A stretch of 64,000 nucleotides of DNA from the NCBI RefSeq assembly GCF_014203735.1, contig NZ_JACHJQ010000003.1, positions 729,326 to 793,325 of the forward strand. Reading direction: 5' to 3'. The notes beneath the pieces were generated by a model. That model made no database searches and was not told the origin of the DNA. It was given only the letters and a program-made list of their open reading frames with translations. The position numbers were made by a program, and so were the translations under genes. This document shows positions 1 to 64,000 of this stretch, one piece after another; position 1 is the first letter of the stretch; each line of letters begins with the position of its first letter. The stretch is from Actinophytocola algeriensis (lineage in GTDB: Bacteria > Actinomycetota > Actinomycetes > Mycobacteriales > Pseudonocardiaceae).

Positions 1-3000
1 CGCGACCGCCTGCCCGAGCGGGTATACCTCGACGTGACGGGCCGGTTGACCGAACGCGGCTCGGGAACCGAGTTCGCGTTCATCGAAGGCGCGTTCGCCT
101 TCTGTCTCCGCTGCCGGGTCTCCTACGAGCAACTGCGCAGCAGCGACTTCGGCAAGCTCGCCTCGCTCTCCGCGGAGGGGCGTAGCTCTGCTGCGTCTGT
201 GATCAGCGCGAGCGTCGTGCGCAGCCTGCGATCGCAGTCCGACCTGCCGCACTCCGCGCGGAAACTGCTCGCGTTCGCCGACAACCGGCAGGACGCGAGT
301 TTGCAGGCCGGGCACTTCAATGACTTCATCCAGGTCAGTCAGCTGCGCGGTGCGCTGTACCGGGCGGTGTCCGTTGCGCCGGACGGGCTGACCCACGAGG
401 TGATCGAACAGAAGGTCACTGACGCGCTGGGACTGTCCATTGCGGACTTCGCGCAGAACAAGGTCGCCCGGTTCAGCCTTGAGCGCCGCGCGTGGGAGGC
501 GCTGCGCCGGGTGGTCGGCTACCGGATCTACCAGGATCTGGAGCGGGGCTGGCGGATCACCATGCCAAACCTCGAACAGACCGGCCTGCTGCGGATCGAC
601 TACACCGACCTGCCGGAGATCGCGGCCGAACAGTCCCTGTGGGAGGACCGTCACCCAGTGCTCCGCGACGACATCGCCGAGCATCGCCGCGAGCTGATGC
701 GCATTCTGCTCGACGAGTTGCGCCGGGTGCTGGCCGTCGAGGTCGACTGTTTCGATCCCATCGGGTTCGAACAGCTCCGCAAACTCAGCGGCCAGCACCT
801 CGACGAACCGTGGGCACTGCCGGAACGGGAGAGCGAACCGAGCACCGGCAAGGCGTTCGCTCGTGCGGGCGGCAAGGGCAGCCGTCGTGACCACCTCTAC
901 CTCAGCGGCTACGGCGCGTACGGTCGCTACCTGTTGCGGTCCACCACGTTTCCCGGAGTCCCGGGCAGGCTTGCCCGGGATGACGCCCAGAAGATGATCG
1001 CGGACATGCTGGGCGTCCTCGCCGAATGTGGCCTGCTCGCGGTCAGCCGGACCAACGAGGCGGACGGTGCACCGGGCTATCAGCTCAAGGCTTCCGCGAT
1101 CATCTGGCGTGCCGGCGACGGGAAGTCCGGTGCCACGGACCCGGTGCGCAAGGAGGTCGCCTCCGAGCACGGGCCGAGGGTCAACCCGTTCTTCCGGCGC
1201 CTGTACTCGGATGTGGCCGAGACGCTCGCCGGCATGCATGCCCGCGAGCACACCGCCCAGGTGTCCAACGAGAACCGGATCAAACGGGAGAACCAGTTCC
1301 GTAGTGGTGAGCTGCCTGTGCTGTTCTGCTCGCCCACCATGGAACTCGGCATCGACATCGCGAGTCTGAACGCCGTCGGGTTGCGTAACGTGCCGCCGAC
1401 ACCGGCCAACTACGCGCAGCGCGCGGGCCGTGCCGGGCGTTCTGGTCAGCCCGCGCTCGTGGTCACGTACTGCGCCACCGGGAATGCCCACGACCAGTAC
1501 TACTTCCGCAACCGGGACCAGATGGTCGGTGGCTCCGTCGCACCGCCCCGGCTGGACCTCACCAACGAAGACCTGCTGCGCTCCCACGTCCACGCCATCT
1601 GGCTCGCCGAGACCGGAGTCCGGCTGGACCGGTCTCTGGCGAAGGTGGTGGGCACGGGTTCCCCCGGTCTGCCGATCGCGACACGGATTCGCCAGGCGAT
1701 CGGCTCCGTGGCCGCACGAGACCGCGCGATACGGCACGCTCGGATAGTCCTGTCCGGCCTCGCCGATCGGTTGGACAGCACCTCGTGGTGGCACCCCGAC
1801 TGGATCGAACGGGTCGTCACGGACGCCGAGCTGGAGTTCGACCGTGCGCTGGAACGCTGGCGTGAACTGTTCCGGGCCGCGGTGCGTGAGCAGGAGCGGC
1901 AGAACAAGATCATTCTCGATCACTCGAGCAGTCCGAAGTCCCGGGACGACGCGACTCGCAAGCGTCGAGAGGCCGAGAACCAGCTGCGTCTGCTCCGGCT
2001 CGACGACAGCGATGAGTACCAGACGGACTTCTACTCGTACCGGTACCTGGCGGCCGAGGGTTTCCTGCCCGGCTACTCGTTTCCTCGGCTGCCGCTGCGG
2101 GCCTACGTGCCGGGAAGGCGGGGGGTCGGCGGCGACGCCGAGTTCATCCAGCGGCCGCGGTTCATCGCCATCAGCGAGTTCGGGCCGGGTGCGCTCGTCT
2201 ATCACGAGGGCGTGCGCTACCAGGTGAACCAGGTGCAGCTCACGCCGGGCGAGGACGGTGGCACCGGGCTGGACACGACGTCCGCGCGCCGGTGCTCGGC
2301 CTGTGGTTACCAGCACGACGTCGAGGTCGGGTCGGATGTCTGCGACTCCTGTGAACAACGGTTGGGCCCGACGATGTATCGGCTGCTGCGCCTGCAGACG
2401 GTGCGTGCGAACCGGCGGGACCGGATCTCCTCGGACGAGGAGGAACGGCGTCGCACCGGGTACGAGCTGATCACCTCGTACCGGTTCAACGACCACGGAG
2501 CCCGGCCCGGCAGGCTCGACGCGGTCGCGAGCACCGCCGGTGAGGCCGTGCTCGACCTGCACTACGGGGACACAGCGACCGTGCGGGTCACCAACCTGGG
2601 CTTGCGGCGGCGGCGGGACCCGCACAGCAATATCGGCTACTGGATCGACGTGCGGAACGGTCGCTGGCTGTCGGAGCGGCAGGCGTTGGCGAACGACGGC
2701 CAGGGCGGCGAGGAGTTGGACGCGGCCGACGAGGTGCCGAAGAAGCAGCAGGTCGTGCCGTACGTGGAGGACAGCCGCAACATCCTGATCACCAGAGTGG
2801 CGGCCGGTCAGGTCGGCGAGGCCGCGGCCCGATCGTTCATGTACGCGCTGGAGCGCGGGATCGAGGCGGAGTTCCAGCTGGAGGACAGCGAGCTGGCGAG
2901 CGAACTGCTGCCGGACGACGAAGACCGCGGCCGGGTGCTGTTCGTGGAGAGCGCCGAGGGCGGTGCGGGTGTGCTGCGGCGTCTCGTGGAGGAGAAGAAC

Positions 3001-3585
3001 GCGTTGCGGCGAGCTGCCCGCCGAGCGTTGGAGATCTGTCACTTCGACCCGGAGACCGGAGCCGACACCGGCGGTGACGTCGACGGGACAGGCGAACGTT
3101 GCGCACGTGCCTGCTACGACTGCCTGCTCTCCTACAGCAACCAGGGCAGCCACCTGCTGATCGACCGGCATCTCGCGAAGGAACTCCTGCTGGCCTGCGC
3201 ACGGTCCACCACCGCCCAACCGGGCGGGCATGATCCGGACGAGGCGTGGGAGGCCGTGTTGGACAAGGTCTCCGGGTACAGGGCTCGGCAGCAGTTCGTG
3301 TACTGGCTGCGGGAGATGGAGTATCGCCGCCCCGACGAGGTCGCCGTCGCGCTGCCGGAGTTCGACGTGGTGGCCGACCTGGTGTACCGGCCCGCGACCG
3401 GTCCGGTCGCGGTGTTCGTGGACGGGCCGGACGACTCGGCCGCGCCGGGGCGTGATGATCTTGCGGAGGAGAACCTGCGGGATGCCGGCTGGTTCGTAAT
3501 ACGGGTGCCCTTCGGAGCGACGTACCCGGAGATCGTTACTCGGAACCCGAGTGTGTTCGGAGTCAGTCGAAGGGGGAATCGGTGA
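1..3585 (+). CDS. DUF1998-family DNA helicase, 3' part (5' end outside window)
   Basis: The frame is open from base 1, so this is the C-terminal ~1194 residues of a larger superfamily 2 helicase; relatives of this type are usually well above 1500 residues. Seen directly: a CLRC zinc-type pair near base 110, the helicase C-terminal motifs SPTMELGIDI (about 1330-1360) and QRAGRAGRSGQ (about 1417-1450), a CSAC...CDSC pair (about 2295-2355) and the DUF1998 signature CARACYDCLLSYSNQ (about 3103-3147). The last ~80 residues (PEFDVVADLVY, VAVFVDGP) resemble a Vsr/DUF559-type nuclease fold. Family knowledge: DUF1998 helicases occur in DISARM (DrmA/DrmB), Druantia (DruE) and MrfA repair. Its stop overlaps the next start (GTGA), so it is co-transcribed with the SNF2 gene. 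Inference: DNA-translocating motor of an antiphage system. The DEAD/DEAH half is not visible. Confidence 0.85.
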   Translation, partial: RDRLPERVYLDVTGRLTERGSGTEFAFIEGAFAFCLRCRVSYEQLRSSDFGKLASLSAEGRSSAASVISASVVRSLRSQSDLPHSARKLLAFADNRQDASLQAGHFNDFIQVSQLRGALYRAVSVAPDGLTHEVIEQKVTDALGLSIADFAQNKVARFSLERRAWEALRRVVGYRIYQDLERGWRITMPNLEQTGLLRIDYTDLPEIAAEQSLWEDRHPVLRDDIAEHRRELMRILLDELRRVLAVEVDCFDPIGFEQLRKLSGQHLDEPWALPERESEPSTGKAFARAGGKGSRRDHLYLSGYGAYGRYLLRSTTFPGVPGRLARDDAQKMIADMLGVLAECGLLAVSRTNEADGAPGYQLKASAIIWRAGDGKSGATDPVRKEVASEHGPRVNPFFRRLYSDVAETLAGMHAREHTAQVSNENRIKRENQFRSGELPVLFCSPTMELGIDIASLNAVGLRNVPPTPANYAQRAGRAGRSGQPALVVTYCATGNAHDQYYFRNRDQMVGGSVAPPRLDLTNEDLLRSHVHAIWLAETGVRLDRSLAKVVGTGSPGLPIATRIRQAIGSVAARDRAIRHARIVLSGLADRLDSTSWWHPDWIERVVTDAELEFDRALERWRELFRAAVREQERQNKIILDHSSSPKSRDDATRKRREAENQLRLLRLDDSDEYQTDFYSYRYLAAEGFLPGYSFPRLPLRAYVPGRRGVGGDAEFIQRPRFIAISEFGPGALVYHEGVRYQVNQVQLTPGEDGGTGLDTTSARRCSACGYQHDVEVGSDVCDSCEQRLGPTMYRLLRLQTVRANRRDRISSDEEERRRTGYELITSYRFNDHGARPGRLDAVASTAGEAVLDLHYGDTATVRVTNLGLRRRRDPHSNIGYWIDVRNGRWLSERQALANDGQGGEELDAADEVPKKQQVVPYVEDSRNILITRVAAGQVGEAAARSFMYALERGIEAEFQLEDSELASELLPDDEDRGRVLFVESAEGGAGVLRRLVEEKNALRRAARRALEICHFDPETGADTGGDVDGTGERCARACYDCLLSYSNQGSHLLIDRHLAKELLLACARSTTAQPGGHDPDEAWEAVLDKVSGYRARQQFVYWLREMEYRRPDEVAVALPEFDVVADLVYRPATGPVAVFVDGPDDSAAPGRDDLAEENLRDAGWFVIRVPFGATYPEIVTRNPSVFGVSRRGNR

Positions 3586-6410
3586 GCACGTTCGCCGTCG
3601 GGTCGTTGGTGCGCGCACGGGGTCGGGACTGGGTGGTGCTTCCCGACTCCGCGGACGACCTGCTGGTGGTCCGACCGCTCGGTGGCCGCGACGACGAGGT
3701 GGCGGGCATCATCACCGGGATCGAGCAGGTCAGCCAGGCGACGTTCGCCGATCCGGATCCGGCGGACGCGGGCAACGCGGTGAGCGCGGGACTGCTCCGC
3801 ACCGCCCTGCGGATCGGCTTCCGGTCCACCGCGGGCCCGTTCCGGTCGATGGCCGGTCTCGCGGTCGAACCGCGGCCCTACCAGCTGGTGCCGCTGCTGA
3901 TGGCGCTGCGTCAGGAGACGGTGCGCATGCTCGTCGCCGACGACGTCGGCATCGGCAAGACCGTCGAGGCCGGACTGATCGCGGCGGAACTGCTGGCGCA
4001 GGGCAGCGCTCGCGGACTCACCGTCCTGTGTGCTCCCGCGCTCGCGGAGCAGTGGCAGGCCGAGTTGGCGAGCAAGTTCCGCATCGACGCGGAGCTGGTG
4101 CTGCCCGGCACGGTGAAGCGGCTGGAGCGCAACCGCCTGGACGACGAGTCGATCTTCGAGCTGCATCCGTACACGATCGTGTCGACGGACTTCATCAAGT
4201 CCACCAGGCACCGCGACGACTTCGTCCGTGCCTGCCCGGACCTGGTGATCGTGGACGAGGCGCACACCTGCGTGGCCGACGGGTCGACGTCGGGTGGGCG
4301 GACGCTGCGTTACGACCTGGTCCGCAGGCTCGCCGAGGACCGAAAACGCCATCTGCTGCTGGTGACCGCGACACCCCACAGCGGCAAGGACGAGGGCTTC
4401 CGCAACCTGATCGCGCTGCTCGACCCGGAGCTGCGTGCCCTGGACCTCGGGTCGTCGAAGGGCCGCGAACGGCTGGCCCGGCACATGGTGCAGCGCCGCC
4501 GGGCGCACATCCGCAAGTTCGTCGAGGACACCCCGTTCCCCGAGGACCGCAAGATCCAGGAACGGAAGTACTACCTCACCGACGACTACGCCAAGCTGTT
4601 CGGCTCGGTCCTGTCCTACGCCAGGGAGACCGTCCGCGACCACACCGGCGGTGCGCTGCGGCAACGCGTCCGGTACTGGTCCGCGCTCGCGCTGCTGCGC
4701 GCGCTGGCCTCCTCGCCGAAGGCCGCCGCCGCGACGTTGCGTACTCGCGCACAGGCGGCGGGTGCGGCGTCGAGCGACGAGGCCGACCGCATCGGCCGTG
4801 CCACCGTGCTGGACCTGGCCGACGACGAGGCCGCGGAGTCGGTGGACGTCACGCCGGGGGCGGACGACATCGCCGAAGGTGGTAGCGCCGAGCGACGCAG
4901 ACTGATGGAGTTCGCGCGCCGCGCCGAGCAGTTGGAAGGCGCGGGCGACGCGAAACTGGCCTGCTTGGACGAGGCCATCCAGGCGTTGCTGAGCGACGGG
5001 TACGACCCGGTCGTGTTCTGTCGCTTCATCGACACCGCCGAGTACGTGGCCGAGCACCTGCGTGGTTCGCTGGGACGCACCGCGTCGGTCGCCGCGGTGA
5101 CCGGGGCGCTCAGTCCACCGGTGCGTGAGAGCACCATCGCCGAGCTGACCGGTCAGCGGGGGCGCCACGTGCTGGTGGCGACCGACTGCCTTTCGGAGGG
5201 TGTGAACCTGCAGGAGCACTTCCAGGCGGTCGTGCACTACGACCTGGCGTGGAACCCGACCCGGCACGAGCAGCGGGAAGGCCGTGTCGACCGGTTCGGG
5301 CAGCCCTTCAAGGAGGTGCGGGCGGTAACGGTCATCGGCGCGGACAACCGGGTCGACGAGATCGTGATGCGGGTGCTGCTGCGCAAGCACAACGAGATCC
5401 GCAAACAGCTCGGGATCAGCGTCCCGGTGCCGGACTCGGCGAACGCGGTGGTCGAGGCGGTGCTGGAGGAACTGTTCGTGGCGGCGCCGGTGGCCGACCA
5501 GCCGATGCTGGCGGGTTTCGAGGACGTGATGGCGACGCACCGCAAGTCGCTGCACGAGGAGTGGGACAGCTACGCCGCCAAGGAGAACGCGGCGCTGACG
5601 AAGTTCGCCCAGTCCGGTATCAAGCCGGACGAGGTGGCCGCCGAACTCGCCGAGGTCCGGGCCAGCCTGGGCGCCGACACCGAGGTCACGGAGTTCGTCC
5701 GGGAGTCCCTGGACGCGCTCGGCGCGTCGATCACCGCGAAGAAAGCCGGGTTCGAGGCGGTGACCACCACTCTGCCGTTGGGACTGCAGGACGCATTGCC
5801 GCCGGGGCACGTCGAGCCGCTGCCGTTCCGCTCGGATCTGCCGGTGCCGCCGAAACACGCACACCTCGACCGCACCGATCCGTCGGTCGCGGCCATCGCC
5901 GGTTACGTGCTGGACAGCGCACTCGACCCACTGACTCCGGGCCCGCGCCCGGCCCGCCGCTGCGGCGTTGTGCGCACCGACACGGTGGCCCGTCGCACCA
6001 CACTGCTGCTCCTGCGGTTCCGCATGCACGTCACGTTGCCCGGGGCTTACGGCACCCGGACGTTGGTCGCGGAGGAGGCGCGGACGGTGGCGTACCGCGG
6101 CCGACCGGGTGAGCCGGACTGGTTGCCACCGGAGGAGGTGACCGCGCTGCTCGCGGCGCAGCCGAGCGGCAACGTGGCGGTCGAGCAGGCCCAGGACGAC
6201 ATCCGGCGCGCGGTCGCCCAGCTGGACGAGCTGCGCACGTCGTTGGACGAACAGGCCGCCGAGGTCGCGGACCAGCTCCGCGAGTCGCACATGCGGGTCC
6301 GGGCGGCGACGCGCCAGGCAGGTGTCACCAGGATCGACGTCCACGCGCACACGCCGGTCGATGTCCTGGGTGTGTACGTGTACCTGCCGGTGCCGGGAGG
6401 TGCCCGATGA
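3582..6410 (+). CDS. SNF2-type helicase, DISARM DrmD-like
   Basis: A 942-residue RapA/SNF2-like ATPase starting at GTG with AAGGGGG upstream and overlapping the previous stop. Motifs seen: DVGIGKT Walker A at about residues 121-127, DEAH at 225-228, TATPH shortly after, and motif VI QREGRVDRFGQ at about 564-574. The C-terminal ~250 residues carry no recognised domain and contain helical, charged stretches (for example near bases 6180-6300). Size and neighbours (DUF1998 helicase before, large adenine methylase after) match DISARM class 1 DrmD. Known: DrmD is an SNF2 helicase needed for that defence system. Inference: this protein remodels or scans foreign DNA with the neighbouring motor. It could also be a general RapA-like protein, but the overlap on both sides argues for a dedicated defence role. 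Confidence 0.85.
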   Translation: MSTFAVGSLVRARGRDWVVLPDSADDLLVVRPLGGRDDEVAGIITGIEQVSQATFADPDPADAGNAVSAGLLRTALRIGFRSTAGPFRSMAGLAVEPRPYQLVPLLMALRQETVRMLVADDVGIGKTVEAGLIAAELLAQGSARGLTVLCAPALAEQWQAELASKFRIDAELVLPGTVKRLERNRLDDESIFELHPYTIVSTDFIKSTRHRDDFVRACPDLVIVDEAHTCVADGSTSGGRTLRYDLVRRLAEDRKRHLLLVTATPHSGKDEGFRNLIALLDPELRALDLGSSKGRERLARHMVQRRRAHIRKFVEDTPFPEDRKIQERKYYLTDDYAKLFGSVLSYARETVRDHTGGALRQRVRYWSALALLRALASSPKAAAATLRTRAQAAGAASSDEADRIGRATVLDLADDEAAESVDVTPGADDIAEGGSAERRRLMEFARRAEQLEGAGDAKLACLDEAIQALLSDGYDPVVFCRFIDTAEYVAEHLRGSLGRTASVAAVTGALSPPVRESTIAELTGQRGRHVLVATDCLSEGVNLQEHFQAVVHYDLAWNPTRHEQREGRVDRFGQPFKEVRAVTVIGADNRVDEIVMRVLLRKHNEIRKQLGISVPVPDSANAVVEAVLEELFVAAPVADQPMLAGFEDVMATHRKSLHEEWDSYAAKENAALTKFAQSGIKPDEVAAELAEVRASLGADTEVTEFVRESLDALGASITAKKAGFEAVTTTLPLGLQDALPPGHVEPLPFRSDLPVPPKHAHLDRTDPSVAAIAGYVLDSALDPLTPGPRPARRCGVVRTDTVARRTTLLLLRFRMHVTLPGAYGTRTLVAEEARTVAYRGRPGEPDWLPPEEVTALLAAQPSGNVAVEQAQDDIRRAVAQLDELRTSLDEQAAEVADQLRESHMRVRAATRQAGVTRIDVHAHTPVDVLGVYVYLPVPGGAR

Positions 6411-9400
6411 GCCGCGCACCGTTCCCGTCGTTGCGGGTCGCAGGTGGGTTGCTGCCCGCCGACCTGTTCGTCCGGGTGATGGACGACGCCGGTCTCGCCG
6501 GCCGCGGTCCGGCCGACTACGGGCTGGGCGCGCGCCGCACGGTCCGTGAGGCGGCGTCGCGGGCGTTCGAGGACTTGTCGAAGGAATGGCGTGCGCTGTC
6601 CCGTGACAAGGTCCGCGGCACCCGCGACTGGCTCCGCGCGGTCTACGGCAGCGACGGCCTCGGCTACGGCCCGCTGGAGGAGCTGCGCGGCGGCCTGACG
6701 GCGGACGACCGGCAGTTCAAGGTCAGCCACCGCTGGCAGCACGTGCCCGTGCACTGGCTGCCCTGGGGCACCGACCTGGACCACCGCACGAAGGGTGTCG
6801 TCGGTGCCGCCGACGCCGCCCCGCAGTCGATGGTGCAGGAACTGCTGAACCGCACCGACGACCACCTGTTCGCGATGGTGTCGAACGGGCAGCGCCTGCG
6901 GCTCCTGCGTGACTCCCGTTCGCTCGCCGGGTCGGCATACGTGGAGTTCGACCTGGAGCTGATCTTCGAAGAGGGCCTGTTCCCGGACTTCCTGCTGCTG
7001 TTCCGGCTGCTGCACGCGACCCGATTCCAGGTCCGTTCCGACGACTCACCGGCGTCGTGCTGGTTGGAGACGTGGCGCACCACGGCCATCCAGCAGGGCG
7101 AACGCGCGCTGGAACGGTTACGGGGTGGTGTCGAGCAGGCGATCAACACGTTGGGCACCGGGTTCGTCCGCCACCCGGCCAACGGCGACCTCAACCGTCG
7201 GCTGGCGACCGGTGAGCTGCGACCCGAGGACTACAAACGGTCGGTGCTGCGGCTGGTGTACCGGCTGCTGTTCTGGTTCGTCGCCGAGGACCGCGGCGTG
7301 CTGCTCGACCCGGAGACAACGCTGGACGTGCGCAAGCGGTACGACCGCTACTTCTCCGCCCGGCGTCTGCGAGACCGCGCGCGTCACGGCAGCACGGACC
7401 ACCACGACGACCTGTGGGAGTCGGTGCGGCTGGTGTTCGTCGGCCTCGGGCTGGAGGAAGGTCGCCCCGAACTGGGCGTGCCGGGCATCGGCGGCATCTT
7501 CGAACGCATCACCCGGGACGGCGACGAGAAGATCGACCCGAGCCGCCCGGACGAGCTGGACGAGCCCCTCGAAGGGATGCGGCTGACCAACGGGGTCCTG
7601 ATCACGGCCGTGCGTCACCTGGCCATCGTGGACAGCGCCGGTCAGCGTCGCCAGGTGGACTTCCTGAACCTGGACTCGGAGGAACTGGGCAGCGTCTACG
7701 AGTCGCTGCTGGAGCTGCACCCCGACTACGACCCGGACGAGCGGGCGTTCACGTTGAAGGCGGCGGCGGGCAACGAACGCAAGACAACGGGCTCGTACTA
7801 CACCCCGTCGTCACTGACGGAGGCGCTGCTGGACAGCGCACTGGACCCGGTCCTTGACGACGCGGTCAGCGGCATCGACTCCGCCACCGAGCAGGTCGCC
7901 GCCCTGCTGAACGTGACGGTGTGCGACCCGGCATGTGGGTCCGGGCACTTCCTGGTGGCCGCCGCCCGCCGCATCGCCCGCCGTGTCGCCCAGCTGCGCA
8001 GCGGCGAGAACGAACCGTCCCCGAACCTGGTCCGCACCGCGATGCGTGAGGTCGTGAGCCGCTGCATCTACGGCGTCGACATCAACGAGACGGCAGCGGA
8101 ACTGGCGAAGGTGTCGCTGTGGCTGGAGTCGGTGGAACCGGGCTTCCCGCTCCCCTTCCTGGACGCCAACATCCGCGTAGGGAACTCGCTGCTCGGCACC
8201 ACACCCGCCCTGATCGAGAAAGGTATTCCAAAGGAGGCCTTTAAGCCTTTGGTCGGTGACGACAGGGATGCTTCTCGGGTCATTGCCAAACGCAACGCCG
8301 AACAGGGCGATGGCATCTTCGACCTGTTCGCATCAGAACCCCCAATTACTAAGAATGTCGCGATCGCCCACAACACCAGGGCGCTGGTACACGCAGAGGC
8401 ACGCAGCCTGGCAGATGTATACGTGCAACGCACGCGATTGCGTGATATCGATGATGAGCGCATGGCGGCCAAGCGTGTCGCCGATGCTTGGTGTGCCGCT
8501 TTTGTTCAGCCTAAGACCCAAGACACCGCGCTGCACGCTGTAGTTCGGTCGACGCTGGACTGGATCGCTGACAACCCGGACACCCTCGAACGTGCCCAGC
8601 TCGCCAATCTGGTTGTAGAACTGGCCAGAGACTACCGGTTCTTCCATTGGCACGTGGAGTTCCCTCACATTTTCACCGTTTCTGAGGACCGGTTGGACGT
8701 GGACGCGACGACCGGTTGGCGCGGAGGCTTCTCATGCGTGCTGGGCAACCCGCCCTGGGAGAATATCGAAATGAAGGAGCAGGAGTTCTTTGCCACGCGC
8801 CGACCGAAGATTGCGGAATCCACGAACGCCTCCAAGCGCAAGCGGGCGATCGACGCGCTGAAGAGCAGTGTCAACGAGCAGGACAAGAAACTGTTCGCTG
8901 ATTTTGAGGAAGCAAAACACTTCATTGACGGAACTAGGCATTTTCTGGCGACTAGTGGCAGATTTCCTCTCACTGCACGCGGAAGGATAAAAACTGACCC
9001 TGTATTCGCGGAAACTGGTCGGACCATTCTCGCTCCACATGCAAGGGTGGGAATGGTGTTACCAACCGGTATTGCGACTGATGCTAACACTCAGTACTTC
9101 TTCAAAGACTTGGTGCTGAGTCGCACTCTTGTGTCAATATACGATTTTGAGAACGAAGAAAAAATCTTTCCAGGCATTACCAATAGGGTACGATTTTGCT
9201 TGTGGACGGCTGCGGGACGCGAATCCAAAATCGAGGAGATTAGTCTCGCTTTTGCCTTGCGTCAGGCGTCTCAGATTAAACTAAGGCGCTACGCGCTGAC
9301 CCCGAATGAGATTACTCTACTTAACTCGAATACTGGAACGTGTCCGGTGTTTGCGCATAAGCGTTCTGCGGGCCTCACGATTGCCATGTATCGACATGTC

Positions 9401-10435
9401 AAGTCTCTGCTATGGCGTGACAGTCCTGAGGAAAATCCTTGGAATATCTCATTCATGCAAGGAACATTCAATATGGCAAGTGATTCGCCGCTGTTCCGTG
9501 ATCGAGACTTCCTGGAGCAGAACGACTGGACGCTGAACGGCAACATTTTTGCGCGTGGCGATGAGCGGATGTTCCCTCTGGTCGAAGCGAAAATGATTCA
9601 CATACTGGATCACCGGTTTAGTACCTACGAGCACGCCACCGATGCTCAGGTAAACAAAGGGACACTTCCGCGAGTGGATGCTGAACGGAAGTTTGATCCG
9701 AATTTTGCAGTAGTACCTCGCTACTGGGTGGCCGAGGGAGAGGCGGACGGTCGACTCGCACGCAAAGGCTGGGATAAGGACTGGCTGCTGGGATGGCGTG
9801 ATATCTGCCGCAGTTCCGACGAGCGGACATGCATTGCAAGTATCGTTCCGCGAACGGCAATCGCTGGAACTTTCAATCTGATGCTTCCAGTTGGAAGAAT
9901 TGCAGGCTTGTACGCGAACCTCACTTCCCTTTGTCTCGACTACATAGTCAGGCAAAAAGTTGCAGGGTCCCATCTGAATCCGGCGTACTTCAAACAGCTT
10001 CCGATATTTGTTCCGAGTTACTACAATGGCAACTGTTTGTGGAGTTCGAATGAGATTCTCCACCAGTGGGTCGGCGTCCGCATTGTAGAGCTTACTTATG
10101 GCAGCTATGACGTGGTCGGCTTCGCGCGTGATCATGGAGATGAGGGGCCACCATTCCGGTGGGATGAGGAGCGGCGGTTCTGGTTGCGGGCCGAGCTGGA
10201 TGCCGCCTACTTCCACCTCTATGGGGTGCCGCGCGACGACGTGGACTACATCATGGACACGTTCCGGGCGTTCAGGAACAACGACCCGGACCGGTTCGCG
10301 CGCACCAAGCAGGCGATCCTCGACATCTACGACGACATGGCCAAGGCCGTCGAGACCGGCGAGCCGTACCAGACCAGGCTCGACCCGCCGCCCGGCCACG
10401 GTCCCCGCCACCCGGCTGAAGGAGAACACGAATGA
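6407..10435 (+). CDS. Large Eco57I/PglX-type adenine-specific DNA methyltransferase
   Basis: A 1342-residue class I methylase; its ATG overlaps the SNF2 stop (ATGA). SAM-binding motif I, CDPACGSGHF, lies at about residues 506-515 and the catalytic NPPW motif at about 780, the order and spacing of gamma-type N6-adenine methylases. The long N-terminal half (1-480) resembles BREX PglX and DISARM DrmMI proteins; the C-terminal third should hold the target recognition domain. Role by family: marks self DNA so that the helicases and nucleases of the operon spare it. Odd feature: base composition falls sharply inside the gene from about 8220 to 10140 (line 9121-9180 is 22/60 G+C by hand count, line 7921-7980 is 47/60), then recovers. 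The reading frame stays open throughout, so this looks like a swapped specificity segment rather than decay. Confidence 0.88.
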   Translation: MSRAPFPSLRVAGGLLPADLFVRVMDDAGLAGRGPADYGLGARRTVREAASRAFEDLSKEWRALSRDKVRGTRDWLRAVYGSDGLGYGPLEELRGGLTADDRQFKVSHRWQHVPVHWLPWGTDLDHRTKGVVGAADAAPQSMVQELLNRTDDHLFAMVSNGQRLRLLRDSRSLAGSAYVEFDLELIFEEGLFPDFLLLFRLLHATRFQVRSDDSPASCWLETWRTTAIQQGERALERLRGGVEQAINTLGTGFVRHPANGDLNRRLATGELRPEDYKRSVLRLVYRLLFWFVAEDRGVLLDPETTLDVRKRYDRYFSARRLRDRARHGSTDHHDDLWESVRLVFVGLGLEEGRPELGVPGIGGIFERITRDGDEKIDPSRPDELDEPLEGMRLTNGVLITAVRHLAIVDSAGQRRQVDFLNLDSEELGSVYESLLELHPDYDPDERAFTLKAAAGNERKTTGSYYTPSSLTEALLDSALDPVLDDAVSGIDSATEQVAALLNVTVCDPACGSGHFLVAAARRIARRVAQLRSGENEPSPNLVRTAMREVVSRCIYGVDINETAAELAKVSLWLESVEPGFPLPFLDANIRVGNSLLGTTPALIEKGIPKEAFKPLVGDDRDASRVIAKRNAEQGDGIFDLFASEPPITKNVAIAHNTRALVHAEARSLADVYVQRTRLRDIDDERMAAKRVADAWCAAFVQPKTQDTALHAVVRSTLDWIADNPDTLERAQLANLVVELARDYRFFHWHVEFPHIFTVSEDRLDVDATTGWRGGFSCVLGNPPWENIEMKEQEFFATRRPKIAESTNASKRKRAIDALKSSVNEQDKKLFADFEEAKHFIDGTRHFLATSGRFPLTARGRIKTDPVFAETGRTILAPHARVGMVLPTGIATDANTQYFFKDLVLSRTLVSIYDFENEEKIFPGITNRVRFCLWTAAGRESKIEEISLAFALRQASQIKLRRYALTPNEITLLNSNTGTCPVFAHKRSAGLTIAMYRHVKSLLWRDSPEENPWNISFMQGTFNMASDSPLFRDRDFLEQNDWTLNGNIFARGDERMFPLVEAKMIHILDHRFSTYEHATDAQVNKGTLPRVDAERKFDPNFAVVPRYWVAEGEADGRLARKGWDKDWLLGWRDICRSSDERTCIASIVPRTAIAGTFNLMLPVGRIAGLYANLTSLCLDYIVRQKVAGSHLNPAYFKQLPIFVPSYYNGNCLWSSNEILHQWVGVRIVELTYGSYDVVGFARDHGDEGPPFRWDEERRFWLRAELDAAYFHLYGVPRDDVDYIMDTFRAFRNNDPDRFARTKQAILDIYDDMAKAVETGEPYQTRLDPPPGHGPRHPAEGEHE

Positions 10436-12531
10436 CCTTCGCCGATCGCAACGCGCTCTACCTGCGAACCGCGATGGAAGTGTTGCGGGACGCGGGCGGA
10501 TCACTGTCTCGGACCGAGGTGGCGGAGCGAGTCGCTGACAGGTTGGGCCTCACCGCCGACGAACGGGCGTCCGACGAACGAGGCCGGGTCAAGTGGCGGG
10601 TCCAGATGGGGTTCCGGACCTCCGAAGCCGCGATGGTCGGGTGGCTGACCAAGGGTGGCGGCTCGTGGACCGTGACCGAGTCAGGCTTGCAGGCGATGCT
10701 GGATTTCCCCGGCACAGAGTTGCTGAGCGAGCTGCGGCGCCTCTACCGAGCCCGAAACCAGACCACGAAGAAGCGCCAGTACCGAGACCCGCGCTGGTCC
10801 ACCGTGCTGAGTGCTCTCGAACACGTAGGACCGGGAAACTGGACCACATACGGCGACCTGGCCGAGCTTGTCGGAATGTCAGGGCAGGCGGTCGGCGGTT
10901 TCATGACCGAGCATCCAACTGCCAGTGGCCACCGCGTCATGACGGTCAACGGCACCATCTCGCCGAACTTCCAGTGGTGGGATCCGGAGCGCACCGACAC
11001 CCCCCGGGAAGTGCTCGAATCCGAAGGCGTCGAGTTCGACGAACGTGGTCGTGCCAGTTCGAGTCAACGGCTCACCGTCGATGATTTCCGTGACCTGCTG
11101 AGCGATCTTCTTCCGCAGCCGACCAACAAACGTGCGTGGCTGGTGCGCGGGTCGTCCGTCGAGGGGCGGGATCTGGTGCCGGTGTGGTTGCGGAAGGAGT
11201 CAGTGTCACTCGCCGCCTCCACGTTGCGGCCCGTCACTCTTCCCGTGACGCGGGCCGAGTTGAAGTCCCTTGTGGACGAGGATTACCAGCACAAGCCCTA
11301 CTCCGCTCGTGAGGCGAAGGTGGCCGAGTTCGATGCGTTCTGCAACCGGATGCGGCCCGGCGACCTCGTGCTGACAACCACCGGCGGCAAGACCTACCTG
11401 GGTCGCGTCACCGGCGAGGCCGAGTACGTCAACTCCGGGGACAAGCGTTCCAACCTGCGCCGCGCCGTGGACTGGCTCAACGACACCCGGCCGGTGCCGT
11501 TCGCGAAACTGCCGGACCCGTTGCCCGCGAAGCTGCACAACCAGTCCGACGTCGTGGACCTCACCGAGAACCTCGCCGCCGTCGAGGCCCTGCTGCGTGA
11601 GCTGGACATCGAGGTCGAGACACCCGCGCCCGCGCCGCAGAAGCCGCTGGAGTTCACGCCGGTCAGCTCCGAGCTGGCCGACGAGCTGATGATCGACCGG
11701 GACTGGCTGCAACGCAGGACCGACCTGCTGTGGCACCGCCGCCAGTTGATCCTCTACGGCCCGCCCGGCACCGGGAAGACGTTCCTCGCCCGCAAGATCG
11801 CCCAGCACCTCGCCGAGCCCAGTGCGGTCAAGCTCGTCCAGTTCCATCCGTCCTACACCTACGAGGACTTCTTCGAGGGTTTCCGGCCGGTGCAGGGGGA
11901 CGACGGGCAGCTCGCGTTCGAGCTGCGGCCCGGGCCGTTCCGGGCGCTGGTCGACGACGCGCGGACACACCCGTCCGACCCGTACATCCTGATCATCGAC
12001 GAGATCAACCGGGCGAACCTCGCCAAGGTGTTCGGTGAGCTGTACTTCCTGCTGGAGTACCGGGACGACTCGATCAGCCTGCTGTACTCCACCGAGGCGG
12101 ACTTCACGCTGCCGAAGAACGTGTTCGTGATCGGCACCATGAACACCACCGACCGCTCCATCGCGCTGGTCGACGCCGCCATGCGGCGCCGGTTCGCGTT
12201 CGTCGAGCTGCACCCGTCGCAACCGCCCACCTCGGGACTGCTGCGTGAGTGGCTGCGCCGACGCGCCGACGAGATCGCGCACCACGCCGACGCGGCGGAC
12301 CTGCTGGACGCGCTCAACCGGGCCATCGACGACCGCGAACTGGCGATCGGCCCCTCCTACCTGATGCACGACTACGTCTACCAGCGACCGGACGCGCTGG
12401 ACGAGGTGTGGGAGACCTCGATCCTGCCGCTGCTGGAGGAACACCACTTCGGCAGCCCGCGCGAGATCCTCGACCGGTACCGCCTCGCCGCGTTGCGCAA
12501 GTCCATCGACACCCGGTCGGACGAGCCGTGA
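10432..12531 (+). CDS. McrB-type AAA+ GTPase with N-terminal ATL and EVE/PUA-like reader domains
   Basis: A 699-residue protein whose ATG overlaps the methylase stop. Order: a winged-helix-like region (about 5-90); a domain at about 120-190 that aligns with alkyltransferase-like proteins (TTYGDLAELVG at 138-148, then GHRVM and NGTIS); an EVE/PUA-like segment with RPGDLVLTTTGGKTYLGRVTG (residues 308-328 in part); and a McrB AAA+ module with GPPGTGKT at 443-450, IIDEIN around 521-526 and GTMNTTDRS near 569. In MGMT enzymes the active site is PCHR and in ATLs usually PWHR; here it is SGHR (H167), so no methyl-acceptor cysteine. Known: McrB forms GTP-driven rings that activate McrC. Inference: the front domains read modified bases. 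McrC is encoded two genes downstream. Confidence 0.88.
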   Translation: MTFADRNALYLRTAMEVLRDAGGSLSRTEVAERVADRLGLTADERASDERGRVKWRVQMGFRTSEAAMVGWLTKGGGSWTVTESGLQAMLDFPGTELLSELRRLYRARNQTTKKRQYRDPRWSTVLSALEHVGPGNWTTYGDLAELVGMSGQAVGGFMTEHPTASGHRVMTVNGTISPNFQWWDPERTDTPREVLESEGVEFDERGRASSSQRLTVDDFRDLLSDLLPQPTNKRAWLVRGSSVEGRDLVPVWLRKESVSLAASTLRPVTLPVTRAELKSLVDEDYQHKPYSAREAKVAEFDAFCNRMRPGDLVLTTTGGKTYLGRVTGEAEYVNSGDKRSNLRRAVDWLNDTRPVPFAKLPDPLPAKLHNQSDVVDLTENLAAVEALLRELDIEVETPAPAPQKPLEFTPVSSELADELMIDRDWLQRRTDLLWHRRQLILYGPPGTGKTFLARKIAQHLAEPSAVKLVQFHPSYTYEDFFEGFRPVQGDDGQLAFELRPGPFRALVDDARTHPSDPYILIIDEINRANLAKVFGELYFLLEYRDDSISLLYSTEADFTLPKNVFVIGTMNTTDRSIALVDAAMRRRFAFVELHPSQPPTSGLLREWLRRRADEIAHHADAADLLDALNRAIDDRELAIGPSYLMHDYVYQRPDALDEVWETSILPLLEEHHFGSPREILDRYRLAALRKSIDTRSDEP

Positions 12532-12580
12532 CCTGCGAGGATGATGGGCGTTCCGGGCCGTCGAGGACACAGGAGGCCGC

Positions 12581-13984
12581 ATGCTGACCCGCATCGAGGT
12601 GGACGGCTTCAAGAACCTGCTGGGGCTGGCGATCGACTTCGGCCCGTTCACCTGCATCGCGGGCGAGAACGGCACCGGCAAGAGCAACGTGTTCGACGCG
12701 ATCCAGTTCCTGAGCCTGCTCGTCGACCGCTCGCTCATCGAAGCCGCCCAGGAGGTCCGGGGTATCCACGGTGAGCGGCTCGGCGACCCGCGCGACCTTT
12801 TCTGGAACGGCCACTCCTGGTCGGAACCCAGGATGCGGTTCGCGGCCGAGATGATCGTGCCCGGCGAGGTCGAGGACGACTTCGGTCGAGCTGCCAAGGC
12901 CACGATCACTTTCCTGCGCTACGAGTTGGTGATCGGCTACGCCGCCCCGAGCGGGCTGGAAAAAGTCGGCAGGCTCGTCCTGCTGGAGGAGAACCTCCGG
13001 CACATCAAGCTCGGCGACGCCCCCGCCCATCTCCGGTTTCCGCACAGCACCGGCAAGTTCCGCAACGCCGTCCTGCACGGCAAGCGCAGCGGAACCGCGT
13101 TCATCTCGACCATTGTCGAGGACGGCCAGCCGATCGTGTCCATTCACCAGGACGGTGGCAGCCGCGGCCAGCCCAAGCGGGCGGCGGCTTCCCGTGCTCC
13201 CGCCACGGTCGTCAGCACCGTGACCAGCAACGACGATCCCACCATCCTCGCCGCCCGGCGCGAGATGCAGTCGTGGCGGCGACTGGCGTTGGAACCGTCC
13301 GCGCTGCGCACCGCGGACCGGTATGTCGATGACCGCATGATGGATGTGAACGGCAGGCACCTGGCGGCCGCGCTGTTCCGGGTCGCCAATCGTGCGGGTT
13401 CCGATCCTGAGGCCGCCTACGCGAGAGTCGCCGGACGTCTGGCGGATCTGGCGGGCATCAACGTCCGGGACCTGCGTATCGACCAGGACGATGTGCGCGA
13501 ACTGCTGACCATCCAGCTGGTCGAGTCCAGCGGCCTGACACTGCCTGCGCGCAGCCTGTCGGAGGGCACGCTGCGGTTCCTGGCGCTGTGCGTGTTGCTG
13601 GAGGATCCGTCCGTCACCGGTCTGATCTGTATGGAGGAGCCGGAGAACGGGATCCATCCGGCCAACATGGACGCGATGGTCCACCTCGTCCGCGACCTCG
13701 CGGTCGACCCGCAGGCGACGCCGGGCGAGGACAACCCGTTCCGCCAGGTCGTGATCAACACCCATTCACCCGCGATCGTGCAACTTGTCGACCCGGGTGA
13801 CCTGCTGTTCGCCGACACCGCCGTCCGCAAGGGTCCGGACGGCAGCACCGCACACGTGCTTCGTCTGCGGCCGATGGCCGACACCTGGCGGGCCCGGGGT
13901 CACTCAGCGGTGACCAGGGCGGACATCCTGCCCTACCTGACCACGCACCCCGGTGCCCAGCTCAGCCTGGGGGACACCGCGTGA
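12581..13984 (+). CDS. AAA_21/OLD-type SMC-like ATPase
   Basis: A 467-residue ABC/SMC-fold ATPase with a clear AGGAGG ribosome site. Seen: Walker A GENGTGKSN at 28-36, ABC-type signature SEGTLRFLAL near 327, Walker B LICMEEPENG around 348-357, and the H-loop NTHSPA at 393-398. There is no TOPRIM domain at its C-terminus, unlike OLD or GajA; instead a separate small DUF4276 gene follows with a GTGA overlap. Known: pairs of such ATPases with a small TOPRIM-type protein (for example AriA-AriB of PARIS) act in phage defence. Inference: ATPase sensor/regulator half of a split OLD-like module lodged between mcrB and mcrC. It could also be a RecF-like accessory to McrBC. Confidence 0.82.
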   Translation: MLTRIEVDGFKNLLGLAIDFGPFTCIAGENGTGKSNVFDAIQFLSLLVDRSLIEAAQEVRGIHGERLGDPRDLFWNGHSWSEPRMRFAAEMIVPGEVEDDFGRAAKATITFLRYELVIGYAAPSGLEKVGRLVLLEENLRHIKLGDAPAHLRFPHSTGKFRNAVLHGKRSGTAFISTIVEDGQPIVSIHQDGGSRGQPKRAAASRAPATVVSTVTSNDDPTILAARREMQSWRRLALEPSALRTADRYVDDRMMDVNGRHLAAALFRVANRAGSDPEAAYARVAGRLADLAGINVRDLRIDQDDVRELLTIQLVESSGLTLPARSLSEGTLRFLALCVLLEDPSVTGLICMEEPENGIHPANMDAMVHLVRDLAVDPQATPGEDNPFRQVVINTHSPAIVQLVDPGDLLFADTAVRKGPDGSTAHVLRLRPMADTWRARGHSAVTRADILPYLTTHPGAQLSLGDTA

Positions 13985-14622
13985 CCATCCGCATCGTGTT
14001 CCTTCGTGAAGGCACCAGCGACAGCGGGATCGTGCCGCACATCGAGGCGATCGCGGCGAACCACGACCTCGACGTGTCAGTCACCGACCCGGAACTGGAC
14101 CGGCTGCCGAAGCCGCCCGGGCTGGCCGTGGCGGCCAAACTGCGGGCGGTGCTGGAGATGGGTGGTGTGTACGACCTGATCGTGGTGCACCGCGACGCCG
14201 ACAACCAGGGTGTCGACGCCCGTGTCGACGAGATCGCCGCGGCCGTCGCCGTAGTGACCGCAGACGTGCCGCACGTTCCGGTCGTACCGGTTCGGATGAC
14301 CGAGGCGTGGCTCCTCACCAGCGAGGACGAGGTGCGCCGGGTCGCGGGGAACCCGACGGGCAGGATGCCGCTGGGCCTGCCGAACCTCGGCGCTCTCGAA
14401 CGGATCGCCGATCCGAAGGAACTGCTCAGGGACGCTCTCGCCACGGCGTCCGGAGTCTCGGGCCGACGACTCGACCAGGTCAGGAAACGGTTCTCCCAGC
14501 ACCGGCGGCAGCTGCTGGAGCGGTTGGACCGGGACGGCCCGGTAGCCCGGTTGCCGTCCTGGCAGCACTTCGTCACCGGAGTCGAAGCCGGGCTGAAGGC
14601 CGCGTGCGATGCCGGTCGTTGA
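13981..14622 (+). CDS. DUF4276-family TOPRIM-like protein
   Basis: A 213-residue protein starting at GTG inside the stop of the ATPase gene. The N-terminus has hydrophobic-strand-REGTSD with acidic E10, and VVHRDAD places D72 and D74 after a second strand; this E...DxD pattern is the TOPRIM metal-binding layout. DUF4276 proteins are commonly encoded beside SMC-type ATPases. No helicase, transmembrane or signal segment is visible. Inference: nuclease or effector partner of the upstream ATPase, by analogy with OLD/PARIS systems. The family assignment is fairly firm, the catalytic role is not proven. It overlaps the mcrC start by 14 bases. Confidence 0.72.
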   Translation: MTIRIVFLREGTSDSGIVPHIEAIAANHDLDVSVTDPELDRLPKPPGLAVAAKLRAVLEMGGVYDLIVVHRDADNQGVDARVDEIAAAVAVVTADVPHVPVVPVRMTEAWLLTSEDEVRRVAGNPTGRMPLGLPNLGALERIADPKELLRDALATASGVSGRRLDQVRKRFSQHRRQLLERLDRDGPVARLPSWQHFVTGVEAGLKAACDAGR

Positions 14623-15787
14623 ACTGGACGAGCTGGGCAGTTCCGCGCACTCGCTCACCACCGAACAGGGGCAACGGCTCGCCCGGTCGGGGTTGGTGTC
14701 CGCGGCCCCGTCCGCGCTCGTGCCGGGGCAGTGGGACGTCGCGGCCCGCGGCAAGGTGGGTGTTGCCCGGGTTGGGGATGTCGACCTGTGGATCCGGCCG
14801 AAGCTCGACATCGCGCGGCTCCTGTTCCTCGTCGGCTACGCGGTCGACCCGAAGGGGTGGCGTGACGACGAGGTCGAGCTGGCGACCGGTGACGGGCTGG
14901 TGCCCGCGGTCGCGAACGCGCTGTGGCGGCAGACCGAACGCGCGTTGCGCCAGGGTCTGCTTCAGGGCTACCGCGAGGTCGAGGAAACCTCGTATGTCCT
15001 GCGTGGCCGGTTGCGGGAGGCCGACCAGCTCCGCAGGCACCACGGGCGGGTGATCCCGATGGAACTGCGGCACGACGACTTCACCGTGGACGTGGCAGAG
15101 AACCAGATCCTCCTGGCCGCCGTCACCCGCATGCTCACGGTGCCCAGGGTGGACGACCAGTCGCGGCAGCGGCTCACCGCACTGCGTGTTCGCCTCGCCG
15201 ACGTGACCTCCCTGATTCGTGGCGCGCGGCTGCCCGCGTGGCGGCCGAACCGGCTCAACGCCCGATACCACAGCGCTCTGCGGCTCGCGGAGATCGTGTG
15301 GCAGGCCACCTCACCCGAGCACGCGCCCGGCACAGTCACCGCGACCGGGTTCCTGTTCGACCTCGCCAGGGTGTTCGAGGACTTCGTCACGGTCGGCCTC
15401 GCCGAAGCGCTGCCCACCCACGCGGCGGGCACCGCGCATCGTCAGTATCCGTGCTCACTCGACGAAGCGGCGGCCGTGGGCATGAAACCCGACCTGGTCT
15501 GGCGGGTCGGCGGTAGCCCGGCGGCCGTGGTGGACGCGAAGTACAAGCAGGAGAAGCCGGAGGGCTACCCGAACGCCGACCTGTACCAGCTGCTGGCCTA
15601 CTGCACCGCACTCGGACTTCGGCGCGGCCATCTCGTCTACGCCAAGGGAAACGGCCTGCCCGCGCGGCACGTCGTGCGGCATGCCGGGGTGGAGATCGTC
15701 TGCCACGCGCTGGATCTGACACTGCGGCCGGCGGAGCTGCTGGGCCTCATCGACCGACTGGCAAGGGACCTCGCCGGGAACAAGTAA
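14609..15787 (+). CDS. mcrC: McrC-type nuclease subunit
   Basis: A 392-residue McrC homologue. The N-terminal half binds the McrB ring in the family; the C-terminal half has a PD-(D/E)xK nuclease core with KPD (D295) followed by VVDAKYK (D309, K311), which are the expected metal and lysine residues. The ATG overlaps the DUF4276 gene by 14 bases. Known: McrB-McrC cleaves DNA carrying modified bases, using GTP. Odd feature: in ordinary loci mcrC follows mcrB directly, but here two genes separate them. The catalytic residues are intact, so the nuclease should be active. Confidence 0.88.
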   Translation: MPVVELDELGSSAHSLTTEQGQRLARSGLVSAAPSALVPGQWDVAARGKVGVARVGDVDLWIRPKLDIARLLFLVGYAVDPKGWRDDEVELATGDGLVPAVANALWRQTERALRQGLLQGYREVEETSYVLRGRLREADQLRRHHGRVIPMELRHDDFTVDVAENQILLAAVTRMLTVPRVDDQSRQRLTALRVRLADVTSLIRGARLPAWRPNRLNARYHSALRLAEIVWQATSPEHAPGTVTATGFLFDLARVFEDFVTVGLAEALPTHAAGTAHRQYPCSLDEAAAVGMKPDLVWRVGGSPAAVVDAKYKQEKPEGYPNADLYQLLAYCTALGLRRGHLVYAKGNGLPARHVVRHAGVEIVCHALDLTLRPAELLGLIDRLARDLAGNK

Positions 15788-15798
15788 ACGGAGGAGAA

Positions 15799-17901
15799 GT
15801 GCCGACACTGGGGATCGCGCGGGAGTTCCTGCGTGAGTTCGGGAAACTCCAACGGCCCGTCCAGGACAAGGTGTACGAGACGTTCGCCAAGTTCGAGGAG
15901 GCGACGTTCGCGGGTATCCACCTGGAAACCATCCGCAACGTCCGCGACCCGCGGCTGCGGTCCATCCGGATCGACCAGTTCTGGCGCGGCATCGTCCTCG
16001 CTCCGACCTCCGGTGACGCGTACGTGCTGCTTCGCGTGCTTCCGCACGACGACGCGTACCAGTGGGCGCGGCGCAGGACCGCGAGCGTCAACCGGGTCAC
16101 CGGCGGCATCGAGATCCGTGACGTGGTCTCGATGGAGGATCGTATGCCTCGGCTGGAGGAGCGGGCGGCGACCACCACCACGCGTCTGCTCAGCGGGGTG
16201 AGCGACGCCGACCTGCGGCGACTGGGTATCGACGACCAGGTTCTCGCGTTCGCGCGCACCCTCACCGACCACGACCAGCTCGAAACGGCCCGCATCATGC
16301 TGCCGGAACCCCAGTACGACGCCCTGGTCGGGCTCGCCGTCGGCATGAGCCCCGAAGAGGTGTGGGCCGAGATCGCCGACACCCTCGAACCCGGCGACTA
16401 CGACCCGGACGACGTGACCGCCGCCCTCACCCGCTCTTCGAAGCAGGTCGTCCTGGTCAGCGGACCGGAGGAGCTGATGGAGGTGTTCAGCTACCCGTTC
16501 GACCTGTGGCGGGTCTACCTGCACCCGGTGCAGCACCGCGTCGCGTACGGCGACTTCTCCGGGCCGGTGCGGGTCACCGGTGGACCGGGCACCGGCAAGA
16601 CCGTCGCCGTGCTGCACCGGGCGAAGCACCTCGCCGAGCGGTCCACACGCGACCGGTCGGTGCTGGTGACCACCTTCACCAAGACCCTGACCGGTTCCCT
16701 TGAGGACCAGCTCCACACACTGGTCGAGGACGACGCCGTGCTGCGCCGGATCGACGTGCGGCACGTGGACCAGATCGCCAACCAGGTCGTCACCGCGGCA
16801 CACGGGCGGGTCGGCATCCTGTCGACCGACGAACAGCGCCAGGTGTGGCGGACGGTGATCGGGGCGACCGGGGCCGGATTCACCGACACCTTCCTCGCGC
16901 AGGAGTGGCGTGATGTCGTGCTCGCGCAACAGATCGCCGACCTCGACGGCTACCTGGCCGCGCGGCGCCGCGGCCGGGGACGCCAGCTCGGCACCCGCCA
17001 GAAGGAACAGGTGTGGACGGCGGTGTCGGCGTTCGTCGACGAGCTGCGCCGCCGTGACCGCTGGACCTACGAGACGGTGTGCGTGGAAGCGGCCCGGCTG
17101 TTGGCCGAGCGGCCCGACAAGCCCTACCAGCACATCGTCGTCGACGAGGGGCAGGACCTCGGTCCGTGGGGCTGGCGTCTGCTGCGTGCCGCGGTGGCCG
17201 AGTCCGGCAATGACCTGTTCATCGCCGCGGACGCACACCAGCGCATCTACGGTCACCGGGTCTCCTTGCGGCAGCTCGGGATCAACATCACGGGCCGGTC
17301 CGCGCGGCTGACGTTGAACTACCGCACCACGGCGGAGATCCTCGGGTGGAGCATCGGCCTGCTGCGCGGGCAGGAGATCGACGCCCTCAACGAGGATCTC
17401 GACACACTCGCGGGCTGTCGCTCGGACGTGCACGGCGAACCACCTGCCCTGCGCCCCGCGATGAGCGAACGGGAGGAGTCGCAGGCGGTCGTCGAGGACG
17501 TGCGCGAGTGGCTCGCCGCCGGTGTGGAGCCGGACCAGGTCGGCATCGCCGCGCGTACGTGGAGCCAGGTGGCGTCGGCGCTGTCGGCGTTGGACAGGGC
17601 CGGTCTGCCGACGACGTCGCTCGCGCGGTCGAAGCCGGTCGCCGGGCGCATCTCGGGGGCGACGATGCACGCGATGAAGGGGCTGGAGTTCCGCTCTGTC
17701 GCCGTGGTCGGGCTCGGCGAGGAGTCGATGCCGTCACCGCGGGCGGTCACGCCGATCGAGGAGGACCCGGTCGCCCACGAACTCGATCTTCAGCAGGAAC
17801 GCTGCCTGCTGTTCGTCGCCTGCACCCGGGCACGGGAGACGTTGCGCCTCTCGTGGCACGGGGTGCCGTCGTCGCTGCTGCCGCCGGAGGCTAGGTCGTG
17901 A
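15799..17901 (+). CDS. UvrD/Rep-family helicase with N-terminal RelE-like domain
   Basis: A 700-residue SF1A helicase; GTG start preceded by GGAGGAGAAG. The first ~95 residues (LETIRNVRDPRLRSIRID, then HHDDAYQWA-like YQWARRR) resemble the RelE/ParE toxin fold, an N-terminal extension seen in many actinobacterial UvrD-like proteins. Helicase motifs follow: GGPGTGKT at 261-268, VVDEGQD with D449-E450, an NYRTT motif near 507, and a final ACTRARETLRLSW. Eleven bases separate it from mcrC, and its 3' end overlaps the convergent DUF397 gene by 11 bases, so it closes the operon. Role: 3'-5' ATP-dependent unwinding of DNA. Inference: processes DNA ends produced by McrBC; a general repair role cannot be excluded. 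Confidence 0.85.
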   Translation: MPTLGIAREFLREFGKLQRPVQDKVYETFAKFEEATFAGIHLETIRNVRDPRLRSIRIDQFWRGIVLAPTSGDAYVLLRVLPHDDAYQWARRRTASVNRVTGGIEIRDVVSMEDRMPRLEERAATTTTRLLSGVSDADLRRLGIDDQVLAFARTLTDHDQLETARIMLPEPQYDALVGLAVGMSPEEVWAEIADTLEPGDYDPDDVTAALTRSSKQVVLVSGPEELMEVFSYPFDLWRVYLHPVQHRVAYGDFSGPVRVTGGPGTGKTVAVLHRAKHLAERSTRDRSVLVTTFTKTLTGSLEDQLHTLVEDDAVLRRIDVRHVDQIANQVVTAAHGRVGILSTDEQRQVWRTVIGATGAGFTDTFLAQEWRDVVLAQQIADLDGYLAARRRGRGRQLGTRQKEQVWTAVSAFVDELRRRDRWTYETVCVEAARLLAERPDKPYQHIVVDEGQDLGPWGWRLLRAAVAESGNDLFIAADAHQRIYGHRVSLRQLGINITGRSARLTLNYRTTAEILGWSIGLLRGQEIDALNEDLDTLAGCRSDVHGEPPALRPAMSEREESQAVVEDVREWLAAGVEPDQVGIAARTWSQVASALSALDRAGLPTTSLARSKPVAGRISGATMHAMKGLEFRSVAVVGLGEESMPSPRAVTPIEEDPVAHELDLQQERCLLFVACTRARETLRLSWHGVPSSLLPPEARS

Positions 17902-18091
17902 CGTGCAGCAGCAACGAGGTCAGACCGGCGCGGGGGAGTTCGAGCACAGCAGGTTCCTTGGCTGCCTTGCTGTCGCGCAGCGCACACCTGTCTGCGGGCA
18001 GCAGCGCGGCCTCGACACAGTTTCCGCCCCCGGTGCCTCCGCTGCCGGAGAAGCTGCTCCTGCGCCACACCAGGTCCGACCCGCTCGTCAT
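17891..18091 (-). CDS. DUF397 domain protein
   Basis: A 66-residue protein with the DUF397 pattern WRRSSFSG, NCVE and ALRDSK, ending in a hydrophobic strand. Such proteins are encoded beside XRE/DUF5753 regulators throughout Streptomyces and Pseudonocardiaceae, and some pairs (WhiJ-like, and related toxin-antitoxin-like pairs) influence development. It lies 18 bases downstream of the XRE gene on the same strand, so the two are one transcription unit. Its stop overlaps the 3' end of the UvrD helicase gene by 11 bases. Confidence 0.85.
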   Translation of the reverse strand: MTSGSDLVWRRSSFSGSGGTGGGNCVEAALLPADRCALRDSKAAKEPAVLELPRAGLTSLLLHVTT

Positions 18092-18109
18092 GGAGGCCCC
18101 TTCTCGTCG

Positions 18110-18994
18110 TCAGCCTCCAGTCTCCCCGGCCGCCCTGATCGAGTCCAGTGACCTGGCTGGCGACATTGCGCGCTGGGTCAGGATTCCCCACCGTTCCAGC
18201 AGTTCGCGGACATGGCCCCGATCCTCGATGTAGATCGAGCCACCCTGGCCTTCCGCGTAGCCGACATCCGGAATCGGCTCCGGCAAAGTCAGGATCGAGA
18301 ACGGGCCGTCCACGGCCGGGGTCGCGCCCGCTGAACGCGGCAACACCTGCAGCGTGATGTGCTCCGACTCCGCCGCGTCCACCAACCTGGCGAGCTGACC
18401 GCGTAGCACCGACGGCGTCCCGATCGGCCGCGTCAGCACCGTTTCGTCGATGATCACGTGGTACCGCAACGGCTTCGGCCGGTTCAGCACGCGCTGCCGG
18501 GCCATCCGCGCGAGCACGCGGCGCTCGGCCACCTCGTAGTCCAGTCCGGGGTTCGCGCCGGTCACCAGCGCCCGCGTGTAGTCGGGCGTCTGCAACAGGC
18601 CGGGTACCACGATCGTCTCCAGTTGCCGGACCGCGAGCAGCGCGGCTTCGACGTTCAGCAGCTCGTGGAAGTCTGCGGGCAGGTCCTTGCGCAGAGCCAG
18701 CCAATAGCCGCGCTCACCGGCCCGCGCCGACAATCCCAGCACCCACTCGCGGGTGTTCGAATCCGTGACCTCGTAAGCGTCGAGCATCCGTTCCACGTCG
18801 AACGACTTCACGCCCTGCTGCCGGTTCTCGATCCGGCTGATCTTCGACGTGGACCACTTGCCGCCGATCCGGTTCAGCCGCTCGACGGTCTCGTCCATCG
18901 TCCAGCCGTGCTGTTCCCGCAGCTGGCGCAGCGTCTCGGTGAGCTGCCAGCGCCGCACGGTCGCGGTCACGACCCACTCGTCCTCCTCCGACAC
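18110..18994 (-). CDS. XRE-family regulator with DUF5753
   Basis: The chosen GTG start (18994) follows GAAGGGGT and gives 294 residues, typical for the family; an ATG at 19036 would add 14 residues but has no ribosome site. An HTH lies at about residues 17-60 (LRQLREQHGWTMDETVERL, then KISRIENRQQG), followed by the DUF5753 domain with the usual LETIVVPGLLQTPDYTRAL stretch and HITLQVLP. These proteins bind DNA and partner with DUF397 proteins. The gene is divergent from two small genes at 19098, so the 103-bp gap probably holds both promoters and its operator. Confidence 0.88.
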   Translation of the reverse strand: MSEEDEWVVTATVRRWQLTETLRQLREQHGWTMDETVERLNRIGGKWSTSKISRIENRQQGVKSFDVERMLDAYEVTDSNTREWVLGLSARAGERGYWLALRKDLPADFHELLNVEAALLAVRQLETIVVPGLLQTPDYTRALVTGANPGLDYEVAERRVLARMARQRVLNRPKPLRYHVIIDETVLTRPIGTPSVLRGQLARLVDAAESEHITLQVLPRSAGATPAVDGPFSILTLPEPIPDVGYAEGQGGSIYIEDRGHVRELLERWGILTQRAMSPARSLDSIRAAGETGG

Positions 18995-19097
18995 CGGTAC
19001 CCCTTCCGAGTGAAAAATGGGAATCCCACTTTTCATCCTTACGGTTGAGCGATCAGTGTATCTCACGTCAGGTAGCGGATCGAACACGAGGTGTGGC
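18995..19097. promoter_or_regulatory. Divergent promoter region between XRE and small-gene operon
   Basis: This short AT-richer gap separates divergent start codons. It contains GTGGGATTCCCAT and AAAATGGGAATCCCAC-like overlapping inverted sequence (about 19013-19032), a possible binding site. No -10/-35 pair could be fixed by eye. Confidence 0.4.
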
Positions 19098-19394
19098 ATG
19101 AGCGTGGGCAATGGGATGGGCGAGCTGTGTGGTGAGGCGGAGTTCGCCGAACTGGTCACGGCGATGGTCAACGAGGCGGCGCCACGGCTGTTCGCCGTGG
19201 TCCAGGAGTTGGGGGAGCGCGTCGACGGCCGTATCGCCGCATGGGGCATGGCGTTCGAGGATCGCGCGGACGTGGTGTGCGACGGCGCCACGTTGCTGGG
19301 CGTCCGCTCCCCGGAGTGCGCGTGCCGACTTCTCGGTCGCGACCCCGACGTCACCGCGCGGCTCGTGTGGGTCGAGTCGCCGCCGGTGTCGTGA
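19098..19394 (+). CDS. Small protein of unknown function
   Basis: A 98-residue protein; the ATG at 19098 follows CACGAGGTG. It is mostly helical and acidic, with a CACRLLG motif towards the end. I do not recognise the family. Small genes divergent from XRE/DUF5753 regulators are common in actinomycetes and may be regulated by them. Its stop overlaps the next start (GTGA), so the two are translationally coupled. Confidence 0.6.
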   Translation: MSVGNGMGELCGEAEFAELVTAMVNEAAPRLFAVVQELGERVDGRIAAWGMAFEDRADVVCDGATLLGVRSPECACRLLGRDPDVTARLVWVESPPVS

Positions 19395-19603
19395 CGGCCT
19401 GGCTGCCCGGCTACTTCGTGCCCCGCCTGCACGCCGTCGACCCGTACGCCGACCGCATGGTCTTCCACGGGGTGCCGCTCGCCTGGTCGCTCTGCGGGCG
19501 GGCGGCCGTACTCCACGCCGCTGACCGGCTCGAACGGCTCGGTCGATGTCCCCGATGCGAACGACTCGCGGCCAGGGGACAGTCAATTATGATGGAATCA
19601 TGA
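19391..19603 (+). CDS. Small CxxC protein of unknown function
   Basis: A 70-residue protein from a GTG overlapping the previous stop. It is rich in aromatic and arginine residues and has one CPRC motif near the C-terminus (a single pair, so at most half a zinc site). Its last codons overlap the start of the antitoxin gene, and those bases form a palindrome. Function unknown; possibly works with the preceding gene. Confidence 0.55.
   Translation: MTAWLPGYFVPRLHAVDPYADRMVFHGVPLAWSLCGRAAVLHAADRLERLGRCPRCERLAARGQSIMMES
19589..19601. promoter_or_regulatory. Palindrome over the antitoxin start codon
   Basis: ATGAT-GGA-ATCAT is a perfect 5-bp inverted repeat with a 3-base centre that includes the first two bases of the antitoxin ATG (19600-19602). 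Ribbon-helix-helix antitoxins usually bind such repeats to repress their own operon, so this is a candidate operator. Confidence 0.45.
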
Positions 19604-19860
19604 GTAAAACTCGCCAGATCTCGATCACCCTCCCCGAAGATCTGATCGACACCATCAGAGCGGCTGTCGAGCGAGGTGAAGCGCGGTCGGTGTCCGCCTA
19701 CATCGCGAGCAAGCTCGCACCCGGAGTGATCATGGACGCGCTCTTCACGGAGTGGGACGCCGAGCGGGGTACGCCCTCCGCCGAGGTGGAGAAGTGGGCC
19801 GGGCAGGAGCTTGACCGGGCGTTCGCCGAGCAGGCCGCACACAACCGCGGGGTGGCGTGA
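19600..19860 (+). CDS. Ribbon-helix-helix antitoxin, VapB-like
   Basis: An 86-residue protein starting MSKTRQISITLPEDLIDTI, the typical strand-helix opening of a ribbon-helix-helix DNA-binding domain, followed by RSVSAYIASKL. The C-terminal half is acidic and helical, as expected of the toxin-wrapping part. The stop overlaps the GTG of the PIN-domain toxin. A palindrome overlaps the start codon and could be the operator for autoregulation. Confidence 0.85.
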   Translation: MSKTRQISITLPEDLIDTIRAAVERGEARSVSAYIASKLAPGVIMDALFTEWDAERGTPSAEVEKWAGQELDRAFAEQAAHNRGVA

Positions 19861-20240
19861 ACAAGTCTCTCGTCCTGGACGCAGGCGCGTTGATCGGCGT
19901 CGATCGGCGATCGCCCCAGCTCCAGGAGCTGTTTCGGCAGGCGCGGGCGCGCACCGTCGCCATCGTCGTTCCCACCGTCGTCGTCGCGCAGGTCGTGCGC
20001 AGCGGCGGCAGGCAGGCGAACCTGCGTCGTTTCCTGGCCGACTCGTACCTGAGCTTCGTCGGACTCGACTACCCGGCCGCCCTGGAAATCGGCGCTCTGC
20101 TCGGTGACAGCGGAACGGCGGACGTCGTCGATGCGTGCGTCGCCGTCTGCGCGCGCCGGTTGAACCACTGCCCGGTAGTAACGTCCGATCCTGAGGACCT
20201 CGCCAAGCTCGACCCGACACTGCCCCTGATCGTGGTCTGA
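19857..20240 (+). CDS. PIN-domain toxin, VapC-like
   Basis: A 127-residue PIN-fold ribonuclease. Acidic residues expected for the metal site are visible: LVLDAGALIG near the N-terminus, and GTADVVDACVA and VTSDPEDL towards the end. It overlaps the antitoxin gene by four bases (GTGA). By family, VapC cleaves RNA and stalls growth unless bound by its antitoxin. Such pairs often stabilise genomic islands, fitting its place beside the defence operon. Confidence 0.87.
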   Translation: MNKSLVLDAGALIGVDRRSPQLQELFRQARARTVAIVVPTVVVAQVVRSGGRQANLRRFLADSYLSFVGLDYPAALEIGALLGDSGTADVVDACVAVCARRLNHCPVVTSDPEDLAKLDPTLPLIVV

Positions 20241-20562
20241 CGGCCATTGTCGGACCGGCACTTCCGGGCGTTGAAAGGCCCACTCCCCGACCCCATTCGA
20301 ACACCGACCGGGCGATCCAGGGCCTCGGCCGGTTCCTGAAGGTCCGGACGAGCGGCCAGCAGTCCATCGAGCACCGAGGCCTTCTCGGCCGCTGACAAAG
20401 GCAGCCAGTGCCGATGTCGAATGGTTCATCACGTCAGTCCACTGTGTCCAGACTATGCGGGACACCAGACATGGGCGTTCACCTTGGCGTCGGTGAGCAC
20501 TCGGCCGCCAGGCAGCGGCGTCCCGAGTGATCACCGCGATGGATGGGACACAATGTCGAGGC
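20241..20562. other. Intergenic region with possible gene remnant
   Basis: No convincing gene. On the minus strand around 20320-20410 the translation LSAAEKASVLDGLLAARPDL has protein-like composition but no sound start, ribosome site or continuing homologous frame, so it may be the decayed end of a lost gene. The promoter of the 20563 gene should be in the last 100 bases. Confidence 0.35.
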
Positions 20563-22953
20563 ATGAGTGACGTGTCGTTCGCCGGATACCTGTCTGCTCT
20601 GGACAAAGACGCGCTGGTTCGGCTGCTCGACGTGCGTCCGGACGTTCGTCGTGAGCCGGTGCCGTCCGGGTTTCGGCAGCTGGCGCAGCGGCTCAGTGGG
20701 GTCGAGTCCATTGTGCCCGCGTTGCACACTCTCTGCCGGGACACGTTGATCGCCGGGGAAGCGGTGGCCCTGCTCGGGGAGGCGGCGACCGCGCCCGCGG
20801 TCGCGGCGTTGCTGGGGGCCGACGAGAAGAGCGTGCGGGACGAGTTGGCAGTCCTGTGCGCGATCGGGTTGGCCTGGGCCGACGGGGAGGTCCTGCACCA
20901 GCCCGAGGTGCTGCGGGACCAGTGGATGACCGAGGTGGGGGGCGGGCGGCCCGCGGTGAAACTGGCCGGGGCGGCGCTCGCCGACGAGTTGCGTGCCTGC
21001 CTGTCGGCGCTGGGGGTCGACGTTGCCGGGTTGCGCAAGGTCGAGCTGGTCGCGCGACTGGGCGAGGTGATGGCCGATTCGCGGTTGTTGGGCGACGTGA
21101 TCCGCGGGCTTCCGGCGGCGGCGCGGGTGCGGCTGGAGGAGCTGCGACTCGGCGACTTCGGGGGCATGTTCGGGTTCGGTGCGCCGCGTGGCCGGGTCGA
21201 TCCGACCGAGTTGCTGGTCCGGGCCGGTCTGGTGCTGCGGTCCAACCGGCGGCCGGAGGTGCCGAGAGAGGTGGCGGTCGCGGCCTGGCTCGTGGATCAC
21301 AACCTGGGGCTGACCGGCCGCCCCGCGGTCGCCGCCGCGGCCGGGTTGCCCGCCACGGCGGCCGTCGCCGCCGCGCGGGAGGCGGTGCGGGCGGTGTCGA
21401 CGCTCCTGGACGAGGCCGCGCGCAAGCCGGTCGCCGCCCTGAAGAAGGGCGGGGTCGGCACGCGGGAACGTGGTCGGCTCGCCAAACTGCTCGGGCTTCC
21501 CGACGACGTGCTGGTGCTGTCGATCGACATCGCGTTCGCGGCCGGGTTGCTCGGGGAGGTGGAGGGCGGTTACGCCCCGACCGGCGCCTACGGGACGTGG
21601 CGGGAGGCCGCGCCCGGCGCGCAGTGGGCTGCGCTCGCCGTCGCGTGGCACGGCATCGAGCACGCGCCGTTGATGCGGGAGATCGACGGCGATCGGGAGC
21701 TGCCACCGCCGTTGCCGCTGATGTCCATGGCGGGGGAGATGCGGCGCGCGATGCTGCGGGAGGCTCGTGCCGGGCTCTCGGTGCGTGGTGTCGGCGCCGA
21801 GATCGACTGGTTCTGCCCGCTGCATGGCTACGAACCGGGGGCCCGTGACGAGAAGACCGCCGCCACGGTCCGGGAGGCGGAACTGCTCGGTGTGGTCGCC
21901 GGCGACCGGGTGTCCGGCCTCGGCGACGCGGTGCTGGCCGCGATCGGGACCGGCGGCGACGTCGTCGCGGACGCGGCCGAGGGGTGTGCGTCCCTGCTGC
22001 CGGAAGCCGGATGCACGGTGATCCTCCAGTCCGACCTCACCGCGGTCGTCACGGGGCAACCCACCGCGGCCGTGGCCCGGCTGCTCGCCGCGGCCGCCCT
22101 CAACGAGGCGCGCGGTGACGCCGCTGTCTGGCGGTTCACCCCGGCCGGCGTCCGCGCCGCGCTCGACGCGGGCTGGACGGCCGCCGAACTGCTGGCGGAG
22201 CTGGCGGACGTGGCCGACCGTGCCGTGCCGCAACCACTGGAATACCTGGTCAACGACGCCGCCCGCAGACACGGGCAGGTGCGGGTGCGGGAGACCCGGT
22301 CGTGTGTCGTCGCCGACGAGGCACTCGCCACCGAGATCCTCAACACCAGGGAACTCACGAAACTCCGGCTCAGCCGCGTCGCACCCACCGTGCTGACCAG
22401 CCCGTACCAGCTGGACCACGTGCTCGAGCGGTTGCGCGCGGCGGGGCTGTCCCCGGTCGGCGAGAAGGCCGACGGCACGACGGTCGTCGAGCGCCGCGAG
22501 GAGCACCGGGCGGAGGAGACCGGCATCGTCGCCGCCCGGGCCGTGGTCGACGCGCCGGAGTTGGCCGCGCGGCTCCTCGCCGACCCGGACGGTGACCGCG
22601 ACGCGCCGAGGAGCGGAACCGTCGACCTGATCGCCCGGCTCAACCCGCACCTCGACGACGCCGAGCTGGTCCTGCTGAGCCACGCCATCGACAACCAGGA
22701 CGACGTGCTGATCTCCTATAAGGACAAGAACGGCGGCCACACGGTGCGACAGGTCCGGCCCTACGGGATTCGCGGCCGGTGGCTGGAGTCCTTCTGTTCC
22801 TGCGGGAAGCGGACCGCGAGTTCACCGTCGCCAACATCGAGGCGGTGGCGCCCGCGCGCTGACTCGATGCCGGCACCGCACCGGCAAGGGCGACGACCCG
22901 GCGGCTCCGGAGCCCTCGGACGTCGAGGCCGTCAACACGGTTGCGCAAGCTGA
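20563..22953 (+). CDS. Helicase-associated (XPB N-like, WYL-like) protein with a 3' frameshift
   Basis: The ATG at 20563 follows GAGG. The protein has the layout of actinobacterial 'helicase-associated domain' proteins: a helical N-terminal half, an XPB/Ssl2 N-terminal-like domain around residues 480-640 (TVILQSDLTAVVTGQP, then TSPYQLDHVLERL) and a WYL-like C-terminus (VLISYKDKNGGHTVRQV). After RWLESFC the frame goes wrong: the other frame continues as READREFTVANIEAVAP and stops at 22860-22862, exactly what the WYL-like end should be. Inserting one C near 22797-22800 restores it. As written, the last ~20 residues are replaced by a ~48-residue Arg/Pro-rich tail. It could be a real mutation or a sequencing error. 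Function: unknown, perhaps a DNA-damage or ligand-responsive regulator. Confidence 0.8.
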   Translation: MSDVSFAGYLSALDKDALVRLLDVRPDVRREPVPSGFRQLAQRLSGVESIVPALHTLCRDTLIAGEAVALLGEAATAPAVAALLGADEKSVRDELAVLCAIGLAWADGEVLHQPEVLRDQWMTEVGGGRPAVKLAGAALADELRACLSALGVDVAGLRKVELVARLGEVMADSRLLGDVIRGLPAAARVRLEELRLGDFGGMFGFGAPRGRVDPTELLVRAGLVLRSNRRPEVPREVAVAAWLVDHNLGLTGRPAVAAAAGLPATAAVAAAREAVRAVSTLLDEAARKPVAALKKGGVGTRERGRLAKLLGLPDDVLVLSIDIAFAAGLLGEVEGGYAPTGAYGTWREAAPGAQWAALAVAWHGIEHAPLMREIDGDRELPPPLPLMSMAGEMRRAMLREARAGLSVRGVGAEIDWFCPLHGYEPGARDEKTAATVREAELLGVVAGDRVSGLGDAVLAAIGTGGDVVADAAEGCASLLPEAGCTVILQSDLTAVVTGQPTAAVARLLAAAALNEARGDAAVWRFTPAGVRAALDAGWTAAELLAELADVADRAVPQPLEYLVNDAARRHGQVRVRETRSCVVADEALATEILNTRELTKLRLSRVAPTVLTSPYQLDHVLERLRAAGLSPVGEKADGTTVVERREEHRAEETGIVAARAVVDAPELAARLLADPDGDRDAPRSGTVDLIARLNPHLDDAELVLLSHAIDNQDDVLISYKDKNGGHTVRQVRPYGIRGRWLESFCSCGKRTASSPSPTSRRWRPRADSMPAPHRQGRRPGGSGALGRRGRQHGCAS

Positions 22954-22994
22954 CCTGGTGAGCTCGTGACGGTGTTTCGTGGGAGTCTGGTGAC

Positions 22995-23407
22995 GTGAGT
23001 CCGGTGAGCAGAGGACGTAAACGCAAGCCGAAGAAGTCGGGGCGCGGCACGGCCCGCCCGAACCGGGTGCCGGAAGCCCGGGCGGTGCAGGGTGCCGAAC
23101 GGGACGTGTATCTCGGTGACGTGTCGCCCGGCGCGTCCGAGCACGAGGTCGAGCGAATCATGGATCGGCGGATGTTCGTGATGCCGTACCGCGCCGCCAC
23201 CATCGACGGCGAGGAGTTCGACCGGCTCGATCCCGCCGACCCGGACCAGCGGTCACTGCTCATCCAGGGCGAGCATGCCGAATCGACGAGTACCTCTCCG
23301 ACCCGTTGTGGAGCGGCGAGATCGACGGGACGAATCCGCGGTTGCACCTCGCCATGCACGAGGTGATCGCCAACCAGCGGTTTCCTCGATCAGCCTTGGT
23401 TCGCTGA
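22995..23407 (+). pseudogene. Truncated, frameshifted DUF1841-like gene
   Basis: This is a second copy of the gene at 25587. The match starts upstream of the GTG (GGTGTTTCGTGGGAGTCTGG in both) and covers residues 1-90, then a frameshift at about 23275-23285 moves the homologous frame (GEIDGTNPRLHLAMHEVIANQ in part) to another phase. Similarity ends after ANQ at 23377, and unrelated sequence leads to a stop at 23405-23407. The missing last ~55 residues include the C-terminal helical half. A decayed integrase gene begins about 110 bases further on, so a mobile element may have cut the gene. Confidence 0.75.
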
Positions 23408-23516
23408 GTGGTCTTCTGCGGCTACCGCGAGGACGCTGACTGCTGAGGCAATCGCCAACATCGCGCTCCTCCAAAGGGTTACTTTTCGTGTAGTTAGCGT
23501 CATCGCAGAGTTACCG

Positions 23517-24407
23517 CTAATCGGCGAGGACGTCAAGCAACTTCGCGACCTTCGGACTCGGCTGGGCGCGGCCGAGGTAGGTGTCCAGCGTCTCACTCAC
23601 CCGCTTGTGACCAAGCTGGTCCGCGGTCTCCCGGACGGTCAGTCCGCCATCATCGAGCAGCGTGGCGGCCGTCTTTCGGAAGTTGTGACTCGTGAGCCAC
23701 GTGAACCCGAGCGGATCGAGAGCGTCCCGCAGGTCGGAGTTGGTGTTACCCCGATTCCGCAGCTTGCCCAGCGGCGACGGAACCACCACGTTCCACCGTT
23801 CCCGTCACGCTCGCGGGCCTTGAGCAGCAGCACCAACCAGGCGGGTAGGTGCAGAGTCCGCCACCCCGACTCCGTCTTGGGCTTCGGCTGGATTACCCAC
23901 CCTCACCGCGGACATAGGTCAACGTGCCGCGAACCTCCACTGTGGCCGCCTGCAGGTCGAGCGCGTCCCATGTCACTGCCAGCGCCTCGCCGATCCGCAG
24001 CCCCGTCCCGAGCATGAAGTCCACGAGATCTGGGATGTCCCGTGCCACGCACGCTCGTACGCACGCAGACCAGCCCGGAGCTTGCGCACCTCGTCGAGTG
24101 TCAGTGCCCGAGCCAACTCCTTCTCCGTTGTGATGGGCGAGACGTTGCGCAGCGGGTTGTGCTCGACCGCGGCATGCCGAGCGGCCAACCCCATGGCCTG
24201 ACTCAACACCGTCTTGGCGTGCTTGGCCGCTGACGGCTCAGTCTTGTCCCGCACGGCGTTGAGGAACCGTTCCGCCGTCCCGACGGTCAGCTCACGTATC
24301 CGCAGCGACCCCACACCCGGCACGACGCGCAGCCGCAGCGTGTCGTCGTACGTGGTCAATGTTGCATTCGCTCGCTTCTTCTGCTTGAACACCGCGAACC
24401 ACAGGTG
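23517..24407 (-). pseudogene. Decayed tyrosine recombinase (integrase)
   Basis: Translation pieces in three minus-strand frames build one integrase. The N-terminal piece (24392-23990) is a core-binding domain (LTTYDDTLRLRV, RFLNAVRDKTEPSAAKHAKT, ALTLDEVRKLRAGL). The C-terminal piece (23789-23517) has the catalytic residues HNFR, LGH and TYLGR. Frameshifts occur near 24020-24050, near 23890-23910 and near 23795. The extreme N-terminus is missing beyond about 24400. Integrases of this type drive pSAM2-like integrative elements, but no excisionase, replication gene or tRNA is nearby, so only a relic remains. Confidence 0.82.
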
Positions 24408-24712
24408 GGCGATGACCGCTATCGCGAGCAGTGGGAAGCGCGGATGTTGTTGGGGCGCGCGAACTTGGCATGTCGCCGTTGAGCGTGGCCTCCGAGGCTT
24501 TGGGTGCTGTCGTTGCTATGCCTTCGAAGGGAGCTGTCATGGCTGGGATCGGTCCGTTGGGTATCGCGTTGAAGCACGCGCAGACGCCGCGTGGGCGTGT
24601 GCTCGCTACAGCCGTTGTGTCGGCGTCGTTGTTGCCGAGCGGGGCTGTCATGCTGTTCGCATCAGCAAATAGCTCGGTGTCGTTTCGGCAGGTCCGGGCT
24701 TAGCTTCGGGCG
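24408..24712. other. Intergenic region, no gene supported
   Basis: Both strands are open for about 90 codons, but neither translation has a recognised domain or ribosome site. The plus translation is Ala/Val/Ser-rich with no clear protein signature. GCTGTC motifs recur (for example GAGCTGTCATGG near 24533 and GGGCTGTCATGC near 24643), suggesting an intergenic repeat rather than a gene. Confidence 0.4.
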
Positions 24713-25291
24713 GTGGCGAACGAACTGACCATTCCGCTCCTGCCCTGTCCATCCATCGACGAGATCGCGTCGTTCTACCAGATGCTCGGCTTCGAGATCA
24801 CCTATCGGCAGACGCGGCCGAACCCGCACGTCGCGGTGCGACGGGAAGACATCAATCTGCACTTCTTCGGGATGGACGACTACGACCCGGCGCAGTCGTA
24901 CAGCTCGTGCCTGGTCATCGTGGCGGACACCAGCGAGCTGTTCGAGGCCTTCGCGGCGGGGATGCGGTCCGTGCACGGAAAACTGCTCGTCTCCGGCATC
25001 CCGCGCATGACCCGGCCGCGGCTGCGCAACGACCGGCACACCGGGTTCACCGTCGTCGATCCGGGCGGCAACTGGATCCGGATCAACAAGGCCGCCACGG
25101 AACCCGAGGCGCAGACCAAGCTCGCCAAAGCCATGGAGAACGCCGCGAGGCAGGCGGATGCGCGCGGCGACGAACGCCAGGGGCTGAAGATCCTGGAAGG
25201 CGCGTTGAAGCGGGCGACCGGCGACGAACCGGAGTTTCAGGCGGTGCGGGATTACCGCGACGAGCTCGTCGAACGGATCAAAGGGGTATGA
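24713..25291 (+). CDS. VOC/glyoxalase-fold protein
   Basis: A 192-residue protein with a glyoxalase/bleomycin-resistance fold over the first ~125 residues: IPLLPCPSIDEIASFYQMLG at the start, NLHFFGMDDY in the middle and GFTVVDPGGNWIRINK at the end of the second module. Family members bind metal and small molecules (antibiotics or glyoxal adducts). The last ~60 residues are an added helical tail (TKLAKAMENAARQADARGD). A short GC-rich hairpin follows the stop directly (25292-25317). Substrate cannot be told from sequence. Confidence 0.8.
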   Translation: MANELTIPLLPCPSIDEIASFYQMLGFEITYRQTRPNPHVAVRREDINLHFFGMDDYDPAQSYSSCLVIVADTSELFEAFAAGMRSVHGKLLVSGIPRMTRPRLRNDRHTGFTVVDPGGNWIRINKAATEPEAQTKLAKAMENAARQADARGDERQGLKILEGALKRATGDEPEFQAVRDYRDELVERIKGV

Positions 25292-25443
25292 GCCGCGCCC
25301 AGGCGCTTGAGCGCGGCCCCGACCACCTCGGGGTCGTAGGAAGCTGACAGCCGCCGGCCTTGGGTGTGGCCGTCTCAGTTCGGGACCGTTCGGACTGTCG
25401 CAGATGTGGCAATCAGTGCTCTGACCAGCGCGTTGAGGCAATC

Positions 25444-25480
25444 GTGGGGCCGGTCTTCCGGACCGGCCCCACATTTTTGT
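25444..25480 (+). terminator. Intrinsic terminator
   Basis: A perfect 12-bp stem (GTGGGGCCGGTC / GACCGGCCCCAC) with a five-base loop TTCCG is followed by ATTTTTGT. This is the clearest rho-independent terminator in the window and ends transcripts reading through the VOC gene. The remainder of 25292-25586 holds no gene. Confidence 0.8.
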
Positions 25481-25586
25481 CCATCGCCTGGCAGACCCCG
25501 ATGAGCCGCATTCCTTCGAAGTCGGCGCCGTGAACGCGCGGTTGACCCGGTGAATTCGCGCCGGTGTTTCGTGGGAGTCTGGGGCT

Positions 25587-26153
25587 GTGAGTCCGGTGAG
25601 CAAGGGGCGTAAACGCAAACCGAAGAAGTCGGGACGCGGGATTTCTCGCCCGAAGCGGCGGCCGGAAGTCCGAGTGGAGCACGATGTCGACCGGGACGTG
25701 TATCTCGGTGACCTGCCGTCCGGCGTGTCCGAGGACGAGGTCGAGCGGATTCTGGACCGGCGGGTGTTCGCGATGCCGCACCGCGGCACCGTGATCGGCG
25801 GCGAGGAGTTCGACCGGCTCGATCCCGCCGACCCGGACGAGCGGTCGCTGCTCATCCAGGGTGAGCACCCGGAGTTCCAGCAATATCTGGCCGATTCGAC
25901 GTGGCAGGGCGAGATCGACGGGATGAACCCCCGGTTCCACCTCACGATGCACGAGGTGATCGCCAACCAGCTGTGGGCGGACGAGCCGCCTGAGGTGTGG
26001 CGGGCGGCCAAGCGGTTGCGTGAGCAAGGCATGGCACGGCACGACGTCCTGCACGAGCTGGCCAGGGTCATGGCCGAGCACATGCGCCCGACCCTGACCA
26101 GGGGGGAACCGTTCGACGAGGACTCCTACCGCGGCGCGCTGGCCGACCTGTGA
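25587..26153 (+). CDS. DUF1841-like protein
   Basis: A 188-residue protein with a very basic N-terminus (GRKRKPKKSGRG), then a DUF1841-like region: LLIQGEHPEFQQYL, NPRFHLTMHEVIANQ and a helical end RHDVLHELARVMAEHM. These His-rich motifs (HLTMHE, RHDVLHE) could bind metal; no function is established for the family. An incomplete second copy lies at 22995. The start is GTG without a strong ribosome site, conserved in both copies. Confidence 0.75.
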   Translation: MSPVSKGRKRKPKKSGRGISRPKRRPEVRVEHDVDRDVYLGDLPSGVSEDEVERILDRRVFAMPHRGTVIGGEEFDRLDPADPDERSLLIQGEHPEFQQYLADSTWQGEIDGMNPRFHLTMHEVIANQLWADEPPEVWRAAKRLREQGMARHDVLHELARVMAEHMRPTLTRGEPFDEDSYRGALADL

Positions 26154-26206
26154 CCGCTTCGGTCACGGTCGGTACTGTCCATGCCAGCGTGCCGGGAGGT
26201 GTGACC

Positions 26207-27457
26207 GTGGAGTCGGAACTGGTCGAGCAGGTGCGGGCGTTCGTGCGCTGGGTGGGCACGGGGCGCAAGCTCACCCAGGCAGGGCGGATCACCTTGACCG
26301 ACGCCCGGGTACTGGTGGAATCGCTGGGTACCGGCGACGTGGTCGACCCCACCATCGGTGATCGCGTGTACCGGACCACCTCGAGCCAGGAACTGTCCAA
26401 CCTGATGCTCGTCGTGGCGTGGGCCAAGGCCGCGCGGCTCGTCCGCAAGACCGGCGACCGGCTGGTGGCGGTGAAGAAGAACGCGGCGCTGCTCGACGAC
26501 CAGCGGGCACTGTGGCTGACGCTGTTCACGACGTTCGACCGGGTTGGCGAGGCGTTTCTGGCGGGCGGGATCGCGGAGTCGCCGCTGCGCTGGCAGTTCG
26601 CGAGCGGCAGCCGTGCGATGCTGACCTTGCTGCGCCAGGCCGACCAGCCGGTCGCCCGCCTGCGCGCGATGGCCTGGGACATCGTGACCGCGCCGTACGT
26701 TCTGGACGATGCCACCGAGTTCCAGGCCGGGCTATGGCGAAAGTGCAACGACCGCGACACCGACCTCGCGCTCGACGTCCTGCGGCGGTTGGGCGCGGTG
26801 ACGATCGAGGACGGGACAGTGTCACTGACCGAACCCGGCCTGGCCGGTATGCGCGTGCTCCTGGCGGAACCGGAGCATGGTGACCCCGTCTACCAGCTCA
26901 GGATCACCCTGGTGGGGTCGGCTGATCCGCCGGTGTGGCGGCGGGTTCTGGTGCCTGCCGCGATCCGGCTCGATCGCCTGCACGAGGTCGTCCAGGCCAC
27001 CATGGGTTGGCAGAACGCACACCTGCACGCGTTCAGCGACGGGCAGACCCACTACGGCGTGCCGGATCCGGAACTGGGTCACCGCGACGAACACGCGACG
27101 AGGTTGAACGACCTGGTCGAACCTGGTGGCCGCCTCGAGTACACCTACGACTTCGGTGACGGCTGGGACCACGAGATCCTCGTCGAGGAAGCGACTGTCG
27201 CCGAGTCCGGCCTGCGTTGTCCACGGTGTGTCGCTGGGGAGGGCGCCTGTCCGCCGGAGGACTCCGGTGGTGTGGAGGGATACGAGCGGCTCGTCGAGAT
27301 CCTCGCCGATCCCGGTCACGATGAGCACCGGTCCATGCTCGACTGGCTCGGCTTGGACAGTCGTGACCAGTTCGACCCGGCACGCTTCGATCCTGACGAC
27401 GCCGACCGTCGCCTGACCGTCGTGTCGAACGCCGGTTTCATCACTGCCCGGCGTTGA
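26207..27457 (+). CDS. Plasmid pRiA4b ORF-3 family protein
   Basis: The GTG at 26207 has GGGAGG eight bases ahead and is preferred; an upstream GTG at 26150 overlaps the previous stop and would add 19 residues. The C-terminal ~190 residues are the PRiA4_ORF3 domain: YQLRITLVGSADPPVWRRV, LDRLHEVVQATMGW, YTYDFGDGWDHEI, and a Cys cluster CPRC...GEGACPPEDSGG. The N-terminal ~220 residues are helical and belong to the longer actinobacterial version. The family is often found on plasmids and islands, with no proven activity. It ends six bases from the convergent LacI gene. Confidence 0.8.
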   Translation: MESELVEQVRAFVRWVGTGRKLTQAGRITLTDARVLVESLGTGDVVDPTIGDRVYRTTSSQELSNLMLVVAWAKAARLVRKTGDRLVAVKKNAALLDDQRALWLTLFTTFDRVGEAFLAGGIAESPLRWQFASGSRAMLTLLRQADQPVARLRAMAWDIVTAPYVLDDATEFQAGLWRKCNDRDTDLALDVLRRLGAVTIEDGTVSLTEPGLAGMRVLLAEPEHGDPVYQLRITLVGSADPPVWRRVLVPAAIRLDRLHEVVQATMGWQNAHLHAFSDGQTHYGVPDPELGHRDEHATRLNDLVEPGGRLEYTYDFGDGWDHEILVEEATVAESGLRCPRCVAGEGACPPEDSGGVEGYERLVEILADPGHDEHRSMLDWLGLDSRDQFDPARFDPDDADRRLTVVSNAGFITARR

Positions 27458-27463
27458 GAGGTG

Positions 27464-28477
27464 TCAAACCGCCAGGGGTGCCGTGCTGTTGCGGACGATC
27501 AGGTCGGTTGCCAGTTCCACCCGCGGGCTGTCCGTCTCTTCCCCGCGGGACAGGCGAAGCAGCATTCGGGCCGCCAGCGTGCCCATCTCCGCCAGTGGTT
27601 GGCGGACCGTCGTCAGTGGAGGAGACGCCCAGCGGGCCTCCGGAAGGTCGTCGAAGCCCACCACGCTCACGTCGTCCGGGACGCGCAGCCCTCGTTGCCG
27701 GAGGCCCTCGTACACGCCGAACGCCATCTGGTCGCTCGACGCGAAGATCGCCGTTGGCGGTTCCGGTAGCGACATCAGCGCGGTCGCGCCTCGGAAACCG
27801 GACTCGTGGTAGAAGTCGCCCGGTTGGATCAGTTCGTCCGATACCGGTAGGCCTGCCGCGTCGAGGGCCGCTCGGTAGCCGTCCAGGCGGGCTCGGCTGC
27901 ACAGGAGGGACGTCGGGCCCGCGATGAAGCCGATGCGGCGGTGGCCCAGGGAAGTCAGGTGCTCTGTCGCGGCTCGACCGCCTGCCCAGTTCGTCGCGCC
28001 GATTGTCGGGACTTCCAGTGCCGGGCCGCCTGCTGGGTCGATCACCACTGCCGGGACGTTCAACCGGCGGAGTTCGGCCTGGTGACCCGGCTGGAGCGTC
28101 GAGGTCACCAGGATGACGCCGTCCGATTTCCTCGCTCGGAGGTTGTCCAGCCACTGGCGGGTGGCGGCGGAGTGGCGGTGGATCGCGCTCACCACCGTGC
28201 CCACCTGGGCCGCGTGGGCAACGTCCTCCACGCCGCGGATGATCTCCACTGCCCACGGGCTGTCCAGGTCGTTGAAGACCAGGTCGACCAGGCCGGCATG
28301 CTCGCCCCGGCGCGAACCCCGGCGTTGGTAGCCGTGTTGGGCCAGTAGCGCTTCGATGCGCGCTCGGGTGGTCGGGGATACGTCTGACCTGCCGTTCAGT
28401 ACCCGCGACACCGTGGGCACCGACACGCCTGCTTCCGCCGCGATGACGTTGATCGTCACCTTGCGTTCTCTTGCCAC
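27464..28477 (-). CDS. LacI-family transcriptional repressor
   Basis: A 337-residue LacI/GalR protein. The HTH is at about residues 7-41 (INVIAAEAGVSVPTVSRVLN) and the periplasmic-binding-like effector domain follows, with typical ATEHLTSLGHRRIGFIAG and FDDLPEARWASPPLTTV. It sits downstream of the two permease genes in the same direction, separated by 43 bases that carry a perfect 15-bp palindrome. Matching palindromes stand before the transporter and the GH3 gene. Inference: it represses the whole sugar locus, including itself, until an oligosaccharide enters, as BxlR does in Streptomyces. Confidence 0.9.
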   Translation of the reverse strand: MARERKVTINVIAAEAGVSVPTVSRVLNGRSDVSPTTRARIEALLAQHGYQRRGSRRGEHAGLVDLVFNDLDSPWAVEIIRGVEDVAHAAQVGTVVSAIHRHSAATRQWLDNLRARKSDGVILVTSTLQPGHQAELRRLNVPAVVIDPAGGPALEVPTIGATNWAGGRAATEHLTSLGHRRIGFIAGPTSLLCSRARLDGYRAALDAAGLPVSDELIQPGDFYHESGFRGATALMSLPEPPTAIFASSDQMAFGVYEGLRQRGLRVPDDVSVVGFDDLPEARWASPPLTTVRQPLAEMGTLAARMLLRLSRGEETDSPRVELATDLIVRNSTAPLAV

Positions 28478-28502
28478 GTCGCACTCCCCGATACCGAAAC
28501 GC

Positions 28503-28517
28503 TCCGAAACTTTCGGA
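28503..28517. promoter_or_regulatory. LacI operator 1
   Basis: TCCGAAA-C-TTTCGGA is a perfect palindrome in the 43-bp gap between the lacI-type gene and the permease gene. An ACCGAAAC half-site lies just downstream. It fits the GAAANTTTC operators known for actinobacterial sugar repressors and would allow autoregulation. Confidence 0.7.
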
Positions 28518-28520
28518 AGT

Positions 28521-29339
28521 CTACTTGCTGCCCATCCCGGCGAGGCCTGCGATCAGCCACCGGCGTGCCACGAGGTACAGGACGAACACCGGCAGCGCGG
28601 TCATCATCACCGCCATCATCATCCCCGGCACGTTGATCTGGAACTCCTGCTTGAAGCTCGTCAGGCTCAGCGTCAACACCCGCATGGACGGGTCCTGCGT
28701 CAGCACCAGCGGGAACAGGAACTGGTTCCACGCCCCGAGCGCCGTGTACGTGCCCACCGCGGCGATCGCGCCCTTCGACATCGGGATGACCAGTTGCCAC
28801 AGGATCCGGAACGGGCCCGCGCCGTCGACCGTCATCGCGTCGTACAGCTCCGCGGACACGTCTCGCAGCGAGCCGACCAGGACCAGGATCACCAGCGGCA
28901 GCCCGAAGGCGACCGTGGGCAGGATGATCGCGGTCAGTGAGTCGTAGAGCTGCATCCGGTTGATGATCAGGTACAGCGGGATGATCGTGGCCTGCGCGGG
29001 GATCGCCATGCCTGCGAGGAAGATCCGGAACATCGTGCTCGAGAACCAGCTCAGTGAGCGGACGATCGCGTAGGCCGCCGGGATCGCCACCAGCAGAGTC
29101 AGCCCCACCGACGCCGCCGTCACGATCACCGTGTTCAGCAGGTAGCGCATGAAGCCGCTGTCCAGGACCTCGGCGACGTTGCTGAGCGTGATCGAACCCG
29201 GGATCGCCAGCGGGCCGCGGTCCAGGAAGCTGTCACGAGTCTGGAGGCTCCACGAGACCATCACGTAGATGGGGACCCCGACGAGCACCAGCCACATCGC
29301 GGACAGGGCGCCCGCGGCGTAGTTCGGTCTGGTCTTCAC
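28521..29339 (-). CDS. Carbohydrate ABC transporter permease (MalG type)
   Basis: A 272-residue inner-membrane protein with about six membrane spans. The GTG start at 29339 overlaps the stop of the other permease gene. The EAA loop for ATPase docking is DAMTVDGAGPFRILWQLVIP. This is the second permease of a CUT1-type importer. No ATPase gene is present, so it presumably shares a global MsiK-like ATPase as in Streptomyces. Confidence 0.9.
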   Translation of the reverse strand: MKTRPNYAAGALSAMWLVLVGVPIYVMVSWSLQTRDSFLDRGPLAIPGSITLSNVAEVLDSGFMRYLLNTVIVTAASVGLTLLVAIPAAYAIVRSLSWFSSTMFRIFLAGMAIPAQATIIPLYLIINRMQLYDSLTAIILPTVAFGLPLVILVLVGSLRDVSAELYDAMTVDGAGPFRILWQLVIPMSKGAIAAVGTYTALGAWNQFLFPLVLTQDPSMRVLTLSLTSFKQEFQINVPGMMMAVMMTALPVFVLYLVARRWLIAGLAGMGSK

Positions 29340-30265
29340 AGGCCCTCCAACGTGCTGCGCATCTTCCCGAAGCCCGAGAACCTGACGATCAGCAGCGAGA
29401 TCGCGGTCGCGACGATGACCAGCACCGACGCGATCGTCGACGCGTAGCCGAACTCGTAGGACCGGAACGACCGGAAGTACATCTCCAGCGGCAGCGTGCG
29501 GGTCGACGCGGCCGGGCCGCCGTTGGTCAGCAGGAAGATGGTCTCGAAGTACGTGAGCGAGCCGACGATCATGATGGTGGACGACGTGATGATCGTGTTC
29601 TTGAGCTGGGGCAGCGTGATGTACCAGAACTGGTGCCAGCCACCCGCGCCGTCGATGTAGGCCGCGTCGTACAGCACCTTCGGGATGTTCCGCGCCGCCG
29701 CCTGGTAGAGCAGCGTGTGGAACGGGATGAACTGCCAGCCCACCACGATCACGATCGCCGTCAGCGCGCCTGACGTGGTGCCGAGGATGTTGCGCAGCGG
29801 CTCGAAACCGCGCCCGATACCCACGTACGGGTCGAACAACCTGTTGTACAGCAACGCGATCGCGGCGGTGGACAGCAGGAGCGGCAGGAAGAACAGCGCC
29901 GACAGCACGGCCCGGTTGCGTTGCGCGCCCGCCGCCCACACGCCGAGCAGGATCGACAGCGGGGTCTGGGTCACCCAGCACAGCCCGGTCAGCAGCAAGG
30001 TGGTCGAGGTGACGTCCCAGATCGCCTCGTTCTCGAACATCCGCACCCAGTTGTCCACGCCGACGAAGCCGGGCGTGCCGATGCCGTTCCAGTCGGTGAA
30101 CGACAGGTACAGCACCAGGACCAGCGGGAACGCCGCGAACAGGCCGAAGAACACCAGCGCGGGCAGCAGGTACAGGGCGTTCGGCCGGTTCACCCGCGCC
30201 TGCCGCCGCCGCGGTGGCGCCGGTGCCGGCCGCACCGGCGCCCGCGACTCCAGGGCGACCGACAT
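29336..30265 (-). CDS. Carbohydrate ABC transporter permease (MalF type)
   Basis: A 309-residue permease; the first ~25 residues are a Pro/Arg-rich cytoplasmic lead, then six spans starting at NALYLLPALVFFGLFAAFPL. The EAA loop reads DAAYIDGAGGWHQFWYITLP. It begins immediately next to the stop of the binding-protein gene, and ends in a four-base overlap with the second permease, so all three are one operon. Confidence 0.9.
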   Translation of the reverse strand: MSVALESRAPVRPAPAPPRRRQARVNRPNALYLLPALVFFGLFAAFPLVLVLYLSFTDWNGIGTPGFVGVDNWVRMFENEAIWDVTSTTLLLTGLCWVTQTPLSILLGVWAAGAQRNRAVLSALFFLPLLLSTAAIALLYNRLFDPYVGIGRGFEPLRNILGTTSGALTAIVIVVGWQFIPFHTLLYQAAARNIPKVLYDAAYIDGAGGWHQFWYITLPQLKNTIITSSTIMIVGSLTYFETIFLLTNGGPAASTRTLPLEMYFRSFRSYEFGYASTIASVLVIVATAISLLIVRFSGFGKMRSTLEGL

Positions 30266-31579
30266 CTACGCCGCGTCCTCGTTGGCCTTGACGAACCCGG
30301 CGGCGTCCATCTGGCCGAGGAACACCTTCGCCAGCGCGTCCAGCATCGGCTGTGCCTGCGCGCGCTCGATCGCCTGGTCCCACGACAGCTGGAACGTCGG
30401 CGCCTGGTTGACCATGTCGTAGACGACCTTGGCGAACGCCGGGTCCGCGGCGTTGTCCATCCTGGACTCGAGCCCGGACACCGCGGGCACGTCGCCCGCC
30501 TTCAGCCACTGGTCGACGTACGCGTCCGAGGACATCTCCTGCTTCAGGAACTCGATGGCGTGCTCGACGTGCGCGGAGTCCTTGCTGACCGAGAAGTAGT
30601 TGGTGGGGTTGCCGACGATCGCCTTCGGGTCGCCGACGCCGCCCTCGACGATCGGGAACGGGATGAAGCCTTGGTCGTTCTTCGCGTACTCCGGCTGGTC
30701 GTTGACCTGGTTCGTGTACTCCCACGAACCCATGAGGTGCATGGCTGCCTGGCCCTGCGCGATCAGGTTCGACGCGCCGGCGCCGTCCCACCGCACGGAC
30801 GCGTAGCTGTCGCCGAAGCCGCCGCGGTCGACCAGCTGGCGGATCATGTCGATGGACGTGGAGATCGCCGGGTCGCGCCACGCGTCCTTCTTGCCCGCGG
30901 CGATGCGGTTGAACACCTCGGCGCCGCCGATCCGGTCGACCAGGTACTCCGGCCACACCAGCTCGGTCCACGCGTCACCGCCCGCCAGCGCGAACGGGAT
31001 GATCCCGTTGGACGTGAACCGGTCGACCGCCGCCATCAGGTCGGTCCACGTCCTCGGTGGCTGGACACCGTGGTCGTTGAAGACCTTCTTGTTGAAGAAC
31101 AGGATGATCGGCTGCATGCCACGCGCGGGCACGCCGTAGTACTTGCCGTCGATCTGGCCCGCGTCGAGGACCGACGGGAGGAAGCTGTCCTTCCACGCCG
31201 TGTCCTTCTCGAAGTACGGGGTCAGGTCGACCAGGAGGTTGTCCCGCGCGTACGTGCGGATGCTGCCGCCGCCCCAGTTGTAGAACACGTCCGGCTTGCT
31301 CGAGCTGCCCATGGAGACGTGCAGCTTGTCGGTGTACCCGTCGTTGGGGGACGCGACGATCCGCGCCTTCGCGTCGGAGTTCTTGTTGAACCGGTCGACG
31401 GCGCCCTCGTGCGCCACGTTCTGGGCCTCCTCCTGGAGAACCCACACCTGGAACGTGCCGCCGCCCCCGCCGCTGGAGGTGGCGTCGGTGCCGCACGCGC
31501 TGGTGCCGAGGACGCTCGCGCCGACACCGGCGCCGAGGAGGCCCAAGAAGGATCGTCTGGGTAGCCGCTGGGAAACCAT
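30266..31579 (-). CDS. Sugar-binding lipoprotein of the ABC importer
   Basis: A 437-residue family 1 solute-binding protein. The signal region has a twin-arginine motif RRSFLGLLG and a lipobox ending GTSAC, so it is likely exported by Tat and lipid-anchored outside the membrane. The mature part has the usual extracellular sugar-binding pattern (FQVWVLQEEAQN, GKYYGVPARGMQPIILFFNK). It is the first gene of the transporter operon and a LacI-type palindrome lies about 70-80 bases upstream of its start. Confidence 0.9.
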   Translation of the reverse strand: MVSQRLPRRSFLGLLGAGVGASVLGTSACGTDATSSGGGGGTFQVWVLQEEAQNVAHEGAVDRFNKNSDAKARIVASPNDGYTDKLHVSMGSSSKPDVFYNWGGGSIRTYARDNLLVDLTPYFEKDTAWKDSFLPSVLDAGQIDGKYYGVPARGMQPIILFFNKKVFNDHGVQPPRTWTDLMAAVDRFTSNGIIPFALAGGDAWTELVWPEYLVDRIGGAEVFNRIAAGKKDAWRDPAISTSIDMIRQLVDRGGFGDSYASVRWDGAGASNLIAQGQAAMHLMGSWEYTNQVNDQPEYAKNDQGFIPFPIVEGGVGDPKAIVGNPTNYFSVSKDSAHVEHAIEFLKQEMSSDAYVDQWLKAGDVPAVSGLESRMDNAADPAFAKVVYDMVNQAPTFQLSWDQAIERAQAQPMLDALAKVFLGQMDAAGFVKANEDAA

Positions 31580-31646
31580 GGGCGCGCCTTTCAGGAATGG
31601 CCCGCGCGCCGAGGCGGACAGCAGCTCGCCCCAGCGCGATCAACCT

Positions 31647-31661
31647 GCCGTAAGTTTCGGA
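31647..31661. promoter_or_regulatory. LacI operator 2 (transporter promoter)
   Basis: Read on the minus strand, TCCGAAACTTACGGC matches operator 1 at 13 of 15 positions. It lies in the 216-bp gap between the divergent transporter and glycosidase genes, on the transporter side. Confidence 0.55.
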
Positions 31662-31769
31662 ATCCATCCGGTAGTTGGACGGAGATTACGACGCTCGTCA
31701 CAGCGAGGTCAATCCCTTGCTACCGGTACATGTCGCGGTTAGCTTGAGATTCTGCCGGTTCTTGCCGGT

Positions 31770-31780
31770 CGAAACTTTCG
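31770..31780. promoter_or_regulatory. LacI operator 3 (glycosidase promoter)
   Basis: CGAAACTTTCG is a perfect 11-bp palindrome and is the core of operator 1. It ends 15 bases before the chosen GH3 start, where a bound repressor would block transcription start or elongation. Confidence 0.65.
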
Positions 31781-31795
31781 GGAATGGAGTGCGCG

Positions 31796-34009
31796 ATGCC
31801 CGACGAGCCGTGGCGGGATCCGGCGCGGTCGGTCGATGAGCGGGTCGCCGACCTGGTCGATCGGATGACGCTGCGCGAGAAGCTGGGCCAGTTGTACGGG
31901 GTGTGGCTCGGACAGTCCACTTCGGAGGAACAGGTGGCGCCGTTCCAGCACGAGCTGGTGGACGACGACCTCGACTGGCCCGAGCTGATCAAGAACGGAC
32001 TGGGGCAGCTGACCCGGCCTTTCGGAACCGCGCCGATCGAGCCGGCCGCGGGCGCCGAACGGGTCGCGCGGCTGCAGGAGGAGGTCATGGCGGCGGGACG
32101 CTTCGGCATCCCCGCCGTCGTGCACGAGGAGTGCCTTTCGGGGCTGATGGCCCACGGCGCGACGATCTACCCCACCGCGCTCGCGTGGGGTGCCGCGTGG
32201 CATCCGGCGCTGGTCGAGGAGATGGCGGCGACCGTCGGCGCGACCATGCGGGAAATCGGTGTGCACCAAGGGCTCGCGCCCGTGCTCGACGTGACCCGGG
32301 ACGTGCGCTGGGGCCGCACCGAGGAGTCCATCGGCGAGGACCCGCACCTGGTCGCGGCCATCGGCACGGCGTACGTGCGCGGCATGCGGTCGGCCGGGAT
32401 CATGCCGACGCTCAAGCACTTCGTGGGGTACTCGGCCTCGCGGGGCGCCCGCAACTTCGCGCCGGTCGCGGCAGGCCCGCGCGAGGTCGCGGACGTCCTG
32501 CTGCCGCCGTTCCTCGCGGCGCTGAAGGCGGGCGCGGAGTCGGTCATGCACTCCTACGCCGACGTCGACGGCGTGCCGCCCGTCGCGGACCACGCGCTGC
32601 TCACCGGCTTGCTGCGGGAGCACTGGGGGTTCGAAGGGACGGTCGTCTCGGACTACTTCGGCGTCACGTTCATCGAGAAGCAGCACCACCTCGCGGCCGA
32701 TGCCGGTGGCGCGGCGGCACTCGCGCTCGCCGCGGGCGTGGACGTGGAGCTGCCGCAGGTCAGGTGTTTCGGCACGCCGTTGCTGGACGCGGTGCTCGCG
32801 GGGGACGTGCCGGAGTCGCTGGTGGACCTCGCGGTGACCCGGGTGCTGCGGCAGAAGTGCGTGCTCGGCATGCTCGACCCCGGCTGGCGGCCGGCCCGGC
32901 CGTCTGTGCCCTCCACAGTGGACCTTGATCCACCGGAAGGGCGCGCCCTCGCGCGGAAGGTCGCCGAGGAGTCCGTCGTCCTGCTGGCGAACGACGGGGT
33001 GCTGCCGCTGCGCGACGGCGTCAAGGTCGCGCTCGTCGGCAGGCAGGCGGACACGGACGCGGCGATGCTCGGCTGCTACACGTTCCCGCGCCACATCCCG
33101 ACCGCGCCGGAAGGTGTCGCGATCCCGACGCTGCGCTCGGTGCTGCCGCACGACGTGTACGTGCCGGACGGCGAGGACGCGGTCGCGGCGGCACGGGACG
33201 CCGACGTGTGCGTGGTGGCGCTCGGCGACGAGTCCGGGTTGTTCGGACGCGGCACGTCCGGTGAGGGCACCGACGCCTCTGACCTGCGGGTACCGGGCCA
33301 CGAGCTGCTGGAGGCGGTGCTGGGGACGGGCACGCCGGTCGTGCTGGTGCTGCTGACCGGGCGGCCGTACGCGCTCGGCTCGTACGCCGACCGGTGCGCC
33401 GCGATCGTGCAGGCGTTCTTCCCCGGCGAGGAAGGCGGGCCCGCGATGGCGGGTGTGCTGACCGGCGCGGTCCAGCCGTCCGGCCGCCTGCCGGTGAGCG
33501 TGCCCGCGGACCCGTTCGCGTCACCGTCGCCGTACCTCGGGGCGCCGCTGGCGCGGGTCAACGGCAGCAGCTCGGTCGACCCGACGCCTGCCTTCCCGTT
33601 CGGGCACGGGCTGTCGTACACGAGTTTCGAGTGGACGGACGTGACGAGTGACGGGCTGACCGCCGCGGTGACCGTGACCAACACCGGTGCCCGGGACGGC
33701 GCCGAGGTGGTGCAGCTGTACCTGCACGACCCCGTCGCGCAGGTCGTCCAGCCGGTGCAGCGGCTGCTCGGGTTCGCGAAGGTGTGGCTGGCGCCGGGCG
33801 AGTCGCGGCGCGTCGAGTTCGCGGTGCCACCGGAGGCGACCGCGTTCACCGGTCTCGCGGGGAAGCGGATCGTGGAGCCGGGTGACGTCGAGTTGTGGCT
33901 GGCCGCGTCGAGCGCGGACGTGCGGCAGGTGCTGCCCGCACGCGTCGAGGGTCCGGTTCGTGAGATAAGCCCGGGCGAGGAGTGTGACACACGCGTTACG
34001 GTGAGTTGA
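31796..34009 (+). CDS. Glycoside hydrolase family 3 (beta-glucosidase/beta-xylosidase)
   Basis: The ATG at 31796 has GGAG six bases ahead and is preferred over the ATG at 31784. The 737-residue protein has the GH3 TIM barrel (GEDPHLVAAIGTAYVRG, LKHFVGYSASRG), the nucleophile motif VVSDYFGV with D286, the alpha/beta sandwich domain (LLANDGVLPL) and a C-terminal fibronectin III-like domain (VTVTNTGARDGAEVVQLYL). No signal peptide is visible, so it acts in the cytoplasm on imported oligosaccharides. It starts a three-gene run, divergent from the importer. Substrate likely xylo- or gluco-oligosaccharide by analogy to bxl loci. Confidence 0.9.
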   Translation: MPDEPWRDPARSVDERVADLVDRMTLREKLGQLYGVWLGQSTSEEQVAPFQHELVDDDLDWPELIKNGLGQLTRPFGTAPIEPAAGAERVARLQEEVMAAGRFGIPAVVHEECLSGLMAHGATIYPTALAWGAAWHPALVEEMAATVGATMREIGVHQGLAPVLDVTRDVRWGRTEESIGEDPHLVAAIGTAYVRGMRSAGIMPTLKHFVGYSASRGARNFAPVAAGPREVADVLLPPFLAALKAGAESVMHSYADVDGVPPVADHALLTGLLREHWGFEGTVVSDYFGVTFIEKQHHLAADAGGAAALALAAGVDVELPQVRCFGTPLLDAVLAGDVPESLVDLAVTRVLRQKCVLGMLDPGWRPARPSVPSTVDLDPPEGRALARKVAEESVVLLANDGVLPLRDGVKVALVGRQADTDAAMLGCYTFPRHIPTAPEGVAIPTLRSVLPHDVYVPDGEDAVAAARDADVCVVALGDESGLFGRGTSGEGTDASDLRVPGHELLEAVLGTGTPVVLVLLTGRPYALGSYADRCAAIVQAFFPGEEGGPAMAGVLTGAVQPSGRLPVSVPADPFASPSPYLGAPLARVNGSSSVDPTPAFPFGHGLSYTSFEWTDVTSDGLTAAVTVTNTGARDGAEVVQLYLHDPVAQVVQPVQRLLGFAKVWLAPGESRRVEFAVPPEATAFTGLAGKRIVEPGDVELWLAASSADVRQVLPARVEGPVREISPGEECDTRVTVS

Positions 34010-35073
34010 TGGACCTGTCGTGCGCGATCGTGGGAACCGGGGTGATCGCCGGGTTCCACGCGGAGGCACTGGCCGGACGGGCGCGGATCGTCGCGGCCAC
34101 CGACATCGACGCCGCCGCGCTCGACGCGTACGCGTCGAAGTGGTCGGTGCCCTCGGTGTACCCGACCCTGGACGAGCTGCTCGACCACGAGAAACCGGAC
34201 CTCGTCACGCTGTGCACCCCACCGGGACTGCACGCGCCGCAAGCGATTGCGTGCCTGTCCCGCGGGGTGTCGGTGCTGTGCGAGAAGCCACCGGTGCTGA
34301 GCCTCGCCGAACTGGACGCGATCGAGGCGGCGACGGGCGACGCGTTCTTCGCGACCGTGTTCCAGCACCGGTTCGGCAGCGGCGCCGCACGCCTGCGCGG
34401 CCTGATCGGCGACCCGCGGCTGGGCCGCCCGACCACGGCCGTGTGTCACACGCTGTGGTTCCGCCCGGACGAGTACTTCGCGGTGCCGTGGCGCGGGAAG
34501 TGGGAGATCGAGGGCGGCGGCCCGACGATGGGGCACGGGATCCACCAGTTCGACCTGCTGCTGTCGGTGCTCGGCGAGTGGACATCGGTGGTGGCGGTGG
34601 CGGCCCGCCAGGCCAAGCCGACCGCGACCGAGGACCTGTCGGCCGCGATCGTGACGTTCGCGAACGGCGCGGTGGCCACCGTCGTGAACAGCGTCGTGTC
34701 GCCGAGGGAGCAGAGCTACCTGCGGTTCGACTTCGAACACGCGACGGTCGAACTGGACCACGTGTACGGCTACGCGGACCACAACTGGCGGGTCACGGCC
34801 GCACCGGGCCACGAGACGGAGATCGCGTCGGCGTGGGCGGCAGGTCCGTCGGGCGTGGCGAGCGGGCACAAGGCCCAGTTCGCGGCGGTACTGGACGCGC
34901 TCTCCTCCGGTACGGCACCACCGGTGACCCTGCGGGACACGAGGCTGACGGTGGAACTGATCGCCGCGATCTACGCGTCGGCGTTCACCGGCGCGAGCGT
35001 GCGGCGGGGCGAGCTGACCACGGATTCGCCGTTCTACCACCGGATGGACGGGACGGGCGCACCGTGGAACTGA
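34009..35073 (+). CDS. Gfo/Idh/MocA-family oxidoreductase
   Basis: A 354-residue NAD(P)-dependent dehydrogenase whose ATG shares a base with the GH3 stop (TGATG). The Rossmann motif is IVGTGVIAGFHAEAL and the family's EKPP lysine motif is at residues 92-95. The C-terminal half is the usual open-faced sheet domain (GGGPTMGHGIHQFDLLLSVL). It probably oxidises a sugar or sugar derivative freed by the glycosidase. Exact substrate unknown. Confidence 0.88.
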   Translation: MDLSCAIVGTGVIAGFHAEALAGRARIVAATDIDAAALDAYASKWSVPSVYPTLDELLDHEKPDLVTLCTPPGLHAPQAIACLSRGVSVLCEKPPVLSLAELDAIEAATGDAFFATVFQHRFGSGAARLRGLIGDPRLGRPTTAVCHTLWFRPDEYFAVPWRGKWEIEGGGPTMGHGIHQFDLLLSVLGEWTSVVAVAARQAKPTATEDLSAAIVTFANGAVATVVNSVVSPREQSYLRFDFEHATVELDHVYGYADHNWRVTAAPGHETEIASAWAAGPSGVASGHKAQFAAVLDALSSGTAPPVTLRDTRLTVELIAAIYASAFTGASVRRGELTTDSPFYHRMDGTGAPWN

Positions 35074-35924
35074 CCGACGACGGGGCCGCGCTACTGGTCG
35101 CACACGATGGCGTCTCGCTGTGCCGGTACGTGTACCGGCCATCGGAACCGCGGGTGGAGTCGCCGAGACCGTACTTCCACCCGGTGCGCACGCTGACCGG
35201 CGACGTCGTGTCGATCTATCGCCCGCACGACCACGTGTGGCACAAGGGCATCTCGTGGTCCCTGCCGCACGTGGGCCCGCAGAACTTCTGGGGCGGCCCG
35301 ACTTTCGTGCGGGACAAGGGTTACGTGCAGCTGGACAACAACGGCACGCAGGCACACCGCGGCCTGACCGTCGACGACGGCACGGTCACGCAGGAGCTGG
35401 ACTGGCTGGCCGCCGACGGTTCCCGGTGGTTCCGCGAGGAACGCGTCCTGCGCTGGTCCATTGTGGACGGTGGCTGGGTGCTGGTGTTCACGACGGCCAT
35501 GACGAACGTGACCGATGCGGTGATCCCGATCGGCAGCCCGACCACCGCGGGCCGCCCGAACGCCGGTTACGGCGGCCTGATGTGGCGCGGCCCGCGCTCG
35601 TTCACGGACGGCGAGGTCCTGCTGCCGACGGGCACTGGCGGCGACGAGCTGATGGGGAGCCGGTCGCCGTGGCTGGCGTTCCGCGGCCGCCACGACGGGC
35701 ACGGCCGCACGTCGACACTGGTGTTCGTGGACGCGCCGAAGAACCAGGGCCACCCGGTGATGTGGTTCGTGCGGTCGTTGCCGTTCGCATGCGTGTGCCC
35801 GGCACCGTTCTTCGCGGCGGAGGTGCCGGTCGAGCCAGGCGAGGCGCTGCGGCTGTCGTACGCGGTCGCGGTGGCGGACGGCGCACCGCATCCGGAGCAG
35901 CTGGTGTCACAGGTCAGCTGGTGA
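35064..35924 (+). CDS. PmoA-like (DUF6807) protein
   Basis: The GTG start overlaps the dehydrogenase gene by ten bases. The 286-residue protein has the PmoA-like pattern RPYFHPVRTLTGDVVS, HDHVWHKGISWS and NFWGG, close to those of proteins annotated 'methane oxygenase PmoA', a name given by weak similarity. Such genes usually sit beside Gfo/Idh/MocA dehydrogenases and glycosidases in sugar loci. A role in carbohydrate metabolism is inferred; methane oxidation is not implied. No membrane spans are seen. Confidence 0.8.
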   Translation: MELTDDGAALLVAHDGVSLCRYVYRPSEPRVESPRPYFHPVRTLTGDVVSIYRPHDHVWHKGISWSLPHVGPQNFWGGPTFVRDKGYVQLDNNGTQAHRGLTVDDGTVTQELDWLAADGSRWFREERVLRWSIVDGGWVLVFTTAMTNVTDAVIPIGSPTTAGRPNAGYGGLMWRGPRSFTDGEVLLPTGTGGDELMGSRSPWLAFRGRHDGHGRTSTLVFVDAPKNQGHPVMWFVRSLPFACVCPAPFFAAEVPVEPGEALRLSYAVAVADGAPHPEQLVSQVSW

Positions 35925-35970
35925 CACCCAATGCCCTGAAAGACGACGCTGTCGAGACAACTGCGATGCC

Positions 35971-36108
35971 ACGAAGGGGACCTTCGTAACACCCGCTGCG
36001 ATGAAGGACCCCTTCGTTGCGCTCACCGTGATGAAGGACCCCTTCGTAACGCCCGGTGTGACGAAGGGGCCCTTCATGACATCGGGCCACGTCCTGAAAG
36101 CGCCTTTC
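35971..36108. repeat. Array of palindromes at 30-bp period
   Basis: Four 17-base near-palindromes begin at 35971, 36001, 36031 and 36061, exactly 30 bp apart: ACGAAGGGGACCTTCGT, ATGAAGGACCCCTTCGT twice, and ACGAAGGGGCCCTTCAT. A fifth, GAAAG-CGC-CTTTC, follows at 36096-36108, near the next 30-bp step. The rest of 35925-36252 has no gene; a GC hairpin lies at 36192-36220. The array is between convergent genes and could end both transcripts or bind a protein. Confidence 0.75.
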
Positions 36109-36252
36109 ACGGCACGAAGGCCAACCGAGCACGGGGCAGACCCGCACCCAACCGCAGCCAAACAACGAACCCCAAGCCATCCCAGAGACCTGCCCCTCCG
36201 GCGAGGAGCCCCCGGAGGGCAACCCACCCGCCAAAGACACCCCGAAAGCGTC

Positions 36253-37386
36253 TCAGGGGCATGACTCCTCGTCGGCCAGCGTGCGTTGCGCGATGGCGAA
36301 GGCCGCGTTCGCGGCCGGGGCGCCCGCGTACACGGCTGTGTGCAGCAGGATCTCCGCGATCTCGGCCTCGGTCAGGCCGTGCTTGCGGGCGGCGCGGACG
36401 TGCATCGGGATCTCCTCGTGCGCGCGCAACGCGGTCAGCGCCGCCAGGGTCACCGCGCTGCGCGTGCGGCGGTCCAGGCCGGGGCGTGACCACACCGAAC
36501 CCCACGCGCCTTCGGTGATGTACTCCTGGAACGGCCTGGTGAACTCGGTCGTGCTGGCCTCCGCGCGGTCCACGTGCTCGTCGCCCAGCACCTGCCTGCG
36601 GGTCGTCGTGCCGAGTGCGCGGCGGTCGGGGCGCAGGTGGCCGAGGATCAGGCCGGTGAACACCTCGGGCTGTTCGACGTTCCCGAGGTGCGCGGCGTCC
36701 GGCACGATCTCGAGCCGCGCGCCCGGGATCGCATCGGCGATGCGGCGGCCGTGGTCCGGCGGGGTGGCGGGGTCGTCGGCGCCCGCGATCACCAGCGTGG
36801 GTGCGGTGACCGTCGGCAGCGAGTCCGCGATGGACATGGTTTCGATGGCGGTGCAGCACGACGCGTAGCCCTCGCCAGGGTGGCTCGCGACCATGTCACG
36901 CAGCCAGTTCGCCTTGTCCGGCTGGGACTTCCTGAACCCGGGTGTGACCCAGCGGTCCACCGCGGCGTCGGCGAGCACCGCCATTCCCCGTGTGCGGGCG
37001 GTCTCCGCGCGTTCCCGCCACATCGACGCCGGGCCGAGGGAAGCGGACGTGCAGCACAGGACCAGCCGGTCCAGGCGTGCCGGCGCGTGTTCGGCCAGCC
37101 ACATGCCGACCATCCCGCCCAGCGACAGGCCGACCAGCGAGACCCGCTGCAGCGAAAGGCGGTCCAGCAGCGCCAGCAGGTCCTCCGCCAGTTCGGCCAG
37201 TGTGTACGGGCCGTCGGGCGCGGGGGAGGAGCCGTGGCCGCGGTGGTCGTACCTGATGACCTGGAAACCGGCCGCGGTCAGCGCGCCCACCTGCGGGTCC
37301 CACATGTGCAGGTCGCTGCCGAGCGAACCGGCCAGCACGACCGGCGGGCCGTGCCCGGTGACCTCGAAGTGGACGTCGACCGTCAT
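36253..37386 (-). CDS. pcaL: 3-oxoadipate enol-lactonase / 4-carboxymuconolactone decarboxylase fusion
   Basis: The ATG at 37386 follows GAGGTGG; 377 residues. Residues 1-255 are the alpha/beta-hydrolase PcaD with nucleophile S88 (GLSLGG), D204/D205 (GADDPAT) and H233 (DAAHLGN). Residues 265-377 are the PcaC decarboxylase (YITEGAWGSVWSRPGLDRRT, AAIAQRTLADE-like FAIAQRTLADE). The fusion is the known actinobacterial PcaL, two successive steps in protocatechuate breakdown. Odd: no other pca genes are within the window; it follows a PIG-L deacetylase by 49 bases. Confidence 0.88.
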   Translation of the reverse strand: MTVDVHFEVTGHGPPVVLAGSLGSDLHMWDPQVGALTAAGFQVIRYDHRGHGSSPAPDGPYTLAELAEDLLALLDRLSLQRVSLVGLSLGGMVGMWLAEHAPARLDRLVLCCTSASLGPASMWRERAETARTRGMAVLADAAVDRWVTPGFRKSQPDKANWLRDMVASHPGEGYASCCTAIETMSIADSLPTVTAPTLVIAGADDPATPPDHGRRIADAIPGARLEIVPDAAHLGNVEQPEVFTGLILGHLRPDRRALGTTTRRQVLGDEHVDRAEASTTEFTRPFQEYITEGAWGSVWSRPGLDRRTRSAVTLAALTALRAHEEIPMHVRAARKHGLTEAEIAEILLHTAVYAGAPAANAAFAIAQRTLADEESCP

Positions 37387-37435
37387 GCCGCCACCTCGCC
37401 TGCTCCGTGGCACCGGAACGCTCCGCGAGCTCCGC

Positions 37436-38209
37436 TCATGCCATCAGGTCCGTCTCGGTGATCCCGGGGCCCTGACCAGCGCGGATGAACCACTCGGTGC
37501 CGAACGCGAAGATGAACGCCTCGTCGGGCATCGAGAGGAAGAACGACTGCTCGCTGATCTGGCTCGCGTGCGCGCGCATCGCCTTGCGCTTGTGCCCGGT
37601 GTAGGCGGTGACGTCGACCATGCAGGTGATCTCCGACTCCGGCGTGCCGAAGTCGGGGCCCATCTCCGGCACCTCGACACCGGTCCGCTCGGCGAACTCG
37701 CGCTGGCCGGCGAGCGCGCGGTCGCGGTTGATCGTGGCCTGGTAGACCTTCTGGGTGCCGGCCAGCTCGGCCGCCCGCATGCCGACGCGGTGCACCTGGA
37801 TGTGGTCGGGGTGGCCGTAGCCGCCGTGGTCGTCGTACACGGTCAGCACGTCCGCGTTCTCCTCGCGGAGGATCGCGGCGAGCTTGGCGGCGGCCTCCTC
37901 GACGTCCGCGGTCCAGAACGTGCCGGGCGCGTCGTTGGTTGGCTCGCCCATCATCCCGGAGTCGGTGTAGCCGAGGAACTCGATCCGGTCGACGCCGAGG
38001 ATGTCGGCGGACGCGCGGGTCTCGACGACCCGGCGCTGCCACAGCTCCTCGCCGTCGTCGAGGAAGCCGTCGGGCACTTCGCCCAGCTCACCGCGGGTCG
38101 CGACGACGAGGACGACCCGGTGGCCCTCCTCGTGTGCCTTGCGCATTACACCGCCGCAGGCGATGCACTCGTCGTCGGGGTGTGCGTGGAAGGAAACCAG
38201 GGTGGCCAT
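37436..38209 (-). CDS. PIG-L family deacetylase
   Basis: A 257-residue zinc deacetylase. Metal ligands are seen in HAHPDDE (H10, D13) and GHPDH (H133, D135, H136). In actinomycetes this family includes MshB (mycothiol synthesis), Mca (mycothiol conjugate amidase) and proteins of unknown substrate. Size is slightly short for Mca. It is divergent from the DUF4241 gene with 68 bases between. The specific substrate cannot be assigned. Confidence 0.85.
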   Translation of the reverse strand: MATLVSFHAHPDDECIACGGVMRKAHEEGHRVVLVVATRGELGEVPDGFLDDGEELWQRRVVETRASADILGVDRIEFLGYTDSGMMGEPTNDAPGTFWTADVEEAAAKLAAILREENADVLTVYDDHGGYGHPDHIQVHRVGMRAAELAGTQKVYQATINRDRALAGQREFAERTGVEVPEMGPDFGTPESEITCMVDVTAYTGHKRKAMRAHASQISEQSFFLSMPDEAFIFAFGTEWFIRAGQGPGITETDLMA

Positions 38210-38247
38210 GATGGAAACCTACGCGAGGTGTCAGGATCCTGGGGTGA

Positions 38248-39492
<1,245 letters not shown>

Positions 39493-39615
39493 ATGACGCG
39501 TTCGGGACGCTGAGGGCCCTTTCGGGGCACCATTTCCGCCGGGCCGGTTTCCTTTTTGGGAAATGCGGAGTCGTCTGCCTGTTGTCTCAACGGGCAATGG
39601 GGTGGTGGCCTGTCC

Positions 39616-39678
39616 GGGATACCGTCGTTTCGCCGGTTTCGTAGATCACGGGAATGTGTGACCGGCGAATGGTATCCC
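39616..39678 (+). promoter_or_regulatory. Long two-part inverted repeat before a membrane-protein gene
   Basis: GGGATACC (39616-39623) pairs with GGTATCCC (39671-39678), and inside it TTCGCCGGT (39629-39637) pairs with ACCGGCGAA (39661-39669), with a 23-base loop. The structure ends 16 bases before the ATG at 39695, close to the ribosome site GAGAGG. It could act as an RNA element or a protein-binding site. Around 39493-39540 a GACGCGTTCGGG-type intergenic repeat is also visible. Confidence 0.5.
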
Positions 39679-39694
39679 TGTGAGAGGTGACGTG

Positions 39695-40714
39695 ATGTCC
39701 AGTAGTTTACGACCGGGCCAGCCTGCCGAAAATGTGGAGGTCGCCGATTCCGGTGACGTGTCGGCCGCCTATCCGGTCATCCCCGCCGCTGCCACGAGTG
39801 CGTTTGTCAACGGCCATTTCCCCCGGCGGCGGTGGAAGGTCGTCGGGTTCAGCGTGCTCGCCGGGTTCCTGCTGACCGTGATCTGGTCGGCGTCGTTCGT
39901 GGACAGCGTCATCGGGGACAGCGTGGCCAACGCGATGCTCGGCCACGACGCGAAGGAGACGGCCATCACCGGCGCGGCCGCCGGCATCGTGTTCGCGTTC
40001 GTCTCCGGGCTCGCCGGCACGTTCACCGCCTGCAACATCGCGGTGTTCGGCACCGTCGCACCGATGGTCGGCGGCGCGGGCGGGCGGTGGCAGCAGGTGC
40101 TGACCACGTTGCGCCCCATGCTGTGGCTCGCCGTCGGCATGGTGGTGGTGTCCGCGGTGTACGGCGTGGTCGTCGGCCTCGTCGGTACCGGCATGCCGCA
40201 GTTCGACACCGCGGCGAGCCAGCCGGGTGAGATCCCCGGCAGGCTCGGCCAGTCGATGGTGGTGTTCGGCCTGATCGGAGTGGTCATGGCCTACCTCGGC
40301 CTTGCCTCGCTCGGGTTCGTGCGCGACCCCTTCGCGCGGATCGCGCCGCGCTTTCCCAACGCCCCACTGGTGTTCATGGGCGCACTGGTGGGGGCTTTCC
40401 TGATCGGCAGGCCGTTCCCGCTGTTCCGCATGCTGTTCCGGGACGCGGCGGAGTCCGGCAACCCGTTCTACGGCGCCGGCGCGTTCGTGCTCCAGTCGAT
40501 CGGCAACATCGTGGTGCTCGCCGTGCTGATGCTGATCATCGCCTTCACGAGTGGGCGGCTCCAGCGCTGGCTGGCCGCCGACCCCCGGCGCCTGACGGTG
40601 CTCACCGGGGCGGCGCTGATCATCCCGGGTGTGTTCCTGGTCCTGTACTGGGACGTCCGGCTGCTCGCCATGCTCGACATCATCCCGTGGTTCCCGGTCG
40701 CGCCCTGGGTGTGA
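39695..40714 (+). CDS. Polytopic membrane protein of unknown function
   Basis: The ATG at 39695 has GAGAGG upstream. The 339-residue protein has a ~45-residue cytoplasmic lead and about seven to eight hydrophobic spans (VVGFSVLAGFLLTVIWSASF, IVFAFVSGLAGTFTACNIAV, NIVVLAVLMLIIAF and others). The GTFTACNIAVFG segment with one Cys recalls CcdA/DsbD-type carriers, but the match is weak and a CxxC/PC motif is missing. Transport of an unknown solute or reductant is possible. A structured inverted repeat precedes it. Confidence 0.7.
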   Translation: MSSSLRPGQPAENVEVADSGDVSAAYPVIPAAATSAFVNGHFPRRRWKVVGFSVLAGFLLTVIWSASFVDSVIGDSVANAMLGHDAKETAITGAAAGIVFAFVSGLAGTFTACNIAVFGTVAPMVGGAGGRWQQVLTTLRPMLWLAVGMVVVSAVYGVVVGLVGTGMPQFDTAASQPGEIPGRLGQSMVVFGLIGVVMAYLGLASLGFVRDPFARIAPRFPNAPLVFMGALVGAFLIGRPFPLFRMLFRDAAESGNPFYGAGAFVLQSIGNIVVLAVLMLIIAFTSGRLQRWLAADPRRLTVLTGAALIIPGVFLVLYWDVRLLAMLDIIPWFPVAPWV

Positions 40715-40739
40715 GCGCGGGCGACCCGCGGTACGCGAA

Positions 40740-40774
40740 ACGGTCGGCGGTGGCTCGTTGCCACCGCCGACCGT
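40740..40774. terminator. Bidirectional hairpin between convergent genes
   Basis: A perfect 15-bp stem (ACGGTCGGCGGTGGC / GCCACCGCCGACCGT) with loop TCGTT lies between the membrane-protein gene and the converging eCIS-linked operon. No T-run follows, usual for actinomycete terminators. Confidence 0.7.
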
Positions 40775-40790
40775 CACGGCGTCAGAGGCT

Positions 40791-42767
40791 TCAGAGGCGG
40801 GAGAGGTCGAACCGGTCGGATGGCTTCGTCAGCCCCGCGATCGTGTTGTTGGCGCCGCGGCCCGAGCCCGTGTTGTCCTGGGACCGGGCCCACTCGCCCT
40901 CGTCCTTGCCCTTGGGTTTGAACAGGTAGTACCCGGCGTGGTGTTCGGGGAACGGCCGGTACCACTTTCCCTTGACGTGTTCGCCGTCCTCGTAGTAGCC
41001 GTCCGGCACGATCTTGCGCTGCCGCCAGTTCGCGAAACCCGCCGGGTCGACGGTGGCAGGCCAGAACTTCTCGGTCTCGGTGTCGAGGTAGCCCCAGATG
41101 ACGCCGATGCGGACCCACAGGTGCTTGGTGGCGGTCATGCCAGCCGGCGCCGGGTGGCCGAGCGTGAAACCGACGGTGAGGTCGATCTCGTCGATGGCGC
41201 GGGCCCGGTTGTCGGTGGCGGGAAGGACGTCGAGGGGCGCGAGAACGTCGTCGTTCACCTGCCCTGGCCGGAACTCCAGGTCCGCCAGGTACAGCGCACC
41301 CACCACGCCGCCGATCCGCACGAGCCGGTGCGCCTTGCCGTCGTCGTCGACGAGCACGCCGCTGAGCACCTTCTCGACCGCCTTGCCGTCCTTGTCCACG
41401 GTCGGCCGCTCTGCGGCCTTCTCCTCGGCCGCCACCTTCGCGGCGAACGCCTCGTCCCGCTTCGGCATCCCGGAGACCAGCTTCTCCGCGAGCTCGTCCA
41501 GCTGCGCCTTGAGCGTGGCACCGTCCACCGCCTGCCCCGGGTCGATGGGGAGGTGTTCCCAGATCAGGGTGGCGATGTTGTCGCCGAGGCTGGACAGCAC
41601 CGCCCCCTTGAGCGCGTTGAGCGGGTTGAGGATCTTGAAGAGGTCCTCCTTGAACGCGTCGAGCAGTGCCTGCCCGAACACGTCCGCCGCCCGCTTGACG
41701 ACGTTGCCCTCCGGGGTCTGGCCCAGCTCCTCCTTCAACAGTTTGATCCGTGCGTCGAGGTACCCCACGAACGTGGACTCGATCGCCTGCCGTATGACGT
41801 CCCACGCGATATCGGAGTACTCGAACAGGTCGAGGACCGGGCCGATCGCCGCGTCGGCGCAGACCAGCGCCAGCTCCAGGTCGGCCTTGCGTTTGTCCAC
41901 GAGCATCTGGGCCATGAGGGACTTGTCTTTGGTGTGCGCGTCCCACTTGTCGCCGTCGGCGTGCTTGTTGCGGTACTCCTTGACCCTGTTCTCGTTCGAC
42001 AACGCGTAGGCCTGGCGGCGCACGATCGTCTCCACGATGGACAGACCGCGTGCGACGTTCCTCAGCGCGATGCTGACGGGAGTGGTGTAGGGGTTGGGGA
42101 TCAGCCCGCAGATGTCGCCCGCCAGCGACATGCCCGCGATGCCGGACCTGACCGCGTAGAACGCCGTGCCCAGCTTGTAGTGCGGGTCATTGCGGACGAT
42201 GGCCTTCACGACCTCGAAGTCGACGGCGTCGTCGAACCCCGCGCCGACCTCGTCCGCCTGTCTCTTGGTGTCCTCGATCAGGTTCCGCATCTTCGCGTTG
42301 AACGCCGTGAACGGTGCGAGGCCCGGCTGGTCGGCCACCAGCGGCAGCCGGGTCTGGAGCCCGCTCAGCTCGTTGAGGACGTCGTACAGCTTCTTGAGGA
42401 GCTTCTCCAGCCGCTTCGCGGCGGACTTCGCGTCGTCGCCGTGGACGGTCTTGTTGATGAACTCGTACTCACGCAGCCCGTCACAGATCTTGACGAGCTC
42501 CATGCTCTGGCCGATCAGGCCGGTCAGGTAGACGCGGTAGTCGCCGAACAGGACCTGGTACTCACCGACCACCTCGGCGACAGCTGGGTCGACCCGGATG
42601 CCTTCGGCCATCTCCTGCACCGCGACGTCCTGGGCGATCGGCGCCAGCGCGCGGGCGTCGACCGTCAGATGGGTCGCATTGCCGAGGCGGTTCTGCAGGG
42701 TGGTCCAGACATGTTTGCGCAGCACGCCGGCGATGGCGGACTTGTCCGCCTTGGCTGGGCTGGTCAT
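40791..42767 (-). CDS. Large protein of unknown function, last gene of the eCIS accessory operon
   Basis: A 658-residue soluble protein I do not recognise. The N-terminal ~450 residues are helical (AKSAAKRLEKLLKKLYDVLN, DARIKLLKEELGQ); the last ~200 are strand-rich with aromatic motifs (VRIGVIWGYLDTETEKFWPA, GKWYRPFPEHHAGYYLF). No signal peptide, membrane span or classic toxin motif is seen. Intergenic gaps of only 40 bases and less link it back to the DUF4255 cap gene, so it belongs to the injection-system locus. Candidate cargo, chaperone or structural part; no function is assigned. Confidence 0.75.
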   Translation of the reverse strand: MTSPAKADKSAIAGVLRKHVWTTLQNRLGNATHLTVDARALAPIAQDVAVQEMAEGIRVDPAVAEVVGEYQVLFGDYRVYLTGLIGQSMELVKICDGLREYEFINKTVHGDDAKSAAKRLEKLLKKLYDVLNELSGLQTRLPLVADQPGLAPFTAFNAKMRNLIEDTKRQADEVGAGFDDAVDFEVVKAIVRNDPHYKLGTAFYAVRSGIAGMSLAGDICGLIPNPYTTPVSIALRNVARGLSIVETIVRRQAYALSNENRVKEYRNKHADGDKWDAHTKDKSLMAQMLVDKRKADLELALVCADAAIGPVLDLFEYSDIAWDVIRQAIESTFVGYLDARIKLLKEELGQTPEGNVVKRAADVFGQALLDAFKEDLFKILNPLNALKGAVLSSLGDNIATLIWEHLPIDPGQAVDGATLKAQLDELAEKLVSGMPKRDEAFAAKVAAEEKAAERPTVDKDGKAVEKVLSGVLVDDDGKAHRLVRIGGVVGALYLADLEFRPGQVNDDVLAPLDVLPATDNRARAIDEIDLTVGFTLGHPAPAGMTATKHLWVRIGVIWGYLDTETEKFWPATVDPAGFANWRQRKIVPDGYYEDGEHVKGKWYRPFPEHHAGYYLFKPKGKDEGEWARSQDNTGSGRGANNTIAGLTKPSDRFDLSRL

Positions 42768-42807
42768 GGTCTCGTGCTCCTCTCGGGGATTCGGTACCGG
42801 CGACCAC

Positions 42808-43086
42808 TCAGGCGCCGAGTGCTTCCATGACGATCTCGGTCAGCGCCTCTCCGACGAGTGCGCTGAGCTCCTCCGGCGGCATGGCCGCGGCGCCGGGCAC
42901 GGTTCTGAGGATGTCCGCCATGGCCGGGCGGATGGCCGTCTCCCGGACCTCGTCCAGCAGCAGCGCGACGTCGGCCTCGGTGATCGTGGCGTCCTCCTCG
43001 GCGCGGACGGCCTTGAGCTCCAGGAACTTCTCCAGGAGGGGCCCGGCGAACGCGGAGATGTCGGTCGTGGCCTGTTCTGTGGTCAT
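42808..43086 (-). CDS. Small acidic helical protein of unknown function
   Basis: A 92-residue acidic protein, largely helical (FAGPLLEKFLELKAVRAEED, ADVALLLDEVRETA), starting at ATG with GGAAAGGACC ahead. No recognised family. It sits between the repeat protein and the 658-residue protein in the same operon; small helical proteins in such loci may be chaperones or adaptors. Confidence 0.65.
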   Translation of the reverse strand: MTTEQATTDISAFAGPLLEKFLELKAVRAEEDATITEADVALLLDEVRETAIRPAMADILRTVPGAAAMPPEELSALVGEALTEIVMEALGA

Positions 43087-43107
43087 CGGGGTGGTCCTTT
43101 CCGGCGG

Positions 43108-44151
43108 TCAGAGGTGTTCTGGCGGGATGGTCGCGAGCAGTTCCCGCATCTGCTCCCTGGTGAGGTTCGCCGCCTCCGGCATCTGGTTCACCAGCTCGGC
43201 GAACGCCTCGGTGATGGCTTCCTCGTGCTCCTCCGGCACGTGGTCCGACTCGTCCGCGACCTGCGCGAACTGTTGCTCCGCCTCGGCGATCTCCGCCGCG
43301 GTGACCGGCTCGCCGTTCCCGGCGGGCGCGTCGTCGCCCGCCTCCTCCCCGACGGAGATCCCGTAGGAGGCGAAGTACCGGACGCGCTCGTCGTTGTCGT
43401 CCGGGGCGTTCTCGAGGAACGCCGCGGCGAAGCCCGGCACCCCCCGCTCCTCCGCGTAGTGCAGGAAGTACGGGGTGAAGCTCGCCCAGTTCTCCTCGGC
43501 GCCGTTCCAGTCCGGGCCGTACGCGGCGAGAAACGCCTCCCACGCCCCGGGGTCCTCCGCCGCGGCGTCCGCCGCTGCGTCTGTCGCTACCTCGGCCGCG
43601 CCCTCGACGACGACGCCGTACCTGGCGAAGAACGCGACACGGTCGGTCTCGCCCTCCGCGTAGTCCAGGAAATCCGTTGCCGGCGCGGCAACCCCGCGTT
43701 CCTCCGCGTGGTACAGGAACCAGGTCCGGAACGCGTCCCAGGTCTCCGCCTCGCCGTTCCAGCTCGCGCCGTACTCGGCGACGAAGGCGGTCCACACGGA
43801 CTCGTCGTACGCACCGCCACCCGGTGCGGCAGGCTCGGCGGAGTCCCCGGTCTCCGCGAGGACCCGCTCGTACTCGGCGACGAGGTCGTCGACGCTCTCC
43901 TCGGCGAGCTTGCGCACGATCTCGGTGCCGCCGTTGGCTTCCAGGTACCGGGTGAACCGCGCACCGGCCTCGGCGAAGCCGTCGCGGCCCGCGCGGTCGG
44001 CGAGCGCGGACCGGAACGCGTCGAAGTCGCCACCGGCACCCGCCTGGTCGAGTTCCTCGTGCACCTCGCCGACGGAGGCGAAGAACAGCCTGGGGTCGCT
44101 CAGCCCGCTGTCACACAGGACCGTGAGCGAGTCGGTCAGGACAGAGTCCAT
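43108..44151 (-). CDS. Acidic two-repeat protein of unknown function
   Basis: The ATG at 44151 follows GGAAGCGACC; 347 residues. Two related ~62-residue units are seen at residues 120-181 and 204-266, sharing W-x-AF-x-A-x-YG-x-x-WNG, a W-x-x-F core, YHAEERG/HYAEERG and a closing F-x-x-YG. The linker and C-terminus are acidic and helical (AEIAEAEQQFAQV). No signal peptide. It is in the eCIS accessory operon. Function unknown; the repeats suggest a binding scaffold. The open frame extends upstream to 44400 but lacks a start with a ribosome site. Confidence 0.7.
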   Translation of the reverse strand: MDSVLTDSLTVLCDSGLSDPRLFFASVGEVHEELDQAGAGGDFDAFRSALADRAGRDGFAEAGARFTRYLEANGGTEIVRKLAEESVDDLVAEYERVLAETGDSAEPAAPGGGAYDESVWTAFVAEYGASWNGEAETWDAFRTWFLYHAEERGVAAPATDFLDYAEGETDRVAFFARYGVVVEGAAEVATDAAADAAAEDPGAWEAFLAAYGPDWNGAEENWASFTPYFLHYAEERGVPGFAAAFLENAPDDNDERVRYFASYGISVGEEAGDDAPAGNGEPVTAAEIAEAEQQFAQVADESDHVPEEHEEAITEAFAELVNQMPEAANLTREQMRELLATIPPEHL

Positions 44152-44188
44152 GGTCGCTTCCTTTCTGGGGGAATCTCGGTGCGGGCGG

Positions 44189-47100
44189 TCAGGATCCCGG
44201 CCACCAGCGGTACAGCGCGGAGTCCGGGTCGTGCCGCCGCCGCGACGTGACCAGCAGGACGAGGCCACCGACGACGAGGAGCGCGGCACCGGCGCCGACG
44301 TACCCGGCGATGCCCGCCCCGGTCCACGCCAGCCCGGACCCGGCGCCCTCCCGGCGTGCGGGATCCGCGCCCGCGCCGGTCGAGCCGCCTTCGACGCCAC
44401 CGCCGCTCCGGGCCGGGTCGAGGGGATCGTCGCCCGGCGCTGGCGGCGCTTCGGCCTGCCCCGCCGCCAGCCGCACCGTCGCGTCGTCGGCGCCGTCCAG
44501 TGGCGGCCCGGTGTCGCCGCTTCCCGGCAACGGTTCCGCGCGGTAGGCGGCGATGTTGGTCAGCTCCGTCGTGCCCTCGTCGGACGGTGCGGTGACCGTG
44601 CACCGCAGACCGTTCGCCGCGCCTGCCCGCAAACCCTCGCCGGAGAGCGTGAAGTCGCAGTCGGGCGCGTTGTCGTTGGTGACCGCCACGGTCAGCGGCA
44701 CGTCACCGATGTTCCGCACGGTCACGGCGAAGTCGACCGGCGCGCCGTGCTTGGCCGACTCCGGTTCCGCGGTGGCGCTGATCGTCAGTGCCGGGTTGAT
44801 CACCACGACCCGCTCGGGGGCCGTGCCCACCCGCATGACCCGCTCGAGCCGGTCGACGGCGGACGCGAACGCCTGGTTGTCGAACGTCCGGTCGGGAGCC
44901 GCTCTGCACGACACCGACGCGGACTCGCCGGGAGCGAGCTCGGCGACCGGATCGGGCAGGCAGTCGGGCGGCAGGGTGGGGCTGGTGACCCGCACGTCGC
45001 GCACCGGCCCGTCCGCCTCGGTGCCCGTGTGCTGGACGGTGAACGTGAGCACCACCTCCTCGCCGACGCGGACGACGGTGCGGTCGGTCTCCTGCCGCAA
45101 CGCGATCAGCGGCTCCAGGACGGTCACCGCCACCTCGTCGGCCGTCCCGGTCACCGGCTCGCCGGTGACGTCGTACGCCGCCGCCGTCGCGGTGATCCCC
45201 CGGCTCTCGGCAGGCGCGGCGGTGCAGGAGGTCGTCGCGCTCGCACCGGGGGCGAGCGTGGCGATGGGTGCCGTGGCGCACAGGTCGGCCGCCGTGACGC
45301 GCACGTCCGTGAGCGCCTCGTCGGGGTCGGTGCCCGCGTTGGTGACGGTGAACGTCAGCTCGGTGGTCCCGCCCCGGTAGATCGTGTCCGGCTCGGCGAC
45401 CGTCCCGACCGTGATCGCCGGTGCGATGACGTTGACGGTCACCCGGTCGCTCTCGACCGTGACGACGCTGCCGTCCGCGGTGGTGCCCCGCAGCGTGCCG
45501 CCGCTCTCGAACGCCTCGCCGGGTGCCACGACGGAGCAGGTGAACTCCATCGTGGTGGCGGCGTCCAGGGTGGTGCCGGGTGCCGTGCAGTCCGGTGCCG
45601 CGCTGTCGGTGTAGACGAGGTCGCGGACCGGAGCGGCCGTGTTGTTCCGCAGCCGCACCGCGAACTCCACAGTGGACCCAGCGCGGGTCACGAGCCGGTC
45701 CGGCATCCTGGTCACCGCGAGGTCCGAGGGGACCACCTCGACGTGCGCCGTCGACCGCGCCGTCACCGTGCGCGCGGCGCCGTCCGCGCCCGTGAGGTAG
45801 GACGCGGCCACCTCGGCGGGGAGGTCGAACGCGGCCGACTCGGTCACCGGGCGGACGCACGTCGCCGTGGTCGACGCTCCCGGTTCGAGCGTGGGCAGGA
45901 CACCGGGCACGCACCGCGTGCCGTCGTCCGGCGCCCCGACCCGGAGGGTGAGACCGGTCAGTGGCAGGCCGCCGTCGTTGGTGATCACGACGTCGAACGT
46001 GGCGAGCGATCCCTCGGCCACCGGCTCGGCGGGCCCGGTGATCGTCATGGCGATCGACGGGTCGACGGCCGAGGACATCACGAGGTTGCCGAGCACCACG
46101 AAGTCGCTGACGGCGTCCAGTCCCACCTCGACGGCGCCCGTGTCGTTGTCGGCCAGTGCGGGGCGGACCGTCTTGGCGTCCACGCCGAGGTTGTTGACCG
46201 GTTCCGCACCGGGGACGAGCGGGTCGGCCGCGCCACGGGCACAGGACCGGAAGAAGTCCGCCGTACCGTCCTCCGAACACGGCTCGACGACCGGTTCGCC
46301 GTCGACGGTCATGGTCTCCTCGCCCTGCCGCCAGTCACCGTCGAACGCCGTGACACCGATCGTGACGTCCGCGGTGGCGCGGTGCGGGGTGAGGCCGGGC
46401 AGCAGCACCCTGGAGCCGGTCAGCGCGGGCACCAGGCCGGGCAGCACGTTGTCGAGCAGCGGCACGCCGGGCAGCAGCGGCTCGATCAGCCCGGGCAGCA
46501 GCACCCCGCTCCTCGGGAGGTCGTCGTGGTAGACGTCCACGACCCGGGGCCGGGGGTAGGAGTCGGTGGGCTGCCCGTGGTCGAACACGACGGTCAGGGA
46601 CCAGCCGCCCGCGCAGCCCGGCCCGGTCGGCACCCAGACGTTGCCGACCGTGACCGGCACCGGAGCGCCCGCAGGCACGCCGGTGAACGCCTGGGTGACG
46701 TCAGCCCAGGCGGTGTAGACCTGGCTCGCCTCGGTCAGGCCGTCGGTGGTGTGGAAGCCCGCGTGGCTCACCGTCACCGGCGCGTGGCCGTCGACCGAGA
46801 CGGTGACTGGCTGGTCGGCGGGCGCCGCCATGGCGGGCGGTGGCGGCGCCTCGCCCTGCAACAGCAGCGGGCGGACGCAGTTGATCCCGGAGAACCCGAT
46901 GAACCGTCCGGTGTGCCCACCCCAGGTGAGCCGCGCGTGCCGCACCGCGGCGCCCTGCGGCACGGTGACCGTGGCCGTGCTGGAGTCGAACGTCTCCGGC
47001 AGGTCGTCGACGTCGGCGTGGTGCAGGTAGTAGCCGTTGTTGTTGGACCTGTTGTCGAGGAGACCGCCGCCGGCGTCCGCGCCGGCCGTGGCCGCCGCGC

Positions 47101-47356
47101 ACTCCTGTGGACCGTGGTCGCCCTCGGTCTCGCCGTCGACCGGGCAGCGCAGCACGCTGTTGCCCGCGAGCAGGAAGTCGCCGTACACGGCGTCCCGGTA
47201 GGACGGTTCGATCGTGGGGCTCGGTGGCGGCGGCAGCAGGCTCGGCTCGGCCACCTGTTCGGCAGGAGGGGCGGCGCCGGGCTGATCCGCGCCGAGCCCC
47301 AGAAAGGGCACCGTCACGATCAGCGCGAGCAGGACCGCGGTGGCGTAGCGGGACAC
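44189..47356 (-). CDS. DUF11-repeat surface protein with LAWTG sorting-like signal
   Basis: A 1055-residue exported protein. An N-terminal signal segment (VLLALIVTVPFLGLGA) is followed by a ~400-residue unrecognised domain and then about five DUF11/CARDB-like beta-sandwich repeats of ~110 residues, each with paired cysteines and motifs such as LTFTVTNAGTDPDEALTDV. Near the C-terminus LAWTG (residues 1009-1013) precedes a hydrophobic span and RRRH, matching the LAxTG signals recognised by class E sortases in actinobacteria. It should be fixed to the cell wall or membrane. It is 16 bases from the DUF4255 gene in the eCIS accessory operon. Confidence 0.8.
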   Translation of the reverse strand: MSRYATAVLLALIVTVPFLGLGADQPGAAPPAEQVAEPSLLPPPPSPTIEPSYRDAVYGDFLLAGNSVLRCPVDGETEGDHGPQECAAATAGADAGGGLLDNRSNNNGYYLHHADVDDLPETFDSSTATVTVPQGAAVRHARLTWGGHTGRFIGFSGINCVRPLLLQGEAPPPPAMAAPADQPVTVSVDGHAPVTVSHAGFHTTDGLTEASQVYTAWADVTQAFTGVPAGAPVPVTVGNVWVPTGPGCAGGWSLTVVFDHGQPTDSYPRPRVVDVYHDDLPRSGVLLPGLIEPLLPGVPLLDNVLPGLVPALTGSRVLLPGLTPHRATADVTIGVTAFDGDWRQGEETMTVDGEPVVEPCSEDGTADFFRSCARGAADPLVPGAEPVNNLGVDAKTVRPALADNDTGAVEVGLDAVSDFVVLGNLVMSSAVDPSIAMTITGPAEPVAEGSLATFDVVITNDGGLPLTGLTLRVGAPDDGTRCVPGVLPTLEPGASTTATCVRPVTESAAFDLPAEVAASYLTGADGAARTVTARSTAHVEVVPSDLAVTRMPDRLVTRAGSTVEFAVRLRNNTAAPVRDLVYTDSAAPDCTAPGTTLDAATTMEFTCSVVAPGEAFESGGTLRGTTADGSVVTVESDRVTVNVIAPAITVGTVAEPDTIYRGGTTELTFTVTNAGTDPDEALTDVRVTAADLCATAPIATLAPGASATTSCTAAPAESRGITATAAAYDVTGEPVTGTADEVAVTVLEPLIALRQETDRTVVRVGEEVVLTFTVQHTGTEADGPVRDVRVTSPTLPPDCLPDPVAELAPGESASVSCRAAPDRTFDNQAFASAVDRLERVMRVGTAPERVVVINPALTISATAEPESAKHGAPVDFAVTVRNIGDVPLTVAVTNDNAPDCDFTLSGEGLRAGAANGLRCTVTAPSDEGTTELTNIAAYRAEPLPGSGDTGPPLDGADDATVRLAAGQAEAPPAPGDDPLDPARSGGGVEGGSTGAGADPARREGAGSGLAWTGAGIAGYVGAGAALLVVGGLVLLVTSRRRHDPDSALYRWWPGS

Positions 47357-47372
47357 GTTCGCTCCTCGGGGT

Positions 47373-48011
47373 TCAGTGCTCGGCGGTGGTGGGGCGTTGC
47401 CTGCGGCGCCGGGACACGGCCGTCGGCGCCGTGTCCCCGGACCTGGTCAGGTCGTGCACGTCGAGCTCACGCGTGCGCACCGGCGGCGCCACCTGGCGCA
47501 CCCGCTGCGGCAGCGCGGGCGCGGACACGGTCAGCACCAGGGAGGTGCGCATGGACGTGCCGATGGCGCTCCACACCTCGGCGGCGTGTGCGGTGGGCGC
47601 CCATCCCAGCCGCATCGGCAGCGCGGTGTCGATGTGCACCAGCCCACCGCGCAGGTGGTCGCCGCTCAGGCTGTCCCGCTCCGCGTGCGCCCCGATCACG
47701 GCGCCGAGCAGCTCGAGCTCCTCGTTCGTGTCGGCCGCCCACGCGGTCACGAGGAAGGAGAGCTGGTACGTGCGGATCGGGGAGACCGTGCCAGCGACCC
47801 GGCCTTCCTGGTCGACGACGCGTACCCGGGTGCCCGCCAGCCCGTCGAGGTCCTCGGACACGGCGTACAGGAAGACGTTGACGAGCCCGGCGCCGCTGGG
47901 GCGGCGTTCGATGCCCGCGACGACGCCGAGGGGGTCGAACCCGATCCCGGTCCCAGGGGGCAGTTCGGAGGCGAGCCACGCACGAAGGGAGGACGCGATG
48001 TCGGCCAGCAC
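47373..48011 (-). CDS. DUF4255 / Pvc16-like sheath cap protein
   Basis: The GTG at 48011 is the likely start (LADIASSLRAWL follows); GGAG sits unusually close, so the start is uncertain. The ~212-residue protein has the DUF4255 (Pvc16_N) pattern: FDPLGVVAG, NVFLYAVSEDLDGLAG, TYQLSFLVTAWA and ELELLGAVI. In Afp/PVC particles Afp16/Pvc16 caps the sheath-tube distal end and fixes particle length. Its position at the head of the divergent operon, 182 bases from the sheath gene, confirms the eCIS assignment. Confidence 0.83.
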   Translation of the reverse strand: MLADIASSLRAWLASELPPGTGIGFDPLGVVAGIERRPSGAGLVNVFLYAVSEDLDGLAGTRVRVVDQEGRVAGTVSPIRTYQLSFLVTAWAADTNEELELLGAVIGAHAERDSLSGDHLRGGLVHIDTALPMRLGWAPTAHAAEVWSAIGTSMRTSLVLTVSAPALPQRVRQVAPPVRTRELDVHDLTRSGDTAPTAVSRRRRQRPTTAEH

Positions 48012-48193
48012 CTCCGCAGTGTGTAACGGGCCGGTCGCGGTGGCAGTGCTGTCACGGCACGCCACACGGCCACAATCCGTTGTCCTGACGGGCAACCGGC
48101 GGTGGCTGTGTCGTTGGCCGCGCGCACCCCGCGCCGTCGCGGCGGGAGCGGCACGCTCGTGTCCAGTGGTTCCCGCTCCAACTGGGAGAGTCG
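48012..48193. promoter_or_regulatory. Divergent promoter region of the eCIS operons
   Basis: This gap separates the cap gene (minus) from the sheath gene (plus) and must hold promoters for both. A GGGAGAG ribosome site precedes the sheath ATG. No palindromic operator or confident -10/-35 pair was seen. Confidence 0.5.
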
Positions 48194-49738
48194 ATGCCCA
48201 ACTACCTGGCTCCAGGCGTATACGTCGAAGAGGTGTCTTCCGGGTCGAAACCCATCGAGGGCGTCGGCACAGCCGTCGCCGGCTTCGTGGGCTTCGCCGA
48301 GAAGGGGCCCGTCTCCGAGCCGACACTGATCAGCAACTGGACGCACTACACCCGGGTCTTCGGCGGCTTCACCGAAGGCGCCTACCTGCCGCACTCGGTG
48401 TACGGGTACTTCCTGAACGGCGGCGGCGCGGCCTACGTCGTCAGGCTGCCGGAGACGGCGGACCCCGGCCAGTCCGGCGGAGCCGCCCGGCGGGTCGCCA
48501 TCCCGGCGGCGTCCGAACAGGACGGACCGCCCGCGTTCGACGTCCAGGCGCTCAACTCGGCGCAGGCGGGCCAGTACACCGTCGCCATCGCCGACGTGGC
48601 CGAGGCCGGTGAGGCAGGAGAGGACAACTTCCGCCTCGACGTGCTGCGTGCCGGCAAGGTGGTCGAGTCCTTCGACAACGTGACCGTCAAGCGCGGGCCG
48701 AGGAACGTGGCCACCGTGGTGGGCAAGCAGTCCAAGCTGATCGCGCTGGAACAGAGCAAGACCGGCACCGCGGTCGCGCCGCGCAAGGACACGGTGGTGT
48801 CGTTGGGCGGCAACGGGTCGGAACCGGTGGCGGTGACGGCGCAGACCTATGTCGGTGACGCGGTGGCGCGTACGGGCATCGGCGGCTTCGAGGCCATCGA
48901 CGAGATCACGATGGTGCTCGCCCCCGACCTGATGTCGGCCTACCAGCGCGGCCTGATCGACATGGACGGGGTGCGGTCGGTCCAGCTCGCGATGATCGCG
49001 CACTGCGAGCTGATGTCGGACCGGGTCGCGATCCTCGACCCGCCGCCCGGCCTGAACTCCCAGCAGATCAAGCACTGGCGCGGCGAGACCGCCGGTTACG
49101 ACTCGAAGTTCGCCACCCTGTACTGGCCGTGGATCAACACACTCGACCCGATGACGGGCCGCCCGATCTCGTTGCCGCCCAGTGGGCACGTGGCAGGCAT
49201 CTGGGGCCGCAGCGACGAGACCAGGGGCGTGCACAAGGCGCCGGCCAACGAGGTCGTGCGGGGTGTCGTCTCCCTGGAGACGATGATCAGCCGTGGGGAG
49301 CAGGAACAGCTCAACCCCAACGGCATCAACTGCATCCGCGCCTTCCCGGGGCAGGGCATCCGGGTGTGGGGCGCGCGGACGCTCTCCAGCGACCAGGAAT
49401 GGCGCTACATCAACGTCCGGCGGCTGTTCAACTTCATCGAGGAGTCGATCCTCAACGGGACCAACTGGGTGGTCTTCGAACCCAACGACGAGTACCTGTG
49501 GGCGTCGGTCCGCCGGGTCGTCGGGGCGTTCCTGCAACGCATCTGGCGCAGCGGCGCCCTGATGGGCAGGGCCGCGTCGGACGCCTACTACGTCAAGTGC
49601 GACGAGGAGAACAACCCGCCGGAGTCCAGGGACGCGGGCAACCTGATCATCGAGATCGGTGTCGCCCCGGTCAAGCCCGCCGAGTTCGTGGTGTTCCGCA
49701 TCGCCCAGATGCCGCAGGGCCCAGCCCTCGAAGAGTGA
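48194..49738 (+). CDS. Contractile sheath protein
   Basis: A 514-residue phage tail sheath-family protein starting PNYLAPGVYVEEVSSGSKPI, the conserved sheath opening, with GVGTAVAGFVGFAEKGP next and YINVRRLFNFIEESI and PNDEYLWASVRRVV in the C-terminal core. It corresponds to Afp2-4/Pvc2-4; one sheath gene is typical in Streptomyces systems. An insertion of ~150 residues in the middle is the variable surface domain. It starts the plus-strand operon. Confidence 0.95.
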   Translation: MPNYLAPGVYVEEVSSGSKPIEGVGTAVAGFVGFAEKGPVSEPTLISNWTHYTRVFGGFTEGAYLPHSVYGYFLNGGGAAYVVRLPETADPGQSGGAARRVAIPAASEQDGPPAFDVQALNSAQAGQYTVAIADVAEAGEAGEDNFRLDVLRAGKVVESFDNVTVKRGPRNVATVVGKQSKLIALEQSKTGTAVAPRKDTVVSLGGNGSEPVAVTAQTYVGDAVARTGIGGFEAIDEITMVLAPDLMSAYQRGLIDMDGVRSVQLAMIAHCELMSDRVAILDPPPGLNSQQIKHWRGETAGYDSKFATLYWPWINTLDPMTGRPISLPPSGHVAGIWGRSDETRGVHKAPANEVVRGVVSLETMISRGEQEQLNPNGINCIRAFPGQGIRVWGARTLSSDQEWRYINVRRLFNFIEESILNGTNWVVFEPNDEYLWASVRRVVGAFLQRIWRSGALMGRAASDAYYVKCDEENNPPESRDAGNLIIEIGVAPVKPAEFVVFRIAQMPQGPALEE

Positions 49739-49767
49739 GTAGTCCCAGCACGTTTGGAGTGTGAACC

Positions 49768-50235
49768 ATGGCGTTGCCCCGTGTTTCGACCGCGAGCACC
49801 AACACCAACACCCTCGTCAGCGCGGCCCGGTTCGTGATCACCGCGGACCGGATGGCGGAGATCTCCTTCTCCGAGCTGTCCGGCATCACCTCCGAGGTGG
49901 AGGTCAGCGAGTACATGTCGAGCAACCGGCTCGGCGTGTCGTTGTCCAAGCAGTTCGGCCGCACCAAGCCGGCGACGGTCGTGCTCAAGCGTGGTGTCGA
50001 CCAGGACCTGGCGCTGTGGACCTGGCACCAGGAGGTGCTGGCAGGCCAGCCGACCGCGCGGCGCAGCTGCTCCCTGATGCTGCTCGACATGGCCGGGGTG
50101 ATCAAGCAGACCTACGACCTGATCAACGCGTGGCCGTCCAAACTGGACATCTCGGGGATGAAGGCGGGCGGCAGCGAGGCCTCGATCGCGACCGTCACGC
50201 TCACCTGCGAGCAGATCGACATCAAGCAGCGATGA
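49768..50235 (+). CDS. Inner tube protein (gp19/Pvc1-like)
   Basis: A 155-residue T4 gp19-family tube protein: ISFSELSGITSEVEVSEYMS, LSKQFGRTKPATVVLKRGVD and INAWPSKLDISGMKAGGSEA are family hallmarks. It forms the rigid tube pushed out on sheath contraction. Its stop overlaps the next ATG. It is the closest of three tube-like genes in the operon to the true tube (Afp1). Confidence 0.93.
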   Translation: MALPRVSTASTNTNTLVSAARFVITADRMAEISFSELSGITSEVEVSEYMSSNRLGVSLSKQFGRTKPATVVLKRGVDQDLALWTWHQEVLAGQPTARRSCSLMLLDMAGVIKQTYDLINAWPSKLDISGMKAGGSEASIATVTLTCEQIDIKQR

Positions 50236-50624
50236 CCACCGCGGTCACCGAGCAGCCGGGGCTGCGTACCGAGTTCCCGTTCACGCTGCCCCGCGGTTAC
50301 GTGGACGAGGACGGCAGGGTGCACCGTGAGGGCGCGCTGCGACTCGCGACCGCGAAGGACGAGCTCACCGCGCAGGCCGAGCCGCTGGTCCGGCAGAACG
50401 GCTCGTACCTGACCATCTACCTGATCATGCGGACATTGACGCGGCTCGGTGCCGTGCCGGTGGTCGACCGGTTCGTCGTCGAGCACATGTTCGCCTCCGA
50501 CCTCGCGTTCCTGCAGGACCTGTACCGGCGGGTCAACCAGCTGGGGCACACGGAGGGCGAGGTCGCGTGCCCCAGGTGCGAGCACCGGTTCCTGGTCGAC
50601 GTGGCCGGTGAGGCCGCGCCGTGA
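50232..50624 (+). CDS. eCIS assembly protein with zinc-like CPRC motif
   Basis: A 130-residue protein starting at the ATGA overlap. It has ALRLATAKDELTAQAEPLVR and a helical MFASDLAFLQDLYRRVNQL segment, matching small proteins that follow the tube gene in actinobacterial and cyanobacterial eCIS loci, akin to phage tail assembly chaperones. The C-terminal CPRCEHRF is one half of a zinc site. Role inferred from position. Confidence 0.75.
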   Translation: MTTAVTEQPGLRTEFPFTLPRGYVDEDGRVHREGALRLATAKDELTAQAEPLVRQNGSYLTIYLIMRTLTRLGAVPVVDRFVVEHMFASDLAFLQDLYRRVNQLGHTEGEVACPRCEHRFLVDVAGEAAP

Positions 50625-50800
50625 CCGGGCAGGCGGTCGAGGAGACCGACCGGTTGTGGGAGGAGATCGTCTACATCGCCTACTACCTGCACTGGTCGTT
50701 CGACTCGATTCTCGAACTCGACCACCGGACGAGGACACGGGTGATCCAGGAGATCGCCGCCATCAACTCCCGCGCGGACGAGTTGCCGGAGCAGTACTGA
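50621..50800 (+). CDS. DUF6760-like small protein
   Basis: A 59-residue protein starting at GTG in the stop of the previous gene. The sequence LWEEIVYIAYYLHWSFDSIL is typical of the small DUF6760-type proteins found at this place in eCIS operons, and recalls the coupled second tail-chaperone gene in phages. Sixteen bases separate it from the DUF4157 gene. Confidence 0.75.
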   Translation: MTGQAVEETDRLWEEIVYIAYYLHWSFDSILELDHRTRTRVIQEIAAINSRADELPEQY

Positions 50801-50815
50801 GAGGAGGACCGCGCG

Positions 50816-53800
50816 ATGAAGTGGTGGCCGTGGCGCCGCCGGGAGCGGCAGATGGCGACCGGCCGTCGGGAACCGGCGCGTCGCGTCGAGGAGTGGCGGT
50901 CGCTGCCGCCGTTGCCCGCGACGCTGTCCGGCAGCGCGCCCCTGACGATTCCTGTCACCGGGAGCAGCGTCCTCGACCGCCTGACGCTGCCCGAGCCGAC
51001 GCTGTTGCGCCGCGGTGACCAGGTGGGTCAGGTGCACGGCCTCGTCACCGCCCTGCCCGACGACGGTCGTACCGCTGGGCCCCACGACCGGGCACCGCTG
51101 CCGGTCTTCGGGCGCGGACCATGGCCCGGCGTACCGGATGGGCCCGGCGTGCTCGATGGGCCTGACCACGCGCCGATGTCCACTGTGGATGCCGAGCCCC
51201 GGGCGCTGCCCGCCCGGGTCGGTGACGTGCCGGAGAGCCCGCTCACCGTGGCCGCGCCGCGGTGGATGGCGCAGCCGGTGGTTCCGGAGGAGCCGTGGAC
51301 GCCGTCGGAGTTCATGCACCGGGCCTACCTGGAGAAGGACCGCCTGCTGGCGGAGGCCTACCGGGAGACCAACGGCGAGGCCCAGCCGCGCCCGCAACCC
51401 GTTGCGGCGCAGGCGGAACACGTGGATGACGGACGGGCGGACACCTCGTTCGCCGCGCCTGTTCCGGTACCGTCTGAATTCGCACCGTCTGTTCCCACAC
51501 CGTCTGTTGCCGCGCTGCCGGTGCCGGTGCCGTCGGTTCTGATGCCGTCCGGTCCCGGGCCGGAGCCGGGTGCGGCTGTTCCGCCGGTCCGGCGTGCGTC
51601 GCTCGCGCAGGCTCGCCGCCAGGGGCTGACACTCAGTTCTGCGCCCGCCACGCCGCCCGCGACCGACGCTCCGGGCCACGCCCGCGGACCGGCGGAAGGG
51701 GATGCGCTCACCTCGGACGTGCCGGTGCGCGACGCCGGGACGCCGGACCGTCCCGATGCGCACCAGCCCCCTGACCGGGCAATGCCCGATGCCCCGGCGG
51801 GCACAGCACCGGACGATGCCGTGCCGCCGCCCGGGCCGGAACCGGAACCGCTGGCACGGCCGGAGTTGGCCCCGCAGCTGGAGCCGCGACCGGTGTCCGT
51901 GCGGGAGCGGGAGGCGCGGCCGGAGCCGGAGGCAGCGACGGTGTGGCCACCCGAACCGGGACGGGAGCCGCAGCCGCAGTCGCCGCGGCTGGGGCCGGTT
52001 CTGGAGCCACGGCCGGTGCCGGAGCAGGAGCCGCGGCCGGAGGCAGCGTTGCGGCGGCCCGAACCGGAGCGGGGGCCCGATCTGGAGTCAGCGGCGGAGC
52101 GGGAGCTGGGACCGGACGTAGCTGCCGGGTCGGAGCGGAAGTCGTGGCTGGCGCCGGAGGCAGCGGCGGTGCCGCCGCCCGAACTGGGGTCGGCGGCGGA
52201 TGCCGGGTCGCGGCTGGAGCCGGAGGCAACGGCGGTGCCGCGGCCCGAACCGGAGCGGAGGCCGGGGCTGGAGCCGGAGTGGCGGCCCGCGCAGGAGCCT
52301 GAGTCGGACGCGGCTGCCTTGTCGGGGCGGGTGTCGCGGCTGGGGCCGGAGGCAGCGGCGGCGTGGCCGCCCGAGCCGGGCCGGGAGTCGCGGCTGGGTC
52401 CGGAGGTAGCGGCGGTGTGGCCGATCGAGCCGGGGCCGGAGCTGGAGTCATCGGCGGATGCCGTGTCGCGGCCGGGGCAGGGGCTTGCGCCGGACGCGGC
52501 TACCTCGTCTGGGCGGGTGTCGCGGCTGGGTCCGGAGGCAGTGGCTGTGCGGCGGCTCGAACCGGGGCGAGGGCCGAAGTTGGAGTCGGCGGCGGATGCC
52601 GTGTCGCGGCCGGAGTCGGCGGCGGTGTCGCGGCCCGGGCGGGGGCCTGAGCCGGAGATGGCTGCCCTGCCGGGCCGGGAGTCGCGGCTGGGTCCGGAGG
52701 CAGTGGCTGTGCGGCGGCTCGAACTGGAGCGAGGGCCGGAGTTGGAGTCAGCGGCGGATGCCGTGTCGCGGCCGGAGGCGGTGTCGCGGCCCGGGCGCGA
52801 GCTTGAGGTGGAGGCGGGTGCCGTGTCGGGGCGGGAGCCGTGGCCGGAGCAGGGTGGGGTGCCGGAGGTGGCGCTGCGTGGCGCGGTGCCGAGTGCCGCG
52901 GTGCCGGTGAACGTGGTGCCTGGTCGTGTGGTGCCGGACGAGGTGTCGCGGGGTGGCGAGGCGCGGTCCGGCAGACGTCCTGGCGCGGCAACGGAAGGCG
53001 TGCGAACTGATGGCAACGGACAGGACGAATCCGTTGCCGCGCAGGAAGGTTCGCTCCAGCACCGCAGCGCATCCGCCGCCGGGCGCTCGGTCTCCCACGA
53101 CGTGCACCGCCACACGGACGCGGGCGGAGTGGGACTGCACGGGACGCGGACCGTGCCGCTCGCGCCATACCCGGACGCGTCGGACGTGCGGCGGCTCGCG
53201 CCTGCCGGGGACGCCGCGGGCACAGGACGGCGGGCAGGGGCCGGTACGGCGGTCCTGAGCCACGCCCCGTCGAGCCGGGCGCAGTTCGCCATGGGGGACG
53301 GGACTTCGGCCGGATCGTCCACTTCGGACGGCCGGGGAACGGTCGACGAGAGTCCGCCGTTGTCGGTGGTGCGGCCGGTGTCGCTCGCGCTCGGTGTCGA
53401 CGTCTCGGACGTGACGGTGCGGCGCGGGCCGGACGTCACGGCCATGTCCCACCGGCTCGGCGCGCGCGGGTACACCGACGATCGGGTGGTGTACCTGCCG
53501 GACGACGTCGGTCCGCTCGACAGCTCCTCGGTCGCACCGCTGCTGGCGCACGAGCTCACCCACGCGGCGCAGCAACGCGACTTCGGGTCGGCGCTCCCCG
53601 CCCCTGGCTCCGTCGCCGGGCAGCAGCTCGAGGAGGACGCGGTCGAGGTCGAGCGCTGGGTGGCGGGTGGCGCGGGCGGCTCGCCGCCGGTGCTGGTGCA
53701 CCCGGTCGGTGGCGCCAAGCAGCAGGCGAGTGGCACCGGCCTCACCTCCGGCTCCGGCAGCCGCCCCAGCCTGGCCGAGGCGCTGGCGGTGTTCGCCGGC

Positions 53801-54217
53801 TCCGCGCCGGACCGGCCGGACCTGGACGTGCGGCAGATCTTCGCGGGTGTCGATCCCGCGACCGGCGAAAGCCTCATCCCGGACGCCGCCTACGAGATGC
53901 CGGCGCTGGACGTCGCGTCGCTGTTCGGGCCGGACCAACCGGGTGGTGGCGGGAGCGGGCCCGGCGGTGACGGGGCCGATGGCGGCGGGAACCGGCTCGG
54001 CGGCGGGGGCGGCACGGCTGACGAGACCGTCGCGGCGCTGGCCGAGGGCATCGCGGAGATCTTCGCTGACGAGCCGCCGCGCAGGTGGTTCGACCTCGAC
54101 GACGTCGACGACTTCGAGGAGCTGGCGGGGCGCATCTACAACGAGCTCGTGAGCCGCATCCGGTTCGACATGGTCGTCGACCGCGAACGGTCCGGCACGT
54201 TGCTCGACTTCAGCTGA
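50816..54217 (+). CDS. DUF4157 'eCIS core' protein with long Pro/Glu-rich region
   Basis: A 1133-residue protein with a GAGAGGAGG ribosome site. It begins with a Trp/Arg-rich lead (KWWPWRRRERQ); residues ~200-780 are low-complexity Pro/Glu/Ala/Arg repeats; the DUF4157 domain is at about 865-945 with AHELTHAAQQ (H912, E913, H916), the HExxH-type metallopeptidase motif. The end has a Gly-rich stretch and an acidic helix. DUF4157 is a marker of eCIS loci and often leads cargo-like proteins. Function is unproven: protease, cargo or particle component. Tandem DNA repeats occur in the middle. Confidence 0.85.
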   Translation: MKWWPWRRRERQMATGRREPARRVEEWRSLPPLPATLSGSAPLTIPVTGSSVLDRLTLPEPTLLRRGDQVGQVHGLVTALPDDGRTAGPHDRAPLPVFGRGPWPGVPDGPGVLDGPDHAPMSTVDAEPRALPARVGDVPESPLTVAAPRWMAQPVVPEEPWTPSEFMHRAYLEKDRLLAEAYRETNGEAQPRPQPVAAQAEHVDDGRADTSFAAPVPVPSEFAPSVPTPSVAALPVPVPSVLMPSGPGPEPGAAVPPVRRASLAQARRQGLTLSSAPATPPATDAPGHARGPAEGDALTSDVPVRDAGTPDRPDAHQPPDRAMPDAPAGTAPDDAVPPPGPEPEPLARPELAPQLEPRPVSVREREARPEPEAATVWPPEPGREPQPQSPRLGPVLEPRPVPEQEPRPEAALRRPEPERGPDLESAAERELGPDVAAGSERKSWLAPEAAAVPPPELGSAADAGSRLEPEATAVPRPEPERRPGLEPEWRPAQEPESDAAALSGRVSRLGPEAAAAWPPEPGRESRLGPEVAAVWPIEPGPELESSADAVSRPGQGLAPDAATSSGRVSRLGPEAVAVRRLEPGRGPKLESAADAVSRPESAAVSRPGRGPEPEMAALPGRESRLGPEAVAVRRLELERGPELESAADAVSRPEAVSRPGRELEVEAGAVSGREPWPEQGGVPEVALRGAVPSAAVPVNVVPGRVVPDEVSRGGEARSGRRPGAATEGVRTDGNGQDESVAAQEGSLQHRSASAAGRSVSHDVHRHTDAGGVGLHGTRTVPLAPYPDASDVRRLAPAGDAAGTGRRAGAGTAVLSHAPSSRAQFAMGDGTSAGSSTSDGRGTVDESPPLSVVRPVSLALGVDVSDVTVRRGPDVTAMSHRLGARGYTDDRVVYLPDDVGPLDSSSVAPLLAHELTHAAQQRDFGSALPAPGSVAGQQLEEDAVEVERWVAGGAGGSPPVLVHPVGGAKQQASGTGLTSGSGSRPSLAEALAVFAGSAPDRPDLDVRQIFAGVDPATGESLIPDAAYEMPALDVASLFGPDQPGGGGSGPGGDGADGGGNRLGGGGGTADETVAALAEGIAEIFADEPPRRWFDLDDVDDFEELAGRIYNELVSRIRFDMVVDRERSGTLLDFS
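52519..52800 (+). repeat. 162-bp direct repeat inside the DUF4157 gene
   Basis: The copy starting at 52519 (GTCGCGGCTGGG) recurs at 52681, 162 bp or 54 codons later. The first 42 bases are identical, and later bases differ by substitutions and one 6-bp gap. Looser copies lie upstream from about 52330. All changes keep the frame. Confidence 0.75.
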
Positions 54218-54229
54218 CAGGAGAGGCAC

Positions 54230-54691
54230 ATGCAGGAGGCGAGGACCAACGGCCGGGCGTTGCTGCACGGGATGGCGCACCGGTTCGCCGTGACCGCGGG
54301 GGCACGTGACCTCGGTGCGTGGTCGAAGGTGTCCGGTCTCGCGGTCAAGTGGGACGTGGCCGAGTACCGCCGGGGCAGCTCGGACCACGTGGACCGGTTC
54401 GCCGCCATCCCGCGGTTCGACCCGATCAGGCTCAGCCGGGCGGCGGACTCGGCGGGCACGGCCGCTGTCCAGGCCTGGCTCAACGAGGTGCAGGCGCGGG
54501 GCGGGGTCCCGGAGGAGGGCGCCGTGGACATGCTGACCTCGGCCGGAGTGCCGGTGGCGACGTGGACGCTGCGCGAGATGTTCCCGGCCGGCTGGCAGCT
54601 CAGCGACTTCGACGCGACCACCGGAAGGGTCGCGATGGAGACGCTCACGATCGTCCACAACGGATTTCTGACCGCCGCGCAGCGGGCCTGA
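54230..54691 (+). CDS. Tube-like baseplate adaptor protein (gp19 family)
   Basis: A 153-residue gp19-like protein preceded by GACAGGAGAGG. Features such as RFAVTAGARDLGAWSKVSGL and LREMFPAGWQLSDFDATTGR match the extra tube-like proteins of eCIS (Afp5/Pvc5 type) that join tube and baseplate. It is 12 bases after the DUF4157 gene. Confidence 0.85.
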   Translation: MQEARTNGRALLHGMAHRFAVTAGARDLGAWSKVSGLAVKWDVAEYRRGSSDHVDRFAAIPRFDPIRLSRAADSAGTAAVQAWLNEVQARGGVPEEGAVDMLTSAGVPVATWTLREMFPAGWQLSDFDATTGRVAMETLTIVHNGFLTAAQRA

Positions 54692-54719
54692 CGGTGCACG
54701 TGATGGAGAGGAGCACGAT

Positions 54720-55190
54720 GTGACGCGAATGGGAGCACGGCCCGCGATGGGCATGACCATGCGGTTCAGCGTGTCCGTCGGCGGGGTCAGCCTCGGGGAC
54801 TGGTCGTCCTGCACGGGCCTGGACGCGAAGGCGACGGTGCACCGGTTCTACGACCACGGCGAGTACACCTACAAGCGGATCCTGTTCGCGGACGTCGACT
54901 ACTCGCCCGTCAAGCTCACCCGCGCGATCGACTCGTCGTCCGCCGCGGTGCGGGACTGGGTGAAGGACAAGTGGTCCACGTTCAGCCAGCCGGGCGCCCT
55001 GCATGCGATGGCGGGCCTGTTCTTCGGGGACGACGCGACGATCCGCCTGCTCGACGCGGAGTGGCAGGAGGTCACCTCCTGGGAGCTGCGCAACGTGTAC
55101 CCGACCGGCTGGACGGGTCCGTCGCTGGACGCGGACAAGGCGAAGGTGGCGACCGAGACCCTCGAGCTCGTGCACGAAGGGTTCCTGTGA
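54720..55190 (+). CDS. Second tube-like baseplate adaptor (gp19 family)
   Basis: A 156-residue protein from GTG with GAGAGGAG ahead. Its pattern (MRFSVSVGGVSLGDWSSCTG, ELRNVYPTGWTGPSLDADK) parallels the preceding gene, and the pair resembles the Afp5/Afp6 tube-initiator proteins. It is followed by the LysM gene one base after its stop. Confidence 0.85.
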   Translation: MTRMGARPAMGMTMRFSVSVGGVSLGDWSSCTGLDAKATVHRFYDHGEYTYKRILFADVDYSPVKLTRAIDSSSAAVRDWVKDKWSTFSQPGALHAMAGLFFGDDATIRLLDAEWQEVTSWELRNVYPTGWTGPSLDADKAKVATETLELVHEGFL

Positions 55191-55191
55191 C

Positions 55192-56037
55192 ATGGCCGCC
55201 GGTCGCCTCATCTCCAACCTCACCAACGTCGCTGGCCTGGTCACCGGCAACGCGAAGGCGAGCCTGACCGCCGAGTCCGGCGGGTTCCCGGTGACGTTCG
55301 GGCTCAACCCGGAGTCGGTGAGCGTGGACAAGCGGAACACGACCGAGGGCAGGCGGGGGGTGGTCACCCACAGCTTCCAGGAAGCGCTCAAGGGGACCGG
55401 CAACATCCGGTGGTCGTTGTCCAACGCGCACCTGTTCGGCGCCGCCTCCACCAAGTCCGCTGTGGACCAGCTCATCGAGTGGGCGACCCCGGCCTCGATC
55501 AGCGCCGTGGACGCGTACCACCTCGGGTCGGTCAGCGCGGCCTCCGCCATCAAGTCGTTCGCGGCCACCGCGGCGACCGCGGCCACGAGCGGGGCCCCGG
55601 GGTCCGCGACCAAGGGCATGGACGTGACCGACTCGACGCCGGTGTTCTTCCGCCTGCCGGTCCTGCTGTTCAGCTGGGGGCTTTCCGGCCCGGCGGGCGC
55701 CAACCTGCCGGTGACGCTCGAGAAGGTGACCGCCAGGTACAAGCGGTTCGACGACTACGGCATCCCGGTCTGGGCCACGGTCGACCTGACCCTGGTCGAG
55801 TACGTCGTGGACAAGCCGAGGACCAACCCGACCTCCGGCGGGGTGCCAGGGCACACCCGCCACGTGGTGACCCAGGGCGAGAACGTGGTGCAGATCGCCA
55901 ACCGCGCCTACGGCAGCCCCAACGCCTGGCGCGCGGTCACCGAGGCGAACCGCATCGACGACCCCCTGCGGGTGCGGCCGGGGCGGCGGCTGGCGATCCC
56001 GCCGGCGGGCAACACACAGGAGGTGCGGACCCGATGA
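55192..56037 (+). CDS. LysM-containing baseplate protein (Pvc7-like)
   Basis: A 281-residue protein: an N-terminal Afp7/T4 gp53-like part (FPVTFGLNPESVSVDKRNTT, TLEKVTARYKRFDDYGIPVW) and a C-terminal LysM (RHVVTQGENVVQIANRAYGS, then LRVRPGRRLAIPP). LysM in baseplate proteins is structural and links tube to spike. Its stop overlaps the spike ATG. Confidence 0.88.
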   Translation: MAAGRLISNLTNVAGLVTGNAKASLTAESGGFPVTFGLNPESVSVDKRNTTEGRRGVVTHSFQEALKGTGNIRWSLSNAHLFGAASTKSAVDQLIEWATPASISAVDAYHLGSVSAASAIKSFAATAATAATSGAPGSATKGMDVTDSTPVFFRLPVLLFSWGLSGPAGANLPVTLEKVTARYKRFDDYGIPVWATVDLTLVEYVVDKPRTNPTSGGVPGHTRHVVTQGENVVQIANRAYGSPNAWRAVTEANRIDDPLRVRPGRRLAIPPAGNTQEVRTR

Positions 56038-58478
56038 CCGACACGGAAGAGAGCGTCGCCAACGTCGAGGCGACCGGACGGCCGACCGTCGCGGTCGACG
56101 GCACGCCGATGCGTGCCGACATGGCGGTCCGGCTGCAACGGGTGGTGGTCGACAACGACGCGCACCTGCCCGGCATGTTCGAGCTGACCTTCCTCGACGT
56201 GGACGGCAAGAGCCTCCGCGAGGCGCGGATCTCGATGGGCTCGGAGATCACGATCACCGGCGCGGGCCCGGCCGGTGAGGCGCTCACGTTGCTCACCGGC
56301 GAGGTCACCGGGCTCGAGGCGCAGATCCGCGGGATGACGCAACGCACCATCGTGCGGGGCTACACCGCCGAGCACCGGCTGCAGCGCGCAAGGCGCAGCC
56401 GCAGCTTCGTCAACGTGACCGACGCCGACGTCGCACGGCGGATCGCGACCGAGGCCGGCCTGACCGTGCGCGACGTGCGGTGCAGTGGCTTCACCCACAG
56501 CTACCTCGCGCAGGTGAACCAGACCGACTGGGAGTTCCTGGACGCGCGCGCACGGGAGACCGGCTGCGAGTTCGGTGTGGTGGCGGGCGAGTTCCACTTC
56601 CACCCGTCGGGCGGGGGCCTCGCGGCGAAGGAGGTCGCGATCCGGTACCCGGACGACCTGATCAGCTTCCGGCCCCGGATCACGGCGGGCAACCTGACCC
56701 CCGACGTCGAGGTGCGGGTGTGGGATCCCCTCGCCCGCAAGGCGGTGGCGGAGAACGTCTCGATGGTCTCGGGGGGTGAGCACTCGCCGCGGTCGCTGGG
56801 GCAGCGGTTCACCTCGACCGGCCGGCCGGGGGCTCTGGGTGGTCTCGGGCGCGTCGGCAGCGCACTGGCGTCCGGTGACCTCGGCGGTGTCGCGAGTGGA
56901 CTCAGCGGCCTGGGCGGTGCGGGTGGCGCCGGCGGTGCGGGGAGCGCGCTGGGCGGCATGCTGGGCTCGCCGGTCGGCTACCTCGGTCCGCGGCCGAGCG
57001 CCACCGCGAACATCCGGTCCGACCGGCCCTTCGCCCGCGCGTCGGCGATGCCGACGGCCGGTCCGACGGTGGCCGGGGCGTTCGGCACCGCGGCGGGCAG
57101 CACGTTCGCCGAGGCGGAAGGTGAGGTGAAGGGCAACGCGGCCGTGCAACCAGGTGCGGTGCTCACGATCTCCGGCGTGCAGGCCGAGTTCGCGGGCACC
57201 TGGCGGGTTTCCCGTGCCAGGCACGTGTTCGACGACCTCGAGTTCGGGTACCGGGTGATCTTCTCGGCCCACGGCAGGCAGGACCGCACGATGGTCGGGC
57301 TGGCGTCGCGGGCGACCGCGCCCGGCGCGGACCGGGCCAGGATGTCCGGGGTGGTGTGCGGGGTGGTCAGCGACTGCGCCGACCCGCTGGCCAAGGGCCG
57401 GATGAAGCTCACGTTGCCGTGGCTGTCCCCGGACTTCGAGACCGACTGGGCGCCGAACATCCAGTTCGTCGCCGGGCAGAAGACCGGTGCGATGTTCCTG
57501 CCGGAGGTCGGCGACGAGGTGCTGGTGGCGTTCGAGTTCGGCGACATCCGCAGGCCCTACGTGCTCGGCGGCATGATGAACAACCTCACCCAGTGGGACG
57601 TCTCGGCTTCCGGTCCGCTGCAGGCGGGCGGCGAGTTCGTCGGGGGCATCGTCGACAGCATCCTGAACGAGGACGCGAACATCTTCACCACCCTCGCGGA
57701 CACGTTCAACGCGCAGATGGCCATGGGCACCGGGCTCGCGAAGAAGGTGGTCGGCAACGTCGCTGGCACGGCGGGCTTCGCCACCGGCGGTCTCGTCGAC
57801 ACCAGTGCTGCCGGGGACACGTACGGCGAACTGGCCGACGCCAACCTCGCCATGTACACGGACGCCACCAACACGGTGGCCGACGGGCTCAGCGGGATCG
57901 GTGGCGGTGGCGGATCCGCCGCGGGATCGGTGGTGGCGCCGGGGATGGTCAGCGAGGTGCACCACCGGGGTTTCGTGTCGAGCACCGGCAACTCGTTGCT
58001 GTTCTACGACGTGCCGCTGCCGATGGGCATGGCGGCGGGCACCGGTGCGTCGGGCACGGGCACCACCGAGGACCAGTCCGGCTCCGCCGACACGGGCACG
58101 ACGAACGGCACAGGCGGTGGCACGGGTAAGGGGGCGGGCAGCGGGGCCGCGGGTGCTGGGCTCGGCACGCCCGCGATCGGTTCCTCCGTCCGGCTGGGCA
58201 GCCAGAACGGTGAGGTGTCCGTGACCGTCGACCAGGTCAACGCCGGGGTGAGCATCAACGCGGCGATGGTGCCCGGCACGTCGGTCAACCCGATGCCCAG
58301 CGTCTCCCTGTCGGCCGACAACGGCCTGCTCTACCTGAGCGCCGGGCAGGCGGGCGCCGCGATGATCAACGGCGGCGCGGGGATGGTCATCTCCGCCACC
58401 GGCACGATCACGCTCTCCGCGGAGAACGTCAACGTCGTCGGCCTGCTGACCGTCAACGGCATCCCGGTCCCGATCTGA
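56034..58478 (+). CDS. VgrG/Pvc8-like spike protein
   Basis: An 814-residue spike. Residues ~1-240 are gpD-like (FELTFLDVDGKSLREARISM, NQTDWEFLDARARETGCEF); a Gly/Ala linker follows; the gp5-type OB fold is near residues 445-530 (DPLAKGRMKLTLPWL, AMFLPEVGDEVLVAFEFGD, PYVLGGMMN). The last ~150 residues are strand-rich repeats likely forming the needle shaft (TLSAENVNVVGLLTVNG). No separate PAAR tip gene was seen, so the tip may be built in. Confidence 0.88.
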   Translation: MTDTEESVANVEATGRPTVAVDGTPMRADMAVRLQRVVVDNDAHLPGMFELTFLDVDGKSLREARISMGSEITITGAGPAGEALTLLTGEVTGLEAQIRGMTQRTIVRGYTAEHRLQRARRSRSFVNVTDADVARRIATEAGLTVRDVRCSGFTHSYLAQVNQTDWEFLDARARETGCEFGVVAGEFHFHPSGGGLAAKEVAIRYPDDLISFRPRITAGNLTPDVEVRVWDPLARKAVAENVSMVSGGEHSPRSLGQRFTSTGRPGALGGLGRVGSALASGDLGGVASGLSGLGGAGGAGGAGSALGGMLGSPVGYLGPRPSATANIRSDRPFARASAMPTAGPTVAGAFGTAAGSTFAEAEGEVKGNAAVQPGAVLTISGVQAEFAGTWRVSRARHVFDDLEFGYRVIFSAHGRQDRTMVGLASRATAPGADRARMSGVVCGVVSDCADPLAKGRMKLTLPWLSPDFETDWAPNIQFVAGQKTGAMFLPEVGDEVLVAFEFGDIRRPYVLGGMMNNLTQWDVSASGPLQAGGEFVGGIVDSILNEDANIFTTLADTFNAQMAMGTGLAKKVVGNVAGTAGFATGGLVDTSAAGDTYGELADANLAMYTDATNTVADGLSGIGGGGGSAAGSVVAPGMVSEVHHRGFVSSTGNSLLFYDVPLPMGMAAGTGASGTGTTEDQSGSADTGTTNGTGGGTGKGAGSGAAGAGLGTPAIGSSVRLGSQNGEVSVTVDQVNAGVSINAAMVPGTSVNPMPSVSLSADNGLLYLSAGQAGAAMINGGAGMVISATGTITLSAENVNVVGLLTVNGIPVPI

Positions 58479-58479
58479 G

Positions 58480-58899
58480 ATGAGGTTCCCGTTGCTGCAC
58501 GACGAGTTCGTCGGCCGGGGCTGGTCGTTCCCGCTCGACTTCACGGTCAACGGCACCGTCGCCACGGCGAGCGGTCCGCGCAAGCTGGAACAGGCCATGG
58601 CGCTGGTGCTAAACACCTATCCGGGCGAACGGCCGTTCCGCCCCAAGTTCGGGTCCCGGCTGCGGGACTTCACGTTCGAGGGGGCGAGCGTCGAGGTGTT
58701 CGCGGCGGTCGAGAGCGAGGTCCGGTCCGCGCTGGACCTGTGGGAGCCGAGGGTGACCGTCGAGGACGTCACCGTCCGCGCCGACCTCGACCAGCCGTCC
58801 CTCCTGCTGATCGACATCACGTACCGGATCAAGGGGGAGAACGACGAACGGAACCTCGTCCACCCCTTCTACACGATTCCCGACGAGGGAGACTACTGA
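58480..58899 (+). CDS. gp25-like baseplate wedge protein
   Basis: A 139-residue GPW/gp25 family protein. GRGWSFPLDFTVNGTVATAS, LNTYPGERPFRPKFGSRLRD and FTFEGASVEV are the conserved lysozyme-like wedge motifs. It corresponds to Afp9/Pvc9 and primes sheath assembly. Its stop shares a base with the next ATG (TGATG). Confidence 0.9.
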   Translation: MRFPLLHDEFVGRGWSFPLDFTVNGTVATASGPRKLEQAMALVLNTYPGERPFRPKFGSRLRDFTFEGASVEVFAAVESEVRSALDLWEPRVTVEDVTVRADLDQPSLLLIDITYRIKGENDERNLVHPFYTIPDEGDY

Positions 58900-60851
58900 T
58901 GGTCCTTCCCGCACCGAGCCTCGACGACCGCCGCTTCCAGGAGTTCGTCGACGACGCGAAGAAGTACGTGATGCGGCGGTGTCCGGAGTGGACGGACCAC
59001 AACGTGTCCGACCCCGGTGTCACGCTCATCGAGACGTTCGCGTTCATGACCGAGCAGCTCTGCTACCGCCTCAACCGGGTGCCCGACCGCCTCTACGTGA
59101 AGTTCCTGGAACTGCTGGGCCTGCGCATGCTGCCGCCCACCCCGGCCGAGGTGGGCGTGACGTTCTGGCTGTCGACCCCGGCCAGGGCGCCGCTGGTGAT
59201 CCGGGCGGGCACCAAGGTGTCCACCACGCGCACCGAGAGCGACGAGGCGATCGTCTTCTCCACCGTGGCGGACCTGCCGTTGCGCCCGACGGCCGTCGCG
59301 GCGGTGCGGCGGATCCGCGGCACCGGTGTCGGCAGCGAGAACCAGACCGGTGTGGTCGAGCTCGGCAAGGAGTTCGAGGCGTTCAGTGAGCCGCCCAAGC
59401 TGGACGACGTGCTGCTGATCGGGCTGGTCGACGAGGCCTCGTCGTGCGCCGTGCGCATCGACGTCGACAGCAGGACCTCGGGCGTGGGTGTCAACCCGCT
59501 GCACCCGCCGATCGTGTGGGAGGCGTGGACCGGTGACGGCTGGACCGAGTGCGAGCTGACCACCGACGAGACCGGCGGGTTGAACCGGCCGGGGCGCGTC
59601 GTCGTGCACGTGCCGGAAGGGCACCGCGCCAGCGTGATCGACGAGCAGCGGGCCGGGTGGCTGCGGATCAGGGTGGTCGAGCCGCTGCCCGGCCAGCCCG
59701 CGTACAGCTCCAGCCCGGTGATCCGGTCCATGCGCGCGGGCACCGTCGGCGGGTCCGTGACCGCGGTGCACGGCGAGTTGGTGGAGTTCGAAGAGCTCGG
59801 CGAGTCCGAAGGCACGCCGGGGCAGCGGTTCTCCCTGCTGCGCGGCCCGGTGCTCGCGGGCAGCCACGCGCCCGTGCTGGAGGTGGCGACCGACGAGGGC
59901 TGGCAGGAGTGGACGGCGGTGGAGAGCTTCGCCGCGTCCGGCCGGGAAGACCGGCACTTCGTGCTGGACGCGGTCGGTGGCGAGGTCGAGTTCGGCCCCG
60001 CGACCCGTCTCGAGGACGGCGGCCTGCGCAGGCACGGCGCCGTGCCCCCGCGGGGGACGCGTGTCCGCATGCGCAGCTACTACCACGGCGGCGGCGCCCG
60101 GGGGAACGTCGCGAGGTTCGCCGTGGACACGCTCAAGGCGTCCATCCCGTTCGTGTCCGGCGTGACGAACCTGCACCCCGCCGCGGGCGGGGTCGACGGG
60201 GAGACGCTCGACGAGGCGAAGGCACGCGGCCCGATCATGCTGCGGACCCGCAGCCGGGCGGTGACCGCGGAGGACTACGAGGCGATCGCCAGGGAAGCCG
60301 CACCGGAGGTGGCGCGGATCCACTGCGTGACCGCGGGGGAGGACGACGTCCCGACGGGCTCGGTCAAGGTGCTGGTGGTGCCCGCGGCCGCACACCGGGG
60401 CGGCGAACTGGCCTTCGCCGACCTGGTGCCGGGCGAGGCCACGCTGGCGCGGATCGCGGACCGGCTCGAGGAGGTCCGCCTGGTCGGCACGAGGGTGCTC
60501 GTCGAACCGCCGCGCTACCGCGGCATCACCGTCGTCGCCCGGCTCGTGGCGCGGACCAGGCTGGACCCCGAGGAGATCAGGACGCGGGCGCTGAGCGCGC
60601 TGTACAGCTATCTGAACCCGCTCACCGGCGGGCCCGACGGCACTGGCTGGCCCTTCGGCCGCCGGGTGACCCACGGGGAGGTGTTCGCGTTGCTCCAGTC
60701 CGTGCGCGGGGTGGACGTGGCCGAGGACGTCCGGCTCTACGGCGCCAACCCGGTCACCGGCGAGCGCGGCAACGAGAGCACGCGCCTGCAGGTGGGGCCG
60801 GGCGGGCTGGTGTTCTCCTACGACCACCAGGTGCGGGTGGAGAAGTCATGA
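58899..60851 (+). CDS. Baseplate J-like wedge protein (Pvc11-like)
   Basis: A 650-residue protein with the usual start of the family (DVSDPGVTLIETFAFMTEQL-like NVSDPGVTLIETFAFMTEQ), a middle section with variable beta domains and the baseplate J core near residues 430-560 (TRSRAVTAEDYEAIAREAAP, GSVKVLVVPAA). It forms the hexagonal wedges. It overlaps the following gene (ATGA). Confidence 0.9.
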   Translation: MVLPAPSLDDRRFQEFVDDAKKYVMRRCPEWTDHNVSDPGVTLIETFAFMTEQLCYRLNRVPDRLYVKFLELLGLRMLPPTPAEVGVTFWLSTPARAPLVIRAGTKVSTTRTESDEAIVFSTVADLPLRPTAVAAVRRIRGTGVGSENQTGVVELGKEFEAFSEPPKLDDVLLIGLVDEASSCAVRIDVDSRTSGVGVNPLHPPIVWEAWTGDGWTECELTTDETGGLNRPGRVVVHVPEGHRASVIDEQRAGWLRIRVVEPLPGQPAYSSSPVIRSMRAGTVGGSVTAVHGELVEFEELGESEGTPGQRFSLLRGPVLAGSHAPVLEVATDEGWQEWTAVESFAASGREDRHFVLDAVGGEVEFGPATRLEDGGLRRHGAVPPRGTRVRMRSYYHGGGARGNVARFAVDTLKASIPFVSGVTNLHPAAGGVDGETLDEAKARGPIMLRTRSRAVTAEDYEAIAREAAPEVARIHCVTAGEDDVPTGSVKVLVVPAAAHRGGELAFADLVPGEATLARIADRLEEVRLVGTRVLVEPPRYRGITVVARLVARTRLDPEEIRTRALSALYSYLNPLTGGPDGTGWPFGRRVTHGEVFALLQSVRGVDVAEDVRLYGANPVTGERGNESTRLQVGPGGLVFSYDHQVRVEKS

Positions 60852-61399
60852 CGACGGTCATCGGAGTCGCCGAGGAACAGCCACTCCCGTCGCCGTACCC
60901 GCTGATCGACTACCTGCCCGCGGTCTACGCCGACAGCCAGGGCGCGGTGCGGTGGACGGCGGGTTTCGACGACGTGCTGGCCTCCCTGATCAACGTCATC
61001 GACTGCGTGCACGCCTATGTGGACCCGCTGCTGGCGCCGGAGGAGTTCGTGCGGTGGCTGTCGAGCTGGTTCGGTGTGCTGCTCGACGAGAGCTGGCCGA
61101 TGACGGCGCAGCGCGCGGTGGTCGCGGAGGCGGTCGACCTGTTCCGCATGCGGGGCACGATGGCGGGGCTGCGCAGGCATCTGGCGGTCGTGCTCGACGG
61201 TGACGTCGAGATCGAGGAGAGCGGTGGGGTGTCCTGGTCGGCCCGCCCCCGGCCGGACGTCGCCGACGACGGGGAGCACTGGGTGCGGGTGGTGGTCCGC
61301 ACGCGCGAGCCGTCGGTGATCTCCGAGGAGGCCGTCGCCGCGGTGATCCGGGCCGCGAAGCCGGTGCACGTCGCGCACACACTGGAAGTGCTCCCATGA
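60848..61399 (+). CDS. Tail protein I-like baseplate protein (Pvc12-like)
   Basis: A 183-residue protein with PLIDYLPAVYADSQ at the start, then FVRWLSSWFGVLLDESWPM and LFRMRGTMAGLRRHLAVVLD, the phage tail-I/gp6-partner pattern. It would be the last wedge component before fibres. It overlaps the next gene (ATGA). Confidence 0.87.
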   Translation: MTTVIGVAEEQPLPSPYPLIDYLPAVYADSQGAVRWTAGFDDVLASLINVIDCVHAYVDPLLAPEEFVRWLSSWFGVLLDESWPMTAQRAVVAEAVDLFRMRGTMAGLRRHLAVVLDGDVEIEESGGVSWSARPRPDVADDGEHWVRVVVRTREPSVISEEAVAAVIRAAKPVHVAHTLEVLP

Positions 61400-62949
61400 T
61401 CGTCTGCGCGATGTGCGGCAACCACAACGACGAGACGCACGCCTTCTGCGGCGACTGCGGCCGGTTCCTCGAATGGAACGGCGAGAAGGTGACCCCGCCG
61501 CCGGAGGTCGTCGTGGTGGTGGAGGCACCGCCGCCCACGGCCGGGGAGCAGCTGACCTGGTGGCAGCGGGTGCGCGCGAAGGTCCGGTCCTGGCTGCCCG
61601 CCCGTGTCCAGGTGGCACCGCGTGCACCGTCGGCGGCCGTGGTCGCCACCTGGGCGTCCGAAGCGGAACCACCGCCACCCGAGCCCCCGCCCGCGCCACC
61701 GGGTGCGAGGACGCCGCCGCCACCGCCGCCTGGTGCGAAAGCGCCGCCGCCTCCACCACCACCGGGCGCGAAGGCCCCGCCGCCACCTCCGCCGGGTGCG
61801 AAGGCCCCGCCTCCGCCACCACCTGGCGCGAAGTCGCCGCCACCTCCGCCACCTGGCGCGAAGTCGCCGCCGCCACCCCCACCGGGTGCGAAAGCGCCGC
61901 CGCCTCCGCCGCCGGGTGCGAAGGCCCCGCCTCCGCCGCCGCCGGGTGCGAAGGCCCCGCCTCCGCCGCCTGGTGCGAAGTCACCGTCGCCTGGCGCGAC
62001 TGCCTCGCCGTCGGATGCGAAGGGGGAGGCGGTCGCCGAACCGCCGCCGCCCGCGCCGGAGCTGGTGTCCGCGCTCGCCCAGCCGGTCGACGGGCTTGCC
62101 ACCGCGCGGCCGGACGAGCCGCCCGAGCTGATGCCGGCCCCCGCGATCAAGAAGACGCGTGCCGTCGTGCGGACCAAGCCGAGCCGCAGGCTCGAACCGG
62201 ACGACCTGGTGTGCGCTGCCTGCGGGGAGGGCAACGCGCCGTCGCGGAACTTCTGCAGCCGGTGCGGCGAGTCGCTGGCGGACGCGGGAGTCGTGCGCCT
62301 GGTGTGGTGGCGCCGCGTCTTCCGGCGGCGGCGCAAGAAGTACCCGCTCGGCACGCGGCCGGGCGCGAAGGGCACCCGCAACCGCCGCTCGTGGCTGATG
62401 CGGCTGACCTTCCGGCGGGTCCGGGCCGCGATCGTGATCCTCGGCCTGACCCTCGGCCTGGTGTACGCCCTCTACCCGCCGTTCCGCGCCGTGATCATCG
62501 ACAACACGCGTGCGCTGTACCGCAAGATCGTGCCCACGATGGACCCGGTGCGGCCCGCCGCGCTGACCTCGCTCAGCGCTCTCCCTGGGCACGATCCCAG
62601 ACTGCTCATCGACACCTACGACGACACCTACTGGGCCGCCGACCTGAGCGGCAACCGGCCGAAGATCACCGTCCGCTTCGACGAGAGCTACCTGCTGCGT
62701 TCGATCATCATCCACTCCGGCGCGGCCGACGAGTTCACGGAGAACGGCCGCCCGTCGATCCTGCGGCTCACCTACAGCACCGGGAAGAGTGAGAACGTGC
62801 TGCCGATCGACACCCGGGGCGAGCAGAACCTGCAGCTGTCCAACTCCACGCTGGTGACCTCGGTGACCATCGAGGTGGTCGACGTCTACAGCGGGACGGA
62901 ACGGCAGACGGTGGCGATCAGCGAGCTGGAGTTCTTCGCGCTCAAGTGA
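61396..62949 (+). CDS. Zinc-ribbon, Pro-rich, transmembrane protein with discoidin-like end (CisA-like)
   Basis: A 517-residue protein. Order: zinc ribbon at 4-21 (CAMC, CGDC); a Pro-rich PPPPPPGAK repeat at about 103-195; a second zinc ribbon at about 272-290 (CAACG, CSRCGES); a basic patch; one membrane span at about 344-363 (AAIVILGLTLGLVYALYPPF); and an outside domain (395-517; DTYDDTYWAADLSGNRPKIT) resembling F5/8 or NADase-type glycan-binding domains. The cytoplasmic disordered/TM/outer-domain layout fits the membrane protein CisA reported to act with the Streptomyces injection system. Inference: docks the cytoplasmic particle at the membrane. Confidence 0.75.
   Translation: MIVCAMCGNHNDETHAFCGDCGRFLEWNGEKVTPPPEVVVVVEAPPPTAGEQLTWWQRVRAKVRSWLPARVQVAPRAPSAAVVATWASEAEPPPPEPPPAPPGARTPPPPPPGAKAPPPPPPPGAKAPPPPPPGAKAPPPPPPGAKSPPPPPPGAKSPPPPPPGAKAPPPPPPGAKAPPPPPPGAKAPPPPPGAKSPSPGATASPSDAKGEAVAEPPPPAPELVSALAQPVDGLATARPDEPPELMPAPAIKKTRAVVRTKPSRRLEPDDLVCAACGEGNAPSRNFCSRCGESLADAGVVRLVWWRRVFRRRRKKYPLGTRPGAKGTRNRRSWLMRLTFRRVRAAIVILGLTLGLVYALYPPFRAVIIDNTRALYRKIVPTMDPVRPAALTSLSALPGHDPRLLIDTYDDTYWAADLSGNRPKITVRFDESYLLRSIIIHSGAADEFTENGRPSILRLTYSTGKSENVLPIDTRGEQNLQLSNSTLVTSVTIEVVDVYSGTERQTVAISELEFFALK
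61702..61980 (+). repeat. Ten-unit Pro-rich coding repeat
   Basis: Ten GGTGCGAAG-type units, mostly 30 bp apart, encode (P)n-GA(K/R)(A/S/T) repeats in the CisA-like gene. Unit length varies in multiples of three, so slippage or recombination could change its length without breaking the frame. Confidence 0.85.
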
Positions 62950-62964
62950 AGGTTCCCCAGCCCC

Positions 62965-64000
62965 TCAGCCCTCAGCCAGCAGTGCGCGGTAGGCGTCGTG
63001 GGCCCGCGACGCCCCGTCGCCGTCCCCGAGCCGCGCGCGGGCGTCGGCGAGCACCGTCCACAGGCGGTGGTCGAGGTCGTCGATGGCGAGTGCCCGCTCG
63101 CACACCGCCGCCGCGGCGGCCGGGTCACCCGTGTCGAGCTCCATGCCGGCGAGGGCCACGGCCACCCCCATCGCCTCGCCACGCAACGACTCGCGCCTGG
63201 CGAGGAGCCACTCCGCGGAGCCCTCCTCGGCGAGGAGCTCACCCCGGTACAGGTCGAGCACCTTGGTGCCGACCTCGCGCACGTGGTGCGGGTCGCGCAG
63301 ATGCTGTCCGCGTCGCCACTCCCGCATCGCCGCGGCGAACTCCACCACGTCGACGGTCGAGCCGGCCGGTAATCGCAGCAGGTAGGCGCTGCCGTGCCGG
63401 ACGACTCCGCCGTGCCGGTCGCCCGGCAGGTACGTGCGGAACAGCGCACGCAGGCTGGAGATGGCGACCTGGAGTCTTCGTTTCGCCGGTTTGACGGCGG
63501 TGTCCGGCCACAGCACCGCCGCCAGCCGCTCCTCGTGGATCGGCTGGCCGTAGTGCACGGCGAGCACGCGCAGCACCCGGCGGGCCTGCGCGCGCAGCCC
63601 GTCGAGGGGCACCGGCTCGCCGTGCACGTCCACCTCGAACGTGACGAAACAGCGCACCGCGACCGGCGGTGTCCGCTCGGGCGGGGACGCGAGGGTCAGT
63701 CCCGACCTGTGCGTGGCGGCAGGCGGCGTGCTGAGGACCGCGACGATCGCCGGGCAGTTGTGGCCGAGCATGTCCTTGGCCCACGGCCGTGCCGGCGCGG
63801 TCGCGGCGAGCGCCGGGTCCCCGGCCTCCATCCGTTCGATCTCCGGACCCACCAGTGCCCGCAGCCACATCTCCAGCAACGGGGCGCGCATCCGGCGTAA
63901 TCGCACCAGGGTGCGCCGCAGCACACCGGGGTCGCGTGGCTGGCCGGCCCGCAGCTGGCCGATCAGCAGCACCAGGATCGCGATCAGGCAGCCCCAGTCG
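62965..64000 (-). CDS. BTAD/SARP-type regulator with membrane segment, C-terminal part
   Basis: The frame stays open to the window edge, so the N-terminus is missing. From the edge: a hydrophobic GCLIAILVLLIGQL segment, a linker, an OmpR-like winged helix (FVTFEVDVHGEPVPLDGLR, EERLAAVLWPD, RRLQVAISSLR) and a BTAD domain (TVDVVEFAAAMREWRRGQ, DLYRGELLAEE). SARP proteins activate secondary metabolism or development genes. It converges on the CisA-like gene with a 15-bp gap and may control the injection system. The hydrophobic segment suggests a membrane-attached regulator. Confidence 0.8.
   Translation of the reverse strand, partial: DWGCLIAILVLLIGQLRAGQPRDPGVLRRTLVRLRRMRAPLLEMWLRALVGPEIERMEAGDPALAATAPARPWAKDMLGHNCPAIVAVLSTPPAATHRSGLTLASPPERTPPVAVRCFVTFEVDVHGEPVPLDGLRAQARRVLRVLAVHYGQPIHEERLAAVLWPDTAVKPAKRRLQVAISSLRALFRTYLPGDRHGGVVRHGSAYLLRLPAGSTVDVVEFAAAMREWRRGQHLRDPHHVREVGTKVLDLYRGELLAEEGSAEWLLARRESLRGEAMGVAVALAGMELDTGDPAAAAAVCERALAIDDLDHRLWTVLADARARLGDGDGASRAHDAYRALLAEG

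Follow-up and report, generated by a model that had tools for sequence, protein, structure and literature searches.

The McrB protein encoded in the stretch of Actinophytocola algeriensis DNA analyzed here (64,000 nucleotides, hereafter the window) carries, in front of its AAA+ GTPase, an Mrr_N winged helix, a domain derived from alkyltransferase-like proteins (ATLs) and a YTH/EVE-like domain. The first two form a block that is exchanged among relatives and is under purifying selection within one cassette type. With moderate confidence, we propose that this McrB supplies both GTPase and recognition to a McrBC complex attached to an ARMADA type I-like operon, with the winged helix and the ATL-derived domain acting as a replaceable recognition cassette.

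The mcrB gene (10432..12531, + strand; 699 aa) has a start codon that overlaps the stop codon of the methyltransferase gene before it. The winged helix at residues 11-88 (10462..10695, +; PF14338), overlooked in the original prediction, passes the cut-off of 29.5 bits when the N-terminal fragment is scanned (31.2) and falls slightly short of it on the whole protein (28.7). Mrr_N winged helices are usually DNA-binding. Then come the ATL-derived domain (residues 116-226; 10777..11109, +), the YTH/EVE-like domain (residues 228-395; 11113..11616, +) and the AAA+ GTPase (residues 415-690; 11674..12501, +). This is the domain order that the original prediction had correctly given: an ATL without its cysteine, an EVE-like domain and the AAA+ module of McrB. 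The AAA+ region has a Walker A motif (GPPGTGKT, residues 443-450) and an NxxD signature (MNTTDRS), and its top match in a PDB search is E. coli McrB (4.9e-46). An mcrC gene lies nearby (14609..15787, +; PF10117, E 3.1e-52) and encodes a D...DAK nuclease motif. As far as the sequence tells, the motor motifs of McrB and the nuclease motif of McrC are intact.

The assignment of the second domain to the ATL fold is supported by several comparisons. PF01035 matches residues 124-200 (E 5.6e-9, 36.2 bits for a cut-off of 27), and the motifs on which the original prediction was based are in place: TTYGDLAELVG at residues 138-148 (10843-10875), SGHRV at residues 165-169, where Gly166 occupies the cysteine position, and NGTIS at residues 173-177. 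When a model of residues 1-228 (pLDDT 92.4) was compared with the PDB using Foldseek, S. pombe Atl1 (3gva) came first (E 4.9e-3, probability 1.00, TM 0.56 by target), followed by the V. parahaemolyticus ATL 2kif and then AGTs; this comparison gave no match at E 0.001 or better. Atl1 was also the top match when a profile of 20 sequences was searched against PDB sequences with hmmsearch (E 7.6e-5), and aligning 20 McrB modules with 21 AGT/ATL rows in hhalign gave a probability of 98.3 (E 1.2e-14). The McrB domain has the C-terminal fold of AGTs and lacks the cysteine, and structure prediction bears out the ATL fold that had been proposed for it.

The middle domain is predicted to be PUA-superfamily-like, of a YTH/EVE-like kind. 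A model of residues 226-412 (pLDDT 87.2) gave 24 PDB matches in Foldseek at E <= 0.001, of which 22 are human YTH domains and two are VcaM4I, an EVE-HNH enzyme. YTHDF2 ranked first (E 7.5e-6) and VcaM4I reached 1.1e-4, these matches having a large rmsd of 6-9 A and a TM by query of 0.39-0.48. A Pfam scan of the same residues returned no family at E <= 5, EVE (PF01878) included; hhalign against nine EVE domains was weak (probability 42, with 0.1 for the control against AGT/ATL), and a profile of the domain found nothing credible among PDB sequences (best E 0.21). The EVE/PUA-like domain announced by the original prediction from the segment RPGDLVLTTTGG (residues 308-319; 11353-11388), which does precede the AAA+ module, thus holds as a PUA-superfamily fold whose YTH or EVE subclass is unsettled, but not as a member of the EVE Pfam family. 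Five residues (W236, W252, D311, G324 and W348) are invariant in an alignment of 44 sequences, for which 43 of 56 listed relatives were taken and 13 dropped as near-repeats by eye; W252 would lie in the pocket for a flipped, modified base. A PUA-type reader of modified bases ahead of the AAA+ module has likewise been described, in the parts consulted, for the McrB of T. gammatolerans, whose YTH domain senses 6mA (PMC7897488), and for EVE-McrB (PMC7641849). The window McrB differs from them by the additional Mrr_N-ATL block in front of the reader. The YTH/EVE-like domain (window 11107-11667) also matches the N-terminal part of the PADLOC candidate family PDC-S02 (E 1.6e-10), and because of this profile match the two may have a reader type in common.

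Three genes precede mcrB. The first encodes a YprA/DruE-like helicase with an MrfA zinc-binding domain (1..3585, +), whose frame begins upstream of the window, with its first Met about 1.6 kb before it; a Vsr-type nuclease was looked for at its C-terminus, where the last 151 residues have no Pfam match. The second is an SNF2-type helicase (3582..6410, +) that PADLOC models identify as DrmD/BrxHII-like, the best being a DpdE-labelled model (E 5.9e-303), ahead of DrmD (5.3e-83) and BrxHI/HII (3.5e-68). The third is a PglX/DrmMI-like adenine methyltransferase (6407..10435, +; PF07669 E 8.5e-16, DrmMI 7.1e-68) with intact DPACGSG and NPPW motifs. This order of a YprA-like helicase, a BrxHII-like helicase and a PglX-like methyltransferase is the one given for ARMADA type I in part of a preprint (PMC12458937), and in the window McrBC comes after it; passages of another paper associate a DISARM-like system with canonical McrBC (PMC11090510). 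An adenine methyltransferase gene directly upstream of mcrB is unusual for type IV restriction. Among 20 loci with an ATL-McrB (L008-L024, L027, L052 and L063), some of them cut by contig ends, all three upstream genes were found in 10, part of them in four (L010, L018, L027 and L052) and none in six, a gene being scored as absent when BLASTP with the window proteins gave no match above 60 bits in a flank of 10 kb or less. McrC was found in all 20.

Comparison of these operons reveals a jump in identity near residue 228 of McrB. Between the window and L009, identity is 92% in the AAA+ part, 84% in the YTH-like domain, 88% in the DrmD-like helicase and 84% in McrC, and falls to 40% in the winged helix and 32% in the ATL-derived domain. 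The pair L011 and L014 behaves in the same way, with 91%, 86%, 85% and 86% for the AAA+ part, the YTH-like domain, the DrmD-like helicase and McrC, and 42% and 24% for the winged helix and the ATL. Across 12 ATL-McrB operons (66 pairs, which are not independent), the rank correlation of identity with that of the AAA+ part is 0.96 for the YTH-like domain, 0.67 for the winged helix and 0.14 for the ATL. AU tests showed conflict in both directions: two clades taken from the C-terminal tree are rejected by residues 1-226 (p 3.5e-7 and 1.9e-4), and the N-terminal clade is rejected by the C-terminal part (p 3.7e-10). In these tests the clades were named after the data had been seen, the winged helix and the ATL were treated as one block, and 17 of 22 rows were used (L023, L024, L027, L052 and L063 having been dropped before the trees). 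Within the cassette type of the window, dN/dS is 0.07-0.12 for the ATL and 0.04-0.09 for the AAA+ part. An N-terminal block that is exchanged, and maintained in between, is what is expected of a recognition module.

Relatives with other N-termini exist as well. A genome scan recovered 67 relatives; in 21 the match starts before residue 100, and in the other 46 no earlier than residue 179. These counts are lower bounds biased to close relatives, since the search used exact peptide patterns. In two relatives (L028 and L067), Mrr_N stands directly before the YTH-like domain and leaves no room for an ATL. Another 37 (36 from the genome scan and L003 from the genome of the window itself; L003 and L025-L071) cluster by a different N-terminus, which precedes the YTH-like or the AAA+ part. 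In a Pfam scan of three such N-termini (L025, L033 and L055) nothing exceeded a cut-off, and this region is possibly another, unnamed recognition module.

In the mechanism that we propose, the cassette of winged helix and ATL-derived domain would bring the McrBC complex to its target, by a route other than flipping with an arginine finger, and a flipped, modified base would more likely be read by the YTH/EVE-like domain behind it. GTP-driven translocation of the AAA+ ring on DNA and cleavage by McrC would follow. We infer the first two steps, and take the last two by analogy from the McrBC enzymes that have been studied. The occurrence of the same ATL subfamily in GmrSD, a family of modification-dependent enzymes, and the existence of relatives without an ATL or with a different N-terminus argue for this explanation. 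Several observations weigh against it: taken by itself, the winged helix tracks the AAA+ part far more than the ATL does (0.67 against 0.14), the clades were chosen post hoc, and the YTH/EVE-like fold matches come with a large rmsd. Should specificity indeed lie in the cassette, type IV restriction would gain ATL-derived domains as one more reader family, and the swaps found in nature (L011 and L014, the window and L009) would map specificity to a single block of about 228 residues.

The ATL modules of McrB and GmrSD form one subfamily. The genome of the window has seven PF01035 matches: three with the cysteine motif, one W-type ATL, two McrB and one GmrSD-type protein whose ATL module lies towards the C-terminal side. 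Among 397 genomes sampled from the order, 52 have a PF01035 match at E <= 1e-7, for a total of 58 matches, 30 of which were made into loci; the 29 of these loci that were examined comprise 19 GmrSD-like proteins, five McrB and five small stand-alone proteins. In one locus (L019) an ATL-McrB and an ATL-GmrSD are about 4 kb apart. A tree of 83 modules, built from few columns and mostly unsupported in its inner order, separates, across a 100/99 branch, 58 restriction-type modules (26 GmrSD, 24 McrB and eight small or free) from the 25 other AGT and W-type ATL rows. Three comparison proteins without cysteine (L088, L090 and L094) fall within the restriction-ATL branch. In GmrSD the enzyme is a different one and the module sits on the C-terminal side; YTH/EVE-like and AAA+ domains were not found in the GmrSD of L004 and L019.

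An arginine at the finger position is found in 1/24 ATL-McrB and 2/26 GmrSD modules, against 28/28 comparison AGT/ATL proteins, and the flipping tyrosine in 9/24, 25/26 and 28/28 respectively; the cysteine is absent from all McrB (0/24) and GmrSD (0/26) modules. These counts are descriptions rather than independent events, because they come from related rows and from comparison proteins (20 with cysteine and eight without) picked by similarity. They leave out L129-L131, judged repeats of L017, L018 and L020, as well as L079-L082, repeats of rows from the window's own genome, and among the 26 GmrSD rows L004 and L019 were checked with Pfam, the others, including the 151-aa frame L084, being classed by their flanking sequence. 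It is a tentative proposal, which we regard as possible but not probable, that this restriction-specific ATL subfamily, mostly devoid of the arginine finger when fused and common to McrB and GmrSD, reads a target other than O6-alkylguanine, for instance a hypermodified phage base, by a new binding mode. It would then be a class of readers beside SRA, EVE, YTH and the winged helix.

Part of this picture is already in print. PF01035 was reported in 2015 in GmrSD homologues, mainly from Streptomyces (PMC4619093, in part), so that there is a precedent for an ATL-type domain of this subfamily in fusion with a modification-dependent actinobacterial restriction enzyme, and likewise for the association of ARMADA-like genes with McrBC. 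PMC11090510 lists Mrr_N among the domains by which McrB homologues were sought, and its main text does not contain the terms 'methylguanine', 'alkyl' or 'MGMT'; the passages on ARMADA and DISARM-like systems in that paper and in PMC12458937 likewise make no mention of an ATL domain in McrB. The original prediction had remarked that no well-described McrB with this pairing was known. That remark stands for the pairing of McrB with an ATL, on which our searches of literature listings and of main-text passages found no paper; it does not extend to type IV restriction in general.

The evidence on what the cassette binds is divided: the acidic helix points to protein, and the winged helix and the occurrence in GmrSD to DNA. 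In the strongest alternative, which we hold to be possible but rather improbable, the cassette is a protein-binding module, either a sensor of a phage protein or a docking site for the ARMADA helicases, and the YTH/EVE-like domain alone contacts DNA. Recognition helices average a charge of -1.25 in the 24 McrB modules, compared with +1.00 in GmrSD, +1.50 in comparison proteins without cysteine and +2.55 in those with it, and the whole McrB module averages -4.6 (-6 for the window module and -1 for its helix). An acidic helix fits protein binding as well as or better than the cassette-reader explanation, and rapid exchange would also fit an arms race with a protein. On the other hand, the helix of GmrSD modules from the same subfamily is mildly positive and the tyrosine is kept in nearly all of them (25/26), an Mrr_N winged helix of a usually DNA-binding type precedes the ATL, and docking to the upstream proteins is at odds with the six of 20 ATL-McrB loci that lack the three genes in the fetched flank.

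It is unlikely, in our view, that McrBC instead supplies the nuclease for a restriction-modification system blocked by methylation, in which the cassette and the adjacent methyltransferase recognize the same site and self methylation protects. Such an arrangement would follow a LlaJI-like logic. The overlap of the methyltransferase gene with the start of mcrB would suit it, as would the greater variability of the methyltransferase in its C-terminal half (62% identity between the window and L009, against 90% for the N-terminal half). However, coupling of the cassette to that half was looked for and rejected: over the 66 non-independent pairs, ATL identity correlates at 0.26 with the C-terminal half and 0.27 with the N-terminal half, and the winged helix, at 0.66 and 0.71, has no special link either. 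In L011 and L014, moreover, the methyltransferase C-terminal halves are 77% identical and the ATLs 24%, and six of the 20 loci have no methyltransferase gene in the flank.

The original prediction was that the ATL domain flips and senses O6-alkylguanine or a similar base, with help from an EVE domain for modified cytosine. For base flipping, AGTs and ATLs alike rely on an arginine finger and a tyrosine; ATLs flip and hold the base with these and with pocket residues, and Atl1 grips it through W56 and R69 (sections of PMC10779285). The McrB domain has the fold of Atl1 and bacterial ATLs, no cysteine and the HR motif, and it keeps the tyrosine (Y140); Arg and Tyr are both retained in five other small proteins, stand-alone members of the restriction-ATL branch (5/5). 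In place of the arginine finger, the McrB domain nonetheless has Gln152, its Cys/Trp position is taken by Gly166, and Asn179 is aligned with R69 of Atl1, in a loop where the alignment is less certain, and the finger arginine is all but lost from the ATL-McrB modules (1/24). Fusion to a restriction GTPase and an acidic recognition helix further set it apart from Atl1. With the finger, Cys/Trp and R69 positions changed and the helix acidic on average, canonical flipping of O6-alkylguanine by this domain appears unlikely from its sequence, and as the main reading of the protein we reject alkylguanine sensing as improbable. It follows that PF01035 alone does not justify calling such proteins alkylguanine sensors, since the fused modules sampled here lack most of the residues with which ATLs sense alkylguanine.

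A vestigial ATL in decay, or one that merely serves as a spacer, is very hard to credit: the catalytic and most flipping residues are lost and Mrr_N relatives do without an ATL (L028 and L067), but the dN/dS values reject a vestigial domain, the fold is predicted at high confidence, and the module is present in two unrelated type IV enzymes.

Between mcrB and mcrC (window 12581-14622) lie an AAA ATPase (PADLOC HEC-01A, E 1.9e-105) and a DUF4276-like gene (HEC-01B), which seem to form a defence pair nested within mcrBC. Among the 67 loci only L010 has the same pair (94% and 85% identity), and in L009 mcrC immediately follows mcrB. A UvrD/GajB-like helicase (window 15799-17901) is found immediately 3' of mcrC, as in L009, L010, L012 and L013. 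ARMADA type II carries a RelE-GajB fusion (preprint PMC12458937, in part); a RelE-like N-terminus, suspected in the UvrD gene on that account, was discarded, its first 110 residues having no Pfam match.

A second ATL-McrB from the same genome (L113/L002, contig C2) is 86% identical to the window McrB. It lies near a contig end, without ARMADA-like genes, and its mcrC matches the window McrC over residues 1-208 only, in one frame. In a plasmid search, 336 records match P0001, none of them with one place covering 80% of it. The small stand-alone restriction-type ATLs (L153-L157 and L158) come from one genus, keep the arginine finger and the tyrosine, and have an alanine in place of the cysteine; by eye, a RecQ-like helicase frame is visible around L158. 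Finally, in a 231-aa protein of L088 (1465-2157, - strand) a weak helix-turn-helix match precedes an ATL that keeps the arginine finger and has a proline in place of the cysteine.
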